This document shows positions 1 to 64,000 of a stretch of DNA of 64,000 nucleotides, in pieces; positions within the stretch are counted from its first letter, which is position 1, and every line of letters starts with the position of its first letter. The DNA is from Lentisphaeria bacterium (lineage in GTDB: Bacteria > Verrucomicrobiota > Lentisphaeria > Oligosphaerales > Oligosphaeraceae), in assembly GCA_024405215.1 (NCBI GenBank), contig JAKSPB010000007.1:1-64000 (forward strand), given 5' to 3'. The notes beneath the pieces were generated by a model. It was not told the origin of the DNA. It was given only the letters and a program-made list of their open reading frames with translations, and ran no database searches. A program made the position numbers and the translations under genes.

Positions 1-1
1 G

Positions 2-112
2 GCGGATGCGGCGGATGCGGCCAGGGATGCGGCAGATGCAGAGGCGCAAAATGCGCCGCGGCAATCAAAACACAGCAACAGTAACACAGCAAGAGGCAAC
101 AGAAAGAAATGA
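2..112 (+). CDS. C-terminal end of an unknown Ala/Asp-rich protein (runs off left edge)
   Basis: An open frame enters from the left edge and ends at TGA 110-112. It encodes a low-complexity Ala/Asp repeat (ADAADAARDAADAEAQ) followed by a basic tail ending in NRKK. The stop overlaps the ATG of the next gene as ATGA, the usual sign of translational coupling, and this is the main reason to believe the frame is real. The DNA at 1-40 is a degenerate GCGGAT repeat, which could also yield such a frame by chance. No family can be named from 36 residues. Confidence 0.45.
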   Translation, partial: ADAADAARDAADAEAQNAPRQSKHSNSNTARGNRKK

Positions 113-894
113 ATAGATTTTTCGCAATCATCGCAACCGTAGTGTCAGCCGCGCTTTTCGCGCAGGAGTCGGCGTCGTCCCTGGAGACCGGACCGGAGAA
201 GGAATGGGGGATGTCCCTGGCCCTGCAGTACGCGGGGCACTACTTCGACAAGGGGAACTACTCGAACACCGATCCCGTATTGCAGGGCGATGTGGAGTTC
301 ACATGGAAGGAATTGTTCATCGGGGCGACCGGCATCTACGATCTCACGGACCAGAACGGCCACGACAGGACGTTCGAGGAATACGACTACATCGGCGGAT
401 GGCGGCCAAGCCTCGGCGGGGACTGGGACTTCTTCATAAAGGGGCTTGATTTCCAGATTGCCTACATCCACTACGTCTATCCGCGGAGCAGGGAGGATGA
501 CTCGAACGAGATCAATATTGCCGTGAACGCGCAGTGCCTTCTCTCGCCTGGCGTGGACCTCTACTGGGATTTCGAGAACGACATCGCATACGGCAACTTC
601 AATGTCGCACATGGCATTGAACTGGCGAAGAAGCTGACCTGGAATCTCGAAGCGCAGCTCTGGTGGGGTAACAGGCGGTTCCAGGAGCGTGACTTCGACG
701 TCAGCCGAAATTCTCTGGTGTCCGTTGTCGCGAAGACCAGCCTCGACTATGCAGTCACGGACTTTCTGACCATCGGCCCGTTCGTCCAGTGCGGACGGGC
801 GCTTGGAAGGCAGATGCGCGACTCGTGGAAGGCTGACAAGGACCAGTCCGCCTTCAACGCCAACTATGGTGTTGTGCTTTCCATGGAGTTCTGA
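109..894 (+). CDS. putative outer-membrane beta-barrel protein
   Basis: This 261-residue protein starts with a clear Sec signal peptide (about residues 1-19, MNRFFAIIATVVSAALFAQ). The rest is rich in alternating polar and aromatic residues with many Trp, Tyr and Asp. It ends in Phe after VVLSMEF, the terminal aromatic typical of barrel proteins recognised by BAM. No lipobox or enzyme motif is visible. The start overlaps the stop of the preceding frame, so the two are probably coupled, and an intrinsic terminator follows the stop. A porin-like or structural outer-membrane role is inferred; the specific family is not recognised. Confidence 0.6.
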   Translation: MNRFFAIIATVVSAALFAQESASSLETGPEKEWGMSLALQYAGHYFDKGNYSNTDPVLQGDVEFTWKELFIGATGIYDLTDQNGHDRTFEEYDYIGGWRPSLGGDWDFFIKGLDFQIAYIHYVYPRSREDDSNEINIAVNAQCLLSPGVDLYWDFENDIAYGNFNVAHGIELAKKLTWNLEAQLWWGNRRFQERDFDVSRNSLVSVVAKTSLDYAVTDFLTIGPFVQCGRALGRQMRDSWKADKDQSAFNANYGVVLSMEF

Positions 895-903
895 CGGAAA
901 CGG

Positions 904-938
904 CGGGCAGGCGGCTCCGGAAACAGCCTGCCCGTTTT
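904..938 (+). terminator. intrinsic terminator after the barrel gene
   Basis: A perfect 9-bp stem (CGGGCAGGC at 904-912 with GCCTGCCCG at 926-934) is followed directly by TTTT. It lies 10 bp after the stop codon of the barrel gene. Confidence 0.75.
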
Positions 939-1311
939 CGACACCCTACTGGAAAGGACGAGATTCCAACTGGCTTTATTCTGCTCCCTCTATTTCCTCC
1001 CACGGCTCGTTTCCAGTCACTGATGTTTTTCGGAGAAGAATTGCCATCAGAATCGATGCGCAAGGGAAAATTGACATTCCTCAATGCTGGTATGACGGAA
1101 TGGAAACCACTCACTAAAAATTTGGTGCAAAATGACTGTAGCAAAGTAGTCAAATAAGATAATCTCAAAAAGCTTTTTTCCAGAATTCACAAAAATCTGG
1201 ATTCTAACCAACGATTCATCACAATACTCAAGATATCCATGCGTATGCTCACAGGTTTTGCGGGAGTTTGCAAAGCATGAAATCGTCGCGTCAGACTTGA
1301 AATTTACAAGT
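939..1311. other. intergenic stretch without a supported gene
   Basis: AT-richer than its surroundings. Short frames on both strands have no recognisable product, no ribosome-binding site and no family resemblance. Only the right end, with the repeats before the toxin-antitoxin pair, carries visible structure. Confidence 0.5.
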
Positions 1312-1340
1312 TTTGTATCATCTTTGTATATACTTTGTAT
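1312..1340 (+). promoter_or_regulatory. triple TTTGTAT direct repeat, probable autoregulatory operator and promoter
   Basis: TTTGTAT occurs at 1312, 1323 and 1334, exactly 11 bp apart, so the three copies lie on one face of the helix. The block ends 25 bp before the antitoxin ATG. A -10-like TATACT (1329-1334) sits inside the repeats. AbrB/MazE antitoxins usually bind their own promoter, alone or with toxin, so cooperative binding here is the simplest reading; this is inferred. Confidence 0.55.
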
Positions 1341-1365
1341 CAACCCAAAAAAGGGAATCTGAATC

Positions 1366-1593
1366 ATGCTGAAAACTCTTACGCGTCACGGCAATAGCGC
1401 TACTCTCATCATAGAGCGACCAGTGCTGGAACTTCTCAATGCCGACCTAGATACGGTGTTTGACGTCACCACCGATGGAACGGCACTGATCATCACTCCT
1501 GTTAAAGACGCAAAACGACTTTCTGCCATACATTCGTCCATGGAACGAATTGGCAGTCGATACCGCAAGACCTTTGAGGAATTGACCAAATGA
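1366..1593 (+). CDS. MazE/AbrB-like antitoxin of a Doc toxin
   Basis: A 75-residue protein whose first 45 residues have the AbrB/MazE/SpoVT swapped-hairpin pattern (LTRHGNSATLIIERPVLELL, then ITPV). The C-terminal 30 residues are charged and would bind and neutralise the toxin. It overlaps the next gene by ATGA (1590-1593), and AAGGGAA precedes the start. Antitoxins of Doc toxins are often Phd-like; here the partner is of AbrB/MazE type, a known alternative pairing. It probably also represses its own promoter through the repeats at 1312-1340. Confidence 0.85.
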   Translation: MLKTLTRHGNSATLIIERPVLELLNADLDTVFDVTTDGTALIITPVKDAKRLSAIHSSMERIGSRYRKTFEELTK

Positions 1594-1991
1594 CCTCCTC
1601 TCCGATATTCCTCACGTTGTCTGATGTAGTCGAGATACATGCCTATCAGCTGGAGCATTTCGGCGGGATTCAAGGCATTTGTGATTTAGGATTGCTTAAA
1701 TCAGTGGTGGCAATGCCGATGGCATCCTTTGGGGAAATTATGCTCCATAAGGATATTTATGAAATGTCGGCTGCATATTTGTTTCATATTGTCAATAATC
1801 ATCCTTTCGTCGATGGCAATAAACGGACAGGAGTCATGGCCGCCCTTGTATTTCTTGATATCAATGAAATTGGCTTCAATGCTTCTGACAAGGAGCTTAC
1901 GGATATGGTCCTGCGGGTTGCGTCAGGCCAAATGCATAAGCTTGAGATTGCGTCTTTCCTGAAAGCTCATGGCGTGTGTTTGAATTCTTGA
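1590..1991 (+). CDS. doc: Doc-type (death-on-curing) Fic-fold toxin
   Basis: This 133-residue protein matches the Doc family in length and layout: an N-terminal helix starting ILTLSDVVEIHAYQLEHFGG-like, and the Fic loop HPFVDGNKRTG at about residues 69-79. The Lys replacing the second Gly of classical Fic HxFx(D/E)GNGR loops is the Doc feature; P1 Doc uses this loop to phosphorylate EF-Tu and halt translation. The His, Asp, Asn, Lys and Arg of the loop are all present, so the toxin looks catalytically intact. The start overlaps the antitoxin stop. Stable maintenance of the locus or phage response is the likely role. Confidence 0.88.
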   Translation: MTSSPIFLTLSDVVEIHAYQLEHFGGIQGICDLGLLKSVVAMPMASFGEIMLHKDIYEMSAAYLFHIVNNHPFVDGNKRTGVMAALVFLDINEIGFNASDKELTDMVLRVASGQMHKLEIASFLKAHGVCLNS

Positions 1992-1999
1992 AATGTCGC

Positions 2000-2907
2000 A
2001 AAAACTGGACTTCTTTCCCCCTAAAAGTATTGGGCTATGAAAACGCAGCCAACAGAGATGATGGCAATCAGCAGCACGACCTTCGCCATGTCTGCGTATT
2101 TCCTCAGCCGCTCGGAAACAGGCCAGCGATTCCAGAACAACATCTGTCGGCAACTGCAAATTGTCGGCAAAATGGTCGTTGCCGGCAAAGCCGCTTTATC
2201 AATGCCGCAGCAAAAATCATAAACTGAACAACATGAAGAAAAAGAAAGGCAATGTGCGAAATCTCGCGATATATGCCATGCCGAAAAATCACGCCTCTTT
2301 TTTTTCAGCCGCTTCGTTGTGAAATGTATCGAAATAGTTATAGCGCATACAACTTTTGTTCATTATTGATGTTTTTCGGGCCATCCGAATTGCAATCATG
2401 AAAACAGGCATTACCTTGAAGGGCGGTCGGGTGGGGGCGTGGGCGGGGGACAATGGACAGTTTCCTTAGCTCCGGGATGATATTGTGTTTTCGCAGGAAA
2501 ATATTCATGCACGTCGGCGGCATTTCTTTTCCTTTCGCCATCCATGGCAGTTTGCATCGTCCGGAAGTCGTTCCGGCGGCAGATGTCTTTCAGAAAATCA
2601 GATCGGGGGAAAATACTTCGGAAAGAACAGGCTATGACAAAGGCTCCCAAAACACCATCTGATTCCCTGACAAGATTTCGCACATTACCAAAAGAAAAAC
2701 ACCAGCCTCCAGCAAATAGACAAAAGCCCGTCCTGTGTGTTTTTGAAGAACAGGACAATTCCCGCAATTCCCGTGCCGACAATATGAATCAGTTGCGGCA
2801 ATAGTACCGCCGCGAACAGTAAATCCCGCAGCACTCCACAACACAAACATAAAGGTAACCAACAAGTTGTAGCCAAAGAGCAACATCGGCGGAGGAATGA
2901 AAATCAA
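2000..2907 (-). pseudogene. possible remnant of a small membrane protein, badly frameshifted
   Basis: No intact gene is seen. On the minus strand hydrophobic segments appear in different frames: LLVTFMFVLWSAAGF near 2850, LIHIVGTGIAGIVLFF near 2770, LLEAGVFLLVMCEIL near 2690, and a further hydrophobic end near 2050 (VVLLIAIISVGCVFIA). Their order would suit a multi-pass membrane protein broken by several indels. Frames on the plus strand look random. The neighbouring transposase is also decayed, so the whole 2.0-4.4 kb stretch may be eroding. Chance hydrophobic frames cannot be excluded. Confidence 0.25.
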
Positions 2908-3079
2908 CAGAGGATGCGTCCATTTCGAACCATATCATTGAACTGCATTCTTGAGTTTTTGCATCATGATGTTGCTCTTTTTCAGCAGAGTCGGCTTCAG
3001 TCCAATGGCGTGTTTTCCTTTTCTATGGCGTTCAGCATTGTTTCGAACCTGGATTCCCTGCAACACATAACTATAAATC

Positions 3080-4275
3080 TTATTGCGGCGGCATGACCTC
3101 CATGGCTTCATAGATTTTCCGCTGTTTCTCCAGGACGTTACATACGATTGGAGCCCTTCCCGGTTCGCAGATGCTCTGAATGGATTCCAGCTCAAGAAGC
3201 ATTTTTTCCATCGTATAGTCCTTGTACAGGCCCTTTTCCTGCATTTTCCTATTGATGTACGCAAGATATATCAGCGCAACAAACTCGACGAAGAGCTTGC
3301 CGTTCAATGATTCATCCGAAGACGTGAGCAGTCTCCGGCAGTTCAGCCTTTCCTTGAGGTTTCCGAAGGCCTTTTCAACGACGTCCTTGCTCCTGTATGT
3401 ACTCAGGGCGACAATGGGATCCTTTACCTCGTTGCTGATCAGGGCGAAGAAGCCATGCTCCCTTCTGGCTACCCTGACAGCCTCCTCCCTGGTTTTCACG
3501 GAGATCCCGCGCTTCGGTGTCTCATGCACTTCAAAGAACCGGGCATAGGCGTTTTCATGGCTGTCGACGCGTCTGCCGGAAAGCAGTTCCTCCCTTAGGC
3601 TGTCCAGACGCGCATTCAGTTCAAGTTCCTCGTCGGCAGCCTACTGCACACTGTAATAGACATGAAAATACATTCGCCTGCCGCCGGCAATGGTGTCCTT
3701 TTTGTACGGACGGTCCTGGGAATAGTCCCATTCCACAGCCTGGGAGGAGGCGCCGATGCCATATCTGGAATCGTAGCTTCCGTAGTCCCGTATGCCCTCC
3801 GGACTTCGGCTATGCGTTTTTTCACGAATGAAAGTCCGGTGCTGACGGCGACAATGAACTTGTGATGATGCTGTGTTGGCCTTGCTGTAGAATCCCCTGT
3901 CCATGACTAGCGTGACCCTGCCATATCCAAGGATGTCAAGTTCCCTTGCCAGCGTATTCACGGTCTTCACATCGGGAATGTTGCCTGACAGCTTCCTGTA
4001 ATGGAAGGGAAGCCCCGACTGTTCGCCGAACAGCAGAAGAAGGTTGATCTGCGGCAGATGGTCCGATTCCTTGTTCTTGCCGTACCTGACCTGCTTCAGC
4101 GTTTCGGAATAGCTTGAAATGCTGGTCGAATCATACGCCCAGTACTCCTTTTCCAGACGGCGTTTTCCCTGAAGGCGGGCGAAATCGCGGACATTTCCCT
4201 CCGATATGGAGGCGAAGAGCTTGCTGCTGTCCTGCAAAGATATGTCTTCACCGCATGGATGGACATGGTTGGCGG
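3080..4275 (-). pseudogene. decayed IS1634-type (IS4 superfamily) DDE transposase
   Basis: The reading order on the minus strand gives all three DDE segments of this family: first Asp in YWAYDSTSISSYSE (about 4120), second Asp in VMDRGFYSKAN (about 3900) and the Y-2-R-3-E-6-K signature in YRSKDVVEKAFGNLKERL (about 3370). The gene is broken. Near 3790-3880 the correct sequence (HKFIVAVSTGLSFVKKRIAE) lies in another frame, so two compensating frameshifts occurred; an in-frame TAG sits at 3641-3643, after which the same frame continues to 3080. The N-terminal portion before HPCGEDIS is missing and replaced by DUF1703 sequence. No clean terminal inverted repeats were found. Confidence 0.85.
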
Positions 4276-4376
4276 ACCAGTAGCCGAATGTATTCCGTCT
4301 TGTCCACATAGAGGAAATTCCCTTTGCGCAACTGCTCAAAGGACGAGATGTCCGGTGCGATTCGTTTCTTTTCCAT
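4262..4376 (-). pseudogene. N-terminal fragment of a DUF1703 AAA-ATPase/nuclease gene
   Basis: Starting at ATG 4376, with GGAGG eight bases upstream, the frame reads MEKKRIAPDISSFEQLRKGN and continues with FLYVDKTEYI. This is the highly typical opening of the AAA-ATPase-like family (PF09820), where YVDKT precedes the ATPase core. After about 35 residues the homology stops and the transposase remnant begins in another frame. The gene was therefore truncated by a transposon-associated rearrangement. Its own promoter element (4430-4437) is still in place. A full-length relative is at 40147-41829. Confidence 0.75.
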
Positions 4377-4429
4377 TGCCTTCCTCCGCAAAATATGCTT
4401 CTCTGCCTCTCCAATGTCGGTCTACGGGG

Positions 4430-4437
4430 ATAATATA
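4430..4437 (-). promoter_or_regulatory. TATATTAT promoter-like element
   Basis: TATATTAT followed by CCCC on the minus strand, 54 bp before the ATG of the DUF1703 fragment. The same octamer, without a recognisable -35 box, recurs at matching distances before other genes in the window. Confidence 0.45.
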
Positions 4438-4507
4438 CCCTAATCCGTTCCATGCATTGAGAAAGTCGGACTATTCCCGTAGGGAAATGGCAGAGAGAAA
4501 GGCCCAC

Positions 4508-4548
4508 AAAAAAGCCGTTGCATCTCCGTATCGGAGATGCAACAGCCT
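4508..4548 (-). terminator. strong intrinsic terminator closing the amino-sugar cluster
   Basis: A perfect 12-bp stem (4517-4528 with 4532-4543, three-base loop) is followed on the minus strand by GGCTTTTTTG. It lies 33 bp after the stop of the mannitol-dehydrogenase-like gene. Confidence 0.85.
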
Positions 4549-4575
4549 ATTATGCTTTGGGATGCCTAGCGAAAG

Positions 4576-5694
4576 CTAACAGCAGGGTTTGCGAAGCTCT
4601 TCAGCCAATTCGGCAGCGCCTTCCTTGTCCTTCCAGTCGCCTTCCAGAAGGGCTTCCAGAGCGGAGAAGCGCAACGCGATATTTACGCCGTGCGTCAGGT
4701 TGGGAGCGGCTACGCCCTGGGATTTGCAGAGACGGACGGCGCCGACGATGCGGTCCGCCCAGCCGAGCTTGCGCGTCAGGTCGCGGGCCACGCGGGCCAC
4801 GGCGTCGGAGAGCAGAGGGGAGACCATGCGGCGGACGAGTTCCTCCGCCCAGGTATTCCAGCCTTCCTTGGTGAAATAGGGATCAACGCCTGCGTACTTC
4901 TTGCAGAGCGCCAAGCCGGATTCGTTGATCAGGGCCTGACGGGTGTATTCCACGATCTCCGGGAACTTGGCGGCGTCGGACATGTAGGTGCAGCCACGTT
5001 CGGCGGCCATGAGGGCCAGCAGGAAGTGGGTGGCGTTATGTCCGTAGAGCTTGGCTTCCTCGAAAGGAACCAGATCCGCCTTCGGGAAGAGATTCACAAT
5101 GCCGACGTTCTCCACATCGGGAGCGCTGGAAGTGTAGATCGTGCAGAACTCCTCCACCAGGTGCCCCTTGGCAAAGCCGGGGGTCAAAGGAGGCAGGTTG
5201 CTTTCGGAAGCCAGGAAGACCTTGCTCATCTTGCCGATGACCGTATCCAGATAGTAGGTATTGGGCAGATCCATGTCAATGGCGGCCTTCAGCTCGGCGG
5301 CGGCGGTGGTGGAGTTCTCGGAAGCGTAGATGTAGCGCTTGCCGTTGGGATTCAGCGCGAAAGCCTCTTTCATCCAGCTGGCGCAGAAGGGATAGAAGCG
5401 CGTGGCGGGAAGCGCGGTATTGAAGACCAGGGCGTCCTTTCCGATCTCGATGAGCTTGGCGCGGTCGGCCTCTTCATTGGGATTCAGGACTTCGATGTTC
5501 GTGTACGTCTTGGAAGTGATGGCGTCCTTGCCTGCGGTGTTCACCGTGATGCTGCCGTTTGCGCGCAGAGCCGCGACCAACGCGGGATCCACTTCCGCCA
5601 GAACGATGCGGTCAAAGCCGCCTTGAGCTGCGCCTGCCACGAAAATGCCAGTCTGGATGGGACCGGCGCCAATGCCAATGAAAGTCTTGCTCAT
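4576..5694 (-). CDS. mannitol-1-phosphate/altronate dehydrogenase-like polyol dehydrogenase
   Basis: This 372-residue protein opens with a Rossmann nucleotide-binding loop (GIGAGPIQTG, residues 7-16). Near residue 215 it carries the family's catalytic block KLYGHNATH, corresponding to the K-x-x-x-H-N-x-x-H pattern of mannitol-1-phosphate 5-dehydrogenases. The length also fits that branch. It should oxidise or reduce a sugar alcohol or its phosphate with NAD(P). It overlaps the upstream PfkB kinase by ATGA, so kinase and dehydrogenase are probably made in step, and the terminator at 4508-4548 ends the unit. The substrate is unknown; a phosphorylated polyol is plausible given the coupled kinase. 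Confidence 0.75.
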   Translation of the reverse strand: MSKTFIGIGAGPIQTGIFVAGAAQGGFDRIVLAEVDPALVAALRANGSITVNTAGKDAITSKTYTNIEVLNPNEEADRAKLIEIGKDALVFNTALPATRFYPFCASWMKEAFALNPNGKRYIYASENSTTAAAELKAAIDMDLPNTYYLDTVIGKMSKVFLASESNLPPLTPGFAKGHLVEEFCTIYTSSAPDVENVGIVNLFPKADLVPFEEAKLYGHNATHFLLALMAAERGCTYMSDAAKFPEIVEYTRQALINESGLALCKKYAGVDPYFTKEGWNTWAEELVRRMVSPLLSDAVARVARDLTRKLGWADRIVGAVRLCKSQGVAAPNLTHGVNIALRFSALEALLEGDWKDKEGAAELAEELRKPCC

Positions 5695-6707
5695 TTCTGT
5701 GACTCCATGAATTTTCTAACTTCGGCGATGCTGACTGCACCACCCGTGCTGCTGGCATCCGCCAGATTGAAAATCGCGTTCGCGGCTCCGAGATGAAGGG
5801 ACTCCTCGACGGAAAGCCCTTCGTGAAGGGCGTAAAGCATCCCTGCGCAAAATGCGTCGCCTGCGCCGGTGGAACCGACGATCTTCGGCGCCTTGTATGC
5901 CTTGACCTGCGTTTCGGTGCCATCGGCCTCTCTCGCGTATGCGCCTTCGGGATAGTGGATCACAAGCCTCTTGTGAAGCCCGGCCTCGAAGAATTTCGGG
6001 GCGACCGCCTTCATGGCATCTAAATCCAGCGTGTCGTCATCCCGGCGGATCTTGACATTGAAGGCGTTTCCCGCCTCGATCTCATTGACGACCAGTACAT
6101 CGGTGCCAGGCATCGCCGCCAAGACCGCCGCATGGAAAATCTCCGGGGCGGTCGAAACCAAATCAAGAACGGTCAGAAGCCCCTTCGAGCGCATCTCGCA
6201 AAGAACCTTGGCGCCTTTGGTGCCATATGTCTCGTCCTTTGCGTCAAGGCCTGCCAAAAGAAGAAGATATCCAAGATAAAAGACCTTCGCATTGTAGTCG
6301 ACCTCACGGAAATCACTGTCCTGAAGGCAGTCGTTGGCGCCGTGGTTGTGGAAGAACGTGCGCTTGCCGCCTGCCGCCATGACGGTCGTATAACTCGTTG
6401 GCGCTTCCTTGGTAATGCGAATACCTCGCGTATCCACGCCTGCCTTCGCGCAGTTCTCCAGGAGCATTTTGCCATATTTGTCGTCGCCGACGCATCCAAC
6501 GCCAAAGAGCGGGATGGCGCCACTCGCCATGGCTGCCAAATCCAGCAGGACGTTATGCGCGCCGCCGCCGCCGGCAGGCGCCTCTTCCTTGAGAATGTTC
6601 GCAAGATTGCCTTCGCCAGGCCAGCGGTCCAGCTGACGAATCTCGTCAACAATCCAATTGCCCGCGCCGATAATACCGCAACGTTTTGCCATAATGGTAG
6701 TTGTCAT
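5691..6707 (-). CDS. PfkB/ribokinase-family sugar kinase
   Basis: A 338-residue kinase of the ribokinase fold. The N-terminal signature region (PAGGGGAHNVLLDLAAMAS, about residues 44-62) and the C-terminal ATP/catalytic motif (GSTGAGDAFCAGMLYALHEG, about residues 278-297, with the GAGD Asp as base) are both intact. It would phosphorylate a sugar, polyol or cyclitol. Its stop overlaps the polyol dehydrogenase start. Upstream lies a 121-bp gap containing a strong hairpin, so it may form a separately expressed pair with the dehydrogenase. Confidence 0.85.
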   Translation of the reverse strand: MTTTIMAKRCGIIGAGNWIVDEIRQLDRWPGEGNLANILKEEAPAGGGGAHNVLLDLAAMASGAIPLFGVGCVGDDKYGKMLLENCAKAGVDTRGIRITKEAPTSYTTVMAAGGKRTFFHNHGANDCLQDSDFREVDYNAKVFYLGYLLLLAGLDAKDETYGTKGAKVLCEMRSKGLLTVLDLVSTAPEIFHAAVLAAMPGTDVLVVNEIEAGNAFNVKIRRDDDTLDLDAMKAVAPKFFEAGLHKRLVIHYPEGAYAREADGTETQVKAYKAPKIVGSTGAGDAFCAGMLYALHEGLSVEESLHLGAANAIFNLADASSTGGAVSIAEVRKFMESQK

Positions 6708-6780
6708 TGAATTGAAGCCTTTCTGGAGACTCTAGGGCACAGCAGGCCATTGAGAAAAAGGCTCCCGAATAAAACCAGAA

Positions 6781-6815
6781 GCGCCGTCCCAGCCATTGCT
6801 GGCTGAAGGCGGCGC
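6781..6815 (-). terminator. GC-rich hairpin between deacetylase and kinase genes
   Basis: On the minus strand a long stem (GCGCCGCC pairing with GGACGGCGC, plus CAGCC with GGCTG inside) is followed by TTCTGGTTTTATTC. It could act as a partial terminator or RNA-stabilising structure that separates expression of the last two genes from the upstream ones. Confidence 0.5.
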
Positions 6816-6828
6816 AACTCATCAGCAG

Positions 6829-7608
6829 TTACTTCGCCATGGCGACCTTGTCGCCGAGAATCTCCTTCAGGGGATTGTAATCCGCGGCGCAGAAGCCCAG
6901 CGGATTGTGGCGGACGAATCCCTCGGCATACTGGAAGCATCCAGACTTCTTGCCGAAGATGACATGGCGAGAAACCATGTCGTCCAGATAGGCGTCCATG
7001 CCTTGGGAGACATCCAGCCACTGCTTTTGGCTGACATGCTTGCAGAGCATCGCCTTCTTGGTCTCCAGCTCGCTCTCCACGTTCACGAACAGATCCGCCT
7101 CGACAGGACGGTTGAGCTGATCGGTGATGCTGTGGGGCATGGAGTGATAGACCGCAACGTCACGCAGGGTGGGCGCGAATTTCGGATTGCAGCGCAGGTT
7201 GGTCATGCCGCGGCAAAAAGCGGCGGTTACGGCCAGCTTGCCGGTGCAGACATGGTCTTCCATGTAGTCGTAAGGACCGTGGGTCAGGATGATGGAGGGA
7301 TCCACTTCGCGGACAACCTCTGCAACACGGCAGATGTTCTCGTAGTTGTAGAAGACCTCGATGTCGTCGCAGATCGGATCGTGGAAAATCACGTCGACCA
7401 GATTTGCGGCGTCGATGCACTCCTGATGGCGCTTGGCCACGATTTGCTCGCGGCTCATGCAATTGGTGCCCAGGGAGCCATTCGCCACTGTCATGAAGTG
7501 GATTTCAACGCCCGCCTTCTGCAGCAGCAGCATGGTTCCTGCCATCCCGAACTCAATGTCGTCGGGATGGCATCCGATGGCCAAAGCACGAATCTTTTCG
7601 GATGCCAT
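6829..7608 (-). CDS. PIG-L/LmbE-family N-deacetylase
   Basis: A 259-residue protein with the zinc-binding AIGCHPDDIEFGMAGT motif at residues 9-24 (H-P-D-D binds metal and supplies the base) and a later His in LTHGPYDYMEDHVCTG (about residues 108-123) matching the family's second metal site. PIG-L enzymes remove acetyl or acyl groups from N-acylated amino sugars such as GlcNAc-inositol or diacetylchitobiose. No signal peptide, so it acts in the cytoplasm. It follows the NagB-like gene by 20 bp, an arrangement recalling deacetylation coupled to deamination or isomerisation. Confidence 0.88.
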   Translation of the reverse strand: MASEKIRALAIGCHPDDIEFGMAGTMLLLQKAGVEIHFMTVANGSLGTNCMSREQIVAKRHQECIDAANLVDVIFHDPICDDIEVFYNYENICRVAEVVREVDPSIILTHGPYDYMEDHVCTGKLAVTAAFCRGMTNLRCNPKFAPTLRDVAVYHSMPHSITDQLNRPVEADLFVNVESELETKKAMLCKHVSQKQWLDVSQGMDAYLDDMVSRHVIFGKKSGCFQYAEGFVRHNPLGFCAADYNPLKEILGDKVAMAK

Positions 7609-7628
7609 TGTTGAAACCTCCCGGGAAA

Positions 7629-8555
7629 TTAGTGCATTTCAACGTCGCAGACGCCGAAGCCGCCGCGATAGAAGTTGAAGGTCACGTCCTCGTGCAGGGA
7701 AAGCAGGGACATGGGCACTGCGCTGTCGGCTATCTTGTTGGCGATCATGTAGGTGGACAGGCGCTGTCCGAAGGGGTTGTCATGATGGCCGGGATGCCAG
7801 ATGGAGACACGGTCGCACTTCCAGGTCTCCACAGGACCCACGCTGATGGCCTGGGTGGGGACGTTCTGGACGGTGCCGCCGCCGCTGGTACGGGCATTCT
7901 GGATCAGGGTGATGGGGTGCAGCTCGACGATGCGGGTGTGCTTCTTCAGGTACTCCTCGGGCTTCGGCGGGTTGTTCTTATACTTGCCTTCGCGCTTGAC
8001 GGGGTCATTGAATGCCCAGTGCTTGGTTTCGCCCTGGCCGCCCTGCATCAGCATGCAGTGGAACTGGTCGAAGGACTTCATGTATTCCTCGGGATTCTCG
8101 CTGGGGAAGTGCAAGTTCTCCTTGGGCATGGCGAGCTTCTTGTCGATGCGGTTGAAACAAAGCTCCATGTCGGCCTTCTGGAAGCCCAAGGGGAAGTTGA
8201 TGTCGGCCGCTTTGCCGTCCACCAGCCACTCGTCCATGCCCCAGAAATGGGCATTCTTCAGGCTGATGCCCAGGGAGTTGACGATCTGGGCGACGATGGG
8301 CAGCTGCTCGGTGGGACCGATGGGGCCGCAGACGCCGCAAGGATTCTTGGCAGTGGCCTGCTTGAAGACGTTGACGTACTCCAGAGCCTCGGCTGCATAG
8401 AACTCCTGGAGGGTGTCATAGATGTTGATCTTGAAACCCTTGCGCTGCAGCTTGGGAAGATCTTCCAGGGTCAGCTTCGCGGCTGCGTCCAGGATCTTGC
8501 GGTCAAGAGTGGTGTAGTCCCACCAGTCGGCGGAAATCTTGCTGAAATTACGCAT
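7629..8555 (-). CDS. NagB/RpiA-fold, glucosamine-6-phosphate deaminase-like protein
   Basis: This 308-residue protein has the NagB-type phosphate-loop region ([14 protein letters not shown], about residues 73-86) and the active-site strand [12 protein letters not shown] (about residues 103-114), matching FNMDEY of NagB. Later segments ([20 protein letters not shown]) resemble the substrate loop of the family. It is about 40 residues longer than NagB and the sequence is divergent, so a substrate other than glucosamine-6-phosphate is likely. Cytoplasmic. Within the cluster it would isomerise and deaminate, or only isomerise, the deacetylated amino sugar. Confidence 0.72.
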
Positions 8556-8602
8556 TTTCTTTTTCCTTGGTTGGCTATGAGGTTATATGGAATGGGGGAA
8601 AA

Positions 8603-9922
8603 CTATTTTCCGGCCTTGAGTTCGCGAACAGCTTCGACGATGGCCTTCGCCTGATACTCGATCTGATCCTGGGAAAGGTTGTAGATGGGCAGATGCGTGT
8701 AGGAGGTGTAGAACATTCGCTCGGTGTTGGGGCAGGTGGCGGCAATGGCGTTCTCGTCGTAGCCAAGATCCTTCATCACCTGGAAACGGTACATGGGACC
8801 GAAATGAGTGATGTTGGTCAGGCCCTTCTCCTTCAGCTTTGCTTCCAGCTGATGGATGTCGCCGCCGATCTTCTTGGGGTCGATGCGAAGCAGATAGAGG
8901 TGGTGGGTGCCGAAGGTTTCAGCGGTATCCTGCTTTTCGACCAGAATGCCGTCTTCCTCGGCCAGCACCGCGTTGGTGTACTCGGCGGCCTTGCGGCGGA
9001 TGGCGATGATCTCGTCCAGGCGCTTCATCTGGAGCTGGAGGCCCAGGGCCTGCAATTCCGTGATAGAGCAGTTGTTGGCGATCTGGATATTGCCGAAGCG
9101 GTCGCGGAGGGAGACGATGTCATAGAGCCAGTCCTTGATCTGACGGGTGGCGTCAAGTCCAAGGAAACGAGCCAGGGAGAGCTGCTTTCCTGCGTCGTCC
9201 AGGTCGGTCAGGAGAATGCCGCCCTCGCCCAAAGAGGTGATGTTCTTGACTTCGTGGAGGGAGAATCCGCCGAAGTGTCCGATGGTTCCCAAGTACTTGC
9301 CCTTGTATTTGCCGCCCATGCCGTGAGCGCAGTCTTCCATCACGTAGATGCCGTGCTTCTTCGCCAAGTCCATGATGGGATCCATGTCCACGGGATAGCC
9401 GCCCAGGTGCACAGGGACGATCATCTTGGTCTTGGGAGTGATCTTGCGGGCCACGTCGGCGGGATCCAGATTCAGCGTCTCGGGATCCACATCCGCGAAG
9501 ACGACCTTCGCGCCAATGTGCAGCGGGTAGGCCATGGTGGCGATGAAGGTGATGGCAGGCATGATGACCTCGTCGCCAGCCTTCAATCCGGAGAGCTTGT
9601 AGGCGATCTCCATGCCCATGGTCCAGCAGCTGGTCAGCAGGGCGTACTTGGAGCCGAAGGTCTCCTTGGCAGCCTGTTCGGCGGCGTTGACCTGGTCGCC
9701 CATGGTCAGCTTAGAGGCTTTGCCGGATACGGCTGCAAGGCCGTCCAGGGCCTCGCAGACCTTCGCGAAGGCCTCGCCGTAGCCGGGCTTGTCAGCGGTG
9801 TCGGGCAGGAGGAATTTCACGAAGGACTTGACGTCCATCCCGTTGTAGAATTCCCCCACGGCATACCAGGGCACCTTGCTGGGACCCACGGCATAGCGAA
9901 AATCGTTTTTGTTGTCAGACAT
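8603..9922 (-). CDS. DegT/DnrJ/EryC1/StrS-family PLP aminotransferase (first copy)
   Basis: A 439-residue type-I-fold aminotransferase. The PLP-phosphate and ring contacts are in LLTSCWTMGMEIAYKL and VMEDCAHGMGG (Asp against the pyridine nitrogen), and the Schiff-base Lys is in SLHEVKNITSLGEGG (about residue 230). Members transfer an amino group from Glu or Gln to keto-sugars or keto-cyclitols. The first 60 residues are an extension not typical of short sugar aminotransferases. It lies 21 bp after the amidase-like gene and 47 bp before the NagB-like gene. A second, divergent copy starts the same cluster. Confidence 0.85.
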   Translation of the reverse strand: MSDNKNDFRYAVGPSKVPWYAVGEFYNGMDVKSFVKFLLPDTADKPGYGEAFAKVCEALDGLAAVSGKASKLTMGDQVNAAEQAAKETFGSKYALLTSCWTMGMEIAYKLSGLKAGDEVIMPAITFIATMAYPLHIGAKVVFADVDPETLNLDPADVARKITPKTKMIVPVHLGGYPVDMDPIMDLAKKHGIYVMEDCAHGMGGKYKGKYLGTIGHFGGFSLHEVKNITSLGEGGILLTDLDDAGKQLSLARFLGLDATRQIKDWLYDIVSLRDRFGNIQIANNCSITELQALGLQLQMKRLDEIIAIRRKAAEYTNAVLAEEDGILVEKQDTAETFGTHHLYLLRIDPKKIGGDIHQLEAKLKEKGLTNITHFGPMYRFQVMKDLGYDENAIAATCPNTERMFYTSYTHLPIYNLSQDQIEYQAKAIVEAVRELKAGK

Positions 9923-9943
9923 TATTGCTACTCCTAATTTAAA

Positions 9944-11302
9944 TTAATCCTCGCTCATCACATCCGCGTTGGGATCGAAGGAAACATTGCTTTTGAAATT
10001 TTCGACCACGGCGTTGATGAGAATCTCGGCGCCTTCGGGAGCGACGGTATTGCGTCCGGGCTGGGCTTCGTAGCCGCCACGAGCGAAGCAATCCTTCATG
10101 GGGATGTAGGGAGCGAAGGTCTGGGCCAGCTCCACCACGATGTTGCGCTTGAAAGGGGAAGCCTTGCGGATTGCCTCGGAAATGCCGTTGAAGGGCTCGC
10201 CCGGCAGAGAGCAGAAGGCCAGTTCCTTGCCGAAGCGAATCTGGGAAATGGTGCAATTGTCACCGGGGGTGCTCAAGTCATGGCAGTCCAACACACGCTG
10301 CGCGAAGAAACGCAGCGTGGTGACATCGCCGTTGGTCAGTCCTTCGCTGGTGATGTCGCCATCGCGCACGGGGACGTCCTTGGTATCCTCCAGATACTTC
10401 TTCGCGGCGTCGTATTGCTCCTGGGAGACCACGCGGTGGGGGATGAAGACCTTCGCGTTGGAAATCTCCAGCTTGCCTTCGGGAACGGGCTTCAGGTCCT
10501 TGATGATGTCCAGCACCAGCTCCGCGTAGCCGCGGCCGATGCGAACCGCCTCGTCGTAGTTGGTCTGGTCGATGTTCTCGTGGATCTTGAAGTGGTTGAT
10601 GTTACCGGAAGCGTCAATCATGGAGTAGACCGGGATGTCCTTCTTCATGGCATACTGGATGGCGGCCTCCATGCGGCCGGGCCAGTCGGCGGAGACCTTG
10701 CAGCCGCCAACGGTGTCGCAGTGGTTGGCCAGATTGACCATCAGAGCGGTCAGTTCGCCTCCCTGACGGACGCCCACCACGCGGATGTGGCGGTCGAAGT
10801 CCGTCTCCGGCCCTACGATGTCGGGGTTGCAGCGTGTGGGGTTGGTGGCCACGGAACCGTCCTTCATAAAATAGCGGCGCACGAAGGCATAGGGATTCTC
10901 GTTGCCCTCGGCATAGAGGAGTTCCGCAGGGGCCATGCTGCGCTCGGCGCGCTTCAGTGCGCGGATGGCGCCGTCTACGGCGATGGAGACACCCATGGCG
11001 CAAGGAACATCCTCGGCATTGGTGCGGGTGCCGGTATGGGTGTGGATGGCGGAAATGATGAGGTTGCCGGCATATTCAATGCCTGCGCCAAGCAATGCCT
11101 TGCGGATCTGGGCGTCAATGCCAAGCAGGTTGCAGAGGTCGAAGACCAGGAAGCCAGCCCTCACGCCGTCCTGCTCGACAAGCATGGCGCGCACGCAGAT
11201 GTCATCCAGGACGCCATCCACGGGACGACGGTTGAAATACCCCATCAAGTCTGCGCCGAACGGCGGTGTGATGATTTCCTTTGCCAGACCGATCTTCAAC
11301 AT
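9944..11302 (-). CDS. neutral/alkaline ceramidase-like amidohydrolase, cytoplasmic
   Basis: A 452-residue protein resembling the catalytic domain of neutral ceramidases (PF04734 type). It has the opening AKEIITPPFGADLMGY and the zinc-ligand stretch ISAIHTHTGT (about residues 82-91), with a further His in VNLANHCDTVGG. Known members hydrolyse the amide of ceramide, and many bacterial relatives of unknown substrate lie in sugar gene clusters. No signal peptide is present, unlike secreted ceramidases. Context suggests it cleaves an N-acyl group from an amino sugar or aminocyclitol. A 198-bp gap with little coding potential precedes it, so it may have its own promoter. Confidence 0.7.
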   Translation of the reverse strand: MLKIGLAKEIITPPFGADLMGYFNRRPVDGVLDDICVRAMLVEQDGVRAGFLVFDLCNLLGIDAQIRKALLGAGIEYAGNLIISAIHTHTGTRTNAEDVPCAMGVSIAVDGAIRALKRAERSMAPAELLYAEGNENPYAFVRRYFMKDGSVATNPTRCNPDIVGPETDFDRHIRVVGVRQGGELTALMVNLANHCDTVGGCKVSADWPGRMEAAIQYAMKKDIPVYSMIDASGNINHFKIHENIDQTNYDEAVRIGRGYAELVLDIIKDLKPVPEGKLEISNAKVFIPHRVVSQEQYDAAKKYLEDTKDVPVRDGDITSEGLTNGDVTTLRFFAQRVLDCHDLSTPGDNCTISQIRFGKELAFCSLPGEPFNGISEAIRKASPFKRNIVVELAQTFAPYIPMKDCFARGGYEAQPGRNTVAPEGAEILINAVVENFKSNVSFDPNADVMSED

Positions 11303-11427
11303 TTTTCAGCTTCTCCCAAAAGCAAAACAGAAAACTATCGTGCCCCCCTGTTTCTTTCCTAAGAAGGAAAGACAATGGGGAAACAGCGTCAAAACAGGGA
11401 ATATACTCTGAAAAACGCTGTTTCCTC

Positions 11428-11458
11428 AGCGGGAGGGGACACCTTTCCCGCTTTTTTT
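11428..11458 (+). terminator. hairpin plus T-run facing right in the gap between oxidoreductase and amidase genes
   Basis: AGCGGGA (11428-11434) pairs with TCCCGCT (11446-11452) and is followed by seven T residues on the plus strand. No plus-strand gene ends here, so its role is unclear; it may stop antisense transcription or be incidental. Confidence 0.4.
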
Positions 11459-11500
11459 CGTTTTTATGATTTTTTGCGCACGAAATGTGCGTTTTTGGGA

Positions 11501-12571
11501 CTAGATGTCCATCACCTTTCCGCCATTCTGGGCGGAGAGATGCGCCATGCGGCACTGGCGCAGGTTGCGCAGGCCGTCGGAACCATCCTGGTGCTTGCCG
11601 TTGAGGATGGAGACCGCGTGAGAGTCGATCTGCGCCTGGTAGATGTTCTGGAAGCTCTCGGGAACCAGCTGGCGGACGCCACTGGCGTCCTCGACTTCCA
11701 GGTGGACCTTGAAGGGCTCGTCGGCATGGCCGGAGAACTGGAACATGGTGCCGAACCCGCGCATCACGCCCTTGTCGCCGTAGATCTCATAGCCCTGGGC
11801 GCACATGGTGCCCACGAATCCGCCACGGGGTTCGCTGAAGGAGACCATGGCAGCGCCCTGCAGGCCATTTTCCATGGTGAACTTGATATAGGCGCCGTTT
11901 TCGGCGGCGATGGGCATGGTCTTGGGGATGTAGGACGCAGCCACGGAGACAATCTTGGAACCAAAGAGGAACTCCGCCATGTAGAAGCAGTGAGAGGCGA
12001 CGTCGCCGATGGGGCCGCCCATCTCCTCGACCTTGGAGCAGCGCCAGGTGGCGGCTTCCTGAGGAGTAGCGCCGTAGAGGAACTGCATGTGGAAGGTGCT
12101 GTCGTTCACGGTGCCAACGACGCCCTCGGCCAAGGCCTTCTTCGCCAGACGGTTGAAGGCGCTGTTGACCATCATGTGGTCCACGCCCAGGGAGAGATTC
12201 ATCTCCTTGGCGACCTTCTGCATCTCCATGACGTCCTCTTCCTTGGTGGCGATGGGCTTCTCCACCATGGCGTGCTTGCCGGCCTTCATGGCCTGGATGG
12301 CCAGGGCGGCGTGGCTGGCGTTGTTGGTGGCGATGTATACGGCATCCACTTCAGGATCGGCCAAGACTTCGTCAACGGACTTGTACCACTTCAGACCAAG
12401 GGCCTCGGCTGCCTGCTGGCGGGCAGGATTGAGGTCGAAGGCGCCCATCAGCTCGCAGTGCGGCAGAGCCTCGGGGAAACGCTTCTTGTCCATGGCGAAG
12501 CCTTCCTTGGCGACACGATTCTCGGCGATGCCGCCGAAGCCGATGAGGGCATACTGGATCTTTCCGTTCTT
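11501..12571 (-). CDS. Gfo/Idh/MocA-family sugar or cyclitol dehydrogenase
   Basis: A 356-residue oxidoreductase when begun at MKNGKIQYALIGFGG; a longer frame exists, but the upstream codons do not look like family sequence. The N-terminal Rossmann loop is GFGGIAENR, and the diagnostic EKPIATKEED (about residues 96-105) carries the catalytic Lys of the family. Members oxidise or reduce inositols, glucose derivatives and UDP-sugars with NAD(P). In kanosamine and aminocyclitol pathways such an enzyme makes the keto group that a DegT-type aminotransferase then aminates; the second DegT copy is directly upstream here, 108 bp away. Confidence 0.85.
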   Translation of the reverse strand, partial: KNGKIQYALIGFGGIAENRVAKEGFAMDKKRFPEALPHCELMGAFDLNPARQQAAEALGLKWYKSVDEVLADPEVDAVYIATNNASHAALAIQAMKAGKHAMVEKPIATKEEDVMEMQKVAKEMNLSLGVDHMMVNSAFNRLAKKALAEGVVGTVNDSTFHMQFLYGATPQEAATWRCSKVEEMGGPIGDVASHCFYMAEFLFGSKIVSVAASYIPKTMPIAAENGAYIKFTMENGLQGAAMVSFSEPRGGFVGTMCAQGYEIYGDKGVMRGFGTMFQFSGHADEPFKVHLEVEDASGVRQLVPESFQNIYQAQIDSHAVSILNGKHQDGSDGLRNLRQCRMAHLSAQNGGKVMDI

Positions 12572-12679
12572 CATAGGGAAATTGTCTTTTTGTTCAAAGG
12601 GTTCTTGTACGCAAGACATCCCCTGCCGCAAGCACGGCAGGAGATGCGGTGAATCAATAGCTTTCGTTCTACGGAAAGA

Positions 12680-13948
12680 CTACTTCATGTAGACGTCGGC
12701 GACCTTCTTGAAGGCGTCGATGTCGGCCTGGATATGCTTCTCCTCGTAGGTGGGATGGGTCCAGAAGCTAATGGTGCGGTCGGTCAGCCAGTGAGCCATC
12801 TCGCAGTTGAACTTGGTGTAGTCGATGTTGCGGGAACGAGGATCATTGAAGGGATAGCCGGCCACGCCGAAGCCGCGGCGCAGGACGTATGCGTCTTCCT
12901 TGTACATTTCGGGCCACAGCACGCTGTAGGCGGCCGCGCCTTCCTTCTGGACGGCGGCGATGAACTCCTTGCAGCTGCAGGTCAGCTTGTCGGTGTCCAG
13001 GACGAAGGGGACCAGCCAGAAGCAGTTCTGGCGCTCCTCGGTGTCGACGGGCAGGTACTTGACGAGGGGATGATCCTTGAGGGCGGCGATCAGCATCTTG
13101 CCCAGCTTCTTGCGCTGAGGCAGGTTCCAGCTGTCGAAGCGCTCCAGCTCGCCCAGGCCGATCTGGCTCTGGATCTCGGTCATGCGGAAGTTGAAGCCCA
13201 CGCGGCGATGGATGTAGAGCTGCTTGCCTTCCTTCTCCAGGAGGTTCATCTTTTCCTTCACATCGTAACCGTGGTCACGGAAGGAACGGCATTCCCAGGC
13301 CAGGTCATCGTCGTTGGTGCAGACCATGCCGCCTTCGCCGCCGGTGGTGAAGTGCTTGCTCTGGCAGAAGCTGAAGCAGCCAACGTGGCCGATGGTTCCC
13401 GCCTTCTTGCCCTTGTAGATGCCGCCGAAGCACTGCGCGCAGTCCTCGACCACGAACAGATTGTGCTTCTTGGCGATGGCCATGATGGGATCCATGTCCG
13501 CGACCATGCCGTACAGATGGACAACCACGATGGCGCGGGTGCGCTCGGTGATGGCGGCCGCGATCTGGGCAGGATCCATCAGGTGGTCGGTGGCGACGTC
13601 GACGAAGACGGGCAGTGCACCAGCCTGCAGGGCGCAGAAGGAGGAGGCGATGAAGCTGTAGGAAGTGCAGATCACTTCGTCACCGGGGCCGATGCCAAGG
13701 CTGGCCAGAGCGACGTGCAAGGCGGCGGTGCCGTTGGAGACGCTGATGGCGTTCTTCACGCCCAGCCACTTCGCCCAGGCGGCCTCGAACTGCTGACCGA
13801 CCTTGCCAGTCCAGTAGTTCACTTTGCCGCTCTTAAGAATCTCGGCGACCTTGTCGATGGTTTGGGGATTGAACTGAGGCCACGCGGGGAAAGCACCTTC
13901 GAAAACGGGCTTGCCGCCATTGATTGCCAGAGTGGATTTGTCAGCCAT
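12680..13948 (-). CDS. DegT/DnrJ/EryC1/StrS-family PLP aminotransferase (second copy)
   Basis: A 422-residue sugar aminotransferase with all core elements: SNGTAALHVALASLGIGPGD (PLP phosphate site, about residues 76-95), VVEDCAQCFGG (Asp contact) and the Schiff-base Lys in CQSKHFTTGGEGG (about residue 202). It resembles L-glutamine:scyllo-inosose or 3-amino-5-hydroxybenzoate-type members in length and layout. It is the first gene of the minus-strand cluster, with a 263-bp AT-rich upstream gap that must hold the promoter. Together with the downstream Gfo/Idh dehydrogenase it can convert an alcohol carbon to an amine or, for catabolism, the reverse. Confidence 0.88.
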   Translation of the reverse strand: MADKSTLAINGGKPVFEGAFPAWPQFNPQTIDKVAEILKSGKVNYWTGKVGQQFEAAWAKWLGVKNAISVSNGTAALHVALASLGIGPGDEVICTSYSFIASSFCALQAGALPVFVDVATDHLMDPAQIAAAITERTRAIVVVHLYGMVADMDPIMAIAKKHNLFVVEDCAQCFGGIYKGKKAGTIGHVGCFSFCQSKHFTTGGEGGMVCTNDDDLAWECRSFRDHGYDVKEKMNLLEKEGKQLYIHRRVGFNFRMTEIQSQIGLGELERFDSWNLPQRKKLGKMLIAALKDHPLVKYLPVDTEERQNCFWLVPFVLDTDKLTCSCKEFIAAVQKEGAAAYSVLWPEMYKEDAYVLRRGFGVAGYPFNDPRSRNIDYTKFNCEMAHWLTDRTISFWTHPTYEEKHIQADIDAFKKVADVYMK

Positions 13949-14211
13949 TTTCTTTTCCTCTTTTCAGGTTGTTTGGGAACCCCCCGGTCTGATGCCTTCA
14001 GACAACTGCAGGGAAATTCAAGTCATGGAGAAAATGTAATCGCCAAAAACTTGCTTTTCTACTGGAACGCGCCATGGAAAATCATTTTTCCAGACAAATT
14101 TGTGCGAATGGATAAAATAAATGTAAAATGTCCAAACCGAGAACGGGATGGACCAGGGATATCAGAAGGACGACGGCCCGATTCCAAAGGACTGTGCCGT
14201 CGCGCCCTGCC

Positions 14212-16419
14212 CTACCGCCAGACCGCCAGCAGGCAGTCACCGGCCCTCATCTCCAAGCGGATTTCGTTGGACGCCGCATTTTCCAGACTCTTGCCGTTCA
14301 GTCGGAATTCCGCCAGCTGCCCCCCGCAATGGCAGATCAGGCGCAATTCGTGGTCACGGGTCGCCTGCAGCTCCACTCTTGTCTCCGTCATCGTGCGCTT
14401 GCCGTTGACACGGAATCCTCCCGGTGCGAAAAGTCCTTCGAAACCGGCATCTGCCGCGCGGCGGCGGGAGATGCCGGCAAAGAGATGCAATACTCCTTGG
14501 CGGGAATGCAGGAAGCAGTCCTGGACAGCGGCCAGGCATCCCATGGCGCCATCCATCTGCATGATGTTCGGACGGCCATAGCAGGTGGAAAAGCCCTGGA
14601 ACTGAGCATCATGCGTCGACGCCCCGCCCTTGTTGTTGAAAACGCGCTTCCAGATTTCCAGGATCATCTCCGCGGCCTCGGGATGGTTCAACCGGTTCAT
14701 CAGCATGGCCGCCCAGGAAAGGCACCACCCGGACCACTGGCCCATCCCCAGATTCACCCAGCGTTCAAAGGAACGTGCCACAATGGGCGCCCAGGCGGGA
14801 TCTTCGGGATCAATGACATCAAAAGGACACAGCCCTGCCAGATGGGAATGGTGGCGGTGGCTTTCCTCCAGCGCCAATCCGTCCCAAAGGCCGATTTCGG
14901 CATGTTCCCTGTCTCCATAGAGGGAAACCACCGGCAGTCTCTTTTCCACGTCCTTCCAGCGCGGATCCGGCGTTTCGCCCAGGATTTCCGCTGCGACAAG
15001 AAGATTCCGGTTCAGACGATGGCAGGCGGCCAGCTGGAAGGAGGCATTGGCTCCCCAGGCATCCATCTGGGCATCGCGATACTCGGGAGAAGTCGTCAGC
15101 GGCAGGCAGAGCGTGCCGTCCGGTCGCGTCTCCATCTGCGCCAGATAGACATTCATGGCCCCCTTCATGAAGGGATAGGCAACCGATTCCAGGAAATTCC
15201 TATCGCCGGAATAGTCGTAATAGTCGAACATCATCTGCGCCACCCAGGCAGTGCAGGCGTGGTCCACGGCGCCGGTCCAGAAGTCTCCCATGCAGGTGCA
15301 CCGATCGTCCACTGAATGAGGCAGCATATAGCCATCAGGGATGCCGATGTAGAATCTGGCGTTTTCCCGAAGCTGCTCCCGCCAAGACCAGACCATGTCC
15401 AGCACGATGCGCAGATTTTCGAAGAGTCCCGCGCGGAACGCCGGCCAGTAGCACATTTCCAGATTGATGTTGAAATGATAGTCCGAAGACCATGGCGGAT
15501 AGCCGCAATCCTCAATCCAGGGCCCCTGGAGTCCTGCCGCCACGCCGCCCGGCGTGGTCATTGCCCCGAACTTGAACATCCCGTCCAGATAGAGTTCGTC
15601 CAAGACGTCGTTTCCCGTGGAGAGCTTCGGCGTCTTCTGCCAGTAGTCTTTCCACCAGACGAGATTCTCTTCCGAAAGAGCCGTCCACGACACGCAGTCC
15701 AAGACCAGCTGCCGTTTTTCCAGTTCATCCGCCGGGAGCCCCTGCCAGTATTGCGCCGTCCAGAGTTCGCCGTCCTTTCGCACCGCCAAGCCGTATGCGG
15801 GATCCGCCGGCATCTCCTGGACAAAGCCCCAGAAGTTCTCCCGCACCGTGCACCGCGGGGGAGGATAGCCATTTCCGCCCAACGCCCCCAGCCAGTTTCC
15901 GCCATCGATGATGCTGCTCTCGTAGCCGGAAAGCAGGCGGAAATCCTCCACGTCGGCACACCGGAAGGCGAAGAGGCACTTCTGTTCCATGTCCACCCGG
16001 AGTTCCAGCACGCCCTCGTTGCCGTCCGGCATCCCGTAGACGCAACGTACGAGTCCCTGAGAGCGATCCAGCTCGTTGCGAAGCAGCGTAGCGCCCTCGC
16101 GCAGGGTCAGCACCAGGCGCGCCACCGGTATGATCGTGGGGACCTGCGGATTGCCATTGGGCAGAAGGACCGTCTTGAAAATCGCCTTGAGCCCCGCCTC
16201 GTCCTTCGCCTCCAGGCAGCGCCGGATATCCCGGTAGTTCTGCGCGGGGGACCACTTCATTCCTCCCCGATGATCCCACAAGGCGCCGCATCCTACCGTA
16301 AGGGAAAGTTCCCTTCCCGTGCCCCATGCGTAAAGCCCCAGGTAACCATTGCCCAGCGGCGCCCCCTCGTGGCGGGTCGGCAACGGATATTCATGAACCG
16401 TGACAAATGACGTGGCCAT
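14212..16419 (-). CDS. GH95-like glycosidase (alpha-L-fucosidase/galactosidase family)
   Basis: This 735-residue protein has an N-terminal beta domain and an (alpha/alpha)6 barrel. The GH95 hallmarks are visible: YHFNINLEMCYW (residues 314-325, the paired Asn residues that position water), TTSPEYRDAQ (Glu about 446, the acid candidate), HRHHSHLAGL (521-530) and MQMDGAMG (620-627, Asp base). GH95 enzymes are inverting alpha-1,2-L-fucosidases or L-galactosidases. No signal peptide, so it acts on imported sugars or leaves by another route. It follows the GH16 gene by 43 bp on the same strand and is probably cotranscribed with it. Confidence 0.8.
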   Translation of the reverse strand: MATSFVTVHEYPLPTRHEGAPLGNGYLGLYAWGTGRELSLTVGCGALWDHRGGMKWSPAQNYRDIRRCLEAKDEAGLKAIFKTVLLPNGNPQVPTIIPVARLVLTLREGATLLRNELDRSQGLVRCVYGMPDGNEGVLELRVDMEQKCLFAFRCADVEDFRLLSGYESSIIDGGNWLGALGGNGYPPPRCTVRENFWGFVQEMPADPAYGLAVRKDGELWTAQYWQGLPADELEKRQLVLDCVSWTALSEENLVWWKDYWQKTPKLSTGNDVLDELYLDGMFKFGAMTTPGGVAAGLQGPWIEDCGYPPWSSDYHFNINLEMCYWPAFRAGLFENLRIVLDMVWSWREQLRENARFYIGIPDGYMLPHSVDDRCTCMGDFWTGAVDHACTAWVAQMMFDYYDYSGDRNFLESVAYPFMKGAMNVYLAQMETRPDGTLCLPLTTSPEYRDAQMDAWGANASFQLAACHRLNRNLLVAAEILGETPDPRWKDVEKRLPVVSLYGDREHAEIGLWDGLALEESHRHHSHLAGLCPFDVIDPEDPAWAPIVARSFERWVNLGMGQWSGWCLSWAAMLMNRLNHPEAAEMILEIWKRVFNNKGGASTHDAQFQGFSTCYGRPNIMQMDGAMGCLAAVQDCFLHSRQGVLHLFAGISRRRAADAGFEGLFAPGGFRVNGKRTMTETRVELQATRDHELRLICHCGGQLAEFRLNGKSLENAASNEIRLEMRAGDCLLAVWR

Positions 16420-16462
16420 TGTGTTTCTTCTTGAAAAATGAATGAAAAACCGCCCGAGACTC

Positions 16463-19400
16463 CTATTTCACCAGTTCAAAGTCAATGTGCTTGACGTTGG
16501 GACGGCTCAGGAAGAGCATCTTCAGCACGTGCCGCCCGGCCGGAAGCTCCATGGTGGTCGTGGCGACCTTGTTGATGGCATGGTCCCGGGCGCCTTCATT
16601 GACGATGGCGAATTTTCCCACGAACTCTTCATCCACGTAGAAATTCAGATATTCCTCCAGAGTATACGGGCAGCCGTAGGGAAGTGTGCACTTGTAGGTT
16701 CCGGCCTCCTGGATGTCCACCGTATAGTTCAGCCACTCGCCCATGCAGACGTATCCGATGGTGTCGCCATCCAAGTCCACATCGTCCTGGGGACGGGAGT
16801 GGTCTCTCGTAAAGGAATCGCCGGCCGTGGTGTCAAAGTATGCGACGCCATTGCCGCCCTCGTCGAAGCGGGAGAACTCCACGCGTCCGGGAATGACCTG
16901 CGCCTTCCCCTGGTAAGGGGCGCTGGGAGGCAGCCCAGGCTGCTGGATCAGGCAGAGCATCCAGGGAGGCGTGAAGGCCACCTGGCCCGATTCGTCCTGT
17001 ACGAAGACGCTGTAGCAATGGAAATTTTTCTCGAATTTCGGAACGATTCCCTGGCGTCCGGGGCGGTTGTAGTCCGTCACGTCATAGAACTCCTTGGTGA
17101 GAATGACCTTGAAGTCGTATGGCGGTTCGGTCTTGTAGTCAATGAGATAGCCGCCGTCGAAAAGATAGGCGGCCTTGATGGCGGCTCCTGTGCCTTCGTT
17201 GGGAGAGGCAGCGGCGGAAAACTCCAGCGTGTCACCATAGTTGGCGATACTTTTGTCGGGGACATTCGTCCACGAAACCGACGGCAATTCCGCAGTGGGC
17301 ATGGCGTAGATGCGCACATAGTCGGTATAGAAGCTCTCGGGATAGTGCCCGCGGTTGGGATCTCCTGCGGAGGGTTTGACCTGGCCGCTGAGGATGGGAT
17401 GCAGCGGCGTGAATCCACAGGCGTGGTTGAAAGCGTCGAAAGTGACGTTCTTGTAGTCGCTGTGGTTGGCGGTGCTCTCGATGAGCTTGCCGTCCAGGTA
17501 GTAGGTGATTTCGAAAGGCGTCCACTTGCAGGCGATGGTATGGAAGTCGTCCAGATAGTTCCCCTTGGGGGAATTGTAGTTCCAGCTCTTCAGGGTCTCG
17601 CCGCAATAGACATGGAGATTGTGGTCCAGGACATTTCTGGGAGGCTCGCCGGGATTCAAGGACGTCAGGAAGTAGTCCTCGTAAATGTCGATTTCAAATC
17701 CATCGTGGAAGGGGTTGTCGTTGGTGGGGCCATAGAGCCAGAAGGCGGACCACCAGCCGGGCTCCTTGCGGAATTTGCAGCGGGCCTCGAAGTAACCGAA
17801 GGGGAAGTACTGATATGTGTAGATAGCGCCAGTAAGGAGCTTCTCGTGCTCCGGATTCCAGTCGGTCTTGATTTCCAGAAGACCATCGTGGACAGTCACA
17901 TGGGGAGGATAGCTGGTATAGCCATGATACCACACGGAATCATCCAGCCTGTCGCCCTCGAACTCCTCGTCGAAGACCAGCTTCCAGCCCGCCTTGACAG
18001 GGTCGAAGTCCGGATCGGGCTTCACGATGTAGGGAACCGTGCTTGCGACGCCCTTCTCCGTGGCTTGCCCGACGGTGTAGTTGTCCAGCGTGACTTCCGC
18101 CGCGCCTTTCAGCGCCTGGAACTCCAGCGCAGGCGTCATTGCCTCATGGGCACGGGCGAAATCCGTGTTGCCTGAGAACTCCAGCTGACTGCCATCGGCC
18201 AGGCTGGTCACGCTGGCGGCGTAGCATCCGCGCTTTGCATTGACCGCGAAGAGGAATTCCGCAGGCAGGGAAGTCCGGGAGAACTTCCTGGTTTCCAGCA
18301 GAGTTCCGCTATCCACGACCTGGATTTCCATGCTGTCGTCGTCCTCATGATTCAGGACCTGAAGCGCCAGCGCCTCGCCGCCATCCTCCAGGCGGAAATC
18401 CAGACGGCTCTCCGAAGGCTCCGCACCGAAATTCTGCACCCGCAGGGCCACTGCACGGAAGGCATTTTCATTTTCGGGATTGGCAAAGGCGCCTGCCGGC
18501 TGTTCGATCCGCAGGGAGGAATCCGTGCGGAAGACACCCTGCCCGGTCAGCGTCAGCAGACCGGAAGTAGGATAGCCTTTGATGAGTTCCGGAGAACCGC
18601 CGCAGGTCACCTCCTTGCCGTCAAAGGACTCCGTCCATTCCATCTTGGAAAGCTTGACGCGCACCACGCGGTCTGCCAATTCCAGAGGTCCGCCCAGCAT
18701 CAGAATGGAGCTCTTGCTTCCTGTCCGCAATTTGACCGCCAGGATGTTGCGTCCTTGCTTCAGGCGAACGGTGGCCACATGGTTGTCAATGCCGTAGGGA
18801 ACGACCGCGTTGCCCGTCTCCATGGTATCCAGCACCACCTGGCCATTGACGTAATACTGCATCCACCAGTCCGCGCCGGCGCCAATGGTGTAGTCGCACT
18901 CGATGGGAGAATCAAGGACGGCAAACGCCCAGCCGCATTTTTTTTCGCCGGCTCCCAGAATCGGCGCAAAATCCAATGTGCGCTTCTGGAGAGCAACCTC
19001 CTTGCCCGCAACGCCGCCGAATGTCTCGGGGATGCGGGAGAGCTCCGTCGCCGTGGGTTCGTAGTCGTCCGCCACCGGTCCGAAGAGCGTCCAGCTCTTC
19101 GGGAAAGGTTCGCTGCCCCGGAAAGTTCCCTCCTGGACTTCCACCGACAGATCGGAAATTTCCAGTTCATCTCCCTGGTTCACCACGATGGTGAGCTGGG
19201 CGAAGCCTGTCTCTCCAGCCTTGCCGTTGAGGACCTTCAGAGGAATCGTGAAACGCTTCCAGGCATCGGAGACCCCGAAAGGCGCAACTTTCTCCGTGGA
19301 CTTGAAATTCCATTCCCGCGCGGTGGTCAGGAAAAAAAGGCCGGGCGTCGCCCAGCCGCGTCCGCGCGCCCGGAAGGAAAGACGGACCGTGTCCCCGCAG

Positions 19401-19663
19401 CTCACGGGAAAATAGAGGGTGGAGTTGAAGGCGGCGCCGTTCTTGCTCTGGATATCGGAAATCCGCAAGGAATTGCCCTTCCGCCCTCCACCGACGATAG
19501 TCTCCAGCTTGCATTCCGGTTTGTAGCCGGACCAGATATTGCGAATCCAGCCGGTCGGCCAGCCGTTGTCGCCGACATTCTCAAAGGTGCCGTTCACCGG
19601 CACGTCAACACCGAAAAGCAGGGTGCCCATCAATACGGCAACAACGGCAAGAAATTTTCCCAT
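16463..19663 (-). CDS. secreted GH16 beta-glycanase with N-terminal binding region and C-terminal CBM6
   Basis: A 1066-residue protein begun at MGKFLAVVAVLMGTLLFGVD, a signal peptide preceded by AGGAG; a longer frame adds 41 implausible residues. Residues about 20-180 look like a CBM4/9-type jelly roll. The GH16 domain spans about 560-790 and has the retaining motif FEIDIYEDYF (about 654-663, ExDxxE with nucleophile and acid/base Glu). The last 140 residues resemble CBM6 (VAYFDTTAGDS, then GEWLNYTVDI and AGTY). GH16 enzymes cut laminarin, lichenan, agar, carrageenan or galactans; the target here cannot be fixed. It lies downstream of tsaB. Confidence 0.82.
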   Translation of the reverse strand: MGKFLAVVAVLMGTLLFGVDVPVNGTFENVGDNGWPTGWIRNIWSGYKPECKLETIVGGGRKGNSLRISDIQSKNGAAFNSTLYFPVSCGDTVRLSFRARGRGWATPGLFFLTTAREWNFKSTEKVAPFGVSDAWKRFTIPLKVLNGKAGETGFAQLTIVVNQGDELEISDLSVEVQEGTFRGSEPFPKSWTLFGPVADDYEPTATELSRIPETFGGVAGKEVALQKRTLDFAPILGAGEKKCGWAFAVLDSPIECDYTIGAGADWWMQYYVNGQVVLDTMETGNAVVPYGIDNHVATVRLKQGRNILAVKLRTGSKSSILMLGGPLELADRVVRVKLSKMEWTESFDGKEVTCGGSPELIKGYPTSGLLTLTGQGVFRTDSSLRIEQPAGAFANPENENAFRAVALRVQNFGAEPSESRLDFRLEDGGEALALQVLNHEDDDSMEIQVVDSGTLLETRKFSRTSLPAEFLFAVNAKRGCYAASVTSLADGSQLEFSGNTDFARAHEAMTPALEFQALKGAAEVTLDNYTVGQATEKGVASTVPYIVKPDPDFDPVKAGWKLVFDEEFEGDRLDDSVWYHGYTSYPPHVTVHDGLLEIKTDWNPEHEKLLTGAIYTYQYFPFGYFEARCKFRKEPGWWSAFWLYGPTNDNPFHDGFEIDIYEDYFLTSLNPGEPPRNVLDHNLHVYCGETLKSWNYNSPKGNYLDDFHTIACKWTPFEITYYLDGKLIESTANHSDYKNVTFDAFNHACGFTPLHPILSGQVKPSAGDPNRGHYPESFYTDYVRIYAMPTAELPSVSWTNVPDKSIANYGDTLEFSAAASPNEGTGAAIKAAYLFDGGYLIDYKTEPPYDFKVILTKEFYDVTDYNRPGRQGIVPKFEKNFHCYSVFVQDESGQVAFTPPWMLCLIQQPGLPPSAPYQGKAQVIPGRVEFSRFDEGGNGVAYFDTTAGDSFTRDHSRPQDDVDLDGDTIGYVCMGEWLNYTVDIQEAGTYKCTLPYGCPYTLEEYLNFYVDEEFVGKFAIVNEGARDHAINKVATTTMELPAGRHVLKMLFLSRPNVKHIDFELVK

Positions 19664-19713
19664 CAAGATTCTCCTATGGTTTGGTGGTCGGACTTGTCGG
19701 ACTTGTCGGACAA

Positions 19714-20403
19714 TCAGATTCTCAGCGTGGCGGGCTTGACAAAGACCGCCTGACGCACATAAAGCGGCTCCGTGGAAGCCTCGCAACCAGCCCAGTCAGA
19801 CGGCCAGGGATACTGGCTTTCCGGCGCTTTCAGCAGTGCTTCGGCAGAAATGGCCTCAACCACGGAAAGTTTCTTCTTCAATTCCTCCGGCATCATGGCG
19901 CTGACTTCCTCCTGGGCAGTCACGTATGCCTCGCAGGCATACTTTTCTGTCAATAGCGCCGCAGGCAAGATGGGCTCCGGCGCGGCTTCAAGCGTCCACT
20001 CGCCGTCCTTGCGCAGGAAACGCTCGAAAAGCAGTTCCCCGCAACGGCCGTCATGAAGAACGCCGGCATTTGAAAGCTGTGCCGGCGCGGCACTGGCCAG
20101 CGCGTATGCGGATGGCACCCCGCGCATCATGGCGCCGCTGACCAACGCAGCCCCTTTCGCCATGGCGATTCCGCAACGCAGGCCTGCGAACGATCCCGGC
20201 CCGGTCCCCACCGTCCAGCGCACGACTTCCTTAAGAGTGGAATCCGCCTTTTTCAGGCAATCCACCACCCAAGGCGTCAGGAGACGGTCGCTTTCGCGCC
20301 CGACCGCGGAAAGTTTTTCACAAAGAAGGAGCTTCCCCTGCTCATCGGCAATGGCCAGAGAGAAGCCCATGGAAGTATCCAGTGCGACAGAAACAATGCT
20401 CAT
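19714..20403 (-). CDS. tsaB: tRNA threonylcarbamoyladenosine biosynthesis protein TsaB
   Basis: A 229-residue ASKHA-fold protein starting MSIVSVALDTSMGFSLAI, with the TsaB signature WTVGTGPGSFAGLRCGIAMA at about residues 63-82. TsaB partners TsaD and TsaE to form the t6A modification at position 37 of ANN-decoding tRNAs. Its ATG overlaps the stop of the NamZ-like gene (ATGA, 20400-20403). The C-terminal half is divergent, as is usual for TsaB. Just after the stop lie three near-copies of GTCGGACTT (19689-19715) before the GH16 gene. Confidence 0.88.
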   Translation of the reverse strand: MSIVSVALDTSMGFSLAIADEQGKLLLCEKLSAVGRESDRLLTPWVVDCLKKADSTLKEVVRWTVGTGPGSFAGLRCGIAMAKGAALVSGAMMRGVPSAYALASAAPAQLSNAGVLHDGRCGELLFERFLRKDGEWTLEAAPEPILPAALLTEKYACEAYVTAQEEVSAMMPEELKKKLSVVEAISAEALLKAPESQYPWPSDWAGCEASTEPLYVRQAVFVKPATLRI

Positions 20404-21506
20404 GGTTGACAGAAATCCGCGCAATCCTTCTCGGCGCGGTCGAGGAGTTCCTCCAGGGATTCACAGCCGAGACGATAGCGGCTGCTCCCCAGAAGGTGGT
20501 CAAAGTGCTCGGGGCGGAAAGAAAACCGTCCGGGATAGAGATTCCACAGCGCATCCAATATCCGCATGGCGGCCTCGAAGGGCCGGCATTGGCGGGGATC
20601 GACGACATGGAAAAAGACGCCCTGGCAAAGTTGCCCGGCATACTTGTTGGTGTCGGGAACGAAGGACGCCTCCTCCAGAATCAGTCCAGGGAAACGACAG
20701 CTTCCCATGTTTTTCAAAAGCTCCCGGGAATTCACATACGGCGCGCCTATGAGCTGGAATGGATGGGCGGTGCCGCGTCCCTCGGAAACGTCCGTTCCCT
20801 CGAAAAGACAGGTTCCCGGATAGCAGCAAAGGGCCTCGAAGGAACGCAGATTGGGGGACGGATTTTTCCAGGGGCGTCCGAAATCCGGGAACATGGGATC
20901 CTTGATGCCAATGTCGAAACGCGGCGGGACCACCGTCAGCCTCCCTCCCGGTGCCACGCCGAATTCCCCCACAGCCAGTCGAGCGTATTCCCCCAGCGTC
21001 ATTCCATGACGGACGGGAATGGGAAAGCGGCCCACGGGAGAAGCTTGAGACATCTCCAGACGCGGCCCTTCCAGCGCTTTGCCCAGGGGATTGGCCCGGT
21101 CCAAAAGCACCACCGGCTTGCCTGCCGACGCACAATCCTCCAGAACCGTGAAGACCGTATTGGGATATGTATAGTAGCGAACGCCCACATCCGGCAAGTC
21201 AATGACCATCTTGTCAAAATGCGTCAACCACTCCTGGGGAATGGCGTTCTTTGCGCCATAGAGGCTGACGACGGGAAGCCCGCTGGTCGCATCCGTCTGG
21301 TTCGCCACCGCCACGCCATCCGCGACCGTGGCCTCCAGGCCGTGTTCCGGAGAAAAGAGAACTGTCAGCTCCACGCCATTCGCACGCAACGCTTCCACGC
21401 TCCGTCTTCCGGCTGCATCCAGCGCACCTGCGTTGGTCAGCAACGCACAACGGCAACCAGCCAGGCATTCCAACGGCAATTGGTCCACACCCGCGAAGTA
21501 GCTCAT
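20400..21506 (-). CDS. NamZ-like (DUF1343) exo-beta-N-acetylmuramidase family protein
   Basis: 368 residues from MSYFAGVDQLPLE, a start chosen because AGGAGG lies eight bases upstream and the ATG overlaps the rpoN stop. DUF1343 hallmarks are present: LTNAGALD, LFSPEHGLEA (about residues 50-59), DLPDVGVRYYTYP (about 99-111) and FEGTDVSEGRGT (about 224-235). Characterised NamZ enzymes release N-acetylmuramic acid from the non-reducing end of peptidoglycan fragments in cell-wall recycling. No signal peptide is seen, so it would act inside the cell on imported muropeptide sugars. Confidence 0.85.
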   Translation of the reverse strand: MSYFAGVDQLPLECLAGCRCALLTNAGALDAAGRRSVEALRANGVELTVLFSPEHGLEATVADGVAVANQTDATSGLPVVSLYGAKNAIPQEWLTHFDKMVIDLPDVGVRYYTYPNTVFTVLEDCASAGKPVVLLDRANPLGKALEGPRLEMSQASPVGRFPIPVRHGMTLGEYARLAVGEFGVAPGGRLTVVPPRFDIGIKDPMFPDFGRPWKNPSPNLRSFEALCCYPGTCLFEGTDVSEGRGTAHPFQLIGAPYVNSRELLKNMGSCRFPGLILEEASFVPDTNKYAGQLCQGVFFHVVDPRQCRPFEAAMRILDALWNLYPGRFSFRPEHFDHLLGSSRYRLGCESLEELLDRAEKDCADFCQP

Positions 21507-23068
21507 CCGTGAACCCTCCTCTGGGAAGTAGTGGGAATGCCGTCCAGGTCTCGATACTTGGCGATGGTCCGCCGTTTCACCACATACCCTTCCTGCTGAA
21601 GCCGGTTGGAAATGTCCTGATCCGAAATGGGATGACGGGGATCCTCGGCGGCGATGATCTCCTTGATGCGCTTGCGCACCTTCAGGCTGGAGACCTCCTC
21701 CCCCGTCTCGGAATGATACCCCGTGGAGAAGAAACTCTTGAAAGAAAAGACGCCCCAAGGCGTCCAGAGGTTCTTTCCGGCAATGGCCCGGGAGATGGTG
21801 CTCTCCGAAAGTTCCAGCTTTTCCGCCACGCGAGCCAGGGTCAGCGGCACCAGATCCGAGGAATGTCCCGTCTCAAAGAAACGCGTCTGCAAAAGCAGCA
21901 GCTGTGTCGCAACCTTTTCGATGGTGCTTTGGCGCAGGCCGATCGCCTTGATCAGCATCTCCGCCTTGTCCCGGTGTTCGCGAAGGTATTTCAGCGTATC
22001 CTTGTCGGCTGACTTTTCCTCCAGCATGGCCATGTAGGTCTCGTCCAGGCCGAGGAGGGAAGTCGTCGAAGCGTTGTAGCGCACACTCCAGATTCCTTTG
22101 GCGTCGCGCTCCAGGAAGACGTCCGGCAAAACCGTCGGAACCGCCTCGCTATGCAGCAGGCTTCCAGGCGTGGGATGGAGCTTGCGAATCCGGAAGACCG
22201 CCTCCTGCACTTCGTCCACATCGCAGTCGATTTCCTTGGCGATCTTGGGCAGCCGATTCCGTTCCAGGTCCTCCAGGTGCTTCGAGACGATGTCCCACTC
22301 CAGACTCCCCACCAGACGCTGACGCTTCAACTGCAACAGCAGGCACTCCTGGAGATTCCGGGCGCAGATGCCCGGCGGATCCAGCGTCTGCATCGCCTCG
22401 ATGGCGCGATGCAGCTCCTCCGGCGTGGCACCGGTCTGTTCGCAGAGCTCCTCGTCGGTCCCTTGCAGATAGCCCGCCTCGTCAACGGCATAGCATAGCT
22501 TTCGGCACAGTTCGCGGAATTGCTCGTCTCCCTCGACGTCTCCCTCGCATTCCCGCAGAAGCAACTCCAGGAAACCGTCTTCCTGGCTGTAGGAATCAAA
22601 GAAATGCTGTCGGCGTTCCTCGTCTTCGGAACTCCAGGAACGTTCTTCCTCCTCAAATGCGACATCCGTCTCGTCAGAGAGTCGCGCGGATTCTCCATCG
22701 TCATGGGAAGCCTCGTCCCGCCCCATGGTCCCGGAATCGCCTTCGCCTTCCCTTTTCTCGCCGATGTTTTCCGGATCCGGGAGTTTCTCCACGACATCCC
22801 GCAGATACTCCTCGGCATCCTCTTCCCGCTCCCGCTCCTCCCGACTTGGCGGAGTCTCCTCCCCTCCTGGCAACTCGTTCTCATAGACCAGTCCCGGAGA
22901 CTGCAATTCCACCAGCATGGGATTCAGCTGAAGCTGGTGGTTAATCTCCGTCTGAAGCTCCATGGCGTTCTTCTGCAGAATCTCCAGCCCAAGGCGCTGA
23001 GCCTGGGAGAGCTCCAGCCGCTGCGCCTGCGCCTGGGAAAGACCTAGATTTTGCCCAAGGTTGCTCAC
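21503..23068 (-). CDS. rpoN: RNA polymerase sigma-54 factor RpoN
   Basis: A 521-residue sigma-54 with all regions: Gln/Leu-rich region I (residues 1-55, LSQAQRLGLEILQKN) that binds activators, an acidic region II (about 65-150), the core-binding domain (LLQLKRQRLVGSLEWDIVS, about 225-290), the HTH (about 420-450) and the RpoN box VKRRTIAKYRD near residue 500 for the -24 element. It directs transcription of enhancer-dependent genes. It overlaps rlmI upstream and the NamZ-like gene downstream by ATGA, an unusual setting since rpoN more often sits with lptB or hpf. Confidence 0.95.
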   Translation of the reverse strand: MSNLGQNLGLSQAQAQRLELSQAQRLGLEILQKNAMELQTEINHQLQLNPMLVELQSPGLVYENELPGGEETPPSREEREREEDAEEYLRDVVEKLPDPENIGEKREGEGDSGTMGRDEASHDDGESARLSDETDVAFEEEERSWSSEDEERRQHFFDSYSQEDGFLELLLRECEGDVEGDEQFRELCRKLCYAVDEAGYLQGTDEELCEQTGATPEELHRAIEAMQTLDPPGICARNLQECLLLQLKRQRLVGSLEWDIVSKHLEDLERNRLPKIAKEIDCDVDEVQEAVFRIRKLHPTPGSLLHSEAVPTVLPDVFLERDAKGIWSVRYNASTTSLLGLDETYMAMLEEKSADKDTLKYLREHRDKAEMLIKAIGLRQSTIEKVATQLLLLQTRFFETGHSSDLVPLTLARVAEKLELSESTISRAIAGKNLWTPWGVFSFKSFFSTGYHSETGEEVSSLKVRKRIKEIIAAEDPRHPISDQDISNRLQQEGYVVKRRTIAKYRDLDGIPTTSQRRVHG

Positions 23069-24258
23069 AAATCAAGATGAAGTTCAAGTCCCGTCAGATA
23101 GTGTCCTTCCGGAAACGCCAGGCTCTGGGGATGGTCCGCCGCCTGGGAGAAGCTCTGCACCACACGCGCCGTGCGATGGGCGTCCGTCAGAGCCTCGGCC
23201 ACGATGGTCCGGAAGAACTCCGGCGTCATGGCGGCGCTGCAGGAATAGGTCAGCAACGTCCCCCCTGGATTCAGTAGTTTGCAGGCCAGGAGGTTCACGT
23301 CCTTGTAGCCATGGGCCGCCTTGAGAAGCTGCCCGTGGGTGGAAGCGAACTTGGGCGGATCCAGGACAATCACGTCAAATGTCTGGCGTGCGTCCCGATA
23401 GCGCCGCAACTGCTGGAACATATCCGCCTGTTCGAAGGTCAGCCGGGGATCGCCCGCCAGTCCATTCAGTGCCACATTGGCCTTGGCCAAGGCAATGGCC
23501 GAGGGCGCATAGTCCAGAAAACGGACGCTCTTCGCGCCCGCCTTCGCCGCGCGGATGCCGAAGGCGCCGCTGTAGCAGCAGCAGTCCAGCACGCTGGCGC
23601 CAGGCGCCAGGCGGTCAATGGCCAGGCGGTTCTCCCGCTGGTCCAGATAGAAGCCCGTCTTATGCCCGCCAGGAACGTCCATGCGGAAGGTCAATCCATT
23701 CTCCTGGATGGTGAAATCCTCCGGAGGCTCCTCTCCCCAGAGAAGACCATCGCTAAGCTCCAGGCCTTCGCGCCTGCGGGCCTCCGCATCGGAGCGTTCG
23801 TAGATGCCACGGATGCCAGGAAGCTGCGCCAGCTGGGCGACAATGACTTTCTTCCAGGCCTCAGGTCCCGCGGCCAGGAACTGGCAGGAGAGATAGGCGC
23901 CATATTTGTCCACGATCAGCGCCGGCAGACCATCCGCCTCGCCATGAATCAGTCGATAGGCATCCAGTTTGTCATAGCCCAGGGACTTCCGGTATTCGTA
24001 TGCCTGGAAAACGCGCTTCCCGAAGAAGGCGGCCTGTATGGTCTCCTGGGGATCAAAGGTCCAGACACGGGCTCGGATTTGGGAATTCGGCGAATAGGCG
24101 GCCCGTGCCAGGAACTGCCCGTCTGCGGAACGGACCTCGACGGTTTCGCCAGCCTGCGGCTCGCCCGTGACACGATGAATCGCACCGGAAAAAATCCACG
24201 GATGGCCTCTCAGCAGGGAGGCGTCGCGCTTGGAAAAAAGGGTAATGCACTTCTCCAT
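23065..24258 (-). CDS. rlmI: RlmI-type 23S rRNA (cytosine-C5) methyltransferase
   Basis: A 397-residue class I SAM methyltransferase. An N-terminal PUA domain (residues 1-75, RHPWIFSGAI-type opening) is followed by a central RlmI-like domain and a Rossmann methyltransferase core with VLDCCCYSGAFGIRAAKAGA (SAM loop, about residues 225-244), LDPPKFA (catalytic loop) and YSCSAAM. Escherichia coli RlmI methylates C1962 of 23S rRNA. Its stop overlaps the rpoN ATG, so it is translated with rpoN. Length and domain order match the family. Confidence 0.88.
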   Translation of the reverse strand: MEKCITLFSKRDASLLRGHPWIFSGAIHRVTGEPQAGETVEVRSADGQFLARAAYSPNSQIRARVWTFDPQETIQAAFFGKRVFQAYEYRKSLGYDKLDAYRLIHGEADGLPALIVDKYGAYLSCQFLAAGPEAWKKVIVAQLAQLPGIRGIYERSDAEARRREGLELSDGLLWGEEPPEDFTIQENGLTFRMDVPGGHKTGFYLDQRENRLAIDRLAPGASVLDCCCYSGAFGIRAAKAGAKSVRFLDYAPSAIALAKANVALNGLAGDPRLTFEQADMFQQLRRYRDARQTFDVIVLDPPKFASTHGQLLKAAHGYKDVNLLACKLLNPGGTLLTYSCSAAMTPEFFRTIVAEALTDAHRTARVVQSFSQAADHPQSLAFPEGHYLTGLELHLDL

Positions 24259-24328
24259 AGGATGGACTCTTCAAAAAGACAAAAATCAGGAGGCCTGTTC
24301 TGCAAAACGCTGGCGCGTCTCCTCAAAT

Positions 24329-25336
24329 CTACTTGGCCTTCAGGGCATCCTTCAGTTCATCGGCCTCGATGGCGCGAGTGCCCACATATCCGACCACGAT
24401 GCCGGCCGCGTGATTGGCCACCGTGGCCGCCTTGGAAGGAGACGCGCCGGCACACATCGCCAGCGTCATGGTCGCCATCACCGTGTCACCGGCGCCGGAG
24501 ACATCGAAGACCTGACGCGCCTGGGTAGGAATGACCAGAAGTTCGGAACGGTCCTTCGGGAAAAGCGCCATCCCCTCGGCCCCCAGCGTAATCAGCAGGA
24601 GCTCCACATCCCACTTCTGCAAAAGCGCCTCGCCGACGCGCCGAAGCGGCTCGTCCTTCGCGGGATCGCCGATGCCGGATTCGTAACGGATGCCCGCCAG
24701 CGCAAAGGCCTCCATGCGATTCGGCGTCATCAAAGTCAGGTCCTTCACATCAAAGGCATGGCTGGGATGAGGGTCCAGGGTGGAGAGGACACCGTATTGG
24801 CGCGCCAGCTCCGCTGCCTGCGCCATGAATTCCTTCGTGAAGACGCCTTTTGCGTAGTCCTCCATGACCAGCGCATCGATCTTGCCGCTCTTCAAGGCGA
24901 CTTCCAGGCGCTTCAGAAGCTCTTCGCGAATCTCCGCCGTAATCTGGGACGGCGTCTCGTGGTCCACGCGTACGACCTGCTGGTTGCCGGCAAGGATGCG
25001 CGTCTTCACCGTCGTATTCCCGCCGGGAACCGTCACCACGCCGGAGACATCCGCGCCGCCATCCTGCAGAAGCGCCATGAGGCTCTTGCCGTCCGCATCA
25101 TCCGCCACGCAACCGAAGACCGACACCTTGCCCTTGAGAGAAAGAACATTGCGGGCAACGTTGGCGGCCCCGCCGGGGACCTCGCTCTGCCGTTTGACAA
25201 GAACTACCGGCACAGGGGCCTCCTGGGAGATGCGCGTCGCCTCGCCCCAGCAATAGCGGTCCAGCATCAGATCACCCAGCACCGCGATGCGGCATTTGGG
25301 AAAATTCTTCAGGATATCCAGCAAAAAAACACTCAT
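24329..25336 (-). CDS. hldA: D-glycero-beta-D-manno-heptose-7-phosphate kinase
   Basis: A 335-residue PfkB-fold kinase matching the kinase half of HldE (RfaE1). Diagnostic segments are LGDLMLDRYCWGEATRISQE (residues 20-39), PGGAANVARN (about 54-63), VEDYAKG-like VMEDYAKGVF, and the GAGD motif in VSGAGDTVMATMTLA (about 276-290). It phosphorylates heptose-7-phosphate at C1 on the path to ADP-heptose for LPS inner core, which supports a Gram-negative envelope. The adenylyltransferase domain (HldC) is not in this protein, so it is encoded elsewhere. It lies 8 bp after the FHA-like gene. Confidence 0.9.
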   Translation of the reverse strand: MSVFLLDILKNFPKCRIAVLGDLMLDRYCWGEATRISQEAPVPVVLVKRQSEVPGGAANVARNVLSLKGKVSVFGCVADDADGKSLMALLQDGGADVSGVVTVPGGNTTVKTRILAGNQQVVRVDHETPSQITAEIREELLKRLEVALKSGKIDALVMEDYAKGVFTKEFMAQAAELARQYGVLSTLDPHPSHAFDVKDLTLMTPNRMEAFALAGIRYESGIGDPAKDEPLRRVGEALLQKWDVELLLITLGAEGMALFPKDRSELLVIPTQARQVFDVSGAGDTVMATMTLAMCAGASPSKAATVANHAAGIVVGYVGTRAIEADELKDALKAK

Positions 25337-25344
25337 AGGAAACT

Positions 25345-26103
25345 CTATTTTGTCTCAATCAAATGCTTGACAGGGCCGTCGATCTGTACGGACGGCAGAG
25401 GCGCCAGCACCGCCGGATGAGCGGAAAAGTCCTTCAGAAGCTCCTCCAGGCGTCCGAGATTCTCCATCTGTGCCTGACGCTCCGACGCCGTGAGCTCTTC
25501 GCCATGACGACGCAGATAGGCGACGCGCCTCTCCATCTCCTCCTGCAACGAACGAAGATAAGCCGCGGAAAGAGAATCTTTCGCGACAAGTTCCTCTAGT
25601 TCTTTTTCGTTCAAGGCCTTGCGAATGGAATCAACGCGGGCGTTCAAGGCCTGCAGCTCCTGAAATCTCCGAATGCCGTCACTACGCTTCAGAAACTGCG
25701 GGAATCCGGCAAAGGCGGCAACTTCCACCAGCAGCGAAAGTGCGATGCCAGACACGGCCACCAGACCAATGGCGTTGGCAGCCCAGGAAACGCCTGGACG
25801 GCCATGAAGGCGATAATAGCGCAATTCCTTGTCGCGCAGGTAGAGAATCCCGCCATGGGAAATCCGTCGCTCGGCCCCGCGGAGAAGTTCCTCGCCATCC
25901 AGGGAAACAGCGGACGAGCCAGTATTGCACACCATCATGGCGCCGCCCTGCTCCCGGAACTCCAGCCCGCAGCCTGCCGGAAGTCCCTGCGCCTCGCCCA
26001 CGGAAAATGGCGCATTGGCAAAATCCAATGACGAACCGCGGGCGAAAATCTCCGCCAGGGCGCCATTTTCGGAATGATTGCGCAAGAGAAGCTGGTAGGG
26101 CAT
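25345..26103 (-). CDS. membrane protein with FHA-like N-terminus and coiled-coil C-terminus
   Basis: 252 residues of unknown function. Residues 1-100 have an FHA-like beta pattern with a loop near CNTGSSAVSLDGEEL and GGILYLRDKELRYYRL, but the conserved Arg/Ser/His phosphothreonine pocket is not obvious, so a degenerate FHA domain is only suggested. A single transmembrane segment follows (about 110-131, ANAIGLVAVSGIALSLLVEV), then about 100 residues of charged, heptad-rich helix. It sits between clpC and hldA with gaps of 15 and 8 bp, so it is cotranscribed with them. No enzyme motif. Confidence 0.6.
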   Translation of the reverse strand: MPYQLLLRNHSENGALAEIFARGSSLDFANAPFSVGEAQGLPAGCGLEFREQGGAMMVCNTGSSAVSLDGEELLRGAERRISHGGILYLRDKELRYYRLHGRPGVSWAANAIGLVAVSGIALSLLVEVAAFAGFPQFLKRSDGIRRFQELQALNARVDSIRKALNEKELEELVAKDSLSAAYLRSLQEEMERRVAYLRRHGEELTASERQAQMENLGRLEELLKDFSAHPAVLAPLPSVQIDGPVKHLIETK

Positions 26104-26118
26104 GGCTGGTGTTCCCGG

Positions 26119-28872
26119 TTATTCCGTCAGGGAATCGCTCTTGGGCTTGCGAACGCGACGACGGCGCGGCGGCGGCGGCGGCGGTGCGTCCGCCAATTCA
26201 ATGACCTCCTGCGCGGACGCAGGGGGGATTTCCGTCGTTTCCGGAGGCAGGAAGGAGAAGGAGAGCTTCTTCTGCTCCGCGGCCACGTCCACCACGATGC
26301 GGGCGATCTTCGCATCCTCGCCCTGCATCAGGATCTCATCCGCCAGAGGATCCTCAATGCTCTGCTCGATGACCCGGCGAACCTCGCGGGCGCCGAAGTC
26401 GGTGTTGAAGGCCTTCTCCAAAACGAAGTCCAAGGCGGCGGGCGTCAAGGACAGCTGGCGGTCCTTGGCCTCCAGGCGCTTGGCGATGACGGACACCTCC
26501 AGGTCGATGACCCGGCGGATATCCTCCTTCGCCAGGGAACGGAAGACGATGATGTCGTCAAGGCGGTTCAGGAACTCGGGCCGGAAGGACTTCCGGGCGA
26601 TTTCCATGATGCGCTCCTTCATGCCGGCGACATCGGCCTCGGCGTCCGTCCCCCCGAAGCCCAGGCTGGCGGGCTTGGAGAAACGCTGCGCGCCGGCATT
26701 GGAGGTCATGACGATGATGGCGTTGCGGAAGGAAACCGTCCGCCCCAGACCGTCCGTCAGCTGGCCTTCCTCGAAAATCTGCAGGAGGATGTTGCTCACG
26801 TCGGGATGCGCCTTCTCCAGTTCGTCCAGAAGGACCACGCTGTAGGGCCGGCGACGGATCTTCTCCGTCAACTGGCCGCCCTCCTCGTAGCCCACATAGC
26901 CCGGAGGAGCCCCCACCAGGCGGGAGACGTTGTATTTGTCCATGTATTCGGACATGTCGATGCGGATCAGCGCATCGGCATCGCCGAACATGGACTCCGC
27001 CAGTTTCTTGGCCAGATATGTCTTGCCCACGCCCGTGGGGCCCAGGAAGAGGAAGCTGCCGATGGGCCTGCGCGGGTCCTTCAGATCGGCACGGGAACGG
27101 CGCAACGCCCGGCAAACCGCGTGGATCGCCTCGTCCTGCCCGATGATGACATTGCGCAGATTTTCCTCCATCTTGACCAGGCGCTCGACCTCCTTCTCGG
27201 CCATGCGCGTCAGCGGAATGCCGGTCATGGAGGCCACGACGGCACGGATGTCCTCCGGCCCCAGCACCCGCCGGCTGCCGCCTTCGGCATTCTGCCACTG
27301 GTTGACAATGGCGTCCTTCTGCTCCAGAAGCTTCTTCTCCTGGTCGCGACAATTGGCGGCAAGCTCGAAATCCTGCTTCATGGCGGCATCCAGCTTGGCC
27401 TTCTCCGCTGCGGCGATCTGCTTGTCCAGCTCAGTGAGATCCGGCAGACGTCGTTCCAGGTGAATCTTGGAACGCGCGCCCGCCTCGTCCAGCACGTCAA
27501 TGGCCTTGTCGGGGAAGAAGCGCGCGGGAAGATAACGCTCCGCCAGCTTGACCGCCGTGCGGATGGTCTCCTCGGGATAGCTCACATTGTGGTATTCCTC
27601 GTACTTGCCCTTCAGCCCTTCCAGAATCTTGATGGTGTCCTCCATGGACGGCGGGTTCACCAGCACGGACTGGAAACGGCGCTCCAACGCGGAGTCCTTC
27701 TCGATGCTCTTGCGGTATTCGTTCATCGTGGTGGCGCCTACCACCTGGATTTCGCCGCGGGAAAGCGCAGGCTTCATGATGTTCGCCGCATCCATGGAGC
27801 CCTCGCCGGCGCCGGCGCCCACCATGGTATGGATCTCGTCCAGGAAGAGAATCACATTTCCTGCCTCCTGTGTCTCCTTGATGACCGCCTTGAGACGCTC
27901 CTCGAACTGCCCGCGGAACTTGGATCCCGCCACCAGAAGCGTCAAATCCAACGCAATCACGATGGACTTGGAAAGCTTTTCAGGAACCCGGCCGGCTACG
28001 ATGGCCTGTGCCAGCCCTTCCACGATGGCGGTCTTGCCCACGCCGGCCTCGCCGATGAGGACGGGGTTGTTCTTGGTGCGACGGGAAAGAATCTGGATGA
28101 CACGGTCAATCTCCGAAGAACGGCCAATGACAGGGTCGAGCTTCCCCTGACGGGCAAGCTCGGTCAGATCGCGGCCGTAGGTCTTCAGCGCGGTCATGCG
28201 TTCACGACCGCCGCCCTGCCCCGGACGGCTGCGGAAACGGTCGTCCTCATCGTCAAAATCGCGATTGCCCGTACGCTTGCGACGACCGCCCTGTTCCAGG
28301 ACGTCGTTCAGGAAATTCTGATTCTTCTTCTCGTTGTCTTTCTTCTCGTCGGCAGAGGGGGTGTCATTCTTGTTCTCCACCTCGTCCGCCGTGTCCTCCG
28401 GCACGAAACGAGGATCCAGCGTCTGGAAAATCCACTTTCGCAGGTCGCCATAATGGACGTCGTGCTTTCCCAGCACCTCGGCAGCAAGGCCGCCGCCCTC
28501 ATGGAGGATGGCCAGCAGGATGTGCTCAATGCCAATGAAATGGAACCCAAGGCTCAAGGCCTCCTTCAAAGCCATCAAGAGCACCTTCTTGGTGCGCGCG
28601 CTCTGGGGAAGCGCCTCCTGGGAATCAGGATTCACATCCCCTTCGGGAACCAGCCGGTGGGTCAATTCCGCCACCAGCTCGTCCACCTTCACATTCAGTT
28701 TCTCCAGAAAGTTCTTGGAAATCCCCGTCGGCGTCTTCAGGATGGCTAGCAGCAGATGCTCCGTCCCCACGAAGGACTGGCCGTATGTGCGGGCAAGCCG
28801 CTGCGCCAGATCGACGATCTGACGCGCCCGGGGCGTAAATTGCCGGGGCGTGATGTCATTTTCTTCAGCCAT
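26119..28872 (-). CDS. clpC: ClpC-type AAA+ unfoldase of the Clp protease
   Basis: 917 residues with full ClpC architecture: two Clp_N repeats (about 1-150), an acidic linker unusually rich in Asp, Arg and Gly (about 160-225), AAA-1 with Walker A GEAGVGKT (274-281) and Walker B LFLDEIH (342-348), a middle domain with a UVR motif ([19 protein letters not shown], about 494-512), and AAA-2 with GPTGVGKT (611-618). It unfolds substrates for ClpP. The C-terminal tail ([15 protein letters not shown]) is basic. It is the first gene of a long minus-strand run; TATATTAA at 28977-28984 may mark its promoter. Confidence 0.95.
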
Positions 28873-29129
28873 AATATTTCATTCCTATTTTTCGGAGGCG
28901 TCATTCGCTCCTCTTGTTTTCCAAGCGACCCCCCACCGTTCCCTACTTAAATGTACAAGAAAACCGGGAGTTTTCGTTAATATAGCGCAGTTCCGTTCTC
29001 ACGCGCCGGAAAACGCACGATTCACGCACACTTCTCGAAAGGGGAAAATCAATCCGGAAAACCCGCTTGACAAAAACGCAATTGTTGAAAAACAGCCCGT
29101 TCTTTATGGAAAATCAAGAGTTTAGAAAT

Positions 29130-29135
29130 TATAAT
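29130..29135 (+). promoter_or_regulatory. possible -10 box (TATAAT) for the GNAT gene
   Basis: TATAAT in an AT-rich patch of the divergent region between clpC and the acetyltransferase gene, 72 bp before the chosen ATG. No convincing -35 partner is at 16-18 bp. Confidence 0.3.
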
Positions 29136-29207
29136 AATTGATTATCCAGAGTGACTGCGCTCGTCCCCAAAAGCATATTTCGCACTTCATCCGCCAACTT
29201 CCTGTCC

Positions 29208-30092
29208 ATGAAGACTATCGTCAAATTCCCCTTGTCGCACTTCGAGGAAATTGCCCCGGTTCTACACCGGTGTTTTTCGGAGTTCTGGACGGCGCGTTTC
29301 GCCCGTGGCGAACGCTCCTTTCCCTACGACCTGAAACTCTATGTCGCCAGACGGCAGCAGGAAATCATCGGCACCGTCGGTCTTCACGACTACCAATTCC
29401 TCCTTCCCGCCGGAAAAGAGGGATACATGGTGACTCCCGCCATCGGCCTGAGCGACCTCGGAGTCCTACCGGCCTACCGCGGCCAGGGCCACGCGGGGGA
29501 AATGCAGGAATTCGTAAAGAAGCATGTCGTCGACAACAGGGCATTTCCCATGATTCCCCTTTGTACCGACAAGCCTGCTGTCTATCGCAGTCGCGGCTGG
29601 GAGGAATATCTCCCCGACAATTCCCGCGAAATTCAGACGAAGGACTTCCCGTCTCATGACACCTTCCGCATCAACGCCAAGAAAATCGGCAAGGCTCTCG
29701 CCCAAGGCAAACGGGCAATCCCCGCCAATGACGAAGAGAGGATCTTCCGAAGCATCTGGCGCATCTATGCTTCCGGCATCAGTTTTCCGGGAAAAGTCAT
29801 GCGTTCGACGAAAACCTGGCTGGAACTCTTTGGAGATCCTGCATACCAATGGCGCCTGGAGGGAAACACCTACTTTCTCTACTGCGAAGGGCGCCTTGTG
29901 GAAGCCTATTCTTCTGATCCCGCCCATCCCGTGAACCATTTCACGCCCGTCAATGGCGGCCACGACGACAACAAGGTGATGATCAATCTTCTGAACGATG
30001 CGATTCCACCATGGCTCGCAGAACAACGCGAGAGCCTTCAGAGATGCCTTCAGGACCATTCCCTGCAGTTTCCCATCGCCGACACATTCTGA
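29208..30092 (+). CDS. GNAT-family N-acetyltransferase
   Basis: 294 residues from MKTIVKFPLSHFEEIAP; a GTG at 29151 would add 19 residues of poor character. The acetyl-CoA pocket motif A is LGVLPAYRGQGHAGEMQEFV (about residues 82-101, with the R/Q-x-x-G-x-G/A core), followed by the family's later strand (PLCTDKPAVYRSRGWEEY). The 150-residue C-terminal part after the GNAT domain is unassigned and may be a second GNAT-like or SCP2-like half as in Eis-type proteins. The acceptor is unknown. It stands alone between clpC and the PHP-operon. Confidence 0.75.
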   Translation: MKTIVKFPLSHFEEIAPVLHRCFSEFWTARFARGERSFPYDLKLYVARRQQEIIGTVGLHDYQFLLPAGKEGYMVTPAIGLSDLGVLPAYRGQGHAGEMQEFVKKHVVDNRAFPMIPLCTDKPAVYRSRGWEEYLPDNSREIQTKDFPSHDTFRINAKKIGKALAQGKRAIPANDEERIFRSIWRIYASGISFPGKVMRSTKTWLELFGDPAYQWRLEGNTYFLYCEGRLVEAYSSDPAHPVNHFTPVNGGHDDNKVMINLLNDAIPPWLAEQRESLQRCLQDHSLQFPIADTF

Positions 30093-30107
30093 AAACAGAG
30101 TTCCCGG

Positions 30108-30115
30108 TATATTAT
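30108..30115 (+). promoter_or_regulatory. TATATTAT promoter-like element of the PHP operon
   Basis: GG-TATATTAT-CCC lies 52 bp before the ATG of the PHP-like gene and 15 bp after the end of the GNAT gene. The flanking bases match those of the element at 4430-4437. Confidence 0.5.
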
Positions 30116-30167
30116 CCCGAAATCCCCAATCTCCCGTTTTCCTTTCCTTAGACGAGGCTTTTCGCAA

Positions 30168-31304
30168 ATGTCCCGTCATGCAAGAACAATTATGCCAAGC
30201 CACATTGCCAATCCCTACGCCGGCATAGACTGGAAAAACCAGATCCGTCTTCAAGGCGCCACCCACATGCACTGCCCGACCGACGAGCTCTTCCAAAACG
30301 CTCTCGCGGAAGGACTGGACTTCGCCACTTTCTCCAACTACTACCCCTCGCTGCCATGCTGTCCTGCCGCATCCATGCGGAAGAACACCGCGCGCATGAA
30401 GCTCCCATACTATGTCCAGAACGGGAAGCTGGTGAAGCAGGAGCTGGATTACCGGAAATTCTTTCTGGATCACGGCGCGACTCCTCCCGCGGACCTCCCC
30501 GAAGAGGAAGGCGGCCAGCTCTTCAGCAACGTCCCGCCGGATCTTCTGGAAGCCCCCAATGCCGAACACCACTATTTCACGGACACCAGCGTCTATCTGC
30601 ATGTCACCGCTCCCGGAAGCACCTTCGTCAGCGGCCGTCCGCGCTTCAAGAACGACATCCTGGCTCAGGAAGGCATCCGTCTGGGAGTCGGCATGCCCTG
30701 GCGAGAGGGCTTCTCCGCCATTCTGGACTCCCTTGTGACCCCCGACGGCGGCGGCATCATCGTCAACCACCCGCAGTGGTCCCACCACCCCGTTGATTTT
30801 CTCTGCGAAATGCTGGACTACGACGAGCGCGTCCTGGGGCTGGAGGTGGTTAACACCGACTGCAGCGCAACCTACACGTCCGGCGCGGAACCACAATGGG
30901 ATGCCGTGCTCTCCACGGGACGGCAGTGCTGGGGATTCTGCACGCCGGACCACTACAACGGAAGGGAATGGCGCGGACGCTCCATCCTGCTTCCCGAGGA
31001 ACGCACCGTGGAATCCTGCCTGAGGGCATACCGGCAGGGACGCTTCTATGGCGCAATCCGCGGACAGGGCCTGAGCTTCGAACGCATCGAGTTCGATGGA
31101 AAGACGCTTCGCGTCCGCTGCGACAAGGAGGCCATCATGCTCCTGATCAGCAGCGTAGGCGTCGTAAAAGAACTGTGGACCGGCCAGGAACTGACCTACA
31201 CGCTCTCCGAAGGCGACCGGGAAAAGCACCGCTTCTTCCGGGTAACCGCCGAAGACCAGCAAAGCCGGGAAAAACTCTACACCCAGCCCATCATGCTGGT
31301 ATAG
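30168..31304 (+). CDS. PHP-domain-like metal-dependent hydrolase
   Basis: 378 residues, no signal peptide. PHP-type metal-binding motifs are seen: LQGATHMHC near residue 28 (HxH at the start of the barrel), IIVNHPQWSHHPVDF near residue 200 (His cluster), a Glu in GLEVVNTD, and CTPDHYNG near residue 260 where family members have a D-x-H ligand pair. Such proteins are phosphoesterases or lactonase-like hydrolases. ATG 30168 has GAGG upstream; a second Met at 30192 is possible. The C-terminal 70 residues resemble a small beta domain. It heads an operon of carbohydrate enzymes. Confidence 0.65.
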   Translation: MSRHARTIMPSHIANPYAGIDWKNQIRLQGATHMHCPTDELFQNALAEGLDFATFSNYYPSLPCCPAASMRKNTARMKLPYYVQNGKLVKQELDYRKFFLDHGATPPADLPEEEGGQLFSNVPPDLLEAPNAEHHYFTDTSVYLHVTAPGSTFVSGRPRFKNDILAQEGIRLGVGMPWREGFSAILDSLVTPDGGGIIVNHPQWSHHPVDFLCEMLDYDERVLGLEVVNTDCSATYTSGAEPQWDAVLSTGRQCWGFCTPDHYNGREWRGRSILLPEERTVESCLRAYRQGRFYGAIRGQGLSFERIEFDGKTLRVRCDKEAIMLLISSVGVVKELWTGQELTYTLSEGDREKHRFFRVTAEDQQSREKLYTQPIMLV

Positions 31305-31353
31305 ACGAGGCTTTTGCGAAAGGCATTGAAGCATAACTTTTCATTTTCTTGAA

Positions 31354-32601
31354 ATGCAAAAGGTTCTTGACTATATCGCAAAGCATTGGGACGACACGGT
31401 CCGAATGGTTCCCCGGGATGAAGGACGCCACCTGGGACTCCCCGAACCCTTCATCGTCCCCTGTGCAAAGGCCGTCTTCTGCGACCTCTACTACTGGGAC
31501 AGCTTCTTCGCCAGCGTGGGACTGGTTCTTCATGGACGCACGGAACTGGCCTTGAGCACCTGCAACGACTTTTTCGCCCTCGTCCGGCGCCTGGGAAAAG
31601 TGCCGAACGCCTCCATTCTTCCCTGCCTGAACCGCTCGCAGCCGCCATTGCTTGGCGCCTTGACGGAACTGGTCTACAGCGCCACCCATGACGATCCCTG
31701 GCTGAAGAACGCCCTCCCCGCCCTGGACGCCGAATACGACTTCTGGATGACGAAGCGTTCCACCCCCTGCGGCCTCAACCGCCACGGCCATGACGCCACC
31801 CCCGAAGAACTGCTCAACATCTACGATTCCTGCGGCTTCTACCGTCTCGGAATGCCCAAAGACGCCCCTCTCGAAGAGCGGCTTTTCCAGGGCGGACATC
31901 TTTTGGCCGAGGCGGAGACCGGCTGGGACTTCACGCCTCGCTTCCAGCGCCGCTGCCTGGATTTCGCCCCCGTGGACCTGAACGCCATCCTCTACGGAAA
32001 CGAACTCCGCCTGGCCCAATGGCATGAGCATTTCGGAAACACAGCCAAGGCAGAGGCCTATCGCGTGGCCGCCGGAAAGCGTGCGGAACTCATGGAAAAA
32101 TTCTGCTACGATTCCGAAAAGTCCTGCTATTTCGACTACGACTTCGTCAATGATCGCCGTTCGGAGATTGTCTCCTGCGCCGCCTTCTATCCGTTGTGGT
32201 TCAGGTGCACCACGGATCCCCGGCGACTGGCCACCGTAGGCAAGAACCTGGCGGACGCCCTGCTCTCCCCGTACGGCGTCCGGACCTGCAAGCTGCCACA
32301 GGACCCCGACTACCACTACCAATGGGATGCCCTGAGCATCTGGCCGCCCCTCCAATACGCCGCCATCCAGGGACTGCAAAACGCCGGCCTGGACGACCTG
32401 GCCATGGCCGTGGCCAAGAACTTCACCCGGAACGTGGTCAGGCAGTTCGAACTGACCGGCGACCTCTGGGAGAAATACAACAGCCTCACCGGCGAAGTCC
32501 AGCAGCAAGGCACGGAATACGGCACTCCCGCCATGATGGGCTGGACGGCCGGAATCTTCACCTTCTGCGCCCTGATGGTCCAAGGAAAGAGCCTCCCATG
32601 A
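31354..32601 (+). CDS. GH37-like (trehalase-type) glycosidase, cytoplasmic
   Basis: A 415-residue (alpha/alpha)6-barrel protein. It carries degenerate forms of both trehalase signatures: CDLYYWDSFFASVGL (about residues 44-58) and HYQWDALSIWPPLQYA (about 322-337), plus AETGWDFTPRF (about 186-196) with the catalytic Asp candidate and DLWEKYN near 370. It is about 100 residues shorter than typical trehalases and lacks a signal peptide, so trehalose may not be the substrate. Its stop overlaps the next gene's ATG (32598-32601). Confidence 0.75.
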   Translation: MQKVLDYIAKHWDDTVRMVPRDEGRHLGLPEPFIVPCAKAVFCDLYYWDSFFASVGLVLHGRTELALSTCNDFFALVRRLGKVPNASILPCLNRSQPPLLGALTELVYSATHDDPWLKNALPALDAEYDFWMTKRSTPCGLNRHGHDATPEELLNIYDSCGFYRLGMPKDAPLEERLFQGGHLLAEAETGWDFTPRFQRRCLDFAPVDLNAILYGNELRLAQWHEHFGNTAKAEAYRVAAGKRAELMEKFCYDSEKSCYFDYDFVNDRRSEIVSCAAFYPLWFRCTTDPRRLATVGKNLADALLSPYGVRTCKLPQDPDYHYQWDALSIWPPLQYAAIQGLQNAGLDDLAMAVAKNFTRNVVRQFELTGDLWEKYNSLTGEVQQQGTEYGTPAMMGWTAGIFTFCALMVQGKSLP

Positions 32602-33614
32602 AAAAAATCCGCATCGCGCAGATCGGCATCACCCATGAGCACGCGGCGGGGAAACTGGAAACCCTCCGCAGGCTCTCCGATGTCTTTGAAATCGCCGGCG
32701 TCGTGGACGACACCGCCACGGTTCATACGCCCGTCTTCGGGAATCCAGCCGGCTTCCCCTGGAAAGAAGAACCTCGCCTGACTTTGGAGCAGGTTCTTGA
32801 AGATTCCTCCATCGAGGCAGTTACCGTGGAGATGCCCAACGACGAGTGCGTTCCCGCCGCCTTGCGGTGCATGGAAAGGGGAAAAGCCATTCACATGGAC
32901 AAGCCGGGCGGCACGGACGGTGCCCTCTACAAGAAACTCCTGGACGGATGCCAGGCGCGGAAGCTCCCCTTCCAGATCGGATATATGTTCCGCGGCAACC
33001 CCGCCATGGCTTTTGCCCTGGAAGCCGTGGCGAAGGGCTGGCTGGGAAATGTCGTTGGCGTCCAGGCGAGCATGATCCACGACTACGGCAACGCGGATTA
33101 CCAACACTATCTCTCCGGCTTCCCCGGAGGGATCATCTATAATCTGGGCTGCCATTTCATCGACTTTTTTATACAGCTTCTCGGCTGTCCGGAGAAGATC
33201 GCCTCCTTCCTCCAGGACGGCCCGAACGCCGCCGCCGGCTCCGGAAATCTTGCGCTGACGGTCTTCCAGTATCCGCACGCCATCGCCACGATCCGCGCCT
33301 TCGACCAGGAGCCCTTCGGCAGCCGGCGCGTGCGCATCGACGGCGACATGGGGCTGATGGAATGGATGCCCGTGGAACGTTTCGACGGCCATCCCCTGGA
33401 GGTGACGCTGGCGTTGCGCGAAGGAAACGAATGCTACACGGCCGGCTGGCACCAAATCCCCCTCGGTCCTGTCTGCGACCGCTACGAAACGCAACTTCTG
33501 GAGTTCGCCCGCGTCATCCGCGGCGAAGCGCAGGATTCCTACACACGCCAACATGACTACGATGTCCACCGCGCGGTTCTGGCCGCCAGCGGCATCCGCC
33601 CATGGCACAAATAA
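32598..33614 (+). CDS. Gfo/Idh/MocA-family oxidoreductase
   Basis: 338 residues from the ATG that overlaps the previous stop (ATGA). The N-terminal fold has IAQIGITHEHAAGK in place of a strict GxGxxG loop, an unusual variant that places His residues where the dinucleotide phosphate would sit. The catalytic-Lys motif is present as HMDKPGGTDG (about residues 98-107), and GGIIYNLGCHFIDFFIQLLG (about 176-195) matches the family's active-site helix with Asp and His. It probably oxidises or epimerises a sugar released by the trehalase-like enzyme. Confidence 0.82.
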   Translation: MKKIRIAQIGITHEHAAGKLETLRRLSDVFEIAGVVDDTATVHTPVFGNPAGFPWKEEPRLTLEQVLEDSSIEAVTVEMPNDECVPAALRCMERGKAIHMDKPGGTDGALYKKLLDGCQARKLPFQIGYMFRGNPAMAFALEAVAKGWLGNVVGVQASMIHDYGNADYQHYLSGFPGGIIYNLGCHFIDFFIQLLGCPEKIASFLQDGPNAAAGSGNLALTVFQYPHAIATIRAFDQEPFGSRRVRIDGDMGLMEWMPVERFDGHPLEVTLALREGNECYTAGWHQIPLGPVCDRYETQLLEFARVIRGEAQDSYTRQHDYDVHRAVLAASGIRPWHK

Positions 33615-33619
33615 CCACC

Positions 33620-34651
33620 ATGAAGACGCAAGCCATTGTCTTTACCGCCAAGGAACGGGCGGAACTGCTGACCCGCGAACTGCCGGAGATGCTTCCGGAA
33701 CAGGTGCTGGTGAAATCCGACTACAGCCTGATCAGCGCTGGAACCGAACTGGCCAACTACCACGCCCTGCCCAATACGGCCCCGACGCACTATCTTGCCG
33801 ATGGCGCGCCGGATGGCTATCCCGTGGAACCCGGCTACAGCACTTCCGGACATGTCATCAAGGTCGGCTCCGCCGTCAAGGAGTTCCAGGAGGGCGACAA
33901 GGTCCTGGTCTTCTGGAACAGCCACAAGTCCCGCCACTTGGTGAATGCCTCGTCCCTTTACAGGATTCCCGAAGGAATCGACATGCAGGAGGCTTGCTTC
34001 GGGAACTTGATTTCCTTCCCCATGCTGGGCGTCCGGAAGTTGGAGCTCCAGCTGGGAGAATGCGCCATGGTGGCCGGACTGGGACTTCTGGGACTCTTTG
34101 CCGTCCAATTCGCCAGGCTCTCCGGCGCCTGCCCCGTCCTGGCCTGCGACTTCTCGCCGGAACGACGGGAAATGGCAAGACGGCTCGGCGCGGACTGCGT
34201 CCTCGATCCCCGCGAGGAGAATTTCCGGCAGAAGGTGATTGACGCATCGGGAGGCACCGGCCCCCATGGCGTGGTGGAAGTCACAGGCTCCGGAGCCGCC
34301 TTGCAGCAGGCTCTGGAGTATGTCGCCTGGGAAGGACGGATCTCCCTGCTGGGATGCACGCGCGTCGCCGACCAGCCCGTCGACTTCTACCGCTATGTCC
34401 ACAAGACCGGCGTGCGAATCGTCGGCGCCCATGCCCTGACACGACCGCAACAGGAGTCCCGCCCCGGAGAATGGACCCTGCGGGATGATTTCCGAACCAT
34501 GTTCCGCCTGATGAAGACGGGGCGTCTCCAGGTGCGGCCGCTCATCAGCCGATTGGTCTCGCCAGCCGATTGCGACGCCGTATATCACGATATCGGATTC
34601 AGCCAGAATCCGATATTCGGAAATGTCTTTGATTGGACGAAAATGGATTGA
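33620..34651 (+). CDS. zinc-less medium-chain dehydrogenase/reductase
   Basis: 343 residues from MKTQAIVFTAKERAE; a start at 33602 would overlap the previous gene and add six residues. MDR fold with the NAD(P) loop VAGLGLLGLFAVQFARLSG (about residues 146-164). The usual catalytic-zinc Cys region is replaced by SLISAGTELANYHA, as in BchC-like and other zinc-less branches, and the structural four-Cys lobe is missing. It should be a cytoplasmic sugar or alcohol oxidoreductase. It follows a Gfo/Idh enzyme and precedes a second MDR protein, with 5- and 17-bp spacing. Confidence 0.8.
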   Translation: MKTQAIVFTAKERAELLTRELPEMLPEQVLVKSDYSLISAGTELANYHALPNTAPTHYLADGAPDGYPVEPGYSTSGHVIKVGSAVKEFQEGDKVLVFWNSHKSRHLVNASSLYRIPEGIDMQEACFGNLISFPMLGVRKLELQLGECAMVAGLGLLGLFAVQFARLSGACPVLACDFSPERREMARRLGADCVLDPREENFRQKVIDASGGTGPHGVVEVTGSGAALQQALEYVAWEGRISLLGCTRVADQPVDFYRYVHKTGVRIVGAHALTRPQQESRPGEWTLRDDFRTMFRLMKTGRLQVRPLISRLVSPADCDAVYHDIGFSQNPIFGNVFDWTKMD

Positions 34652-34668
34652 CCGGGAGGAGGACAGTC

Positions 34669-35634
34669 ATGCACGCGATGATTCTTGACGAAAAGCTGGA
34701 TTTCCAATGGGCGGAAGTGCCCGATCCGTGCCGGAAGCCCGACGAGGTGCTGATCCAGGTCGCCGCGGCAGCCGTGAACCGCGCCGACTTGATGCAGAAG
34801 GACGGCTGCTACAGTTCTCCGGCGGATTGGCCGCAATGGTGCGGCCTGGAAGTGTCGGGCACCGTCCTGGAAGCGCCGGAAGAGGCCTCTGTGAAAGCAG
34901 GAGACCAGGTCTGCGCCCTTCTTGGCGGTGGCGGCTACTCCGAGAAGGTCGCCGTTCCCATGGAGATGGTGCTGCCGATCCCCGGGGGATTGTCCCTGGT
35001 GGAGGCCTCCACTCTTCCGGAAGTCTGGTCCACGGTCTATCTGAATCTCCAACTGGAGGCAGGCGGCCTGAAACCCGGCGAGGTCTTCTTCGTGCAGGCG
35101 GGCGCCAGCGGCGTGGGCCTGGCGGCAATCCAGCTGGCCAAACTCATGGGCGCGCAGGTCATGGCAACCGTCGGCTCCGCCCCAAAAGCCGACTTCGTGA
35201 AAGCACTGGGAGCAGACTTCGTGGTGAATCGCCATACGGACAAACTCCTGCCTGTACTCCAAGAACATAATCCCGCCGTGGCCCTGGACTGCGTCGGCGG
35301 CGCGGAAATGGGAGAGTGCCTGAAACACATGGCTTTCGGCGGAAGATGGATCATGATCGCCACCCTGGCAGGGGGACGGACCGCCATCGACCTGGAAACC
35401 GTCTGGAGAAAGCGCCTGAGAGTGCTGGGAAGCACATTGCGCAGCCGGACATCCGAAGAAAAGGGACGCATCCTGGCGGCCCTGAAAACAGAACTCTGGC
35501 CGCTCTTTGCCGCCCGGAAGCTCAAGACCAACATCCACGCCGTCTTCCCCGTCCAGGAAGTCCAGGCAGCGCACGGGATCCTGCGACGCGGCGAAAACAT
35601 CGGAAAAGTCGTCCTGACGTTCGGGAAAGCGTAG
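34669..35634 (+). CDS. quinone oxidoreductase-like MDR protein (PIG3/QOR type)
   Basis: 321 residues from MHAMILDEKLDFQWAEVPDP, chosen because GGGAGGAGG lies just upstream. It has AAAVNRADLMQKDGCY (about residues 36-51), the QOR-type VNRADL segment, and FVQAGASGVGLAAIQLAKLM (about 140-159) for NADPH. No zinc ligands. Related enzymes reduce quinones or enones, so in this operon it may reduce an unsaturated sugar intermediate. It is the last gene before tRNA-Ser. Its C-terminal motif HGILRRGENIGKVVL is typical of PIG3-like members. Confidence 0.85.
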   Translation: MHAMILDEKLDFQWAEVPDPCRKPDEVLIQVAAAAVNRADLMQKDGCYSSPADWPQWCGLEVSGTVLEAPEEASVKAGDQVCALLGGGGYSEKVAVPMEMVLPIPGGLSLVEASTLPEVWSTVYLNLQLEAGGLKPGEVFFVQAGASGVGLAAIQLAKLMGAQVMATVGSAPKADFVKALGADFVVNRHTDKLLPVLQEHNPAVALDCVGGAEMGECLKHMAFGGRWIMIATLAGGRTAIDLETVWRKRLRVLGSTLRSRTSEEKGRILAALKTELWPLFAARKLKTNIHAVFPVQEVQAAHGILRRGENIGKVVLTFGKA

Positions 35635-35684
35635 CCCCCGAAATGCAAGAGACGGAAAATCAAAGGAGATTTTCGCCATCCAGC

Positions 35685-35712
35685 TTGAAAAAAACTGAAA
35701 AAGGAATAGAAT
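35685..35712 (+). promoter_or_regulatory. probable tRNA-Ser promoter
   Basis: TTGAAA (35685-35690), 16-bp spacer, TAGAAT (35707-35712), 47 bp before the mature tRNA 5' end. A sigma-70-like arrangement, unlike the TATATTAT elements. Confidence 0.45.
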
Positions 35713-35759
35713 ATGCAATCGCCCTGTTCCTCAAAGAAGAAACGGTAGCGCAATTTCAC

Positions 35760-35847
35760 GGAGAGATGGCTGAGCGGTCAAAGGCATCTGTCTTGAAAAC
35801 AGACGACGCGCAAGCGTCCGGGGGTCCGAATCCCTCTCTCTCCGCCA
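35760..35847 (+). tRNA. tRNA-Ser (anticodon TGA)
   Basis: An 88-nt type II tRNA. The acceptor stem pairs GGAGAGA (35760-35766) with TCTCTCC (35837-35843), followed by discriminator G and encoded CCA (35845-35847). The anticodon stem is TCTGT/ACAGA with loop CTTGAAA, so the anticodon is TGA (reads UCA and UCG). A long variable arm (GCGC-AA-GCGT region) and the T-loop GGTCCGAATCC confirm class II serine. The 3' end is the usual target of tyrosine integrases, and a decayed integrase follows. Confidence 0.97.
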
Positions 35848-35858
35848 GTTTCCTACGT

Positions 35859-35905
35859 AAAAAGCCCAAAAGTGTAGCCACCTGTAGCCACTTAGGGCTT
35901 TTTTT
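35859..35905 (+). terminator. terminator after tRNA-Ser
   Basis: AAAAGCCC (35860-35867) pairs with GGGCTTTT (35895-35902), with an inner AAGTG/CACTT pairing, followed by a run of T. It lies 12 bp after the CCA end. Two copies of TGTAGCCAC within the loop make it look like a duplicated arm. Confidence 0.8.
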
Positions 35906-35996
35906 GTGTCCGAGACAGTTATATTGTCGTCGCGGTCAGTCGTCCTCGTCACACGACGGGAAAAAGAAGCAATCGTTTTACGTGGAAAGCAGAACT

Positions 35997-36510
35997 ATGA
36001 AGGAGAAAGACTCAAAAAAGGAAGAGAAGGGTTACCCTGGTATCTTCAAGCGACCTGGCACCGACAACTGGTGCTTCCGTTATCAGGTCAACAAGAGCAG
36101 AAAGACCGTCTCGCTTGGAACAAAGGACTATGACGAAGCGGTAAAGATCGTCCGTGAGAAATACAAGCCTCTCATCGAGACAACCTCCGAGGAGGTTCTG
36201 GCCGCTCACGTTGCCAATGCCAGGAAAATGCACATCCAGTCAAAGAAGCTCTATCTAGCCAATGCCTGGGATGTATACAGCACATCTCCAGAAAGAGCGA
36301 ATCCGGCCACTGTCTCTGAACAGCAGAGCTACAAGTCATCCTTCGATGATTTCGTCAAATTCCTTGACAATCCTCGCATAACTGTTGCAGAGATCACCCA
36401 TGTCCATGCTGAAAAATATGCGGAGGACATGAAAAAAACAAGCACTATGCCGTTGATACGCACAATCGCCATATAAAGAGACACTCTGGGACAATGCCGC
36501 CATTTCTATT
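35997..36510 (+). pseudogene. decayed tyrosine-recombinase (phage-type integrase) fragment
   Basis: ATG 35997 begins an integrase N-terminus: an Arm-type DNA-binding part (GIFKRPGTDNWCFRYQVNKS, then KTVSLGTKDYDEA) and the start of the SAM-like core-binding domain (FDDFVKFLDNP, ITHVHAEKYAEDM). From about 36430 the homologous sequence moves to a second frame (KHYAVDTHNRHIK) and near 36475 to a third (KETLWDNAA). At least two indels and loss of the entire R-H-R-Y catalytic domain make it dead. Its place next to tRNA-Ser marks a former integrative element. Confidence 0.8.
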
Positions 36511-36543
36511 TATATAACAGCATTGAAAAATTTTTTCTCTTTG

Positions 36544-36658
36544 AAGGCGGTCCTTCGTCCTGCCTCGTCGTGCCGCATCGCTGGCGGCTGCCGCCGCTGC
36601 CGCGTCGCTCCGCTCGCGGCCCGCTTTGCGGCACTCCTCGCAGGTCTCGGACCGCCTT
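36544..36658. repeat. 115-bp GC-rich imperfect inverted repeat downstream of the SUMF1 gene
   Basis: Outer arms AAGGCGGTCC (36544-36553) and GGACCGCCTT (36649-36658) match perfectly. Further inside CCTGC (36559-36563) pairs with GCAGG (36640-36644), and GTGCCGC (36570-36576) with GCGGCAC (36628-36634). The centre has a GGCGGC-T-GCCGCC hairpin (36583-36595). It starts 13 bp beyond the SUMF1 stop. It may terminate the transcript, form a cruciform, or be a retrohoming structure. Confidence 0.7.
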
Positions 36659-36670
36659 CTCCTCCGGCTG

Positions 36671-37885
36671 CTACTGTCGTGGAACTACTGGGGGAAGGCA
36701 GACAACGCGAAAGCCGATGTCGCTGTAGGCGCGGGACGGGTCGTAGCTGCCGCGGCTGGCGGAACGGCAGTTCCACGCGCGGCCGACGTAGCTGTCCCAG
36801 CTGCCGCCGCGCTGCACGCGGGCGGAGCCCGACTGAGGCCCCACGGGATCCGTGACGGCGCCGGAGGGATAGGAACCGTACCAGTCCAGGCACCACTCAT
36901 ACACGTTTCCGTGCATGTCGTAGAGACCCCACGCGTTAGGAAGGTAGGAACCGACTTTCGTGTGCGGTGAATAGCCGCCCTTGCCGTCGTCCCTGTTGTA
37001 TTCGTATCTTCCCGCCTCGTCCATGGCAGGATCCTGACCGGTGGAGGTCAGATTCCTCCCCGTGTTGAGCGCCGTAACGGTTTCCGCGCGGCAGGCGTAC
37101 TCCCACTGGGCCTCCGTGGGAAGGTCGAAGACAAGACCCGTCTTCGCGCGGAGCTTTCCAAGGAAGGAGCCTTCGTCCACCGCATGGCCGTACATCGGCC
37201 AGCCCGCCCCCGCCGTGCCTCCCGTGCCGCGGATGGTATTGTAGGAGACCTGTTCCACGGGACGGCAGTCGCCCTTGTACACGGACGGATTGCTTCCGTA
37301 GATGAGCTCGTACTGCCTCTGCGTCATCTCGAAGACGCCGATGTAGTAGTCCTGCGTCAACGTCACCTGGTGCTGCGTCTCGTCGCCGCCATTCGGGCTG
37401 CCCATCATGAAGGTGCCCTTCGGAATCCGACGCAGCCACTACTCCGTGGTGCGGCAGGTGTCGCTGGAGAGGTCGGGGGCAACGTCCGAATCCCCAGATG
37501 CCCCAGTCTGGAGATCTACACGGACATAGGTTTTCGTGAAAGACGCGGGAGACTCCTTCACGTTGACATCCACGACCATGTCGGTCTGAATGCTGTTCGG
37601 GTAGTCCGCGCCATAATCCCACGTGGCCGTATAAGGACCGCCGTTGCGATGTACAAAATCTCCCAAAACACTTTTGGCAGGTAAATCCACTCCATGGACA
37701 TTGTCATGTCCCATGAAGGAAACGAGTGCCACATGGGATTCATCGCCCCCTTCCAGCCAGTAGGTGATGTCGATCTTTCCGTCCCACGGGAAGTGGGATT
37801 TTGCGGTGACATTGGTCACCCGCATCTCCGCAAGAAGGGTTGATATGCAGAAAAACAGCAACAATGAAAGAAAGAGATGTTTCAT
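36671..37885 (-). pseudogene. secreted SUMF1/formylglycine-generating-enzyme-like protein split by an in-frame TAG
   Basis: The frame starts at ATG 37885 with a signal peptide (MKHLFLSLLLFFCISTLLAE) and an N-terminal beta domain (about residues 22-145), then hits TAG at 37439-37441. The same frame continues WLRRIPKGTFMMGSPNGG and gives a full SUMF1/C-type-lectin-fold domain: LPTEAQWEYACRAETVTA, NAWGLYDMHGNVYEWCLDW and RVQRGGSWDS to DIGFRVVCLPP. Homologues keep one continuous chain through LRRIPAGTF, so the amber codon is a nonsense mutation; TAG ends ordinary genes in this window. The last 45 codons look like a diversified region. Without the active-site Cys pair of true FGE, it is probably a binding protein. 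Confidence 0.82.
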
Positions 37886-38391
37886 TTGGGTTGTTCGTGT
37901 TGATCAGGAGGTATGACGAATCGGAGAACGGATTGGTTTAACATGCGGAAGTCTATCGCTATTCCAACAAAATTCAAGTCGTAATAACTTCGCGCATTAT
38001 TTCCTTACAAGCAAACCCGCAGATAATGGCGACTGCGCAAGAAATCATCTAGTCCAGTTTTTTGTTGAAATTGATCAAAAGAATCTTTCAATGCTACTTG
38101 AATGATTCAACGGCCATGAAAACGCAATTAAGCATTAGAGGTATTCATATATGCTATAAATCAATCCACCTGCAACGGCAGAATCCTTTGATTTAAAAAT
38201 ACCTATGTGCTTTCACGTTGAAATTAACCCGTATCTGCCGAGTGGGGTGACCATGAAAAGACAAAAGGCTCATTAACGATTTCGATTTGCGATGACTTGC
38301 CCGCAAAAAGGCGTCATCTGCGCAGACGGCGTTGCTACATGATAAATTAGAGTAAACACATTGTATGGCCATGTTCTGCTCCTTCCAATGT
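37886..38391. other. AT-rich intergenic region without a supported gene
   Basis: The base composition falls sharply toward AT from 37920. Short frames on both strands are unconvincing. An AGGAGG near 37905 on the plus strand precedes no sensible frame. Nothing else is visible. Confidence 0.5.
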
Positions 38392-39450
38392 TTATTGCCA
38401 TTGGGCATGATTGTACAATTCATCATACGATTCAAAATCAACTATATTGAAACCGAGATATGCCAGAAAGTCACTGCCATCATCTGTTTTCGCGGTTTGC
38501 CATTTAACACGCAAATAAAAAGAGGACTGCATGATTTTCCCATCGCCGTTTTTCTGTAATAAATCCTTTTTGAGTAATAAATGGCGCAAAAAGAACTCAT
38601 CCTTGGAATAGCCGAAACCTGCAATGACCAGAGGAAGACGCATAAACAAACTCATCCAAGTATTGCGTCCTTTCCAATAATCATTGGAATTTATCTCATC
38701 AAAAGTTCCTACATGTTTTACAGCTTGCAGATATTTTCTCAATGAAAAAAGTATTCCAGAAGCGTCCTCTTCCCTTCTATTTCGAAGACTGAAATAGGAA
38801 CCGTGGATATGCCAAACATCATGCTTCAAATCTTTCGAAATAATATCGTCATTTTCACAGAACGCTTCCTTGAGCGGTTCACCCCAAAAATCGTTCCAAT
38901 GATACCTGACTCTTTCTGTTCTTGGAGCTTCCGATGTACCATTACTTTTTTTGTTTGATTTATTATAAATAGAATGGTTTGAATGACCAGGAAGAACGAG
39001 ACGTTGGTCCGACAATATGTCTCCCGGATATTGCGCTTTGATATACGACTCAATATTGTGGTCAAAATTAGTTGTAAAGATGTGGTGATTATTATCCCAT
39101 GCGTATTTCAGAATAGCGCAATTTTTACTAAAATCTTTTCTTTCCAATTCTTTGACCGCATCCTTAATTATGCTCGACAGATCAATGCCAGAGTTTTGGC
39201 TGGCGAAATTTTCCAAAAGGTCAATCCACTCCAAATTGCTAATGCCATGTCCAAAAAGTGCATCCAGATGGAAGTTTGGAAGTTTCACTCTTTCAGCAAC
39301 ACTTTTTATGACATTTTTCCAATCGTATATGTCGTTCTCTTTCGAGCCAGAAGAACCGAACATATACTTGTTAAAACCATTTCCAATGATAAAACAAGAT
39401 GGCTTGTTCTTACCGTCTTTCAGTTTATCGAAAAATTCTTTTGCGTTCAT
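38392..39450 (-). CDS. SIR2-like domain protein, candidate defence NADase
   Basis: 352 residues from MNAKEFFDKLKDG with AAAGGTGAG upstream; a GTG at 39462 is less likely. SIR2-fold motifs are intact: CFIIGNGFNKYMFG (about residues 18-31, NAD phosphate loop), FTTNFDHNIE (about 125-134, T-N-x-D), VWHIHGSYFSLRN (about 212-224, catalytic His), and VIAGFGYSKDEFFLRHLL (about 280-297). Such SIR2_2-type proteins occur in antiphage systems (ThsA, DSR, SIR2-HerA) that deplete NAD. No partner gene is next to it. The gene is strikingly AT-rich against its neighbours, a sign of recent transfer. Confidence 0.8.
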   Translation of the reverse strand: MNAKEFFDKLKDGKNKPSCFIIGNGFNKYMFGSSGSKENDIYDWKNVIKSVAERVKLPNFHLDALFGHGISNLEWIDLLENFASQNSGIDLSSIIKDAVKELERKDFSKNCAILKYAWDNNHHIFTTNFDHNIESYIKAQYPGDILSDQRLVLPGHSNHSIYNKSNKKSNGTSEAPRTERVRYHWNDFWGEPLKEAFCENDDIISKDLKHDVWHIHGSYFSLRNRREEDASGILFSLRKYLQAVKHVGTFDEINSNDYWKGRNTWMSLFMRLPLVIAGFGYSKDEFFLRHLLLKKDLLQKNGDGKIMQSSFYLRVKWQTAKTDDGSDFLAYLGFNIVDFESYDELYNHAQWQ

Positions 39451-39487
39451 GATTTGTCTCACCTTTTTTCATTCGGTTCAAAACAAC

Positions 39488-39530
39488 AAAAAAACTCCGC
39501 ACTCCCGACGTAAATCGGGCGTGCGGAGTG
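39488..39530 (-). terminator. strong hairpin with T-run just upstream of the SIR2 gene
   Basis: On the minus strand ACTCCGCAC-GCCCGA pairs with TCGGG-AGTGCGGAGT (15-nt arms 39516-39530 and 39495-39509, one unpaired position), followed by TTTTTTTG. It stands 38-80 bp before the SIR2 ATG and would stop transcripts arriving from the right, or act as an attenuator. Confidence 0.7.
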
Positions 39531-40146
39531 CTTAAAAACTGAATTGTTATGGGATGCGCCTACTCTACGCTGCTTGCTTGCCTGCCTGCTTGCTTGCGCT
39601 CACTTCGTTCGCACAAGCAACGTCGTGAAGGCAAGGCACAATCTGTCCAGAAGACAACATGGCCTTCTGGGCGTTGGAATTTGATTGTGCGTACCTTTCC
39701 ATCACTTTTATCCTTGAAGTTTTGAAAAAAAACGGAAGAACTCTGTTTTTTCCCCCACACCGCCATATTGGCATCAAACAAGGCGACTGATGCTGCAGAG
39801 CCAGACAGGAACAATGGGATATGGAATTGATTGCAAAAATCGTCACATATTCCATTATACCACAAAATGTGAAATTTACACGTGAAAAGTGAAATTTTGT
39901 ATCTATTCAGAAGGGGCAGTGATTCAGGACTTAATACCGAAGCTCGGAGTCGCAAAAGTGACATGTGGGAGGTTCTGAAGAACCGATGTTGACGCTGCGT
40001 CAGCGTCAACCACATATCTTTCTGTGTATTCCGTGTATTCTGTGGTTGAAAAGCAGTTCTGAACAGTAACCAAATTTTTGTATTGTCCTCCAAAAGCAAG
40101 GGCCTCGCTACAGAGATACGTGTCACTTTCCCTGCCAGGGAAACGC
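39531..40146. other. low-complexity and palindromic intergenic region
   Basis: Frames here are not convincing. It contains runs of GCTTGCTTGCCTGC-type repeats at 39569-39595, a TTGCTTG/CAAGCAA pairing around 39588-39616, and a perfect 10-bp palindrome with 3-nt spacer at 39988-40010 (GTTGACGCTG/CAGCGTCAAC). A stretch near 40018-40045 with repeated GTGTATTC motifs looks like repeat DNA. No gene is supported. Confidence 0.5.
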
Positions 40147-41829
40147 CTATTCCCCCGCCAGCACCAGGCACTCCTTGTTGAAGCAGGCGATGCCATAGAC
40201 GCGGACGTTGTGGTAGGTGCGCCGGAAAGCAGCCACGTAGTCGCGCTCCAAAGCCTGTTTCAAGGCCATTTGGGCTTTGCCTTCCAGGTCGTCACGGATG
40301 GAGGCTACCTTGATTTCAATGACAATCGCGCAATTACGCGAGTTCTTGGTGCGTAGCATAAGATCCGGACGACCGTTGCCGCTCTCCCGGTTGCTCTCGC
40401 ACTGCCAGCCATCAACCGACGCCAGGAGTCCGGCGATGAAGCCGTGGTAGAAGTTCTCCGCCCGGTCGTGGTAGCTGATGGTCTGTTCAAGAAGAACATT
40501 CAACTCTGCGCACGCGTCTTCGGCATCGCCTTCGGCCAGCGCCTTGACCAGTCCGGAACGATTCCAGGTGGGAATGGCCTGCTGATACCACCTGCCCAGC
40601 TGGAACTTCAAGGTTTCCGCGACTTCGCGGTTCGGCAATTGCAGCTCCAGTTCGTTCAGGTTCGACAGACGATTGGGAAACTCCGCTGTCCGCAGGTATC
40701 CCGTATACAGGAGCGTGGTCCAGAGCGCCGTGGAATCCATCCTCATGCCGGCATAATTCAACTGTTCGCAGACGGAATGGCGCACGGAGCCCCGGTCGAG
40801 GAGCGTCTCCAGTTCACTGCGGGAGCCGTTCCCGCTGACGCTGTCCCCGATGAGGGTCTGGAGAAGGTCGTTGCCGGAGGTGTTGGCCCAGTAGGGACAG
40901 GGACGAATCGCCCCCCCGTCACAGGAATCCCTGACAAAGCTGATGACACTCCAGGGGTTGTAGATCTCCGCGTTGCCGAAGCGGTAGCCGTCATACCACT
41001 CGCGCACGGTATCGAACAGGTCGCCGACTCCATAATAATCAAGCATGTCCTTGACCTCCTCCGGCGTGAAGCCGAAGCAGTCCCCGCAGCTCTTGGAAAG
41101 GATCGTGTTGATTTCGGGGTTGTTGAAGCCCGTGTAGATGCTTTCGCCCGAAATCCGCAGGCATCCCGTATGGACGGCCAGACGCAGGTGGGGGTTCGTC
41201 TTGCAGGTCATGCTCATCAGGGAGCGGATGAGATCCAGGATGCGGTCGTAGTATCCCTTGAGGTATCCCGCCTGGAGCGGAACGTCGTATTCGTCCAGCA
41301 GGAACACAACGGGCTGGCCATGGTATTCGTGGAGCTTTTCCATCAGAAGAACAAGGGCATCCGGCAAATCATCCTCTGGCAGAACGCCGTCCATGGCGGC
41401 CTGGAAGTCCTCGCGGTTCTTCGGCGAAAGCACCTTGCCGTCCATCAGATATTGATGCCTCCTGAAGACCTTGCCGCAGACTGACCGGAACTTGCCCGCA
41501 GCCAGTTCGTAGGTATCCTTCTTCATATCCTTGAGGCTCATGGAAATGACGGGATACTTCCCCATCTCCTCGCGGTATGGGCGTTCGGAACGGGCCAGGG
41601 CGCAGTCGTCGAAGAGCTCCTTTCCCGAACCGTCGATGTTGAAGAAGTAGTCCAGCATGGACAGGTTCAAGGTCTTGCCAAACCTGCGTGGTCGGGCATA
41701 GAGCGTCACTTCAGAACGGCGATCCAGCAAACGCTGGATAAGCAGCGTCTTGTCAACATAGTAGTTTCCGCCGCTGATGAGTTTGCGATAGTCCTCTATG
41801 CCAGTTGCGAGTGGTTTGCGGTTGTCCAT
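40147..41829 (-). CDS. DUF1703 family AAA-ATPase with PD-(D/E)XK nuclease-like C-terminus
   Basis: 560 residues from MDNRKPLATGIEDYRKLISG; AGGAGG lies eight bases upstream. The PF09820 region has YYVDKTLLIQRLL (about 24-36), then TLYARPRRFGKTLNLSMLDY (about 42-61, Walker A-like RxRRFGKT) and VVFLLDEYDVPLQ (about 183-195, Walker B). The C-terminus has the PF08011 nuclease-like core with NGRPDLMLRTK and IVIEIKVA (about 505-530). These proteins are abundant in Bacteroidetes and PVC bacteria, function unproven, sometimes linked to mobile DNA. A truncated relative is at 4262-4376. Confidence 0.9.
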   Translation of the reverse strand: MDNRKPLATGIEDYRKLISGGNYYVDKTLLIQRLLDRRSEVTLYARPRRFGKTLNLSMLDYFFNIDGSGKELFDDCALARSERPYREEMGKYPVISMSLKDMKKDTYELAAGKFRSVCGKVFRRHQYLMDGKVLSPKNREDFQAAMDGVLPEDDLPDALVLLMEKLHEYHGQPVVFLLDEYDVPLQAGYLKGYYDRILDLIRSLMSMTCKTNPHLRLAVHTGCLRISGESIYTGFNNPEINTILSKSCGDCFGFTPEEVKDMLDYYGVGDLFDTVREWYDGYRFGNAEIYNPWSVISFVRDSCDGGAIRPCPYWANTSGNDLLQTLIGDSVSGNGSRSELETLLDRGSVRHSVCEQLNYAGMRMDSTALWTTLLYTGYLRTAEFPNRLSNLNELELQLPNREVAETLKFQLGRWYQQAIPTWNRSGLVKALAEGDAEDACAELNVLLEQTISYHDRAENFYHGFIAGLLASVDGWQCESNRESGNGRPDLMLRTKNSRNCAIVIEIKVASIRDDLEGKAQMALKQALERDYVAAFRRTYHNVRVYGIACFNKECLVLAGE

Positions 41830-42225
41830 ATTTCCTACCTCCTGAAGTGGTTTCCTGTCATAATGTAATCCTTCAAAAGGCAAGGAAGTCAGGATTCAGG
41901 TGGAAACAGCAGGAAGACCACAAAAACGAATTGCGGAACGCATGGGCAGGAGCCCCTTTCATTGCCAAAACTTGTGACTTATTTTCGGAAAGCTCTGTTC
42001 CATTGATGTGTATTGGGAATTCTGCAATCTCGTTCTGCGGAGTAGCAAGAAGGCCTCCTCCGTTAAGAGTTATGACAATGATAACTTTTGTGGATTTGCG
42101 TTTCTTTTTCGGCAGGGACGCAAAACAGAGAAAATTATCGTCCGGGCGGGGAATAGAGTAACTCTCGCCGCCCGAAAAGCGGCGTTTTCCGAAAGACAAC
42201 CCACCACGACCCACAGGAGGAAAAA
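41830..42225. other. divergent intergenic region between the DUF1703 and DUF-unknown genes
   Basis: A TACATTAT variant of the promoter octamer sits on the minus strand near 41861, 30 bp before the DUF1703 ATG. The remainder, including an AGGAGG at 42217-42222 serving the next gene, shows no gene. Confidence 0.45.
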
Positions 42226-42708
42226 ATGCCCCGCAAGAAAGAAAATGTCGAAACCGTCCCGTATTTTGTCCTCGCACGCAAGAAAAAGGGCGAATGTCCG
42301 TCCGTGAAGGAACGCCTGCAGAAAGAACGCCCCCGGGAGATGAGCGTTCCGGAGAAGGAGATTCTCTGCCTGATGCTCCCGGAATGTCCGGAACTCCCCT
42401 ATCCCCTTCAGGAGTTGCCGATGGCCTACGGCCCCGCAGCCAGGGAATACAGGATTCCCGATGACAAGCGGGAAGAGGTCCTTCAAGCCGTCTGTCCCTT
42501 CGCCCTCTGCCCTGACCTGGAGGAGGAGATGTACGACATCCATGAAGACAAGTTCTTCATGGTCCGTGATTTCCGTGTCATCCGCGAACGGGGGAGGAAC
42601 ATGCTGGTCTCCCCGTACTATCCCATCTCCGGCGGAATGATCGTGGACTGGGTGCCCAAAGAACACGCAAAGGACAACTTCTACACGAAGGAAGCCAAGA
42701 AGGCGTAA
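42226..42708 (+). CDS. small hypothetical protein, 160 residues
   Basis: A 160-residue charged protein with a perfect AGGAGG eight bases before the ATG. It begins and ends lysine-rich (MPRKKENVETV, TKEAKKA). The middle has a Pro/Glu-rich stretch (PECPELPYPLQELPMAYGP, about 52-70), a Cys pair (CPFALCPD) and a hydrophobic segment (LVSPYYPISGGMIVDWVP, about 127-144). No known family is recognised, and the protein has no signal peptide. Codon use and GC match the neighbours. It stands alone between the DUF1703 gene and a repeat element, so context gives no role. Confidence 0.6.
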   Translation: MPRKKENVETVPYFVLARKKKGECPSVKERLQKERPREMSVPEKEILCLMLPECPELPYPLQELPMAYGPAAREYRIPDDKREEVLQAVCPFALCPDLEEEMYDIHEDKFFMVRDFRVIRERGRNMLVSPYYPISGGMIVDWVPKEHAKDNFYTKEAKKA

Positions 42709-42721
42709 AAGCAAAAAAAAA

Positions 42722-42832
42722 GGGAACTATATACCTAAGTTGCCGCAAATGATTGTTGATACGGACTTGTCCTGTGCCCGAGGCGCAAGCCTCGGGAAAA
42801 TGCAACGTCAGAATACGCAGGCAACTTAAGTG
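42722..42832 (+). repeat. dispersed intergenic repeat, copy A, with GCAA-loop hairpin
   Basis: Begins GGGAACTATATACC then TAAGTTGCC. CTAAGTTGCC near the left end pairs with GGCAACTTAAG at 42820-42830, giving an overall inverted-repeat shape. Inside is an 8-bp stem CCCGAGGC/GCCTCGGG closed by GCAA (42777-42796). A partial inverted copy is at 49086-49170. Confidence 0.65.
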
Positions 42833-42914
42833 TGCAATTCCTAAAAAAAAGGCTGCTACAAAACCGCAACGCTCTGCAATAGCCCATTTCTTGTTTTCTT
42901 CAGGATGAAAATAC

Positions 42915-43070
42915 GGATGGCAAAACAAGCAAAATGGCAAAACAGACAAAAGTTTTCGGTTGCCGAAGGCGACTTAAGGATGTTTTGCTGTGTTTTGTTT
43001 GTTTTGCCATCCCGCCGCAGGCGGAATTGTTTCGCGAATTTTGTTTGCGTTGCCATCCCGCCGCAGGAGG
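42915..43070. repeat. A/C-rich inverted and direct repeats before the GH42-like gene's 3' end
   Basis: GGATGGCAAAACAAGCAAAA (42915-42934) is inversely repeated at 42993-43012 with one G-T position. The right arm and the following CCCGCCGCAGG recur 46 bp later (43051 onward), giving a direct repeat of about 31 bp. No gene is seen. It separates the small hypothetical gene from the convergent GH42-like gene. Confidence 0.6.
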
Positions 43071-43170
43071 CTTCATACAATGAAAGATGCGAATCCGGAA
43101 ATGCGAGCAAGGATTGGCACCATCTGAAGTGGAGTTTTTGCAACACCCCCTGGGCAGGCAATTCGCGTAC

Positions 43171-46100
43171 TTACTGCATCAGGAAGACTCTGGTCTGGCG
43201 GGCCAGGAAATCCGCGCAGAAGACCTGCTCGTCGTCAACCTTGAAGACCTCTCCGGAAATCATGTCCGTCGCGGTCCTGCACTTCTTCGGAAGCGAAATC
43301 CGGCGGACGCCCGGCTCCATGACGCAGATTGCGACAATGTCCTTGGAGGCCCAGACCTGGTCCGGGGAGTCCACATAGCGGTGGACCCCTGCCTTCTGAT
43401 AGATGGACTCCATCAGCTCCTGGGGATAGCCCAGGACGCCGCAGAAGACCACGCTGGCCTCAGGAAGTTCGCGGACGCCTAGCGCAGGGCCGCCAACGAT
43501 GTCGCGCTGAAGAGAACGATAATGGCCAAGAATCTTCAGGTCGGAAGCATTGGCATCCAGCACCCCGAGAACACTTCTGCCGGCAGCATCCTGCCAGCCA
43601 CCGCTGCTGCAGGTCTCGCCTTTGACCCCCAGGGGCAGCCAATCGCCGTCGGGCGCGTCCAGAAGGCACAAGGGATTCTCATGGCTATTCGCGAAGGAAA
43701 GCGGCAGCCCGGTGAACTCCCGTGCGCTGTCATTGCGGTCGTCGCCGGGCTTTTGCGGAATCACGCCAGGCGTGCCCAGGAAGACAATCACGCGCCCCTG
43801 GGACTCCAGCTTCCTCAGCGCCGCCTTCTGGGCGTCGTCCCAGGCCAGGCTCATGGGAAGGATGATCACCCGCAGGCGTTCCGGAAGATTTTCAAGATCC
43901 TGCGCCAGATAGACTTCCACAGGCGCTCCCATGTGCGCCAGACGGTTCTGGATTTTCCGGGCGGCCTGCGCCACCATGGGCGTCATCATGGTCACCCAGT
44001 CGATGGACGCCTCGTCCAGGACGACGGCGACCTGCGCCACGGGTTCACGGGAGTATTCCAGGGTAGCGCGGTCCATCACGTCCACGCAATGGGCGATGCA
44101 CTCCATGACTTCCGCGTCCACGAACCGGATGTATCCCACGTCAAACCACCACTGCGCCATTCCGTTCAGCAAGTTGTGGATGGATTCCTTCGTCTGCTGA
44201 AGCACATCGCCCCAGGTGTCGTCAGGACGCCCGTAGGCGGTATTCGGCGTTGCGCTGGTGCGGATGTCGTTCTCGATGAACCAGAACTTGTTATGCAACT
44301 GAAGGGAGTCCGCCGCGCCCATGGCGTACGGGAAGCCCTCGCCGCCCACCTGTCGGCTGGCATATCCCGTGGGGCTGCAAAGGTAGTCCACATAGGGATT
44401 CTTCAGCAGTTTTCCGACGCCAAGGTGTCCGGACAACGGCAGGCGGTCGCCGCCGGAGAGTTCCACGAAATAGCCGTAGAAGGCGCCGGCCAGGAGCCGT
44501 CCATCCGTGGCCTCCTTGATGGTCTGGCAGAACTCCCCGATGCACTCCGCGGTATTTTCGGAATGGAATCGGTTGTAGTCGGCGATGCGGCAGGCGTTGG
44601 GCGTCCCGAATGCCCGGATGCCCGGATAGTTCGCCTCATAGCGTTCGAAGGCATTGGGCATGGTCGCCGTCTCCAGCGTGACGTTTTCATCGCCCCAGGC
44701 TGCCTGCAATGCGGCATCCGTGGCGTATTTGGCGGCCAGCCAGCGCCGGAAGCCCTTCCGCGCGGCGGGGGAGTAATCGCCGACCACCTTGTCGTCAAAT
44801 CCCCACTCCATCCATTCTTCCGTATGGCCGCTGGCCAGGACGAATCCCGCGATATGGTCCGCGTATGCGGTCTTGGAGAGGAAGTCCATCATCTGTCGCA
44901 GTCCCTGGTTGGTGTAGTCGCGCCAGGCGCGGCTGGACCAAGAAGGCACGGGGCGCGTGCTGAACCAGGTGAAAGGCTTGGCTTGGCCGCTGGGATCTTC
45001 CTTCACGCAGACGCGGTCCACGTCGTCAGGATGCTCCTGGGTCCACCATAGCGGCGCATGGAGGTACAGCCGCACGATCAGCATGGCGTCAGGATTCACG
45101 GCCAGGGTGTTGCGCATGCGGCGGTCGAACTGCTGGTAGTTGTATTTGCCTGGCGCATACTCCGTCAGCATCTCCAGGTTGTATCCGCCTTCGGTTGGCG
45201 TGCTGCAGAAGCCGAAGAGCTTGATTCCGGCGTTGGTGAAGGCCTGGATGCCCCTGGGGCCCTCGGTCGTATAGGTTGCCCGCATGGCGCCCGTCATGGG
45301 CTGGTCGCCCTTCCACATGGTGGGACGTCCCCCGAAGGGCTTCACGGACATCCTGGAGAACTCCACCTTCTTGCGCCCCTGGATCCGGACCATGAAATTG
45401 GCGTCCTTCATCCTCGCCTCGCCGCATTCCAGCGAAACCGAATACTCACCGTCCAGCAGGAAAGGCGTCAGGGCAATTTTCCGGGGGGCGACCGTCCAGC
45501 GGCCGTTTTCTTTCGTCACATCCATCAATTCCACGGGAATTTCCGGCCAGTCCTCATTGCGGCCCCTTTCCCGGAAGACCAGCCGCGCCTGCGGATCCAG
45601 GGGCTCGCGTCCCGTGAAGTCCACCGTGAAGCCAGGGAATTCGAATTCCTCGCCAGCCTTCAGCACCCTGGGGAACGGCTTCGTCCACTGAAGCTTTCCC
45701 TCGCAGAGCACATCGTCTTCGCCACGGATCTCCGCAATCTGGAAATGCCGCAGCATTCCTTTCGTCGTGGCGTCGAAATGGAGATAGAATCGTCCGAACG
45801 GCTTGAAAAGCGGAAGGGGGTTGAGTTCCTTGCTTCCTCTGCCGCCCATCTTGTCCGCAGCCATGTCAAAAGAGACCTCCTGCCATTCCGCGTTGGGAGG
45901 AATCTCGTGTTTTCCGGGGAAACACCAGTCAAAGCCCTCGCTGGTTCCTGGGACGCCCTCGCGCGTGATGATCCAGCCCATCTCCATTTGCAGAGGTTCC
46001 TGGCCGAGATTGCGGATACGCACCACAACCCGCTGAGCGGACTCGACGCCATTGGGACGCCAATACTCCAGACTTTCGGGCCTTCCGTCCAGCAAGGGAC

Positions 46101-46308
46101 GTATCGTGTAGTCCAAGGCATGGGCCTCCTTGTCATAAGTCAATGCACGATCCGTGAAATTCCTATACCAGTCGTGGCCGCCATAGCCGCCGTTCGCCTC
46201 AAAATAGCTGGCGTTGCTTCCGTCGTAGTAAACGGTTGTACGCACGGCGGCCCGAGCCGCCATGAGAGAGCACAACAAGGCCCCCAGCAGGAAAAAATTC
46301 CGATTCAT
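43171..46308 (-). CDS. secreted GH42-like beta-galactosidase family protein (first copy)
   Basis: 1045 residues with signal peptide MNRNFFLLGALLCSLMAARA. An N-terminal beta-sandwich region (about 20-340) precedes a TIM barrel. In the barrel, ASGHTEEWMEWG (about residue 494) supplies the acid/base Glu, and KFWFIENDIRTS (about 678) the nucleophile Glu. The stretch ARKGFRRWLAAKYATDAALQAAWGD (given here in part) is typical of GH42/clan A beta-galactosidases. A glutamine-amidotransferase-like domain (VVLDEASIDWV, VIILPMSLAWDD) follows. Exported, so it acts outside or in the periplasm. A divergent paralogue is at 56984. Confidence 0.72.
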   Translation of the reverse strand: MNRNFFLLGALLCSLMAARAAVRTTVYYDGSNASYFEANGGYGGHDWYRNFTDRALTYDKEAHALDYTIRPLLDGRPESLEYWRPNGVESAQRVVVRIRNLGQEPLQMEMGWIITREGVPGTSEGFDWCFPGKHEIPPNAEWQEVSFDMAADKMGGRGSKELNPLPLFKPFGRFYLHFDATTKGMLRHFQIAEIRGEDDVLCEGKLQWTKPFPRVLKAGEEFEFPGFTVDFTGREPLDPQARLVFRERGRNEDWPEIPVELMDVTKENGRWTVAPRKIALTPFLLDGEYSVSLECGEARMKDANFMVRIQGRKKVEFSRMSVKPFGGRPTMWKGDQPMTGAMRATYTTEGPRGIQAFTNAGIKLFGFCSTPTEGGYNLEMLTEYAPGKYNYQQFDRRMRNTLAVNPDAMLIVRLYLHAPLWWTQEHPDDVDRVCVKEDPSGQAKPFTWFSTRPVPSWSSRAWRDYTNQGLRQMMDFLSKTAYADHIAGFVLASGHTEEWMEWGFDDKVVGDYSPAARKGFRRWLAAKYATDAALQAAWGDENVTLETATMPNAFERYEANYPGIRAFGTPNACRIADYNRFHSENTAECIGEFCQTIKEATDGRLLAGAFYGYFVELSGGDRLPLSGHLGVGKLLKNPYVDYLCSPTGYASRQVGGEGFPYAMGAADSLQLHNKFWFIENDIRTSATPNTAYGRPDDTWGDVLQQTKESIHNLLNGMAQWWFDVGYIRFVDAEVMECIAHCVDVMDRATLEYSREPVAQVAVVLDEASIDWVTMMTPMVAQAARKIQNRLAHMGAPVEVYLAQDLENLPERLRVIILPMSLAWDDAQKAALRKLESQGRVIVFLGTPGVIPQKPGDDRNDSAREFTGLPLSFANSHENPLCLLDAPDGDWLPLGVKGETCSSGGWQDAAGRSVLGVLDANASDLKILGHYRSLQRDIVGGPALGVRELPEASVVFCGVLGYPQELMESIYQKAGVHRYVDSPDQVWASKDIVAICVMEPGVRRISLPKKCRTATDMISGEVFKVDDEQVFCADFLARQTRVFLMQ

Positions 46309-46354
46309 GAGTTTCTCCCAAGGATAGAAAAAGACGATTCATAGAAAAACATGG

Positions 46355-46362
46355 ATAATATA
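46355..46362 (-). promoter_or_regulatory. TATATTAT promoter-like element of the GH42-like gene
   Basis: C-TATATTAT-CC on the minus strand, 47 bp before the ATG at 46308. No TTGACA-like box is at 17 bp. Confidence 0.5.
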
Positions 46363-46460
46363 GCACTCATCCATTCTCTGCATGATGCCGATTTTGGCTC
46401 TCTCATCGCACATTTTTTGCAAAAAACACTTTTTAAAAGCACCTTTTTTTGTCTAAATAC

Positions 46461-46468
46461 TATATTAT
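46461..46468 (+). promoter_or_regulatory. TATATTAT promoter-like element of the DUF6259 gene
   Basis: C-TATATTAT-TC, 35 bp before the ATG at 46503, in a T/A-rich tract. Confidence 0.5.
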
Positions 46469-46502
46469 TCTTATTCCTAAATTGTCATAGATTTTTCAAA
46501 AA

Positions 46503-48644
46503 ATGAACAGCATTTCATTGAAATTTCGCCAGGACGGTGCCATTGAATCCTTGAAATACAAGGAGATAGAGTTCATTTCCCCTGCCCAGGAGCTCTTCGT
46601 CATGCAGACGCGGGACCTTCTGGGAAATCCCTTGCAATTTTCCTCCAAGCAGTTCAAGAAGGTGGAGTTCCACGGCGACGACAAAAAGCTGTCAATCCAT
46701 TTTTCAGGGGACGAGCTCCTTCTGCGGCATGGATCCGTCACCGTCACCGTTGAAAACGACGGCGAAGAAGTGCGCTGGGGAATCTCCGCGGAACTGGGCG
46801 ACGAGCTTCTGGAACTGGAGTGGTTCGACTTCCCCGTCATTCGCTTCCCCGTCACGGATGACTTCCACTATCTGAACACCTATGCGGAAGGCCTCCTCAT
46901 GGGCAAGGAGGGCCTGGGAACCCTGGAACGCGTCATGGGAAATCAAGGCCGTGGCTATATCGGCTACGCTCCGTCCATGATGCGCTACTTCTATCCAGGC
47001 CCGGCCAACGCGCAGTTCCATGCGCTGCTGCGGGATGAAGTCGGACTGTACATCGGCTTCCACGACTCCCGTGACACCCTGAAGCTGATGGAGGCGGTTT
47101 CCGATGGTCCGGAACACGGCAAGCTCCTCCAGCAACAGTTCACGGAAGGCAAGAACCACCTGGACTACCAGGTGGTGATGAAAGGCTTCGAGAATGGCTG
47201 GGAAGACGCGGCGGAAATCCACCGCCAGTGGCTTGACGCACAACCCCGTCCCGCCAAGCTGAAGGACTCCATGCCTGCCTGGTATGACAAGGATCCGCTG
47301 TTGGTGATCTACCCCGTCAAGGGAGAGGGACTGGACCATTACGAACTGAAACCCAACAATGTCTTCTATCCCTATACAAAGGGACTGGATGCGGTAAAGC
47401 AATTCCACGAACTGCTTCCGGGCAATCCCCTGATGCCGCTCTTGATGCACTGGGAGGGCACCGCCCCCTGGGCGCCGCCATACATCTGGCCGCCATACGG
47501 TGGAGAAGACGAACTGCAGAAATTCACCGACGCTCTCCACGCCCAGGGGGACTACATCGGCCTCTATGGTTCCGGCATCGGCTGGACCCAGATCAGCGCC
47601 ATCGACCATAAATACGACTGCCGCAAGAAATTCCAGGAAATGCACGTGGACAAGGAAATCTGCACAGGTCCCGCCGGCGAGCGTTTCGCGGTCACCTGCA
47701 ACCACGCCCTGGCGGGCCAGCGCATCGGCTACGACCTCTGCCCGTCCCGCGAGTTCACTCGGAAGACGGTGCGCCAGGAGGTGGAGTCCTGCCGCATCCA
47801 CGGCATCGATTATCTACAGTACTTCGACCAGAACTGCGGCGGTTCCGCCAGCCCCTGCTATTCCCATGACCACGGCCATCCGCATCTGCCGGGCCCATGG
47901 CTTCCCAAGGCCATGCGGGAACTGATGGAGGAGGCGGTCGCCACCGGCCAGGACACCCTGGCCATTGGATGCGAGAACGCCGCAGCCGCGCCATACACGG
48001 GAGCCTGCCGACTGAACGACTTGCGCTATATCAACGCCTGGCTCAACGCAGAACCCGTGCCGCTCTATCCCTACCTCTTCCACGAATACTCCGTGGGTTT
48101 CTCGGGAAACACCTGCGGAGTGAGCTGGTTCCTGGATTACCGCAAGATTCCCTACTACCCGCAATTCCATTTCGCCTGGCATTTCGCCCAGGGAAACGAA
48201 CTCGCCATTGTCCCCAACGGCAATTGTGAAGTCTTCTGGGGCTGGGCCCTCCCCTGGAGCGTCCCGGCGCCGCGCCAGGAACCTATCCTGACCCTGCTGA
48301 GGAACCTCCTCTCCTGGCGCAAAGGCCCTGCGAAGGAGTTCCTGCTCTACGGCAGGATGGAACGCGCGCCGCAGGTCTCCTGCTATACCCTGCCCTTCCC
48401 CCGCCTGGAAATCCACGACGTGGTCCCCCAGAAGCCCGTGGTGCTTGCCAGCACCTGGAGCCATCAGGGCAAAAAGCTCACGCTCCTGGTCAACTACACC
48501 GAAACCGCCCAGCCGGCAGAGGTCTCTTTCGCGGAAGAAATCCAGGGGACGCTACTGGCGAACGGCCAGCCCGGCCAATCCGTCGGCGGAAAACGCTTCT
48601 CTTTTGTTGTTCCTTCCTTAGACGCAATTCTGATCCAACACTAG
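46503..48644 (+). CDS. DUF6259-type protein, probable TIM-barrel glycosidase
   Basis: 713 residues without a signal peptide. The N-terminal 230 residues form a beta-sandwich like that of GH31/GH36-type enzymes. A central barrel follows, with LMHWEGTAPWAPPYIWPP (about 322-339), LQYFDQNCGGS (about 437-447, Asp candidate), LAIGCENAAAAPYTGA (about 485-500, Glu candidate) and a Trp-rich C-terminus. I recognise it as DUF6259-like, a family found mainly in Lentisphaerota and relatives with no proved activity, from memory of family shape. It lies 7 bp before an XRE regulator and is divergent from the GH42-like gene. Confidence 0.62.
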   Translation: MNSISLKFRQDGAIESLKYKEIEFISPAQELFVMQTRDLLGNPLQFSSKQFKKVEFHGDDKKLSIHFSGDELLLRHGSVTVTVENDGEEVRWGISAELGDELLELEWFDFPVIRFPVTDDFHYLNTYAEGLLMGKEGLGTLERVMGNQGRGYIGYAPSMMRYFYPGPANAQFHALLRDEVGLYIGFHDSRDTLKLMEAVSDGPEHGKLLQQQFTEGKNHLDYQVVMKGFENGWEDAAEIHRQWLDAQPRPAKLKDSMPAWYDKDPLLVIYPVKGEGLDHYELKPNNVFYPYTKGLDAVKQFHELLPGNPLMPLLMHWEGTAPWAPPYIWPPYGGEDELQKFTDALHAQGDYIGLYGSGIGWTQISAIDHKYDCRKKFQEMHVDKEICTGPAGERFAVTCNHALAGQRIGYDLCPSREFTRKTVRQEVESCRIHGIDYLQYFDQNCGGSASPCYSHDHGHPHLPGPWLPKAMRELMEEAVATGQDTLAIGCENAAAAPYTGACRLNDLRYINAWLNAEPVPLYPYLFHEYSVGFSGNTCGVSWFLDYRKIPYYPQFHFAWHFAQGNELAIVPNGNCEVFWGWALPWSVPAPRQEPILTLLRNLLSWRKGPAKEFLLYGRMERAPQVSCYTLPFPRLEIHDVVPQKPVVLASTWSHQGKKLTLLVNYTETAQPAEVSFAEEIQGTLLANGQPGQSVGGKRFSFVVPSLDAILIQH

Positions 48645-48650
48645 AACACC

Positions 48651-49070
48651 ATGCCAAGAACAAAAGTATTCCCCCCTGGCGAAGTCAATCTGGCCACCCA
48701 GCTCCGCTATTTTCGCAAGAAACTGGCGCTGAGCCAGGCGGAAATGGCCGAAAAGCTAGGCGTCTCCATCAGCCTCTACACCAAACTGGAAGTGGCGGCC
48801 ATCACCACCAACAGCCGGCGCATCGACCGTTTCGCCACGGCTCTCCACACCACGCCAGAGTTCCTTCAATTCGGAACCGGCACGGAATATCCCGCCGGCG
48901 ACCCGGCCAACCTGCCGCGTCTTACCGACGAGATGCTGACCAAGATCCTCACCCTGGCTTCCGATCCAGAAATCCAGGCAGCCTCCCAAAAGATCTCCGA
49001 TTCCACAGGCCGCACACCCGTCCAGACCATGGTCATGCTCATCAAGGCGATGGTCCTCGGAGACAATTAG
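48651..49070 (+). CDS. XRE-family helix-turn-helix regulator
   Basis: 139 residues. The HTH is at about residues 17-50 (RYFRKKLALSQAEMAEKLGV, then SISLYTKLE), followed by a Cro/CI-like third helix. The remaining 80 residues (FLQFGTGTEYP, then DEMLTKILTLASDPE) may sense a signal or dimerise. It starts only 6 bp after the DUF6259 gene, so the two are cotranscribed; it is a good candidate regulator of that gene or of the transporter operon downstream, from which it is separated by a repeat element. Confidence 0.85.
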   Translation: MPRTKVFPPGEVNLATQLRYFRKKLALSQAEMAEKLGVSISLYTKLEVAAITTNSRRIDRFATALHTTPEFLQFGTGTEYPAGDPANLPRLTDEMLTKILTLASDPEIQAASQKISDSTGRTPVQTMVMLIKAMVLGDN

Positions 49071-49085
49071 TTTGGAAATTTTGTC

Positions 49086-49170
49086 CTCGAGTTTCCTGCG
49101 TATTCAGCCTCGGGCACGAGCCAAGTCCGTGCCGTCAAGCCACAAACGACAACTTAAGTATATAGTTCCC
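49086..49170 (-). repeat. dispersed intergenic repeat, copy B (inverted relative to copy A)
   Basis: Read on the minus strand it shares, in order, GGGAACTATATAC-T-TAAG, ACGGACTTG, GTGCCCGAGGC and GAATACGCAGG with copy A at 42722. It lacks the GCAA hairpin but has its own GGCACG/CGTGCC hairpin. The two copies face each other across 6.3 kb. Confidence 0.6.
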
Positions 49171-49204
49171 ATTCGTTTTTTCTTTTTCTAAAAGTCACAT
49201 CATC

Positions 49205-50158
49205 ATGAAAAAATTCCTCGCCTGTCTCTGCGCCCTCGTGTGCCTCTTCTCCCTCTGCTCCTGCAACGGGAACTCCTCTTCCTCCTCTTCCGAATCCAAC
49301 CACAAGATCGGAATCCTGGCTCCGGCCGTCACCCACGGCTGGGTCGCGGGAACCGCTTTCTACGCAGAACAGCGCTGCAAGGAACTGGCCGAAAAGGGCG
49401 TCAAATACAAGATCCTGACCAGCTCCAACGCCGATGAAATGACCCAGCAGCTGGATGACCTGGAAGCCTGGGGCGCCGAAGCCATCGTCGTCTATCCCCA
49501 GTGGCAGGGCATGGAAGTCCCCATCTCCGCCGCCATCAAGCGCGGAACCCCCGTGGTCAGCTTTGATATCGCGGTCCAGGCCGAAGGCATCCATGTCGTC
49601 AGCGGCGACAACGTGGGCATGGGCGTGGAAAGCGCAAAATACCTGGTGGACAAGCTGGGGAAGGACGCCACCATCGCCGTCATCACGGTTCCCACTTCCG
49701 GCTCCGTCTCCGCTCTCCGCGAACAGGGCTTCATGGATACCGTCAAGGAAATCGCCCCCGGCCTGAAACTCCTGCCCTACGCCTCAAAGTTCACCCGTGA
49801 CGACGGCCTGAAGGACATGGCCGACATCCTGGTCGCCAATCCCCGCATCGACGGCGTCTACTCCATGGACGACGAGCTCTCCATCGGCATCCTGCAGGCC
49901 ATCCGCGAGGCCGGCCGCACCGACATCAAGGCCATCACCGGCGGAGGCGGCTGCCAGGAGTACTTCAAGCTGATGCAGACCACCAAGGACATCGCCCTCC
50001 AGTCCGCCCTCTACAGCCCAGCCATGATCACCGAGGCAGTGGACGAGGCATACGACCTGGCTTGCGGAAAGGATGCGCCGGCCAGCCGCATCATCCCCAC
50101 CACCATCGTGGACGCCACGAACTGCGCCGACTTCCTGAACGAGAACTCCCCCTACTGA
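49205..50158 (+). CDS. sugar ABC transporter substrate-binding lipoprotein
   Basis: 317 residues of the periplasmic binding protein/LacI fold. The lipoprotein signal ends in LFSLCSC (Cys about 18 or 20), followed by a Ser-rich linker. Ligand-domain segments are NHKIGILAPAVTHGWVAGTA (about 31-50), VVSFDIAVQAEGIHVVSGDN and VYSMDDELSIGILQA. Family members such as RbsB and XylF bind monosaccharides. A typical three-gene sugar transporter follows: ATPase 5 bp later and permease overlapping. Expression starts downstream of the repeat at 49086-49170. Confidence 0.9.
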   Translation: MKKFLACLCALVCLFSLCSCNGNSSSSSSESNHKIGILAPAVTHGWVAGTAFYAEQRCKELAEKGVKYKILTSSNADEMTQQLDDLEAWGAEAIVVYPQWQGMEVPISAAIKRGTPVVSFDIAVQAEGIHVVSGDNVGMGVESAKYLVDKLGKDATIAVITVPTSGSVSALREQGFMDTVKEIAPGLKLLPYASKFTRDDGLKDMADILVANPRIDGVYSMDDELSIGILQAIREAGRTDIKAITGGGGCQEYFKLMQTTKDIALQSALYSPAMITEAVDEAYDLACGKDAPASRIIPTTIVDATNCADFLNENSPY

Positions 50159-50163
50159 TTGTC

Positions 50164-51657
50164 GTGCGCATTGACTTCGACAAAATCAGCCATTCCTTCG
50201 GGAAGAACCGCGTCCTCCACCAAATCTCCCTGGAGATCCCTTCGGGAAGCATCCTGGGGCTCCTGGGAGAAAACGGCGCCGGAAAATCCACCCTCATGAA
50301 TCTTCTGGGCGGACTCCTCCGGGTGCAGGAAGGACGCATCCTCCTGGACGGCGCGCCGGTCGTGCTGCGCTCTCCGGCGAATTCCATCGCCCACGGCATC
50401 GCCTTCATCCACCAGGAGCTCAATCCCATCAACGACCTCTGCGTCTACGAGAACATCTTCCTGGGAAACGAGCTCCACAACCGTCTGGGAATCCTTCGGA
50501 GAGACGCCATGCGCAAAGAAGCGGAAACGCTTCTCGCCTCCCTGGGCATGACCTTCTCCGCCGACACCATGATGCGGGAACTGGACGCAGGCCACAAGCA
50601 GATCGTGGAAATCGCCCGCGCCCTGCACAACAACGCCCGTGTGCTCATCATGGACGAACCGACGACCTCGCTGACGGAACAGGAGGTCTCATGCCTCTTC
50701 CAAGTTGTGCGGACCTTGAGCGAAAAAGGCGTCACAATCATCTTCATTTCCCATAAGCTCAACGAAGTCAAGGAACTTTGCCACGATTACGCAGTCCTGC
50801 GCAACGGGACCCTTGTCGAGCAAGGAAAAATGGCGGACAAAGAGGTCGCCGACCTCTCCGAAGCCATCGTCGGCCATGAGCTCTCCCATTGGCAGAAGGC
50901 GAAAGACACCGTCCAAAGCCAAGAAATCCTACGCGCGGAGGGTCTCGGCCGCCTTCCTGACTTCCAAGATATCCATTTCACGGTCCATAAGGGCGAGATC
51001 CTAGGTTTTACCGGACTGCTCGGCGATGGCCGAAGCGAAATCTTCCGGTGTGTCTTCGGAGACATCCCGCGCCATGACGGCAAGCTCTTCCTGAATGGCA
51101 GGCCCTTTCACGCACGAAAGACAGCCGACGCCATCCGGAACGGCATCGCCTACGTCCCCAGCAACCGCAAGGAGAATGCCATCGTTCCGGATCTGAGCAT
51201 CCTGACCAACGGCACCCTGGCGACTCTGCGAAAGCACCGCCGCTTCGGCCTTCTGCAACGCAAGAGCCAACTGGAGGAATTCCTGCAAAAGGCAGGCGAA
51301 TTCCATACCAAATACGCCGACGTGGAAGATCTGATCACCTCGCTTTCCGGCGGAAACCAGCAGAAAGTCGTCCTGACTCGCTGGCTGAATACCCATCCGC
51401 AGCTACTGATCCTGGACAACCCGACCCAAGGCGTCGACATCGGCGCACGCCAGGAAATCTACGACATCATCCAAGACATCGCCGCAGCGGGCGTTGCCGT
51501 GGTGGTACTCTCCGGCGACGGGCAGGAAATCACCAGGCTATGCCAGCGTGCCGTCGTCCTCTACCACGGCCGGCTGGCCGGAGAACTTTCCGGCGACAAC
51601 CTGAACGAACAGAACATCATGGCACTGGCCACCGGCGCCATCAAGACCACCTCATGA
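50164..51657 (+). CDS. sugar ABC transporter ATPase with two nucleotide-binding domains (RbsA/MglA type)
   Basis: 497 residues. The frame is open before the binding-protein stop, but GTG 50164 (VRIDFDKISHSFGKN) is the best start. The first NBD has Walker A LGENGAGKSTLMNLL (about 33-47), a degenerate signature LDAGHKQIVEIARAL, and Walker B VLIMDEPTTSL. The second NBD has a Walker A-like GLLGDGRSEIFRCV and signature SLSGGNQQKVVLTRWL with LLILDNPTQGVD. This is the standard layout of carbohydrate importers of the CUT2 class. Its stop overlaps the permease ATG (ATGA, 51654-51657). Confidence 0.93.
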   Translation: MRIDFDKISHSFGKNRVLHQISLEIPSGSILGLLGENGAGKSTLMNLLGGLLRVQEGRILLDGAPVVLRSPANSIAHGIAFIHQELNPINDLCVYENIFLGNELHNRLGILRRDAMRKEAETLLASLGMTFSADTMMRELDAGHKQIVEIARALHNNARVLIMDEPTTSLTEQEVSCLFQVVRTLSEKGVTIIFISHKLNEVKELCHDYAVLRNGTLVEQGKMADKEVADLSEAIVGHELSHWQKAKDTVQSQEILRAEGLGRLPDFQDIHFTVHKGEILGFTGLLGDGRSEIFRCVFGDIPRHDGKLFLNGRPFHARKTADAIRNGIAYVPSNRKENAIVPDLSILTNGTLATLRKHRRFGLLQRKSQLEEFLQKAGEFHTKYADVEDLITSLSGGNQQKVVLTRWLNTHPQLLILDNPTQGVDIGARQEIYDIIQDIAAAGVAVVVLSGDGQEITRLCQRAVVLYHGRLAGELSGDNLNEQNIMALATGAIKTTS

Positions 51658-52670
51658 AAAAGGCCCTACATTGGTTTTGCAAACAGTGGAGCGAAAAGCC
51701 CCTATTCAGCACCACTCTCACCCTGGCGGCAATGATCATCCTACAGACCTGCGCCCTGGGAACCGGCTACGCCAATTTCGGCGAGTGGGGAAATGCCTTC
51801 GTTGTCAACTGGATCAACGTCTTGCGCAATAACGCAACCGTAGGAATCATCGCCCTGGGCATGACATACGTCATCGTCTCCGGCGGGATCGACCTGGCGG
51901 TCGGCTCCACGCTCACCATGCTGGGGGCCTTCTTCCTTCTGCTCATTGACGACAAAGGCATCCTGGCCTCCTGCCATCTATCTGGCTGGACGGCCTTCGC
52001 CGTCGCCTTCGCGCTCGTGACGCTGGGCGGCGCCATCCTGGGAGAAATCAACGGAATCTTCATCGCGCACGGGGGCATCCCGGCTTTCATCGTCACGCTG
52101 GGCACCATGAAGATCTTCCGCAGCGTCACCCAGTTCTTCATGCAAAAACGCTCCCTGGCGGTCCCCGATGAACTGCTGAATTTCTCCAGTCTTCAATTCG
52201 GGAAGTTCATGCTGATGCCGATCCTCTACTGGCTTCTGGCTGCCGTCCTACTCCATCTGCTCTACCGCAAGACCATCTTCGGCAACCACGTCGTCGCCAT
52301 CGGCTCCAACGGCAAGGCAGCGAAACTTGCCGGAATCCGCGTCCAGGCCGTAACCCGCCGCATCTATGTCCTCATGGGGATCCTCGTGGGCTTCGCCTCC
52401 ATCGTCCAGGTCTGCCGCATCGGCTCCATGGACTATGCAAACGCCGGCAGCGGATACGAAATGGACGCCATCGCCGCCGTCATCGTCGGCGGGACTCGCA
52501 TGAGCGGCGGACGCGGCTCCATCGTCGGCACCATGCTGGGAATCCTCATCATCGGCGTGATGAACAACTTGTTGAACCTGTGGGGTGTTCCGCCCTTCCT
52601 GCGCGAGGCTTTCAAGGGCGTCATCGTCATCGTCGCCGTACTCTTCCAGAAAAAGGAAGCCACGGCATAA
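51654..52670 (+). CDS. CUT2-type sugar ABC transporter permease (RbsC-like)
   Basis: 338 residues with about nine to ten hydrophobic helices. The RbsC/MglC motif is VSGGIDLAVGSTLTMLGAFF (about 81-100), and the conserved late segments are AIGSNGKAAKLAGIRV and AVIVGGTRMSGGRGSIVGTM (about 281-300). It forms the channel with the double ATPase just upstream. The substrate is unknown. It overlaps the ATPase stop, and an MBL hydrolase gene follows 28 bp later. Confidence 0.93.
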   Translation: MKKALHWFCKQWSEKPLFSTTLTLAAMIILQTCALGTGYANFGEWGNAFVVNWINVLRNNATVGIIALGMTYVIVSGGIDLAVGSTLTMLGAFFLLLIDDKGILASCHLSGWTAFAVAFALVTLGGAILGEINGIFIAHGGIPAFIVTLGTMKIFRSVTQFFMQKRSLAVPDELLNFSSLQFGKFMLMPILYWLLAAVLLHLLYRKTIFGNHVVAIGSNGKAAKLAGIRVQAVTRRIYVLMGILVGFASIVQVCRIGSMDYANAGSGYEMDAIAAVIVGGTRMSGGRGSIVGTMLGILIIGVMNNLLNLWGVPPFLREAFKGVIVIVAVLFQKKEATA

Positions 52671-52698
52671 CAACCAGAGCCTCTCCTTTGCACAAACC

Positions 52699-53454
52699 AT
52701 GAAACTACATTTTCTCGGCACCGGCGCAGCCGACTGGAACTGGCGAACCTACCCCGAAGGCACACGAGGCTCCACCATGACCCTTGTCAATGGCACGCTC
52801 CTTATCGACGCGGGCCCGTCCCTGACACGCAATCTCTCCCTGGCGGAACTGGATGGCAAGCAAATCACAGAGGTGTTGATCACCCATTCGCACTCCGACC
52901 ACTTCAACGTGGAACAACTGGAAGCCCTGGCGCAGGACCATCCCATCACCGTCCATGCCACGCTCCAGGCCCTGGCACGCCTGGCTCATCCGAATATCCG
53001 CAAGCACGCCATTGCAATCGGCGACGTCTTCACCGCCTGCGGAATCCAGGTCACCGCCACGCCGGCCAACCACGCCCTGAATGACCTGAAGGAAGCCGCC
53101 TTCCACTTCCTCCTGGAAGAAAATGGCAAACGGGTGCTCTATCACCTGGACGGCGCCTGGATGCTCTCCGTGGAACGCCAGCTCATCGGGAACACCCCGT
53201 TGGATGCCATCGTCTGGGACGCCACTTCAGGAACCACCCTCTATGACTGGCGCATGCCGGACCATAACGACCTGAAGATGATTTCCGATCTACGCCAGGG
53301 CATGCTGAAGATGCGCATCATCACGGCGAACACGCGGCATTTCTTCGACCATATCGCCTGGTCCCTCTGGCCTATGGACGCAGGAGAATGCCAGCGGGCA
53401 GCCAAGGACCATGGCGGAATCCTGACCGAAGACAACATGGTTGCGGAAATCTAG
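52699..53454 (+). CDS. MBL-fold metallo-hydrolase (PhnP/RNase Z-like branch)
   Basis: 251 residues from MKLHFLGTGAADWNWRTYPE. The metal motif is VLITHSHSDHFNVEQL (about 61-76, HxHxDH), with further ligands His in ATPANHAL (about 120) and Asp in YHLDGAWM (about 147-154). The opening HFLGTGAA is typical of the phosphodiesterase branch that includes PhnP. In this operon it may hydrolyse a sugar phosphodiester or cyclic phosphate taken up by the transporter. No signal peptide. A perfect GAGCC-TTTT hairpin follows its stop. Confidence 0.82.
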   Translation: MKLHFLGTGAADWNWRTYPEGTRGSTMTLVNGTLLIDAGPSLTRNLSLAELDGKQITEVLITHSHSDHFNVEQLEALAQDHPITVHATLQALARLAHPNIRKHAIAIGDVFTACGIQVTATPANHALNDLKEAAFHFLLEENGKRVLYHLDGAWMLSVERQLIGNTPLDAIVWDATSGTTLYDWRMPDHNDLKMISDLRQGMLKMRIITANTRHFFDHIAWSLWPMDAGECQRAAKDHGGILTEDNMVAEI

Positions 53455-53461
53455 GCCAAGT

Positions 53462-53480
53462 GAGCCTTTTGAAAAGGCTC
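53462..53480 (+). terminator. perfect hairpin after the MBL hydrolase gene
   Basis: GAGCCTTTT, one G, then AAAAGGCTC: a 9-bp stem with a one-base centre, starting 8 bp after the stop. No T-run follows, so it may only weaken read-through. A C9-A7 homopolymer pair lies 30 bp further on. Confidence 0.45.
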
Positions 53481-53529
53481 CTATTCCTTCCCTTGAATCC
53501 ATCTCCCCCCCCCAAAAAAACTGAACTTT

Positions 53530-54771
53530 ATGCCTACTGCACTTGAAGAAAAACGCGCTGCGTTGCGGAAATTCATTCTGGGAACCATCGGCGACACCTT
53601 GAAACAAGCCGATGGATTCCTCAAGCACCCATACATTTCTCCCGGCGGTCCATACGCCGTCCAGCTCTGGGACTGGGATTCCTACTGGACCATCTACGCC
53701 ATCCTGAACCTCGCCCGGCAGACCGGCGATGCCGCCCTCTTGGAAAAGGCCCGCCCCCATGCCAGGGGAACTCTCCTGAATTTCCTGGACCAGCAGGGTG
53801 AAGACGGCGCCATCCCCATCTGCATGGCGCCAAATTGCGCGGACATCTTCGATTGCCGCAGTTCCGCAGACTTCAATATGGCGAAGCCGTTCCTCGGACA
53901 AATGGCCTGGATGCTTCATGAGAACCGCGTCATGACCGACGACGAGCTGCGCACCTGCCTGCCAAAGCTGAAAAAATACCATGATTGCGCCATCAAACGC
54001 TACCAAGATTCCAGAACCGGACTCTTCTTCTGGGCTCATGACTGGGCCATCGGCGTGGACGACGACCCCGCAGCCTGGGGACGCCCCGCGAAATCCGCCG
54101 CCACACTCTATCAGAACGTCTTCCTCTATCAGGATATGCTAGACGCATCAAAACTGGCGAAGGCCCTTGGAGACGAAGTCTGCGAAATGGAATACGCCGA
54201 CCGTTGCCATGCCCTGAAGACAGCTTTGCAGAAATACTGCTGGGACCAGCGGGAGAAATCATTCTTCTCCGTGGATTTGCAATGCAACGCCAATCGCACG
54301 AAGAATGCCGTCGGCTGGACTCTCAATATCGGTTTGGATGCATTCTGGTTCTGCCTGCCCTTGAAGGTCCTGACTTGGAACTGCATCCTGCCATTCTGGG
54401 CCGGCTTGGGCACCCAAGAGCAATTCGACGCCTTCGTCCGCGAAAATCTGGTTCCCGGGCGTCTCTGGAGCAATCACGGCATTCGTTCTCTCTCCCAGGA
54501 CGAGCCGATGTACCGCCCGGAAGAGAAGCGCGGAAATCCAAGCAACTGGCTAGGGCCCATCTGGCTGATCGCCAACTACATCACCTGGCAGGCCCTGCTT
54601 CGCTACGAGCGTTCCGACCTGGCCGACCAGCTGGCAGCCGATCTCATTGATATGCTCTACAACGATTTGCAGACCAACGGAAAGTTCCATGAATACTATT
54701 CTCCGGAATCCGGCCTAGGTGTCAACAACCCAGGCTTCATGAGCTGGAATGCACTCGCCGCACTGCTGTAG
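53530..54771 (+). CDS. GH37/GH63-like (alpha/alpha)6-barrel glycosidase
   Basis: 413 residues, no signal peptide. QLWDWDSYWTIYAILNLARQ (about 44-63) is a trehalase/glucosidase-type WDW motif; FFWAHDWAIGVDDDPAAWG (about 165-183) holds a catalytic Asp candidate; and SNWLGPIWLIANYITWQAL (about 339-357) matches the family's later motif (NWxGPxW). It is paralogous in fold to the protein at 31354 but not close. The conserved NWLGPIW segment points to the GH63 side, so alpha-glucosides are plausible substrates. It is the last gene of the plus-strand transporter region, ended by a strong hairpin. Confidence 0.75.
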   Translation: MPTALEEKRAALRKFILGTIGDTLKQADGFLKHPYISPGGPYAVQLWDWDSYWTIYAILNLARQTGDAALLEKARPHARGTLLNFLDQQGEDGAIPICMAPNCADIFDCRSSADFNMAKPFLGQMAWMLHENRVMTDDELRTCLPKLKKYHDCAIKRYQDSRTGLFFWAHDWAIGVDDDPAAWGRPAKSAATLYQNVFLYQDMLDASKLAKALGDEVCEMEYADRCHALKTALQKYCWDQREKSFFSVDLQCNANRTKNAVGWTLNIGLDAFWFCLPLKVLTWNCILPFWAGLGTQEQFDAFVRENLVPGRLWSNHGIRSLSQDEPMYRPEEKRGNPSNWLGPIWLIANYITWQALLRYERSDLADQLAADLIDMLYNDLQTNGKFHEYYSPESGLGVNNPGFMSWNALAALL

Positions 54772-54782
54772 CGCTGAAACGG

Positions 54783-54820
54783 CAGTAGCCCCATCCTTCC
54801 TCAACCGGACGGGGCTACTG
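54783..54820 (+). terminator. bidirectional hairpin between convergent glycosidase genes
   Basis: CAGTAGCCCC (54783-54792) pairs perfectly with GGGGCTACTG (54811-54820). It lies 12 bp after the plus-strand stop and 48 bp beyond the minus-strand stop at 54868. No long T-run on either side. Confidence 0.55.
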
Positions 54821-54867
54821 AACTTCCGAAACTATACAGAAACTATCCCCCTCTATTTTTAGCCTTT

Positions 54868-56661
54868 CTACAGGGCATCAAGATACATCAGAACGTACGC
54901 GCCCCAGGCATGGCAGTCGGAGCGGGTGGTTCCGAACTCTTCAGGCAGCGTAGTCAGACCGCCAATGTCCAGCAGGCAATTCCAGCGACGCATTCTCGCC
55001 TGTACCAGATCCTCCCAGCCAGCTTTCCGACAAGCTGATGCATAGTAGAAACTGAAGTAGATGCTGCATTCGGTGAGCTTCTCCTGCCGCAACCCCACGA
55101 CCTCGTCGGGGGATTCGCCCGCCAGAATGGAAAGGACCTGGGAATGCTCGGAAAAATGCTTGTGCTCCACGTCAATGGAGTAGAGTTTACGCTGGGGATC
55201 GTAGTATTTTTCCTTCAATTTCGCCACCATGCGGTCGGCCCTCTCTCGCAATCCCTCACGGAAGCCGATTTCCGCCAGGCTCCGGAGCGCCATCACCAGC
55301 AGCCAGCTGTTCATGCTGTCAGGGGCATCGCCCCTCAGGGGCGCGCCGAAATCCCATCCTTCGCACCAGTCGACGAAATTCCATCCCGGCGCATCCACCA
55401 GTTCGTCCTTGCAGTTGGCGAAGAGATAATCCAGAAGACGATTGGCGGCAGGCAGCAGTTCCTCCACAAGGGCATTGCGTCCGTGCACCTTCCAGTAGTC
55501 GTGGAGCATCAGCAGCCAGATGGTCATGTAGGAAGGAATGAATTGTTCCTCCTTGGTGGGATAGCGTGACTGGATGGCACCGTCCGACCGCTGGGAAAGC
55601 GAGAACATCCGCAGCGCCTTTTCCGGCAGTCGATGGTCGTCAGTCAGCAGATAAGTGCAAAGCATCGTCAGGCGCGTATCGCCCACATACTGCATCTGTT
55701 CCCAGAAGGGGCAGTCCATGTAAGTGTAATACATGCAGGACTGCAGGGTCTCCACGGCCATCTTTCCCATGGGGGAATCGCCCTGGTAATCCGGCAGAGG
55801 ATATCCCGTCTTGAAATAGCGTACGCTGTATTTCACATCGCCTTCGATCTCGAAGGAGACGAAATGTCCGGCCCGCCACCAGTAATTCTCCCAATGGAGC
55901 GCTCCGTCCACATGGAAGACATCCTGGTTGTCAATGAAATACTTCCCGTCCCGGTTCCCCTTGTCGACGGTCAGCAGCGCCTTCCAATCCTCAAACTTGT
56001 CCGTGTGATAGGGAGCCTCGCTGAAACGCACCTTCACCGTGCCTTTCCCTTGGAAATCCAAGGACGCCCAGGAGCAGGTATAGTGCTTGAAATGGTAGCG
56101 GTTTTCCGCCTGCCTCTCGGGAAAGACCTCCTCGTAGCGCATTTCAGGCAGTTCTGCATCCGCCATGGGACGATGGTCGTCAAAACAGGCGACCGGTCCC
56201 CAGCCCTCGCCGCCGCCATAGATCCACTGGTCGCAGTACTTTTCCGTCACCTCGACGCGCGGGAAAGTCCCCCAGTCGGGATAAGGCAAGGTAAAGAGCA
56301 GCCCCTCCTCCTCGCGGCACTCCCAATTTTTCAACAGCCCGGAAAAATCCTCTACGCAAAAACCGTGATGGACGGTAAGCTGTCCGTAGGCGCTTTCCTT
56401 CACGCCAAAGCAAAGCACCCGGGCACTGAGGACATGCTCTCCTGCGTCGATTTCCGCAGAGACCGCCTTCCAATACCAGCGTTCCGGAACGCCGCGCTCC
56501 GGCCCCTCGGTCAAGCGTTTTCCGTCCAGAAAAAGCTGCGCCGTCTCGTCGGCGCTGAAGCGGAAGGAAAGCGTCCGTGCGGAAGAAGCTGTAAAGAGGC
56601 ACCGGTAATCCGCAATATAGGCGCGGTCCGGCTCGTTGGCCAATGTCATCCAAGTCGTCAT
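54868..56661 (-). CDS. GH78-like alpha-L-rhamnosidase family protein, cytoplasmic
   Basis: 597 residues. An N-terminal beta domain (LSFRFSADETAQLFLDGKRL, about 32-51) of the kind that precedes the barrel in GH78 is followed by an (alpha/alpha)6 barrel. The GH78 core is MDCPFWEQMQYVGDTRLTML (about 315-334), corresponding to the family's D-x-P-Q-R-x-E-Q-x-G-D segment, with FVDWCEGWDFGAP near 438 and TTRSDCHAWGAYVLMYL at the C-terminus. It is shorter than most GH78 enzymes (usually 800-1000). No signal peptide, so intracellular substrates such as imported rhamnosides are likely. Confidence 0.75.
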   Translation of the reverse strand: MTTWMTLANEPDRAYIADYRCLFTASSARTLSFRFSADETAQLFLDGKRLTEGPERGVPERWYWKAVSAEIDAGEHVLSARVLCFGVKESAYGQLTVHHGFCVEDFSGLLKNWECREEEGLLFTLPYPDWGTFPRVEVTEKYCDQWIYGGGEGWGPVACFDDHRPMADAELPEMRYEEVFPERQAENRYHFKHYTCSWASLDFQGKGTVKVRFSEAPYHTDKFEDWKALLTVDKGNRDGKYFIDNQDVFHVDGALHWENYWWRAGHFVSFEIEGDVKYSVRYFKTGYPLPDYQGDSPMGKMAVETLQSCMYYTYMDCPFWEQMQYVGDTRLTMLCTYLLTDDHRLPEKALRMFSLSQRSDGAIQSRYPTKEEQFIPSYMTIWLLMLHDYWKVHGRNALVEELLPAANRLLDYLFANCKDELVDAPGWNFVDWCEGWDFGAPLRGDAPDSMNSWLLVMALRSLAEIGFREGLRERADRMVAKLKEKYYDPQRKLYSIDVEHKHFSEHSQVLSILAGESPDEVVGLRQEKLTECSIYFSFYYASACRKAGWEDLVQARMRRWNCLLDIGGLTTLPEEFGTTRSDCHAWGAYVLMYLDAL

Positions 56662-56936
56662 GAAAACAAAAAAACTCCTATTTTGAGAGGGAATTGCCTC
56701 TTGAGGTTTTCAGGGAAAACACGCCATAACATAGCATGAAATTCTCCATCCTTCCAGCAAGAAATCCAAAATCGGGCGGCCTTCTTTCGTTGCCACCGGT
56801 CAAGATCCGGCCCCCGCGTCCCGATGTACGGCAGGCGCTTCCCTCCATTGAAAAGAACGGACGCGGAACGTTGAAAGCCCCCCTGTGCGCAAGCCCAAAG
56901 GAAACGCCTTTTCCCTTTGCATTCCGATATCGCCAT

Positions 56937-56944
56937 TATATTAC
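56937..56944 (+). promoter_or_regulatory. TATATTAC promoter-like element of the second GH42-like gene
   Basis: TATATTAC, one base from the octamer at other loci, 40 bp before the ATG at 56984. Confidence 0.4.
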
Positions 56945-56983
56945 AAAAATCTTTATCTTTCCCTCAAAACACCTCTTCTGAAA

Positions 56984-59900
56984 ATGAAACAACTCCTTCT
57001 GTTTGCTCTGACTTTGTGCCTCGCCTCCTGGGGCCTGGAATGGAATTTTCAAGGCACTCGCTCCGCTTGGACCGGCGACCGCCATCTCACCGCCACCGTC
57101 ACCGACAACGGCCTTGAGTTGGAGCTGACAGACGAATATTCCAACATCGCAGCCCCGGCCGTGGAGTTCAGTCCGGAAGGCTGTGAAGTCATGAAAATCA
57201 TCTACCGCGCCACAGGCCTCAAGGAAAACCACGGCGGACAGCTCTTTTTCGGCACCAAGGAGGATCCCCAGCTGGACGAAGCAAAGAAATTCTGGCCAGG
57301 CGCGTTGATCTGGGACGGCGAGGAACACACCCTCCTGGTCGATTTGAAGAACGCCGCTGCCGGCCAGGCATACACCATCTGGCAAAACGCCTCCGCCATT
57401 ACCCATCTCCGCCTGGACCTGGTGAACGAAGCCAATGCCAAACTCCTGATCAAATCCATCAGCTTTATTGACCGGTCCGAATTCGTGAAGACGAAATTCG
57501 CCCGCCAGATCGCCCTTGGCGTTCCCCTGAAAATGGAAGTCGACTTCCCAAATGCCGACCGGAAAAACACAGCGAAGAAAGCCGACGCCATCTTCACCTC
57601 CAACATGGTCTCTCCGGATCCCGCCTTTGAAGCCATCGGCCTCTGCTGTCTTCGCATGAAATTCAACCTGGACAAGGCAGTCAAGAAAAGCCTCTGGCAG
57701 AGCGTCTGCGACGACCAGGTCGATGCGCTCTGGATCAACGGCCAGTATTTTGACCGGGAAAACTGGAGCACCGACTGGAAGATCCCGGATGTCTTTGAAA
57801 TTCCCGCCGACTTCTTCGTCCCCGGGGAAAACCTCCTGGCCGTCGCCTATCGCAACACAAGCAGCCTTGGCGGACTGATGATGGACTTGCAACTCCTGCT
57901 GGAAGACGACGAGTTCCTCGTGCTGACGCCAGAAGAGTCCGTCGGCATGACCGGAGACGCACCGAAAGGCTGGGAGCTGCCCGGATTCGACAGCAGCGCC
58001 TGGAAGAAAGTCTCCGTCCGCCCAGGCCCGCCGGCGGCCCCCTGGATTGGCTTCAATCCCTTCTACAAGAGCATCCAGGCCAGCGGCGATGCGGTGAATG
58101 TCAATCTCCTCTCCCGCCATGACCTGGTCGCGGACGTGCATTTCTCCACTCCGAAAGGCTTCCAAGGCAACGAAAAATTCTATGCCCGCCTCTGCCTCGC
58201 CTCTGGACAGATCCTCCGGAATATCTGCGGAACCGCCGAAGAGCTCCAGGGCGTGAAGAATGAATTCGGAGACCTGGACTTCCACTTCGTCGGCGAAGAA
58301 GGCGAATGCTACGGCGCCCCCATTGAAATGTTCTGGGAATTCGGCATCATTGGACGCAACGCAGCCGGAACCACCCACGTGAACTTCTCCACCGACGACA
58401 AGCCCGTTCCCGGCGCACCCATCGCCGTCAAGCTGGAACAGACGCCCAGCGGCCCCGTCCCCATGCTGGACGGCAAGCCATATTACTTCAACATCCTGAC
58501 CGTCCACAGCTATTCAGAGGGCATCTCCCTGCTTTCCGGCATGGAAGGCGAAGGCTCCCCCTTCAACACCATCGCCCTCCGTCTGGGCGGAGCCGGGGAC
58601 ACCAACTGGTGGTATGGGCCCGACCAATATGACTACAACGCGGTAGATCGCAGCATCAACACGCTTCTTGCCCGTTTCCCTGGCTGCAAGTTGGCCATTT
58701 ATGTCTGGTGCCATCCCGGAAACTGGTACCGCAAGTTCTATCCGGACCGCCTCTCCCTGATGGAGGACGGCTCCCAGTACAATTATTATGTAGCCGCCGT
58801 CAACTTTGCCCATCCGGAAGTCCGACGGGATCAGGAGAAGGCTGTCGCCGACCTGGTCAGACATCTGGAGAAATACTTCGGCAGCCGCACCATCCTCTAC
58901 AATCTGATGGGCGGAATCTCCTGCGAATGGCAGGGCTGGGCGGCGCACACCGACCAATATGCGGACTTCAGCGCCTTCGGCATCCGGGACTTTGAGGCAT
59001 ACGCGGCCAAGAACGGCTTCTCCTTCCAGGGCGTTCCCTCCCGTGAACTCCGCGAAGCCACTATGGACGGTATCTTCCGTAGTCCGAAAAAAGACGCGTT
59101 CGCCATCCTCTATGACAAATACTACAGCGAGACCATCGCCGAATGCATTGACGGCCTCGCAAAGACAGTCAAGGAGACATGCGGAAACACCAAGCTGGTC
59201 GGATGCTACTACGGCTACCTGATGGAATACGCCAACCTAGGACACTGCACCAACGGCGGCGGGCACAACGACCTGCAGCGCCTCCTGGATTCCCCCTATA
59301 TGGACTTCTTTCTCTCCCCTCAAAGCTACGGCATCCGCAGTTTCGGCGCTCCCAACGCCGAAATGAAGCCCTATGGCGCCATCCGGAAAGCCGGAAAGCT
59401 CTCCCTGCTGGAGGACGACACCCGCACGAACCTCACCCAGAAGACCGACTTCGAACAGACTCTCAATCTCCCCCTGACCCTGAACATCCTCAAGCGGAAC
59501 GTAGGCATGGCCCTCTCCCGCAACTTCCCCCTGAACCACTTGCCGCTCGTGGGCGGAAACGAACTGGATGATCCCGCCATCCGGAAATTCTTCGACCGCA
59601 CCATCCAGGTCGGACAGTATCTCCTGGAGAATGCAAAGGATCCCACGCCCGAAATCGCCGCAGTCATCGACGCCGACGCCATCCGATACATGGGCGCAAA
59701 CCGCAAGTCCGTAGAGGGCCTGGACGAAGAGCGATTCCTCTACAACCATGACGGAGATTTGAAGGACGTCAGCCGTTACATCAAGCCCATCTACGGAGAC
59801 CTGCTCTACTTCCAGAGAATCCCCCTGGCACAGTGCGGCGCCCCCGTTGACGTCATCCTGCTGCCTGATGTCGTGAAGCACGCCAAGAACTACAAGATGG

Positions 59901-60529
59901 TCGTCTTCCTCAACGCCTTCAAAGATTCGCCTGAACTCCGCCAGGCCATCCGGCATCTCCGCGACAACAACATCCCCACTGTCTTCACATACGGCACGGG
60001 ATTCCTGGACGACCAGGGCTTCAATCTGGACTCCCTAGGCGAATGCGTCGGAATGAAGCTCTCCCATGCCGGCGAAGGGACTCTCCGGATCCGCTTCGAC
60101 AATGGCGCCATGGGTGGCCAAACCTACCAGGCAGCCACGCGCTTCCAGGTCGTCGACAATGATGCAACCCCGCTGGCGCGCTACGCCGATACCAACGCCG
60201 TCGCCGTCGCCCAAAAAGACAGCGCATACTTCTACGGCACCACCTATCTCTCCCAGGACTTCCTGCGGGAGACCGCCCGCGCCGCCGGAGTGCATATCTT
60301 CTGCGACACCAACGACAGTTTCTATGCCAGCAGGGACATCATCAGCATCCACACTGCCGGCGGTGGCCACAAGACCATCCATCTCCCTGAAAAAAGCGAC
60401 GTGGTGGACATCTACAGCGGCGAGATCGTTGCACGACAGGCCGATTCCTTCGACTTCGACATGACGCCTTTCGAGACCCGCGTCTTCCTCTATGGCGACC
60501 TGGAGAAAATCCAGCAGGCCGTGAAATAA
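56984..60529 (+). CDS. large secreted GH42-like/clan GH-A protein (second copy)
   Basis: 1181 residues from MKQLLLFALTLCLASWGLEW, a signal peptide; a longer frame from 56885 has no merit. Residues 20-500 hold beta-sandwich modules, one of them like the galactose-binding folds of beta-galactosidases (LWINGQYFDRENWSTDWKIP near 250). The TIM barrel has GGISCEWQGW (about 647, acid/base Glu) and LLEDDTRTNL (about 809, nucleophile). An amidotransferase-like domain (VDVILLPDVVKHAKNYKMVV) closes the protein. It shares barrel motifs with the protein at 43171. It is convergent with the HTH/DUF3990 pair across the tandem repeat. Confidence 0.68.
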   Translation: MKQLLLFALTLCLASWGLEWNFQGTRSAWTGDRHLTATVTDNGLELELTDEYSNIAAPAVEFSPEGCEVMKIIYRATGLKENHGGQLFFGTKEDPQLDEAKKFWPGALIWDGEEHTLLVDLKNAAAGQAYTIWQNASAITHLRLDLVNEANAKLLIKSISFIDRSEFVKTKFARQIALGVPLKMEVDFPNADRKNTAKKADAIFTSNMVSPDPAFEAIGLCCLRMKFNLDKAVKKSLWQSVCDDQVDALWINGQYFDRENWSTDWKIPDVFEIPADFFVPGENLLAVAYRNTSSLGGLMMDLQLLLEDDEFLVLTPEESVGMTGDAPKGWELPGFDSSAWKKVSVRPGPPAAPWIGFNPFYKSIQASGDAVNVNLLSRHDLVADVHFSTPKGFQGNEKFYARLCLASGQILRNICGTAEELQGVKNEFGDLDFHFVGEEGECYGAPIEMFWEFGIIGRNAAGTTHVNFSTDDKPVPGAPIAVKLEQTPSGPVPMLDGKPYYFNILTVHSYSEGISLLSGMEGEGSPFNTIALRLGGAGDTNWWYGPDQYDYNAVDRSINTLLARFPGCKLAIYVWCHPGNWYRKFYPDRLSLMEDGSQYNYYVAAVNFAHPEVRRDQEKAVADLVRHLEKYFGSRTILYNLMGGISCEWQGWAAHTDQYADFSAFGIRDFEAYAAKNGFSFQGVPSRELREATMDGIFRSPKKDAFAILYDKYYSETIAECIDGLAKTVKETCGNTKLVGCYYGYLMEYANLGHCTNGGGHNDLQRLLDSPYMDFFLSPQSYGIRSFGAPNAEMKPYGAIRKAGKLSLLEDDTRTNLTQKTDFEQTLNLPLTLNILKRNVGMALSRNFPLNHLPLVGGNELDDPAIRKFFDRTIQVGQYLLENAKDPTPEIAAVIDADAIRYMGANRKSVEGLDEERFLYNHDGDLKDVSRYIKPIYGDLLYFQRIPLAQCGAPVDVILLPDVVKHAKNYKMVVFLNAFKDSPELRQAIRHLRDNNIPTVFTYGTGFLDDQGFNLDSLGECVGMKLSHAGEGTLRIRFDNGAMGGQTYQAATRFQVVDNDATPLARYADTNAVAVAQKDSAYFYGTTYLSQDFLRETARAAGVHIFCDTNDSFYASRDIISIHTAGGGHKTIHLPEKSDVVDIYSGEIVARQADSFDFDMTPFETRVFLYGDLEKIQQAVK

Positions 60530-60579
60530 CGGCTCCGCAACGAAAGATAGAACGCAGGGGGGGGGAATGCGCTAGTTCA

Positions 60580-60723
60580 TTCTGTGCCCGGGGCGCAAGC
60601 TCCGGGCTTTGGCGCAAAGAAGCCCCGGCCCGTTCTGTGCCCGCGGCGCAAACTCCGGGCTTTGGCGCAAAGAAGCCCCGGCTCGTTCTTTGCCCGGGGC
60701 GCAAACTCCGGGCTTTTGAACCG
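60580..60723 (+). repeat. 53-bp tandem repeat, 2.7 copies, each with a GCAA-loop stem
   Basis: Units begin at 60580, 60633 and 60686 (the third partial). Each has CCCGGGGC-GCAA-GCTCCGGG or a variant, a hairpin with the same loop as copy A at 42777-42796, then GGCTTTGGCGCAAAGAAGCC. A single related copy is at 62213-62230. The repeats separate the convergent GH42-like and HTH genes and may stop or protect transcripts. Confidence 0.8.
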
Positions 60724-60741
60724 ACGGGAGAGAAGCCCCTC

Positions 60742-61473
60742 CTATAGCCTATCCGTGCCTTGGAAAAATTCCGGCGTTTCTGCCTTCGGGGGCCTGCCCC
60801 GCCGATGCGCATTCTCCGAAAAATTGCCCGCTGGAACATATTCCATCAGATCCTCCATCCGACAATACAGCGCGCGCGACAAAGCCAGCAACGTCTGTGC
60901 AGAGGCCTTGTTGATGTCCTTGGCACGGGATTCGTATTGCTGCAGCGTTCGCAGGTTGGTTCCGGAAATCCGGCAAAGCATCGCCTGCGTCAGCCCGCGT
61001 TCCACTCGGAGCAAATGCAGATGCGTCGGGAGTGCCTTGTGTGCCAGGCGATGTTCCACCGCTTCCAGAAAGCGCTCGTCGGAAGCCTCGTGCATGGTCG
61101 GATACATCTGAAGAAATTCCGTCAAAGGCATATCCTTCAAGATATTGGCAAAAGAATTCCCTGTCCACCACTGGCAAAATGCCAGACTCCATCCGCACCA
61201 ATGTTCCGGCGATCCGCCATAGAGCGGTTCCGCATTGGTCGGCCGCATTGCCCTTCCCGCCCGTTCCAGCACGCTCTGGCAGAGTTCCCATCCGGACATT
61301 CCCACAAGATATTTCGGGTTGGCATTCCCGAATTCCCGTGCCACGCTGCTTTCTGCCCAAAGCCGTGAGAACTCCTGCAAAGAGAGTCCATATCCCCTTA
61401 CGGCCCAATCAATAGCCTCACCAAGATTCTCCCGGGCATCATCCAAATAGCACTGATTGTAAGCGTGGATCAT
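60742..61473 (-). CDS. DUF3791-like/HTH protein, candidate antitoxin of the DUF3990 module
   Basis: 243 residues in two parts. Residues 1-75 (IDWAVRGYGLSLQEFSRLW, then YLVGMSGWELCQSVLE) look like DUF3791. Residues about 145-215 are an XRE-type HTH (LRVERGLTQAMLCRISGTN, RTLQQYESRAKDINKASAQ), with the tail DLMEYVPAG. The order toxin then regulator with overlapping genes (35 bp) recalls DUF3990-DUF3791 gene pairs. It may bind the promoter at 62150-62157 and neutralise the upstream product. Whether the middle segment (WWTGNSFANILKD) belongs to either domain is unclear. Confidence 0.72.
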   Translation of the reverse strand: MIHAYNQCYLDDARENLGEAIDWAVRGYGLSLQEFSRLWAESSVAREFGNANPKYLVGMSGWELCQSVLERAGRAMRPTNAEPLYGGSPEHWCGWSLAFCQWWTGNSFANILKDMPLTEFLQMYPTMHEASDERFLEAVEHRLAHKALPTHLHLLRVERGLTQAMLCRISGTNLRTLQQYESRAKDINKASAQTLLALSRALYCRMEDLMEYVPAGNFSENAHRRGRPPKAETPEFFQGTDRL

Positions 61474-62122
61474 CCAGTTTCACCTCCTCGCGAATCAAAT
61501 CCCGTAAAAACACACCCTGCAAATCCTCCGTCTCGGCTTCCTCCCGGAATTTCCTCTGTGCATCCTCGTCCCGCTGCCGCCGCCGAGGGAAAAATTGTTC
61601 ATGCTTCGCTGGAATCGCCTCCAGAAAGCGGAGTCGCTGAAATGCACGCGGACTCTTCAGCACATACTGCAAACCAAGGTCTCCCAAGTGCATAGCCCGC
61701 GCCAGGCACTCCACAGAAATCTCGTTTCGCATGAATGCCTTTGCAAAGGAATAGTAGGAGTCATCGGCACGATACCCTACAATCATATCATAGCGCTCCA
61801 CATCCACGAAAAAATGTTCTTTCAGCCATTCCATGCCGCGCTTCATCAGCGGCGTTGAAGGCGCGATCTGGCGATTGGCCAGCAATAGCGCAAGCCAATG
61901 AAGGATAGAGTATCCATCGGCATGCAAATTCAGGATGTTCAGTTCGTCCAGAGAAAAGTCGTATGCGTTGGCATATCCGTCCACTCCGTCGCCGCAGGCC
62001 CACTCCTGCGCCAATTCCACATGACAAGTGCAATAGAATCCCCGCCCGTAGTCATTGGTGACTTTCCCTTTGCCAAACTCGGGCTTTCGCACGACTTCCA
62101 TTGATCCATGATACAACCGCAA
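61439..62122 (-). CDS. DUF3990-family protein, ADP-ribosyltransferase-like toxin candidate
   Basis: 227 residues from TTG 62122, chosen because GGGAGG lies six bases upstream and the protein then starts directly at the family motif RLYHGSMEVVRKPEFGKG. A second motif NDYGRGFYCTCHVELAQEWA (about 26-45) completes the DUF3990 pattern, which resembles the NAD-binding part of ADP-ribosyltransferases. The remaining 180 residues are helical and charged (FPRRRQRDEDAQRKFREEAE). A longer frame to 62221 has no good start. It is cotranscribed with the HTH gene and so may be the toxin half. Confidence 0.72.
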   Translation of the reverse strand: MRLYHGSMEVVRKPEFGKGKVTNDYGRGFYCTCHVELAQEWACGDGVDGYANAYDFSLDELNILNLHADGYSILHWLALLLANRQIAPSTPLMKRGMEWLKEHFFVDVERYDMIVGYRADDSYYSFAKAFMRNEISVECLARAMHLGDLGLQYVLKSPRAFQRLRFLEAIPAKHEQFFPRRRQRDEDAQRKFREEAETEDLQGVFLRDLIREEVKLDDPRLQSVLFG

Positions 62123-62149
62123 AACATACCTCCCTTGTGGATGATGGGA

Positions 62150-62157
62150 ATAATATA
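62150..62157 (-). promoter_or_regulatory. TATATTAT promoter-like element of the DUF3990 operon
   Basis: GG-TATATTAT-TCCC on the minus strand, 28 bp before the TTG start, so a short leader would carry the GGGAGG site. Confidence 0.5.
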
Positions 62158-62245
62158 CCACCACAGAAGTATTTTTTTCTTCCACAGCAAAGAACGGACT
62201 CGGCCTCTGCAAGGGGCGCAAGCTCCGGGCATAAATGCAAAAAGA

Positions 62246-62281
62246 GGCTGTTGCACCTCTGAATGAGGTTTAACAACAGCC
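62246..62281 (-). terminator. intrinsic terminator after the GH38 gene
   Basis: On the minus strand GGCTGTTG pairs with CAACAGCC (62274-62281 with 62246-62253), with an inner CCTC/GAGG stem, followed by TCTTTTTGC. It lies 27 bp after the GH38 stop. Confidence 0.8.
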
Positions 62282-62307
62282 CCTTTCGCTTTTGCTGTCC
62301 GTATTTC

Positions 62308-64000
62308 CTACGACAGCTTCAGGGTCAGGATCTGGAAGGGAGCCAGGGCGAAGGGATACTCGCCGTCCACGCCCTGCACCTCTCCGCCGTCCGTCCATTC
62401 GATGGCATTGGTCAGCTTGACTTTGGAGAGTCCGGCCCCCTTGCGGAGCTTCAGCGCCCCCTGCGCATGGCGTCCGCGCGTCTCCACGATACGGACCACC
62501 AGGTCGTCGGATTTTTCCGCCCGCTTGAGGACTTCCAAGGAAACGCCTTCGCCCTCCACCGTAACGGGAACCGTCACCTTTGCGGCCTCCTGTCCTTCGA
62601 AGCCCCAGGGCTCGCGATTCAGCTGCGCGGCATCCGTGTAGACAGGCGCCTCAATGACGCTGCCGCCGTGAGGACGGATGGCGTAAGTGAACTCCTGATG
62701 GCCCTGGTCCGCGTAGAAGTCCGGCCACTTGGAGGAACGCAGGAGACTCAGCTCCATCACGCCCTCGCGGACCATGTAGCCATACTTGCAGTCGTTCATC
62801 AGCGCCACACCGCGTTCGCCGTCGGAAAGATCCGCATAGCGATGTCCGCAGACCTCGAACTGTACTTGGTCACGGCTGGTATTGGTATGCGTCGGGCGCT
62901 TGATCATGCCATACTGGATGTCGTATGTGGCCTCGCGGGCATCCACGTTTGTGGGGAATGCGACGCGCAGCATCTTCCGGGCCTCGTTCCAATCCACGGC
63001 AGTCTTGAACTCCACCGCAGAGCCATTCTCCGCCAGGGAGACCTCCTGCTGAATCGTGGAATTGCCGATGGCCAGAGGGAAGCGGATCACGCTACGGACC
63101 GGCCCGACTTCTCGGACAGCCTTGCCTGCCGCCTTCGCATCCTCGGTGCGCTGGGTGCGATACCAGGGATCCAGATCCCAGGCGTCGTATTCCGCCGGCT
63201 CGTCCACGTAAAGCTGCAACACATTGCCCGGCGCGGAAAGCTGCTCCTGGTCATTTTCGCGGGAGACCAGGCTGATCAGCCGGCCGTCCGCATTGAATTC
63301 GCAGGAAAGGCGGCTGTTCTCCAGCAGCAGTTCGCTGTCGCTCTTCGTAGCAACCGCCTTGCCGCTGCGGGGATTCCGGACCAAGGTCAGGAAGCCGTCG
63401 GCAGGAACCACTACCGCTGCGAAGACACGTCCATCGGATTCCACCTGCGTGGGAACCGCCTTTCCGTCGGCAGTCTTCACCGTGCCCTTCGCCCAGCTCT
63501 TCGGAAGTTCCACGGGACGCGCGTACTCCGTGGAAAGGCTGTTGAAAAGCGTCAGCGCATTGGCGTTGGGCCTCAGAAGCGCCTTCGCGGCATCCTGCAG
63601 AACCTCCTCAAGGGCCTTCAGGCAATCGGCGTGCTCCTTCTGGGTATTGTCATAGACCAACTTGATGGAAGACCCGGGGATGATATCATGGAACTGATTA
63701 ATCAGAAGTGTCTTGCAGACTTTGTCCAGAACCTTCCGCGGATACTTGTCAGCAGGCAGCAGACTGCTGAGGAACTCCGCCTGCAACAGGCGCTGTTCCA
63801 GCTTGCGGTTGTTCCGCTTGGTGCGGGACTGCGTGGTCAGGGTGGCGCGGTGCTTCTCAAAATAGAGCTCGCCATGCCAGATCGGGAATTTTTCCTTCTG
63901 GGCGATCATCCTGTCGGCCGCCTCCTGGGCAAAACCAATCTGGACTTTCGGCACGCCTTCCATGTTCTTCGCCAGCAGCGCACGCTCCACGTGGTCCTCG
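62308..64000 (-). CDS. GH38-family alpha-mannosidase, C-terminal part (runs off right edge)
   Basis: The frame is open to the window end, so the N-terminal catalytic barrel with the nucleophile Asp lies outside. The 560 visible residues contain LINQFHDIIPGSSIKLVYDN (about 93-112 of the visible part), a strongly conserved GH38 stretch after the active site, then the beta-rich C-terminal domains (LLLENSRLSCEFNADGRLIS, YDAWDLDPWYR) and ALAPFQILTLKL at the end. GH38 enzymes trim alpha-mannosides from glycans. The gene is closed by a terminator at 62246-62281. Confidence 0.9.
   Translation of the reverse strand, partial: EDHVERALLAKNMEGVPKVQIGFAQEAADRMIAQKEKFPIWHGELYFEKHRATLTTQSRTKRNNRKLEQRLLQAEFLSSLLPADKYPRKVLDKVCKTLLINQFHDIIPGSSIKLVYDNTQKEHADCLKALEEVLQDAAKALLRPNANALTLFNSLSTEYARPVELPKSWAKGTVKTADGKAVPTQVESDGRVFAAVVVPADGFLTLVRNPRSGKAVATKSDSELLLENSRLSCEFNADGRLISLVSRENDQEQLSAPGNVLQLYVDEPAEYDAWDLDPWYRTQRTEDAKAAGKAVREVGPVRSVIRFPLAIGNSTIQQEVSLAENGSAVEFKTAVDWNEARKMLRVAFPTNVDAREATYDIQYGMIKRPTHTNTSRDQVQFEVCGHRYADLSDGERGVALMNDCKYGYMVREGVMELSLLRSSKWPDFYADQGHQEFTYAIRPHGGSVIEAPVYTDAAQLNREPWGFEGQEAAKVTVPVTVEGEGVSLEVLKRAEKSDDLVVRIVETRGRHAQGALKLRKGAGLSKVKLTNAIEWTDGGEVQGVDGEYPFALAPFQILTLKLS

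Follow-up and report, generated by a model that had tools for sequence, protein, structure and literature searches.

A three-module, eight-gene cluster of a Lentisphaeria bacterium as a possible accessory catabolic locus for an N-acyl amino sugar

A 64,000-nucleotide stretch of the genome of a gut-type Lentisphaeria bacterium (hereafter the window) carries on its minus strand eight neighbouring genes predicted to process an amino sugar or aminocyclitol, which raises the question of whether they constitute one pathway, and for what kind of substrate. We addressed it through gene content, module structure, co-occurrence, protein folds and the active-site residues that are kept or lost. Tentatively, we read the locus as three modules brought together for the accessory catabolism of an N-acyl amino sugar of a non-standard kind, which may be unphosphorylated; a second branch could take off a further amine.

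Gene content and boundaries of the cluster

All eight reading frames, running from 13948 to 4576, are complete, intact and on the minus strand (Table 1), and the family names originally given to their products are borne out by Pfam and NCBIfam searches, the ceramidase-like and NagB-like proteins being the two weaker cases. The genes for PfkB and the MtlD-like protein overlap by 4 bp, and the Gfo/Idh gene starts at the ATG at 12574, a longer TTG start at 12631 being unsupported by orthologues. The cluster had been described as ended by one terminator: a strong one does close it, but two internal gaps also hold hairpins (z -4.9 and -2.6). The 198-bp gap between the Gfo/Idh and amidase genes contains hairpins at 11452-11428 and 11424-11380, with the 11470-11380 segment folding at a minimum free energy (MFE) of -31.4 kcal/mol (z -4.86), and probably acts as a transcript boundary or attenuator; the 121-bp gap between the PIG-L and PfkB genes holds a weaker hairpin (z -2.57 over the surrounding 61 nt). 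These structured gaps part the genes into blocks similar to the modules seen in relatives.

Table 1. Genes and structured elements of the cluster, in window positions
Feature	Positions	Strand	Evidence
DegT/StrS aminotransferase 1 (AT1, DegT-1), 422 aa	12680..13948	-	PF01041, 311 bits
Gfo/Idh/MocA dehydrogenase, 357 aa	11501..12574	-	PF01408, 88 bits
Two hairpins, Gfo/Idh-amidase gap	11380..11452	-	Scan matches, MFE, z
Ceramidase-like amidase (CER), 452 aa	9944..11302	-	PF04734 weak; AlphaFold and Foldseek fold
DegT/StrS aminotransferase 2 (AT2, DegT-2), 439 aa	8603..9922	-	PF01041, 263 bits
NagB-superfamily protein, 308 aa, cluster core	7629..8555	-	NagB fold; no Pfam family
PIG-L/LmbE deacetylase, 259 aa, CHPDD metal motif	6829..7608	-	PF02585, 73 bits
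Hairpin with T-rich tail, PIG-L/PfkB gap	6761..6782	-	Scan match; z -2.57
PfkB-family sugar kinase, 338 aa, GAGD motif	5691..6707	-	PF00294, 120 bits
Mannitol-1-phosphate-dehydrogenase-like protein (MTLD, MtlD-like), 372 aa, KxxxxNxxH motif	4576..5694	-	PF08125, 55 bits
Strong intrinsic terminator, cluster end	4512..4548	-	17 bp stem, T-tract; z -6.41

Both aminotransferases score above the PF01041 cut-off, with the PLP lysine in the contexts SKHFTTGGEGG (AT1) and VKNITSLGEGG (AT2). The MtlD-like protein keeps its motif and matches mannitol-1-phosphate 5-dehydrogenase structures by phmmer (E 1e-7), and its best NCBIfam M1PDH score of 95.7 bits lies below the cut-off of 356. The PIG-L protein, the only one found in the genome, is above the PF02585 cut-off (73.1 bits) with its HPDD metal motif at residue 14; it falls below the BshB1 cut-off (98.1 against 182.5 bits) and no BshC was found in the genome, so that a role in bacillithiol biosynthesis as a BshB deacetylase is rejected.

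The amidase scores 22.3 bits against PF04734 (cut-off 32.1), and its AlphaFold model (pLDDT 86) matches the neutral ceramidase of Pseudomonas aeruginosa 2zws by Foldseek (E 1.7e-24, TMq 0.71, TMt 0.53). The catalytic-domain fold, common to this enzyme and human 4wgk, is present with the His-Thr-His-Thr metal motif aligned and kept, whereas the full length with its C-terminal domain is not (452 versus about 640 residues). H87, H89, H194, E369 and Y399 are invariant across 12 homologues, and the last three of these residues may correspond to zinc ligands. The stretch that presumably carries the ceramidase serine reads SGNINH, which may mean that Asn stands in place of the Ser. No signal peptide was evident by eye, and despite the fold match a true ceramidase acting on sphingolipids is disfavoured by the short length, the lack of an evident secretion signal and the sub-threshold profile score.

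Three modules in relatives and their co-occurrence

The comparison covered 145 genomes from the phylum plus another 80 loci; genes in the loci were called with our own simple codon-usage caller, which misplaced some starts. Three separable modules emerge, namely the NagB-like gene with PIG-L, DegT-1 with Gfo/Idh (often followed by CER), and PfkB with the MtlD-like gene; DegT-2 travels alone. Within this comparison set all eight genes stand together only in the present genome, and its closest relative has the set rearranged. A conserved eight-gene operon is therefore rejected and, since relatives carry the genes as split modules, the single fixed pathway originally envisaged is not supported. 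The NagB-like and PIG-L genes are found together at 30 of 34 phylum loci, and at 64 of the 78 loci with a NagB-like call in a second set covering many phyla. Orthologues of AT1 (74-87%) occur in 13 other class genomes, the gene adjoining Gfo/Idh in 13 of the 16 genomes with a match, and those of AT2 (69-76%) occur in 10 other class genomes, mostly apart from the other cluster genes. The AT1, Gfo/Idh, CER, NagB-like and PIG-L genes are contiguous in one genus (g12; L046, L050, L051) and at two more loci (L189, L209). Furthermore, the NagB-like core has neighbouring DegT genes in records from Bacteroidales, Cytophagales, Spirochaetaceae and Chloroflexota (phyla Bacteroidota, Spirochaetota and Chloroflexota). 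At L190, L178, L197, L237 and L247, which belong to Lentisphaeria, Opitutales and Planctomycetota, its neighbours include PfkB, an MtlD-like gene or both.

Co-occurrence was counted, ignoring shared ancestry, in 50 class genomes, 22 with and 28 without the NagB-like gene. Gfo/Idh is present in 19 of the 22 positive genomes, AT1 in 16, CER in 15 and AT2 in 11, and each of them in 0 of the 28 negative ones, where PfkB occurs in 7 and the MtlD-like gene in 4. Functional linkage of the modules is supported, because Gfo/Idh, both DegT genes and the amidase are confined to class genomes carrying the NagB-like gene, together with the DegT neighbours of the core in other phyla. The same observations weigh against two unrelated units lying side by side, a DegT-Gfo(-amidase) set making or altering a surface-glycan amino sugar and a catabolic NagB-PIG-L-PfkB-MtlD set. 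We consider that arrangement rather unlikely, even though the structured gaps sit between modules, one genus (g8) has its AT1-Gfo and NagB-PIG-L pairs on separate contigs, and PfkB-MtlD genes are found without a NagB-like gene in three genomes (G064, G112, G139). Two outcomes had been named in advance as speaking against the original prediction, genes separated in relatives and units with no shared substrate: the former was found in part, in the form of modules, but the latter was not, because most genes are strongly co-inherited and the modules rejoin in other phyla. Overall, the cluster is a clear example of modules that occur together yet lie apart in the genome.

Catabolic and biosynthetic readings

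Genes near the core and the modules encode AraC, GntR, LacI and ROK regulators, class II aldolase, D-lyxose isomerase and a PTS permease, with the aldolase gene adjoining the core in two relatives and PfkB adjoining the MtlD-like and/or D-lyxose isomerase gene in several. These sugar-responsive regulators, enzymes and permease point to catabolism; no dedicated transporter or glycosidase was consistently linked to the cluster genes in the compared loci. Pairs of DegT and Gfo/Idh enzymes, such as WbpB/WbpE and NtdC/NtdA, are best known from biosynthesis. Like them, the cluster has an adjacent dehydrogenase and PLP aminotransferase for hydroxyl/amine exchange via a ketone; unlike them, its pair accompanies deacylases and a deaminase, and for this reason it probably runs in the removal direction.

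The cluster might instead make an amino sugar or aminocyclitol, with an amine installed by Gfo/Idh and DegT and one unmasked by PIG-L, as in aminoglycoside or UDP-diamino-sugar pathways. This could account for the nearest relatives of AT1 with a solved structure, which include perosamine synthetase and 2-deoxy-scyllo-inosose aminotransferases, and for the presence of both PIG-L and DegT genes, which coexist in aminoglycoside-type clusters. Such a function is nevertheless improbable, since the eight genes include no cyclitol synthase, nucleotidyltransferase or glycosyltransferase, NagB-type enzymes, PfkB and the aldolase and isomerase neighbours are of catabolic types, and the regulators are of sugar-utilisation types; aminoglycoside-like biosynthesis in particular is disfavoured by the missing cyclitol synthase and glycosyltransferase. 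The same absences, and a Gfo/Idh score of 92.5 bits against the inositol 2-dehydrogenase IolG model TIGR04380 (cut-off 355), leave the aminocyclitol option of the original prediction without specific support, and inositol or inosamine catabolism is unsupported, the two models searched for it, IolG and IolC, being far below cut-off. Amino-sugar processing through N-deacylation, deamination and phosphorylation, as first proposed, fits the families and neighbourhoods found.

The NagB-like core and a candidate route

The core protein has the fold of NagB (model pLDDT 88.9; Foldseek E 6e-17, top matches all NagB), in common with the E. coli enzyme (PDB 1dea) and Borrelia 3hn6; a Pfam search gave it no family, its identity to NagB is about 20%, and its score against the curated nagB model TIGR00502 (30.9 bits) is far under the cut-off of 236.9. 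Mean column identity over 29 orthologues is 74%. The catalytic Asp72 and His143 of NagB align to invariant Asp108 and His179, and Arg172 likewise has a kept equivalent, whereas Asp141 is replaced by Thr177 (Thr, Val or Ile in relatives), Gly142 by an invariant Lys, Glu148 by Asp and the phosphate-binding Lys208 by invariant Asp259. Loss of this phosphate-clamp lysine suggests, if less strongly, an unphosphorylated substrate; a phosphorylated or uronic one could still be accepted, because the invariant Lys178 could bind an acidic group. The family, confirmed at no fewer than 569 places in a scan of one-genome-per-species contigs, is widespread, is related to glucosamine-6-phosphate deaminase and is apparently uncharacterised.

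Besides the cluster, the genome carries a canonical nagB, with active-site residues of the E. coli type, and a nagA above its cut-off, so the eight genes come on top of the usual GlcNAc pathway and do not replace missing genes of it. These canonical genes, together with the invariant Asp at the phosphate-binding position and the loss of Asp141, make it very unlikely that PIG-L and the NagB-like protein stand in for NagA and NagB in a second GlcNAc/GalNAc route on the usual 6-phosphates, although the standard route also runs from deacetylase to deaminase, and Dac, of the PIG-L superfamily, deacetylates unphosphorylated GlcNAc and diacetylchitobiose in the catabolic chitin pathway of Thermococcus kodakarensis (PMC6566704). 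That pathway has no described counterpart of the NagB-like enzyme or of the DegT/Gfo branch, and the cluster is without chitinase or glucosaminidase.

For the accessory catabolic cluster that we tentatively favour, we infer the reactions, their order and their direction as follows. PIG-L would strip the N-acyl group, the NagB-like enzyme would next convert the amino-aldose into a ketose and ammonia, and PfkB would phosphorylate the ketose. A class II aldolase may then split the product, or the MtlD-like enzyme may interconvert it with a sugar alcohol phosphate. In the second branch, CER would free another N-acylated amine, DegT would turn it into a ketone and Gfo/Idh would reduce the ketone. 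A literature search returned no description of the eight-gene set, which is weak evidence, as subscription papers lay largely outside its scope. It would be a long shot that the NagB-like proteins are deaminases/isomerases for unphosphorylated amino sugars that form, with PIG-L and the DegT-Gfo-amidase branch, a non-phosphorylating pathway dismantling diamino sugars, such as the 2,3- or 2,4-diacetamido sugars found in bacterial glycans, and that this pathway is common throughout Planctomycetota-Verrucomicrobiota, with scattered occurrence in other phyla. If the functional linkage is right, the cluster would point to a route of amino-sugar breakdown, in bacteria of animal guts, aquatic habitats and sediments, that escapes standard family annotation, and Asp259, Glu83 and Lys178 of the NagB-like protein would be specific residues through which its substrate can be tested.

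Gene layout in the window and modules in relatives

As the original prediction had it, eight genes run intact on the minus strand from 13948 to 4576, and Pfam and NCBIfam returned the family names proposed for them (in order of transcription DegT aminotransferase AT1, Gfo/Idh, ceramidase-like amidase, DegT aminotransferase AT2, NagB-like, PIG-L, PfkB and MtlD-like). Spacing is at most 121 bp at five of seven junctions, with one gap of 198 bp and one overlap of 4 bp. A strong terminator does follow the last gene, but the cluster also holds two further structured stretches, in the Gfo/amidase (folding score z -4.9) and PIG-L/PfkB (z -2.6) gaps, which may represent transcript divisions or attenuators and broadly coincide with module borders.

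These modules emerged from a phylum comparison of 145 genomes, searched with seven of the eight proteins (94 neighbourhoods inspected), and from 80 further loci taken from a scan of one-genome-per-species contigs. The gene order does not hold across relatives: all eight genes are contiguous only in the window. Of 34 phylum loci, 30 have PIG-L near the NagB-like gene, with which it forms the core; AT1 neighbours Gfo/Idh in 13 genomes, the amidase coming next in six (the window's included); and PfkB adjoins the MtlD-like gene in G064, G112 and G139, with a D-lyxose-isomerase-type gene alongside. PfkB, an MtlD-like gene or both adjoin the core at loci L190, L178, L197, L237 and L247. In the phylum neighbourhoods AT2 mostly stands away from the other genes, adjoining a Gfo/Idh gene once (L108) and lying near creatininase-family genes twice (L106, L107). 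The closest relative found, from goat abomasum (L173, Victivallales; NagB-like protein 89% identical), carries a short AT1 fragment, Gfo/Idh, MtlD-like and PfkB on the opposite strand, with NagB-like and PIG-L coming after these. At L043 (genome G007) the core genes look broken by frame changes, possibly through decay or an assembly fault. No description of the eight-gene set was found in the open-access literature searched.

Features of the window, and of two other loci where named
Feature	Positions	Strand	Remark
AT1	12680-13948	-	
Amidase	9944-11302	-	
AT2	8603-9922	-	
NagB-like	7629-8555	-	
PIG-L	6829-7608	-	
Terminator	4548-4512		z -6.4
Two adjacent ORFs	3080-4507	-	resemble broken IS-type transposase pieces (by eye); directly downstream of terminator
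ORF of that pair	3080-3529	-	no family matched in Pfam scan
GH95 hydrolase, large GH16 protein (weak CBM6 match)	14212-19786	-	upstream, 263 bp from AT1; relatives show no conserved association with cluster
NamZ-type exo-beta-N-acetylmuramidase	20400-21758	-	adjoins rpoN
rpoN (sigma-54)	21503-23068		
Second PfkB-family kinase	24329-25336	-	
Fic/DOC family protein	1590-1991	+	133 aa
Divergent second NagB relative, then nagA-like ORF	L259:5164-6885		in-frame TAG in search result; ORF possibly truncated
AT2, two creatininase-family genes, GH130-like enzyme, FGGY kinase	L106:3451-12053		genus g17

Co-occurrence with the NagB-like gene

In a class sample of 50 genomes (presence lists compiled by hand), 22 with and 28 without the NagB-like gene, Gfo/Idh occurs in 19 of the former, AT1 in 16, the amidase in 15 and AT2 in 11, each against none of the latter; PfkB (14/22 versus 7/28) and MtlD-like (12/22 versus 4/28) follow the same direction, with Fisher p from 5e-11 to 9e-3, uncorrected for shared ancestry. 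Beyond the class, the core has DegT neighbours in one record each from Cytophagales (L220), Bacteroidales (L231, also with several ceramidase-like genes), Spirochaetaceae (L242) and Chloroflexota (L226), taxon names being those of the records, mostly metagenome bins. DegT neighbours were observed at 11 loci (nine with close relatives merged) versus about two expected, assuming scatter at the window genome's density of six strong matches per 3 Mb.

Active-site differences and probable direction of the pathway

The NagB-like protein (74% mean column identity among 29 orthologues) gave a confident model (pLDDT 88.9) whose best structural matches are all NagB (Foldseek E 6e-17). In the alignment it shares Asp72, His143 and Arg172 of E. 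coli NagB (as Asp108, His179 and Arg222), whereas Glu148 becomes Asp184 and Asp141 becomes Thr/Val/Ile. Two further replacements are invariant (Gly142 to Lys178, Lys208 to Asp259), and Glu83, invariant as well, lies within the loop equivalent to NagB's phosphate-binding loop. Two acidic residues at NagB's phosphate-binding place argue for an unphosphorylated substrate, a reading kept conditional because Lys178 may bind another acidic group. Since the window's genome also carries a canonical nagB (locus L261), with the E. coli residues at the compared positions, and nagA above its cut-off, the NagB-like enzyme is an addition. The amidase model (pLDDT 86) confidently matches neutral ceramidases only (E 1.7e-24), and across 12 homologues its HTHT metal motif, H194, E369 and Y399 vary little or not at all; given a shorter chain than that of true ceramidases and a score below the Pfam cut-off, we file it as ceramidase-like rather than as a ceramidase.

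DegT and Gfo/Idh enzymes can work in both directions. We favour breakdown over synthesis because regulators of sugar-utilisation type (AraC, GntR, LacI, ROK), class II aldolase genes beside NagB-PIG-L-PfkB (G061, recognised by Pfam; G006, by eye from the N-terminus), and D-lyxose isomerase and PTS permease genes were found in the neighbourhoods. In genus g8 (L118, L119, L121, L138) PfkB lies after a gene that fuses a class II aldolase with a short-chain dehydrogenase, which likewise points to ketose breakdown. Modularity, co-occurrence and the active-site changes are established here; on the inferred chemistry, the cluster would be an accessory amino-sugar breakdown set, built from modules around an uncharacterised NagB-superfamily enzyme as its core.
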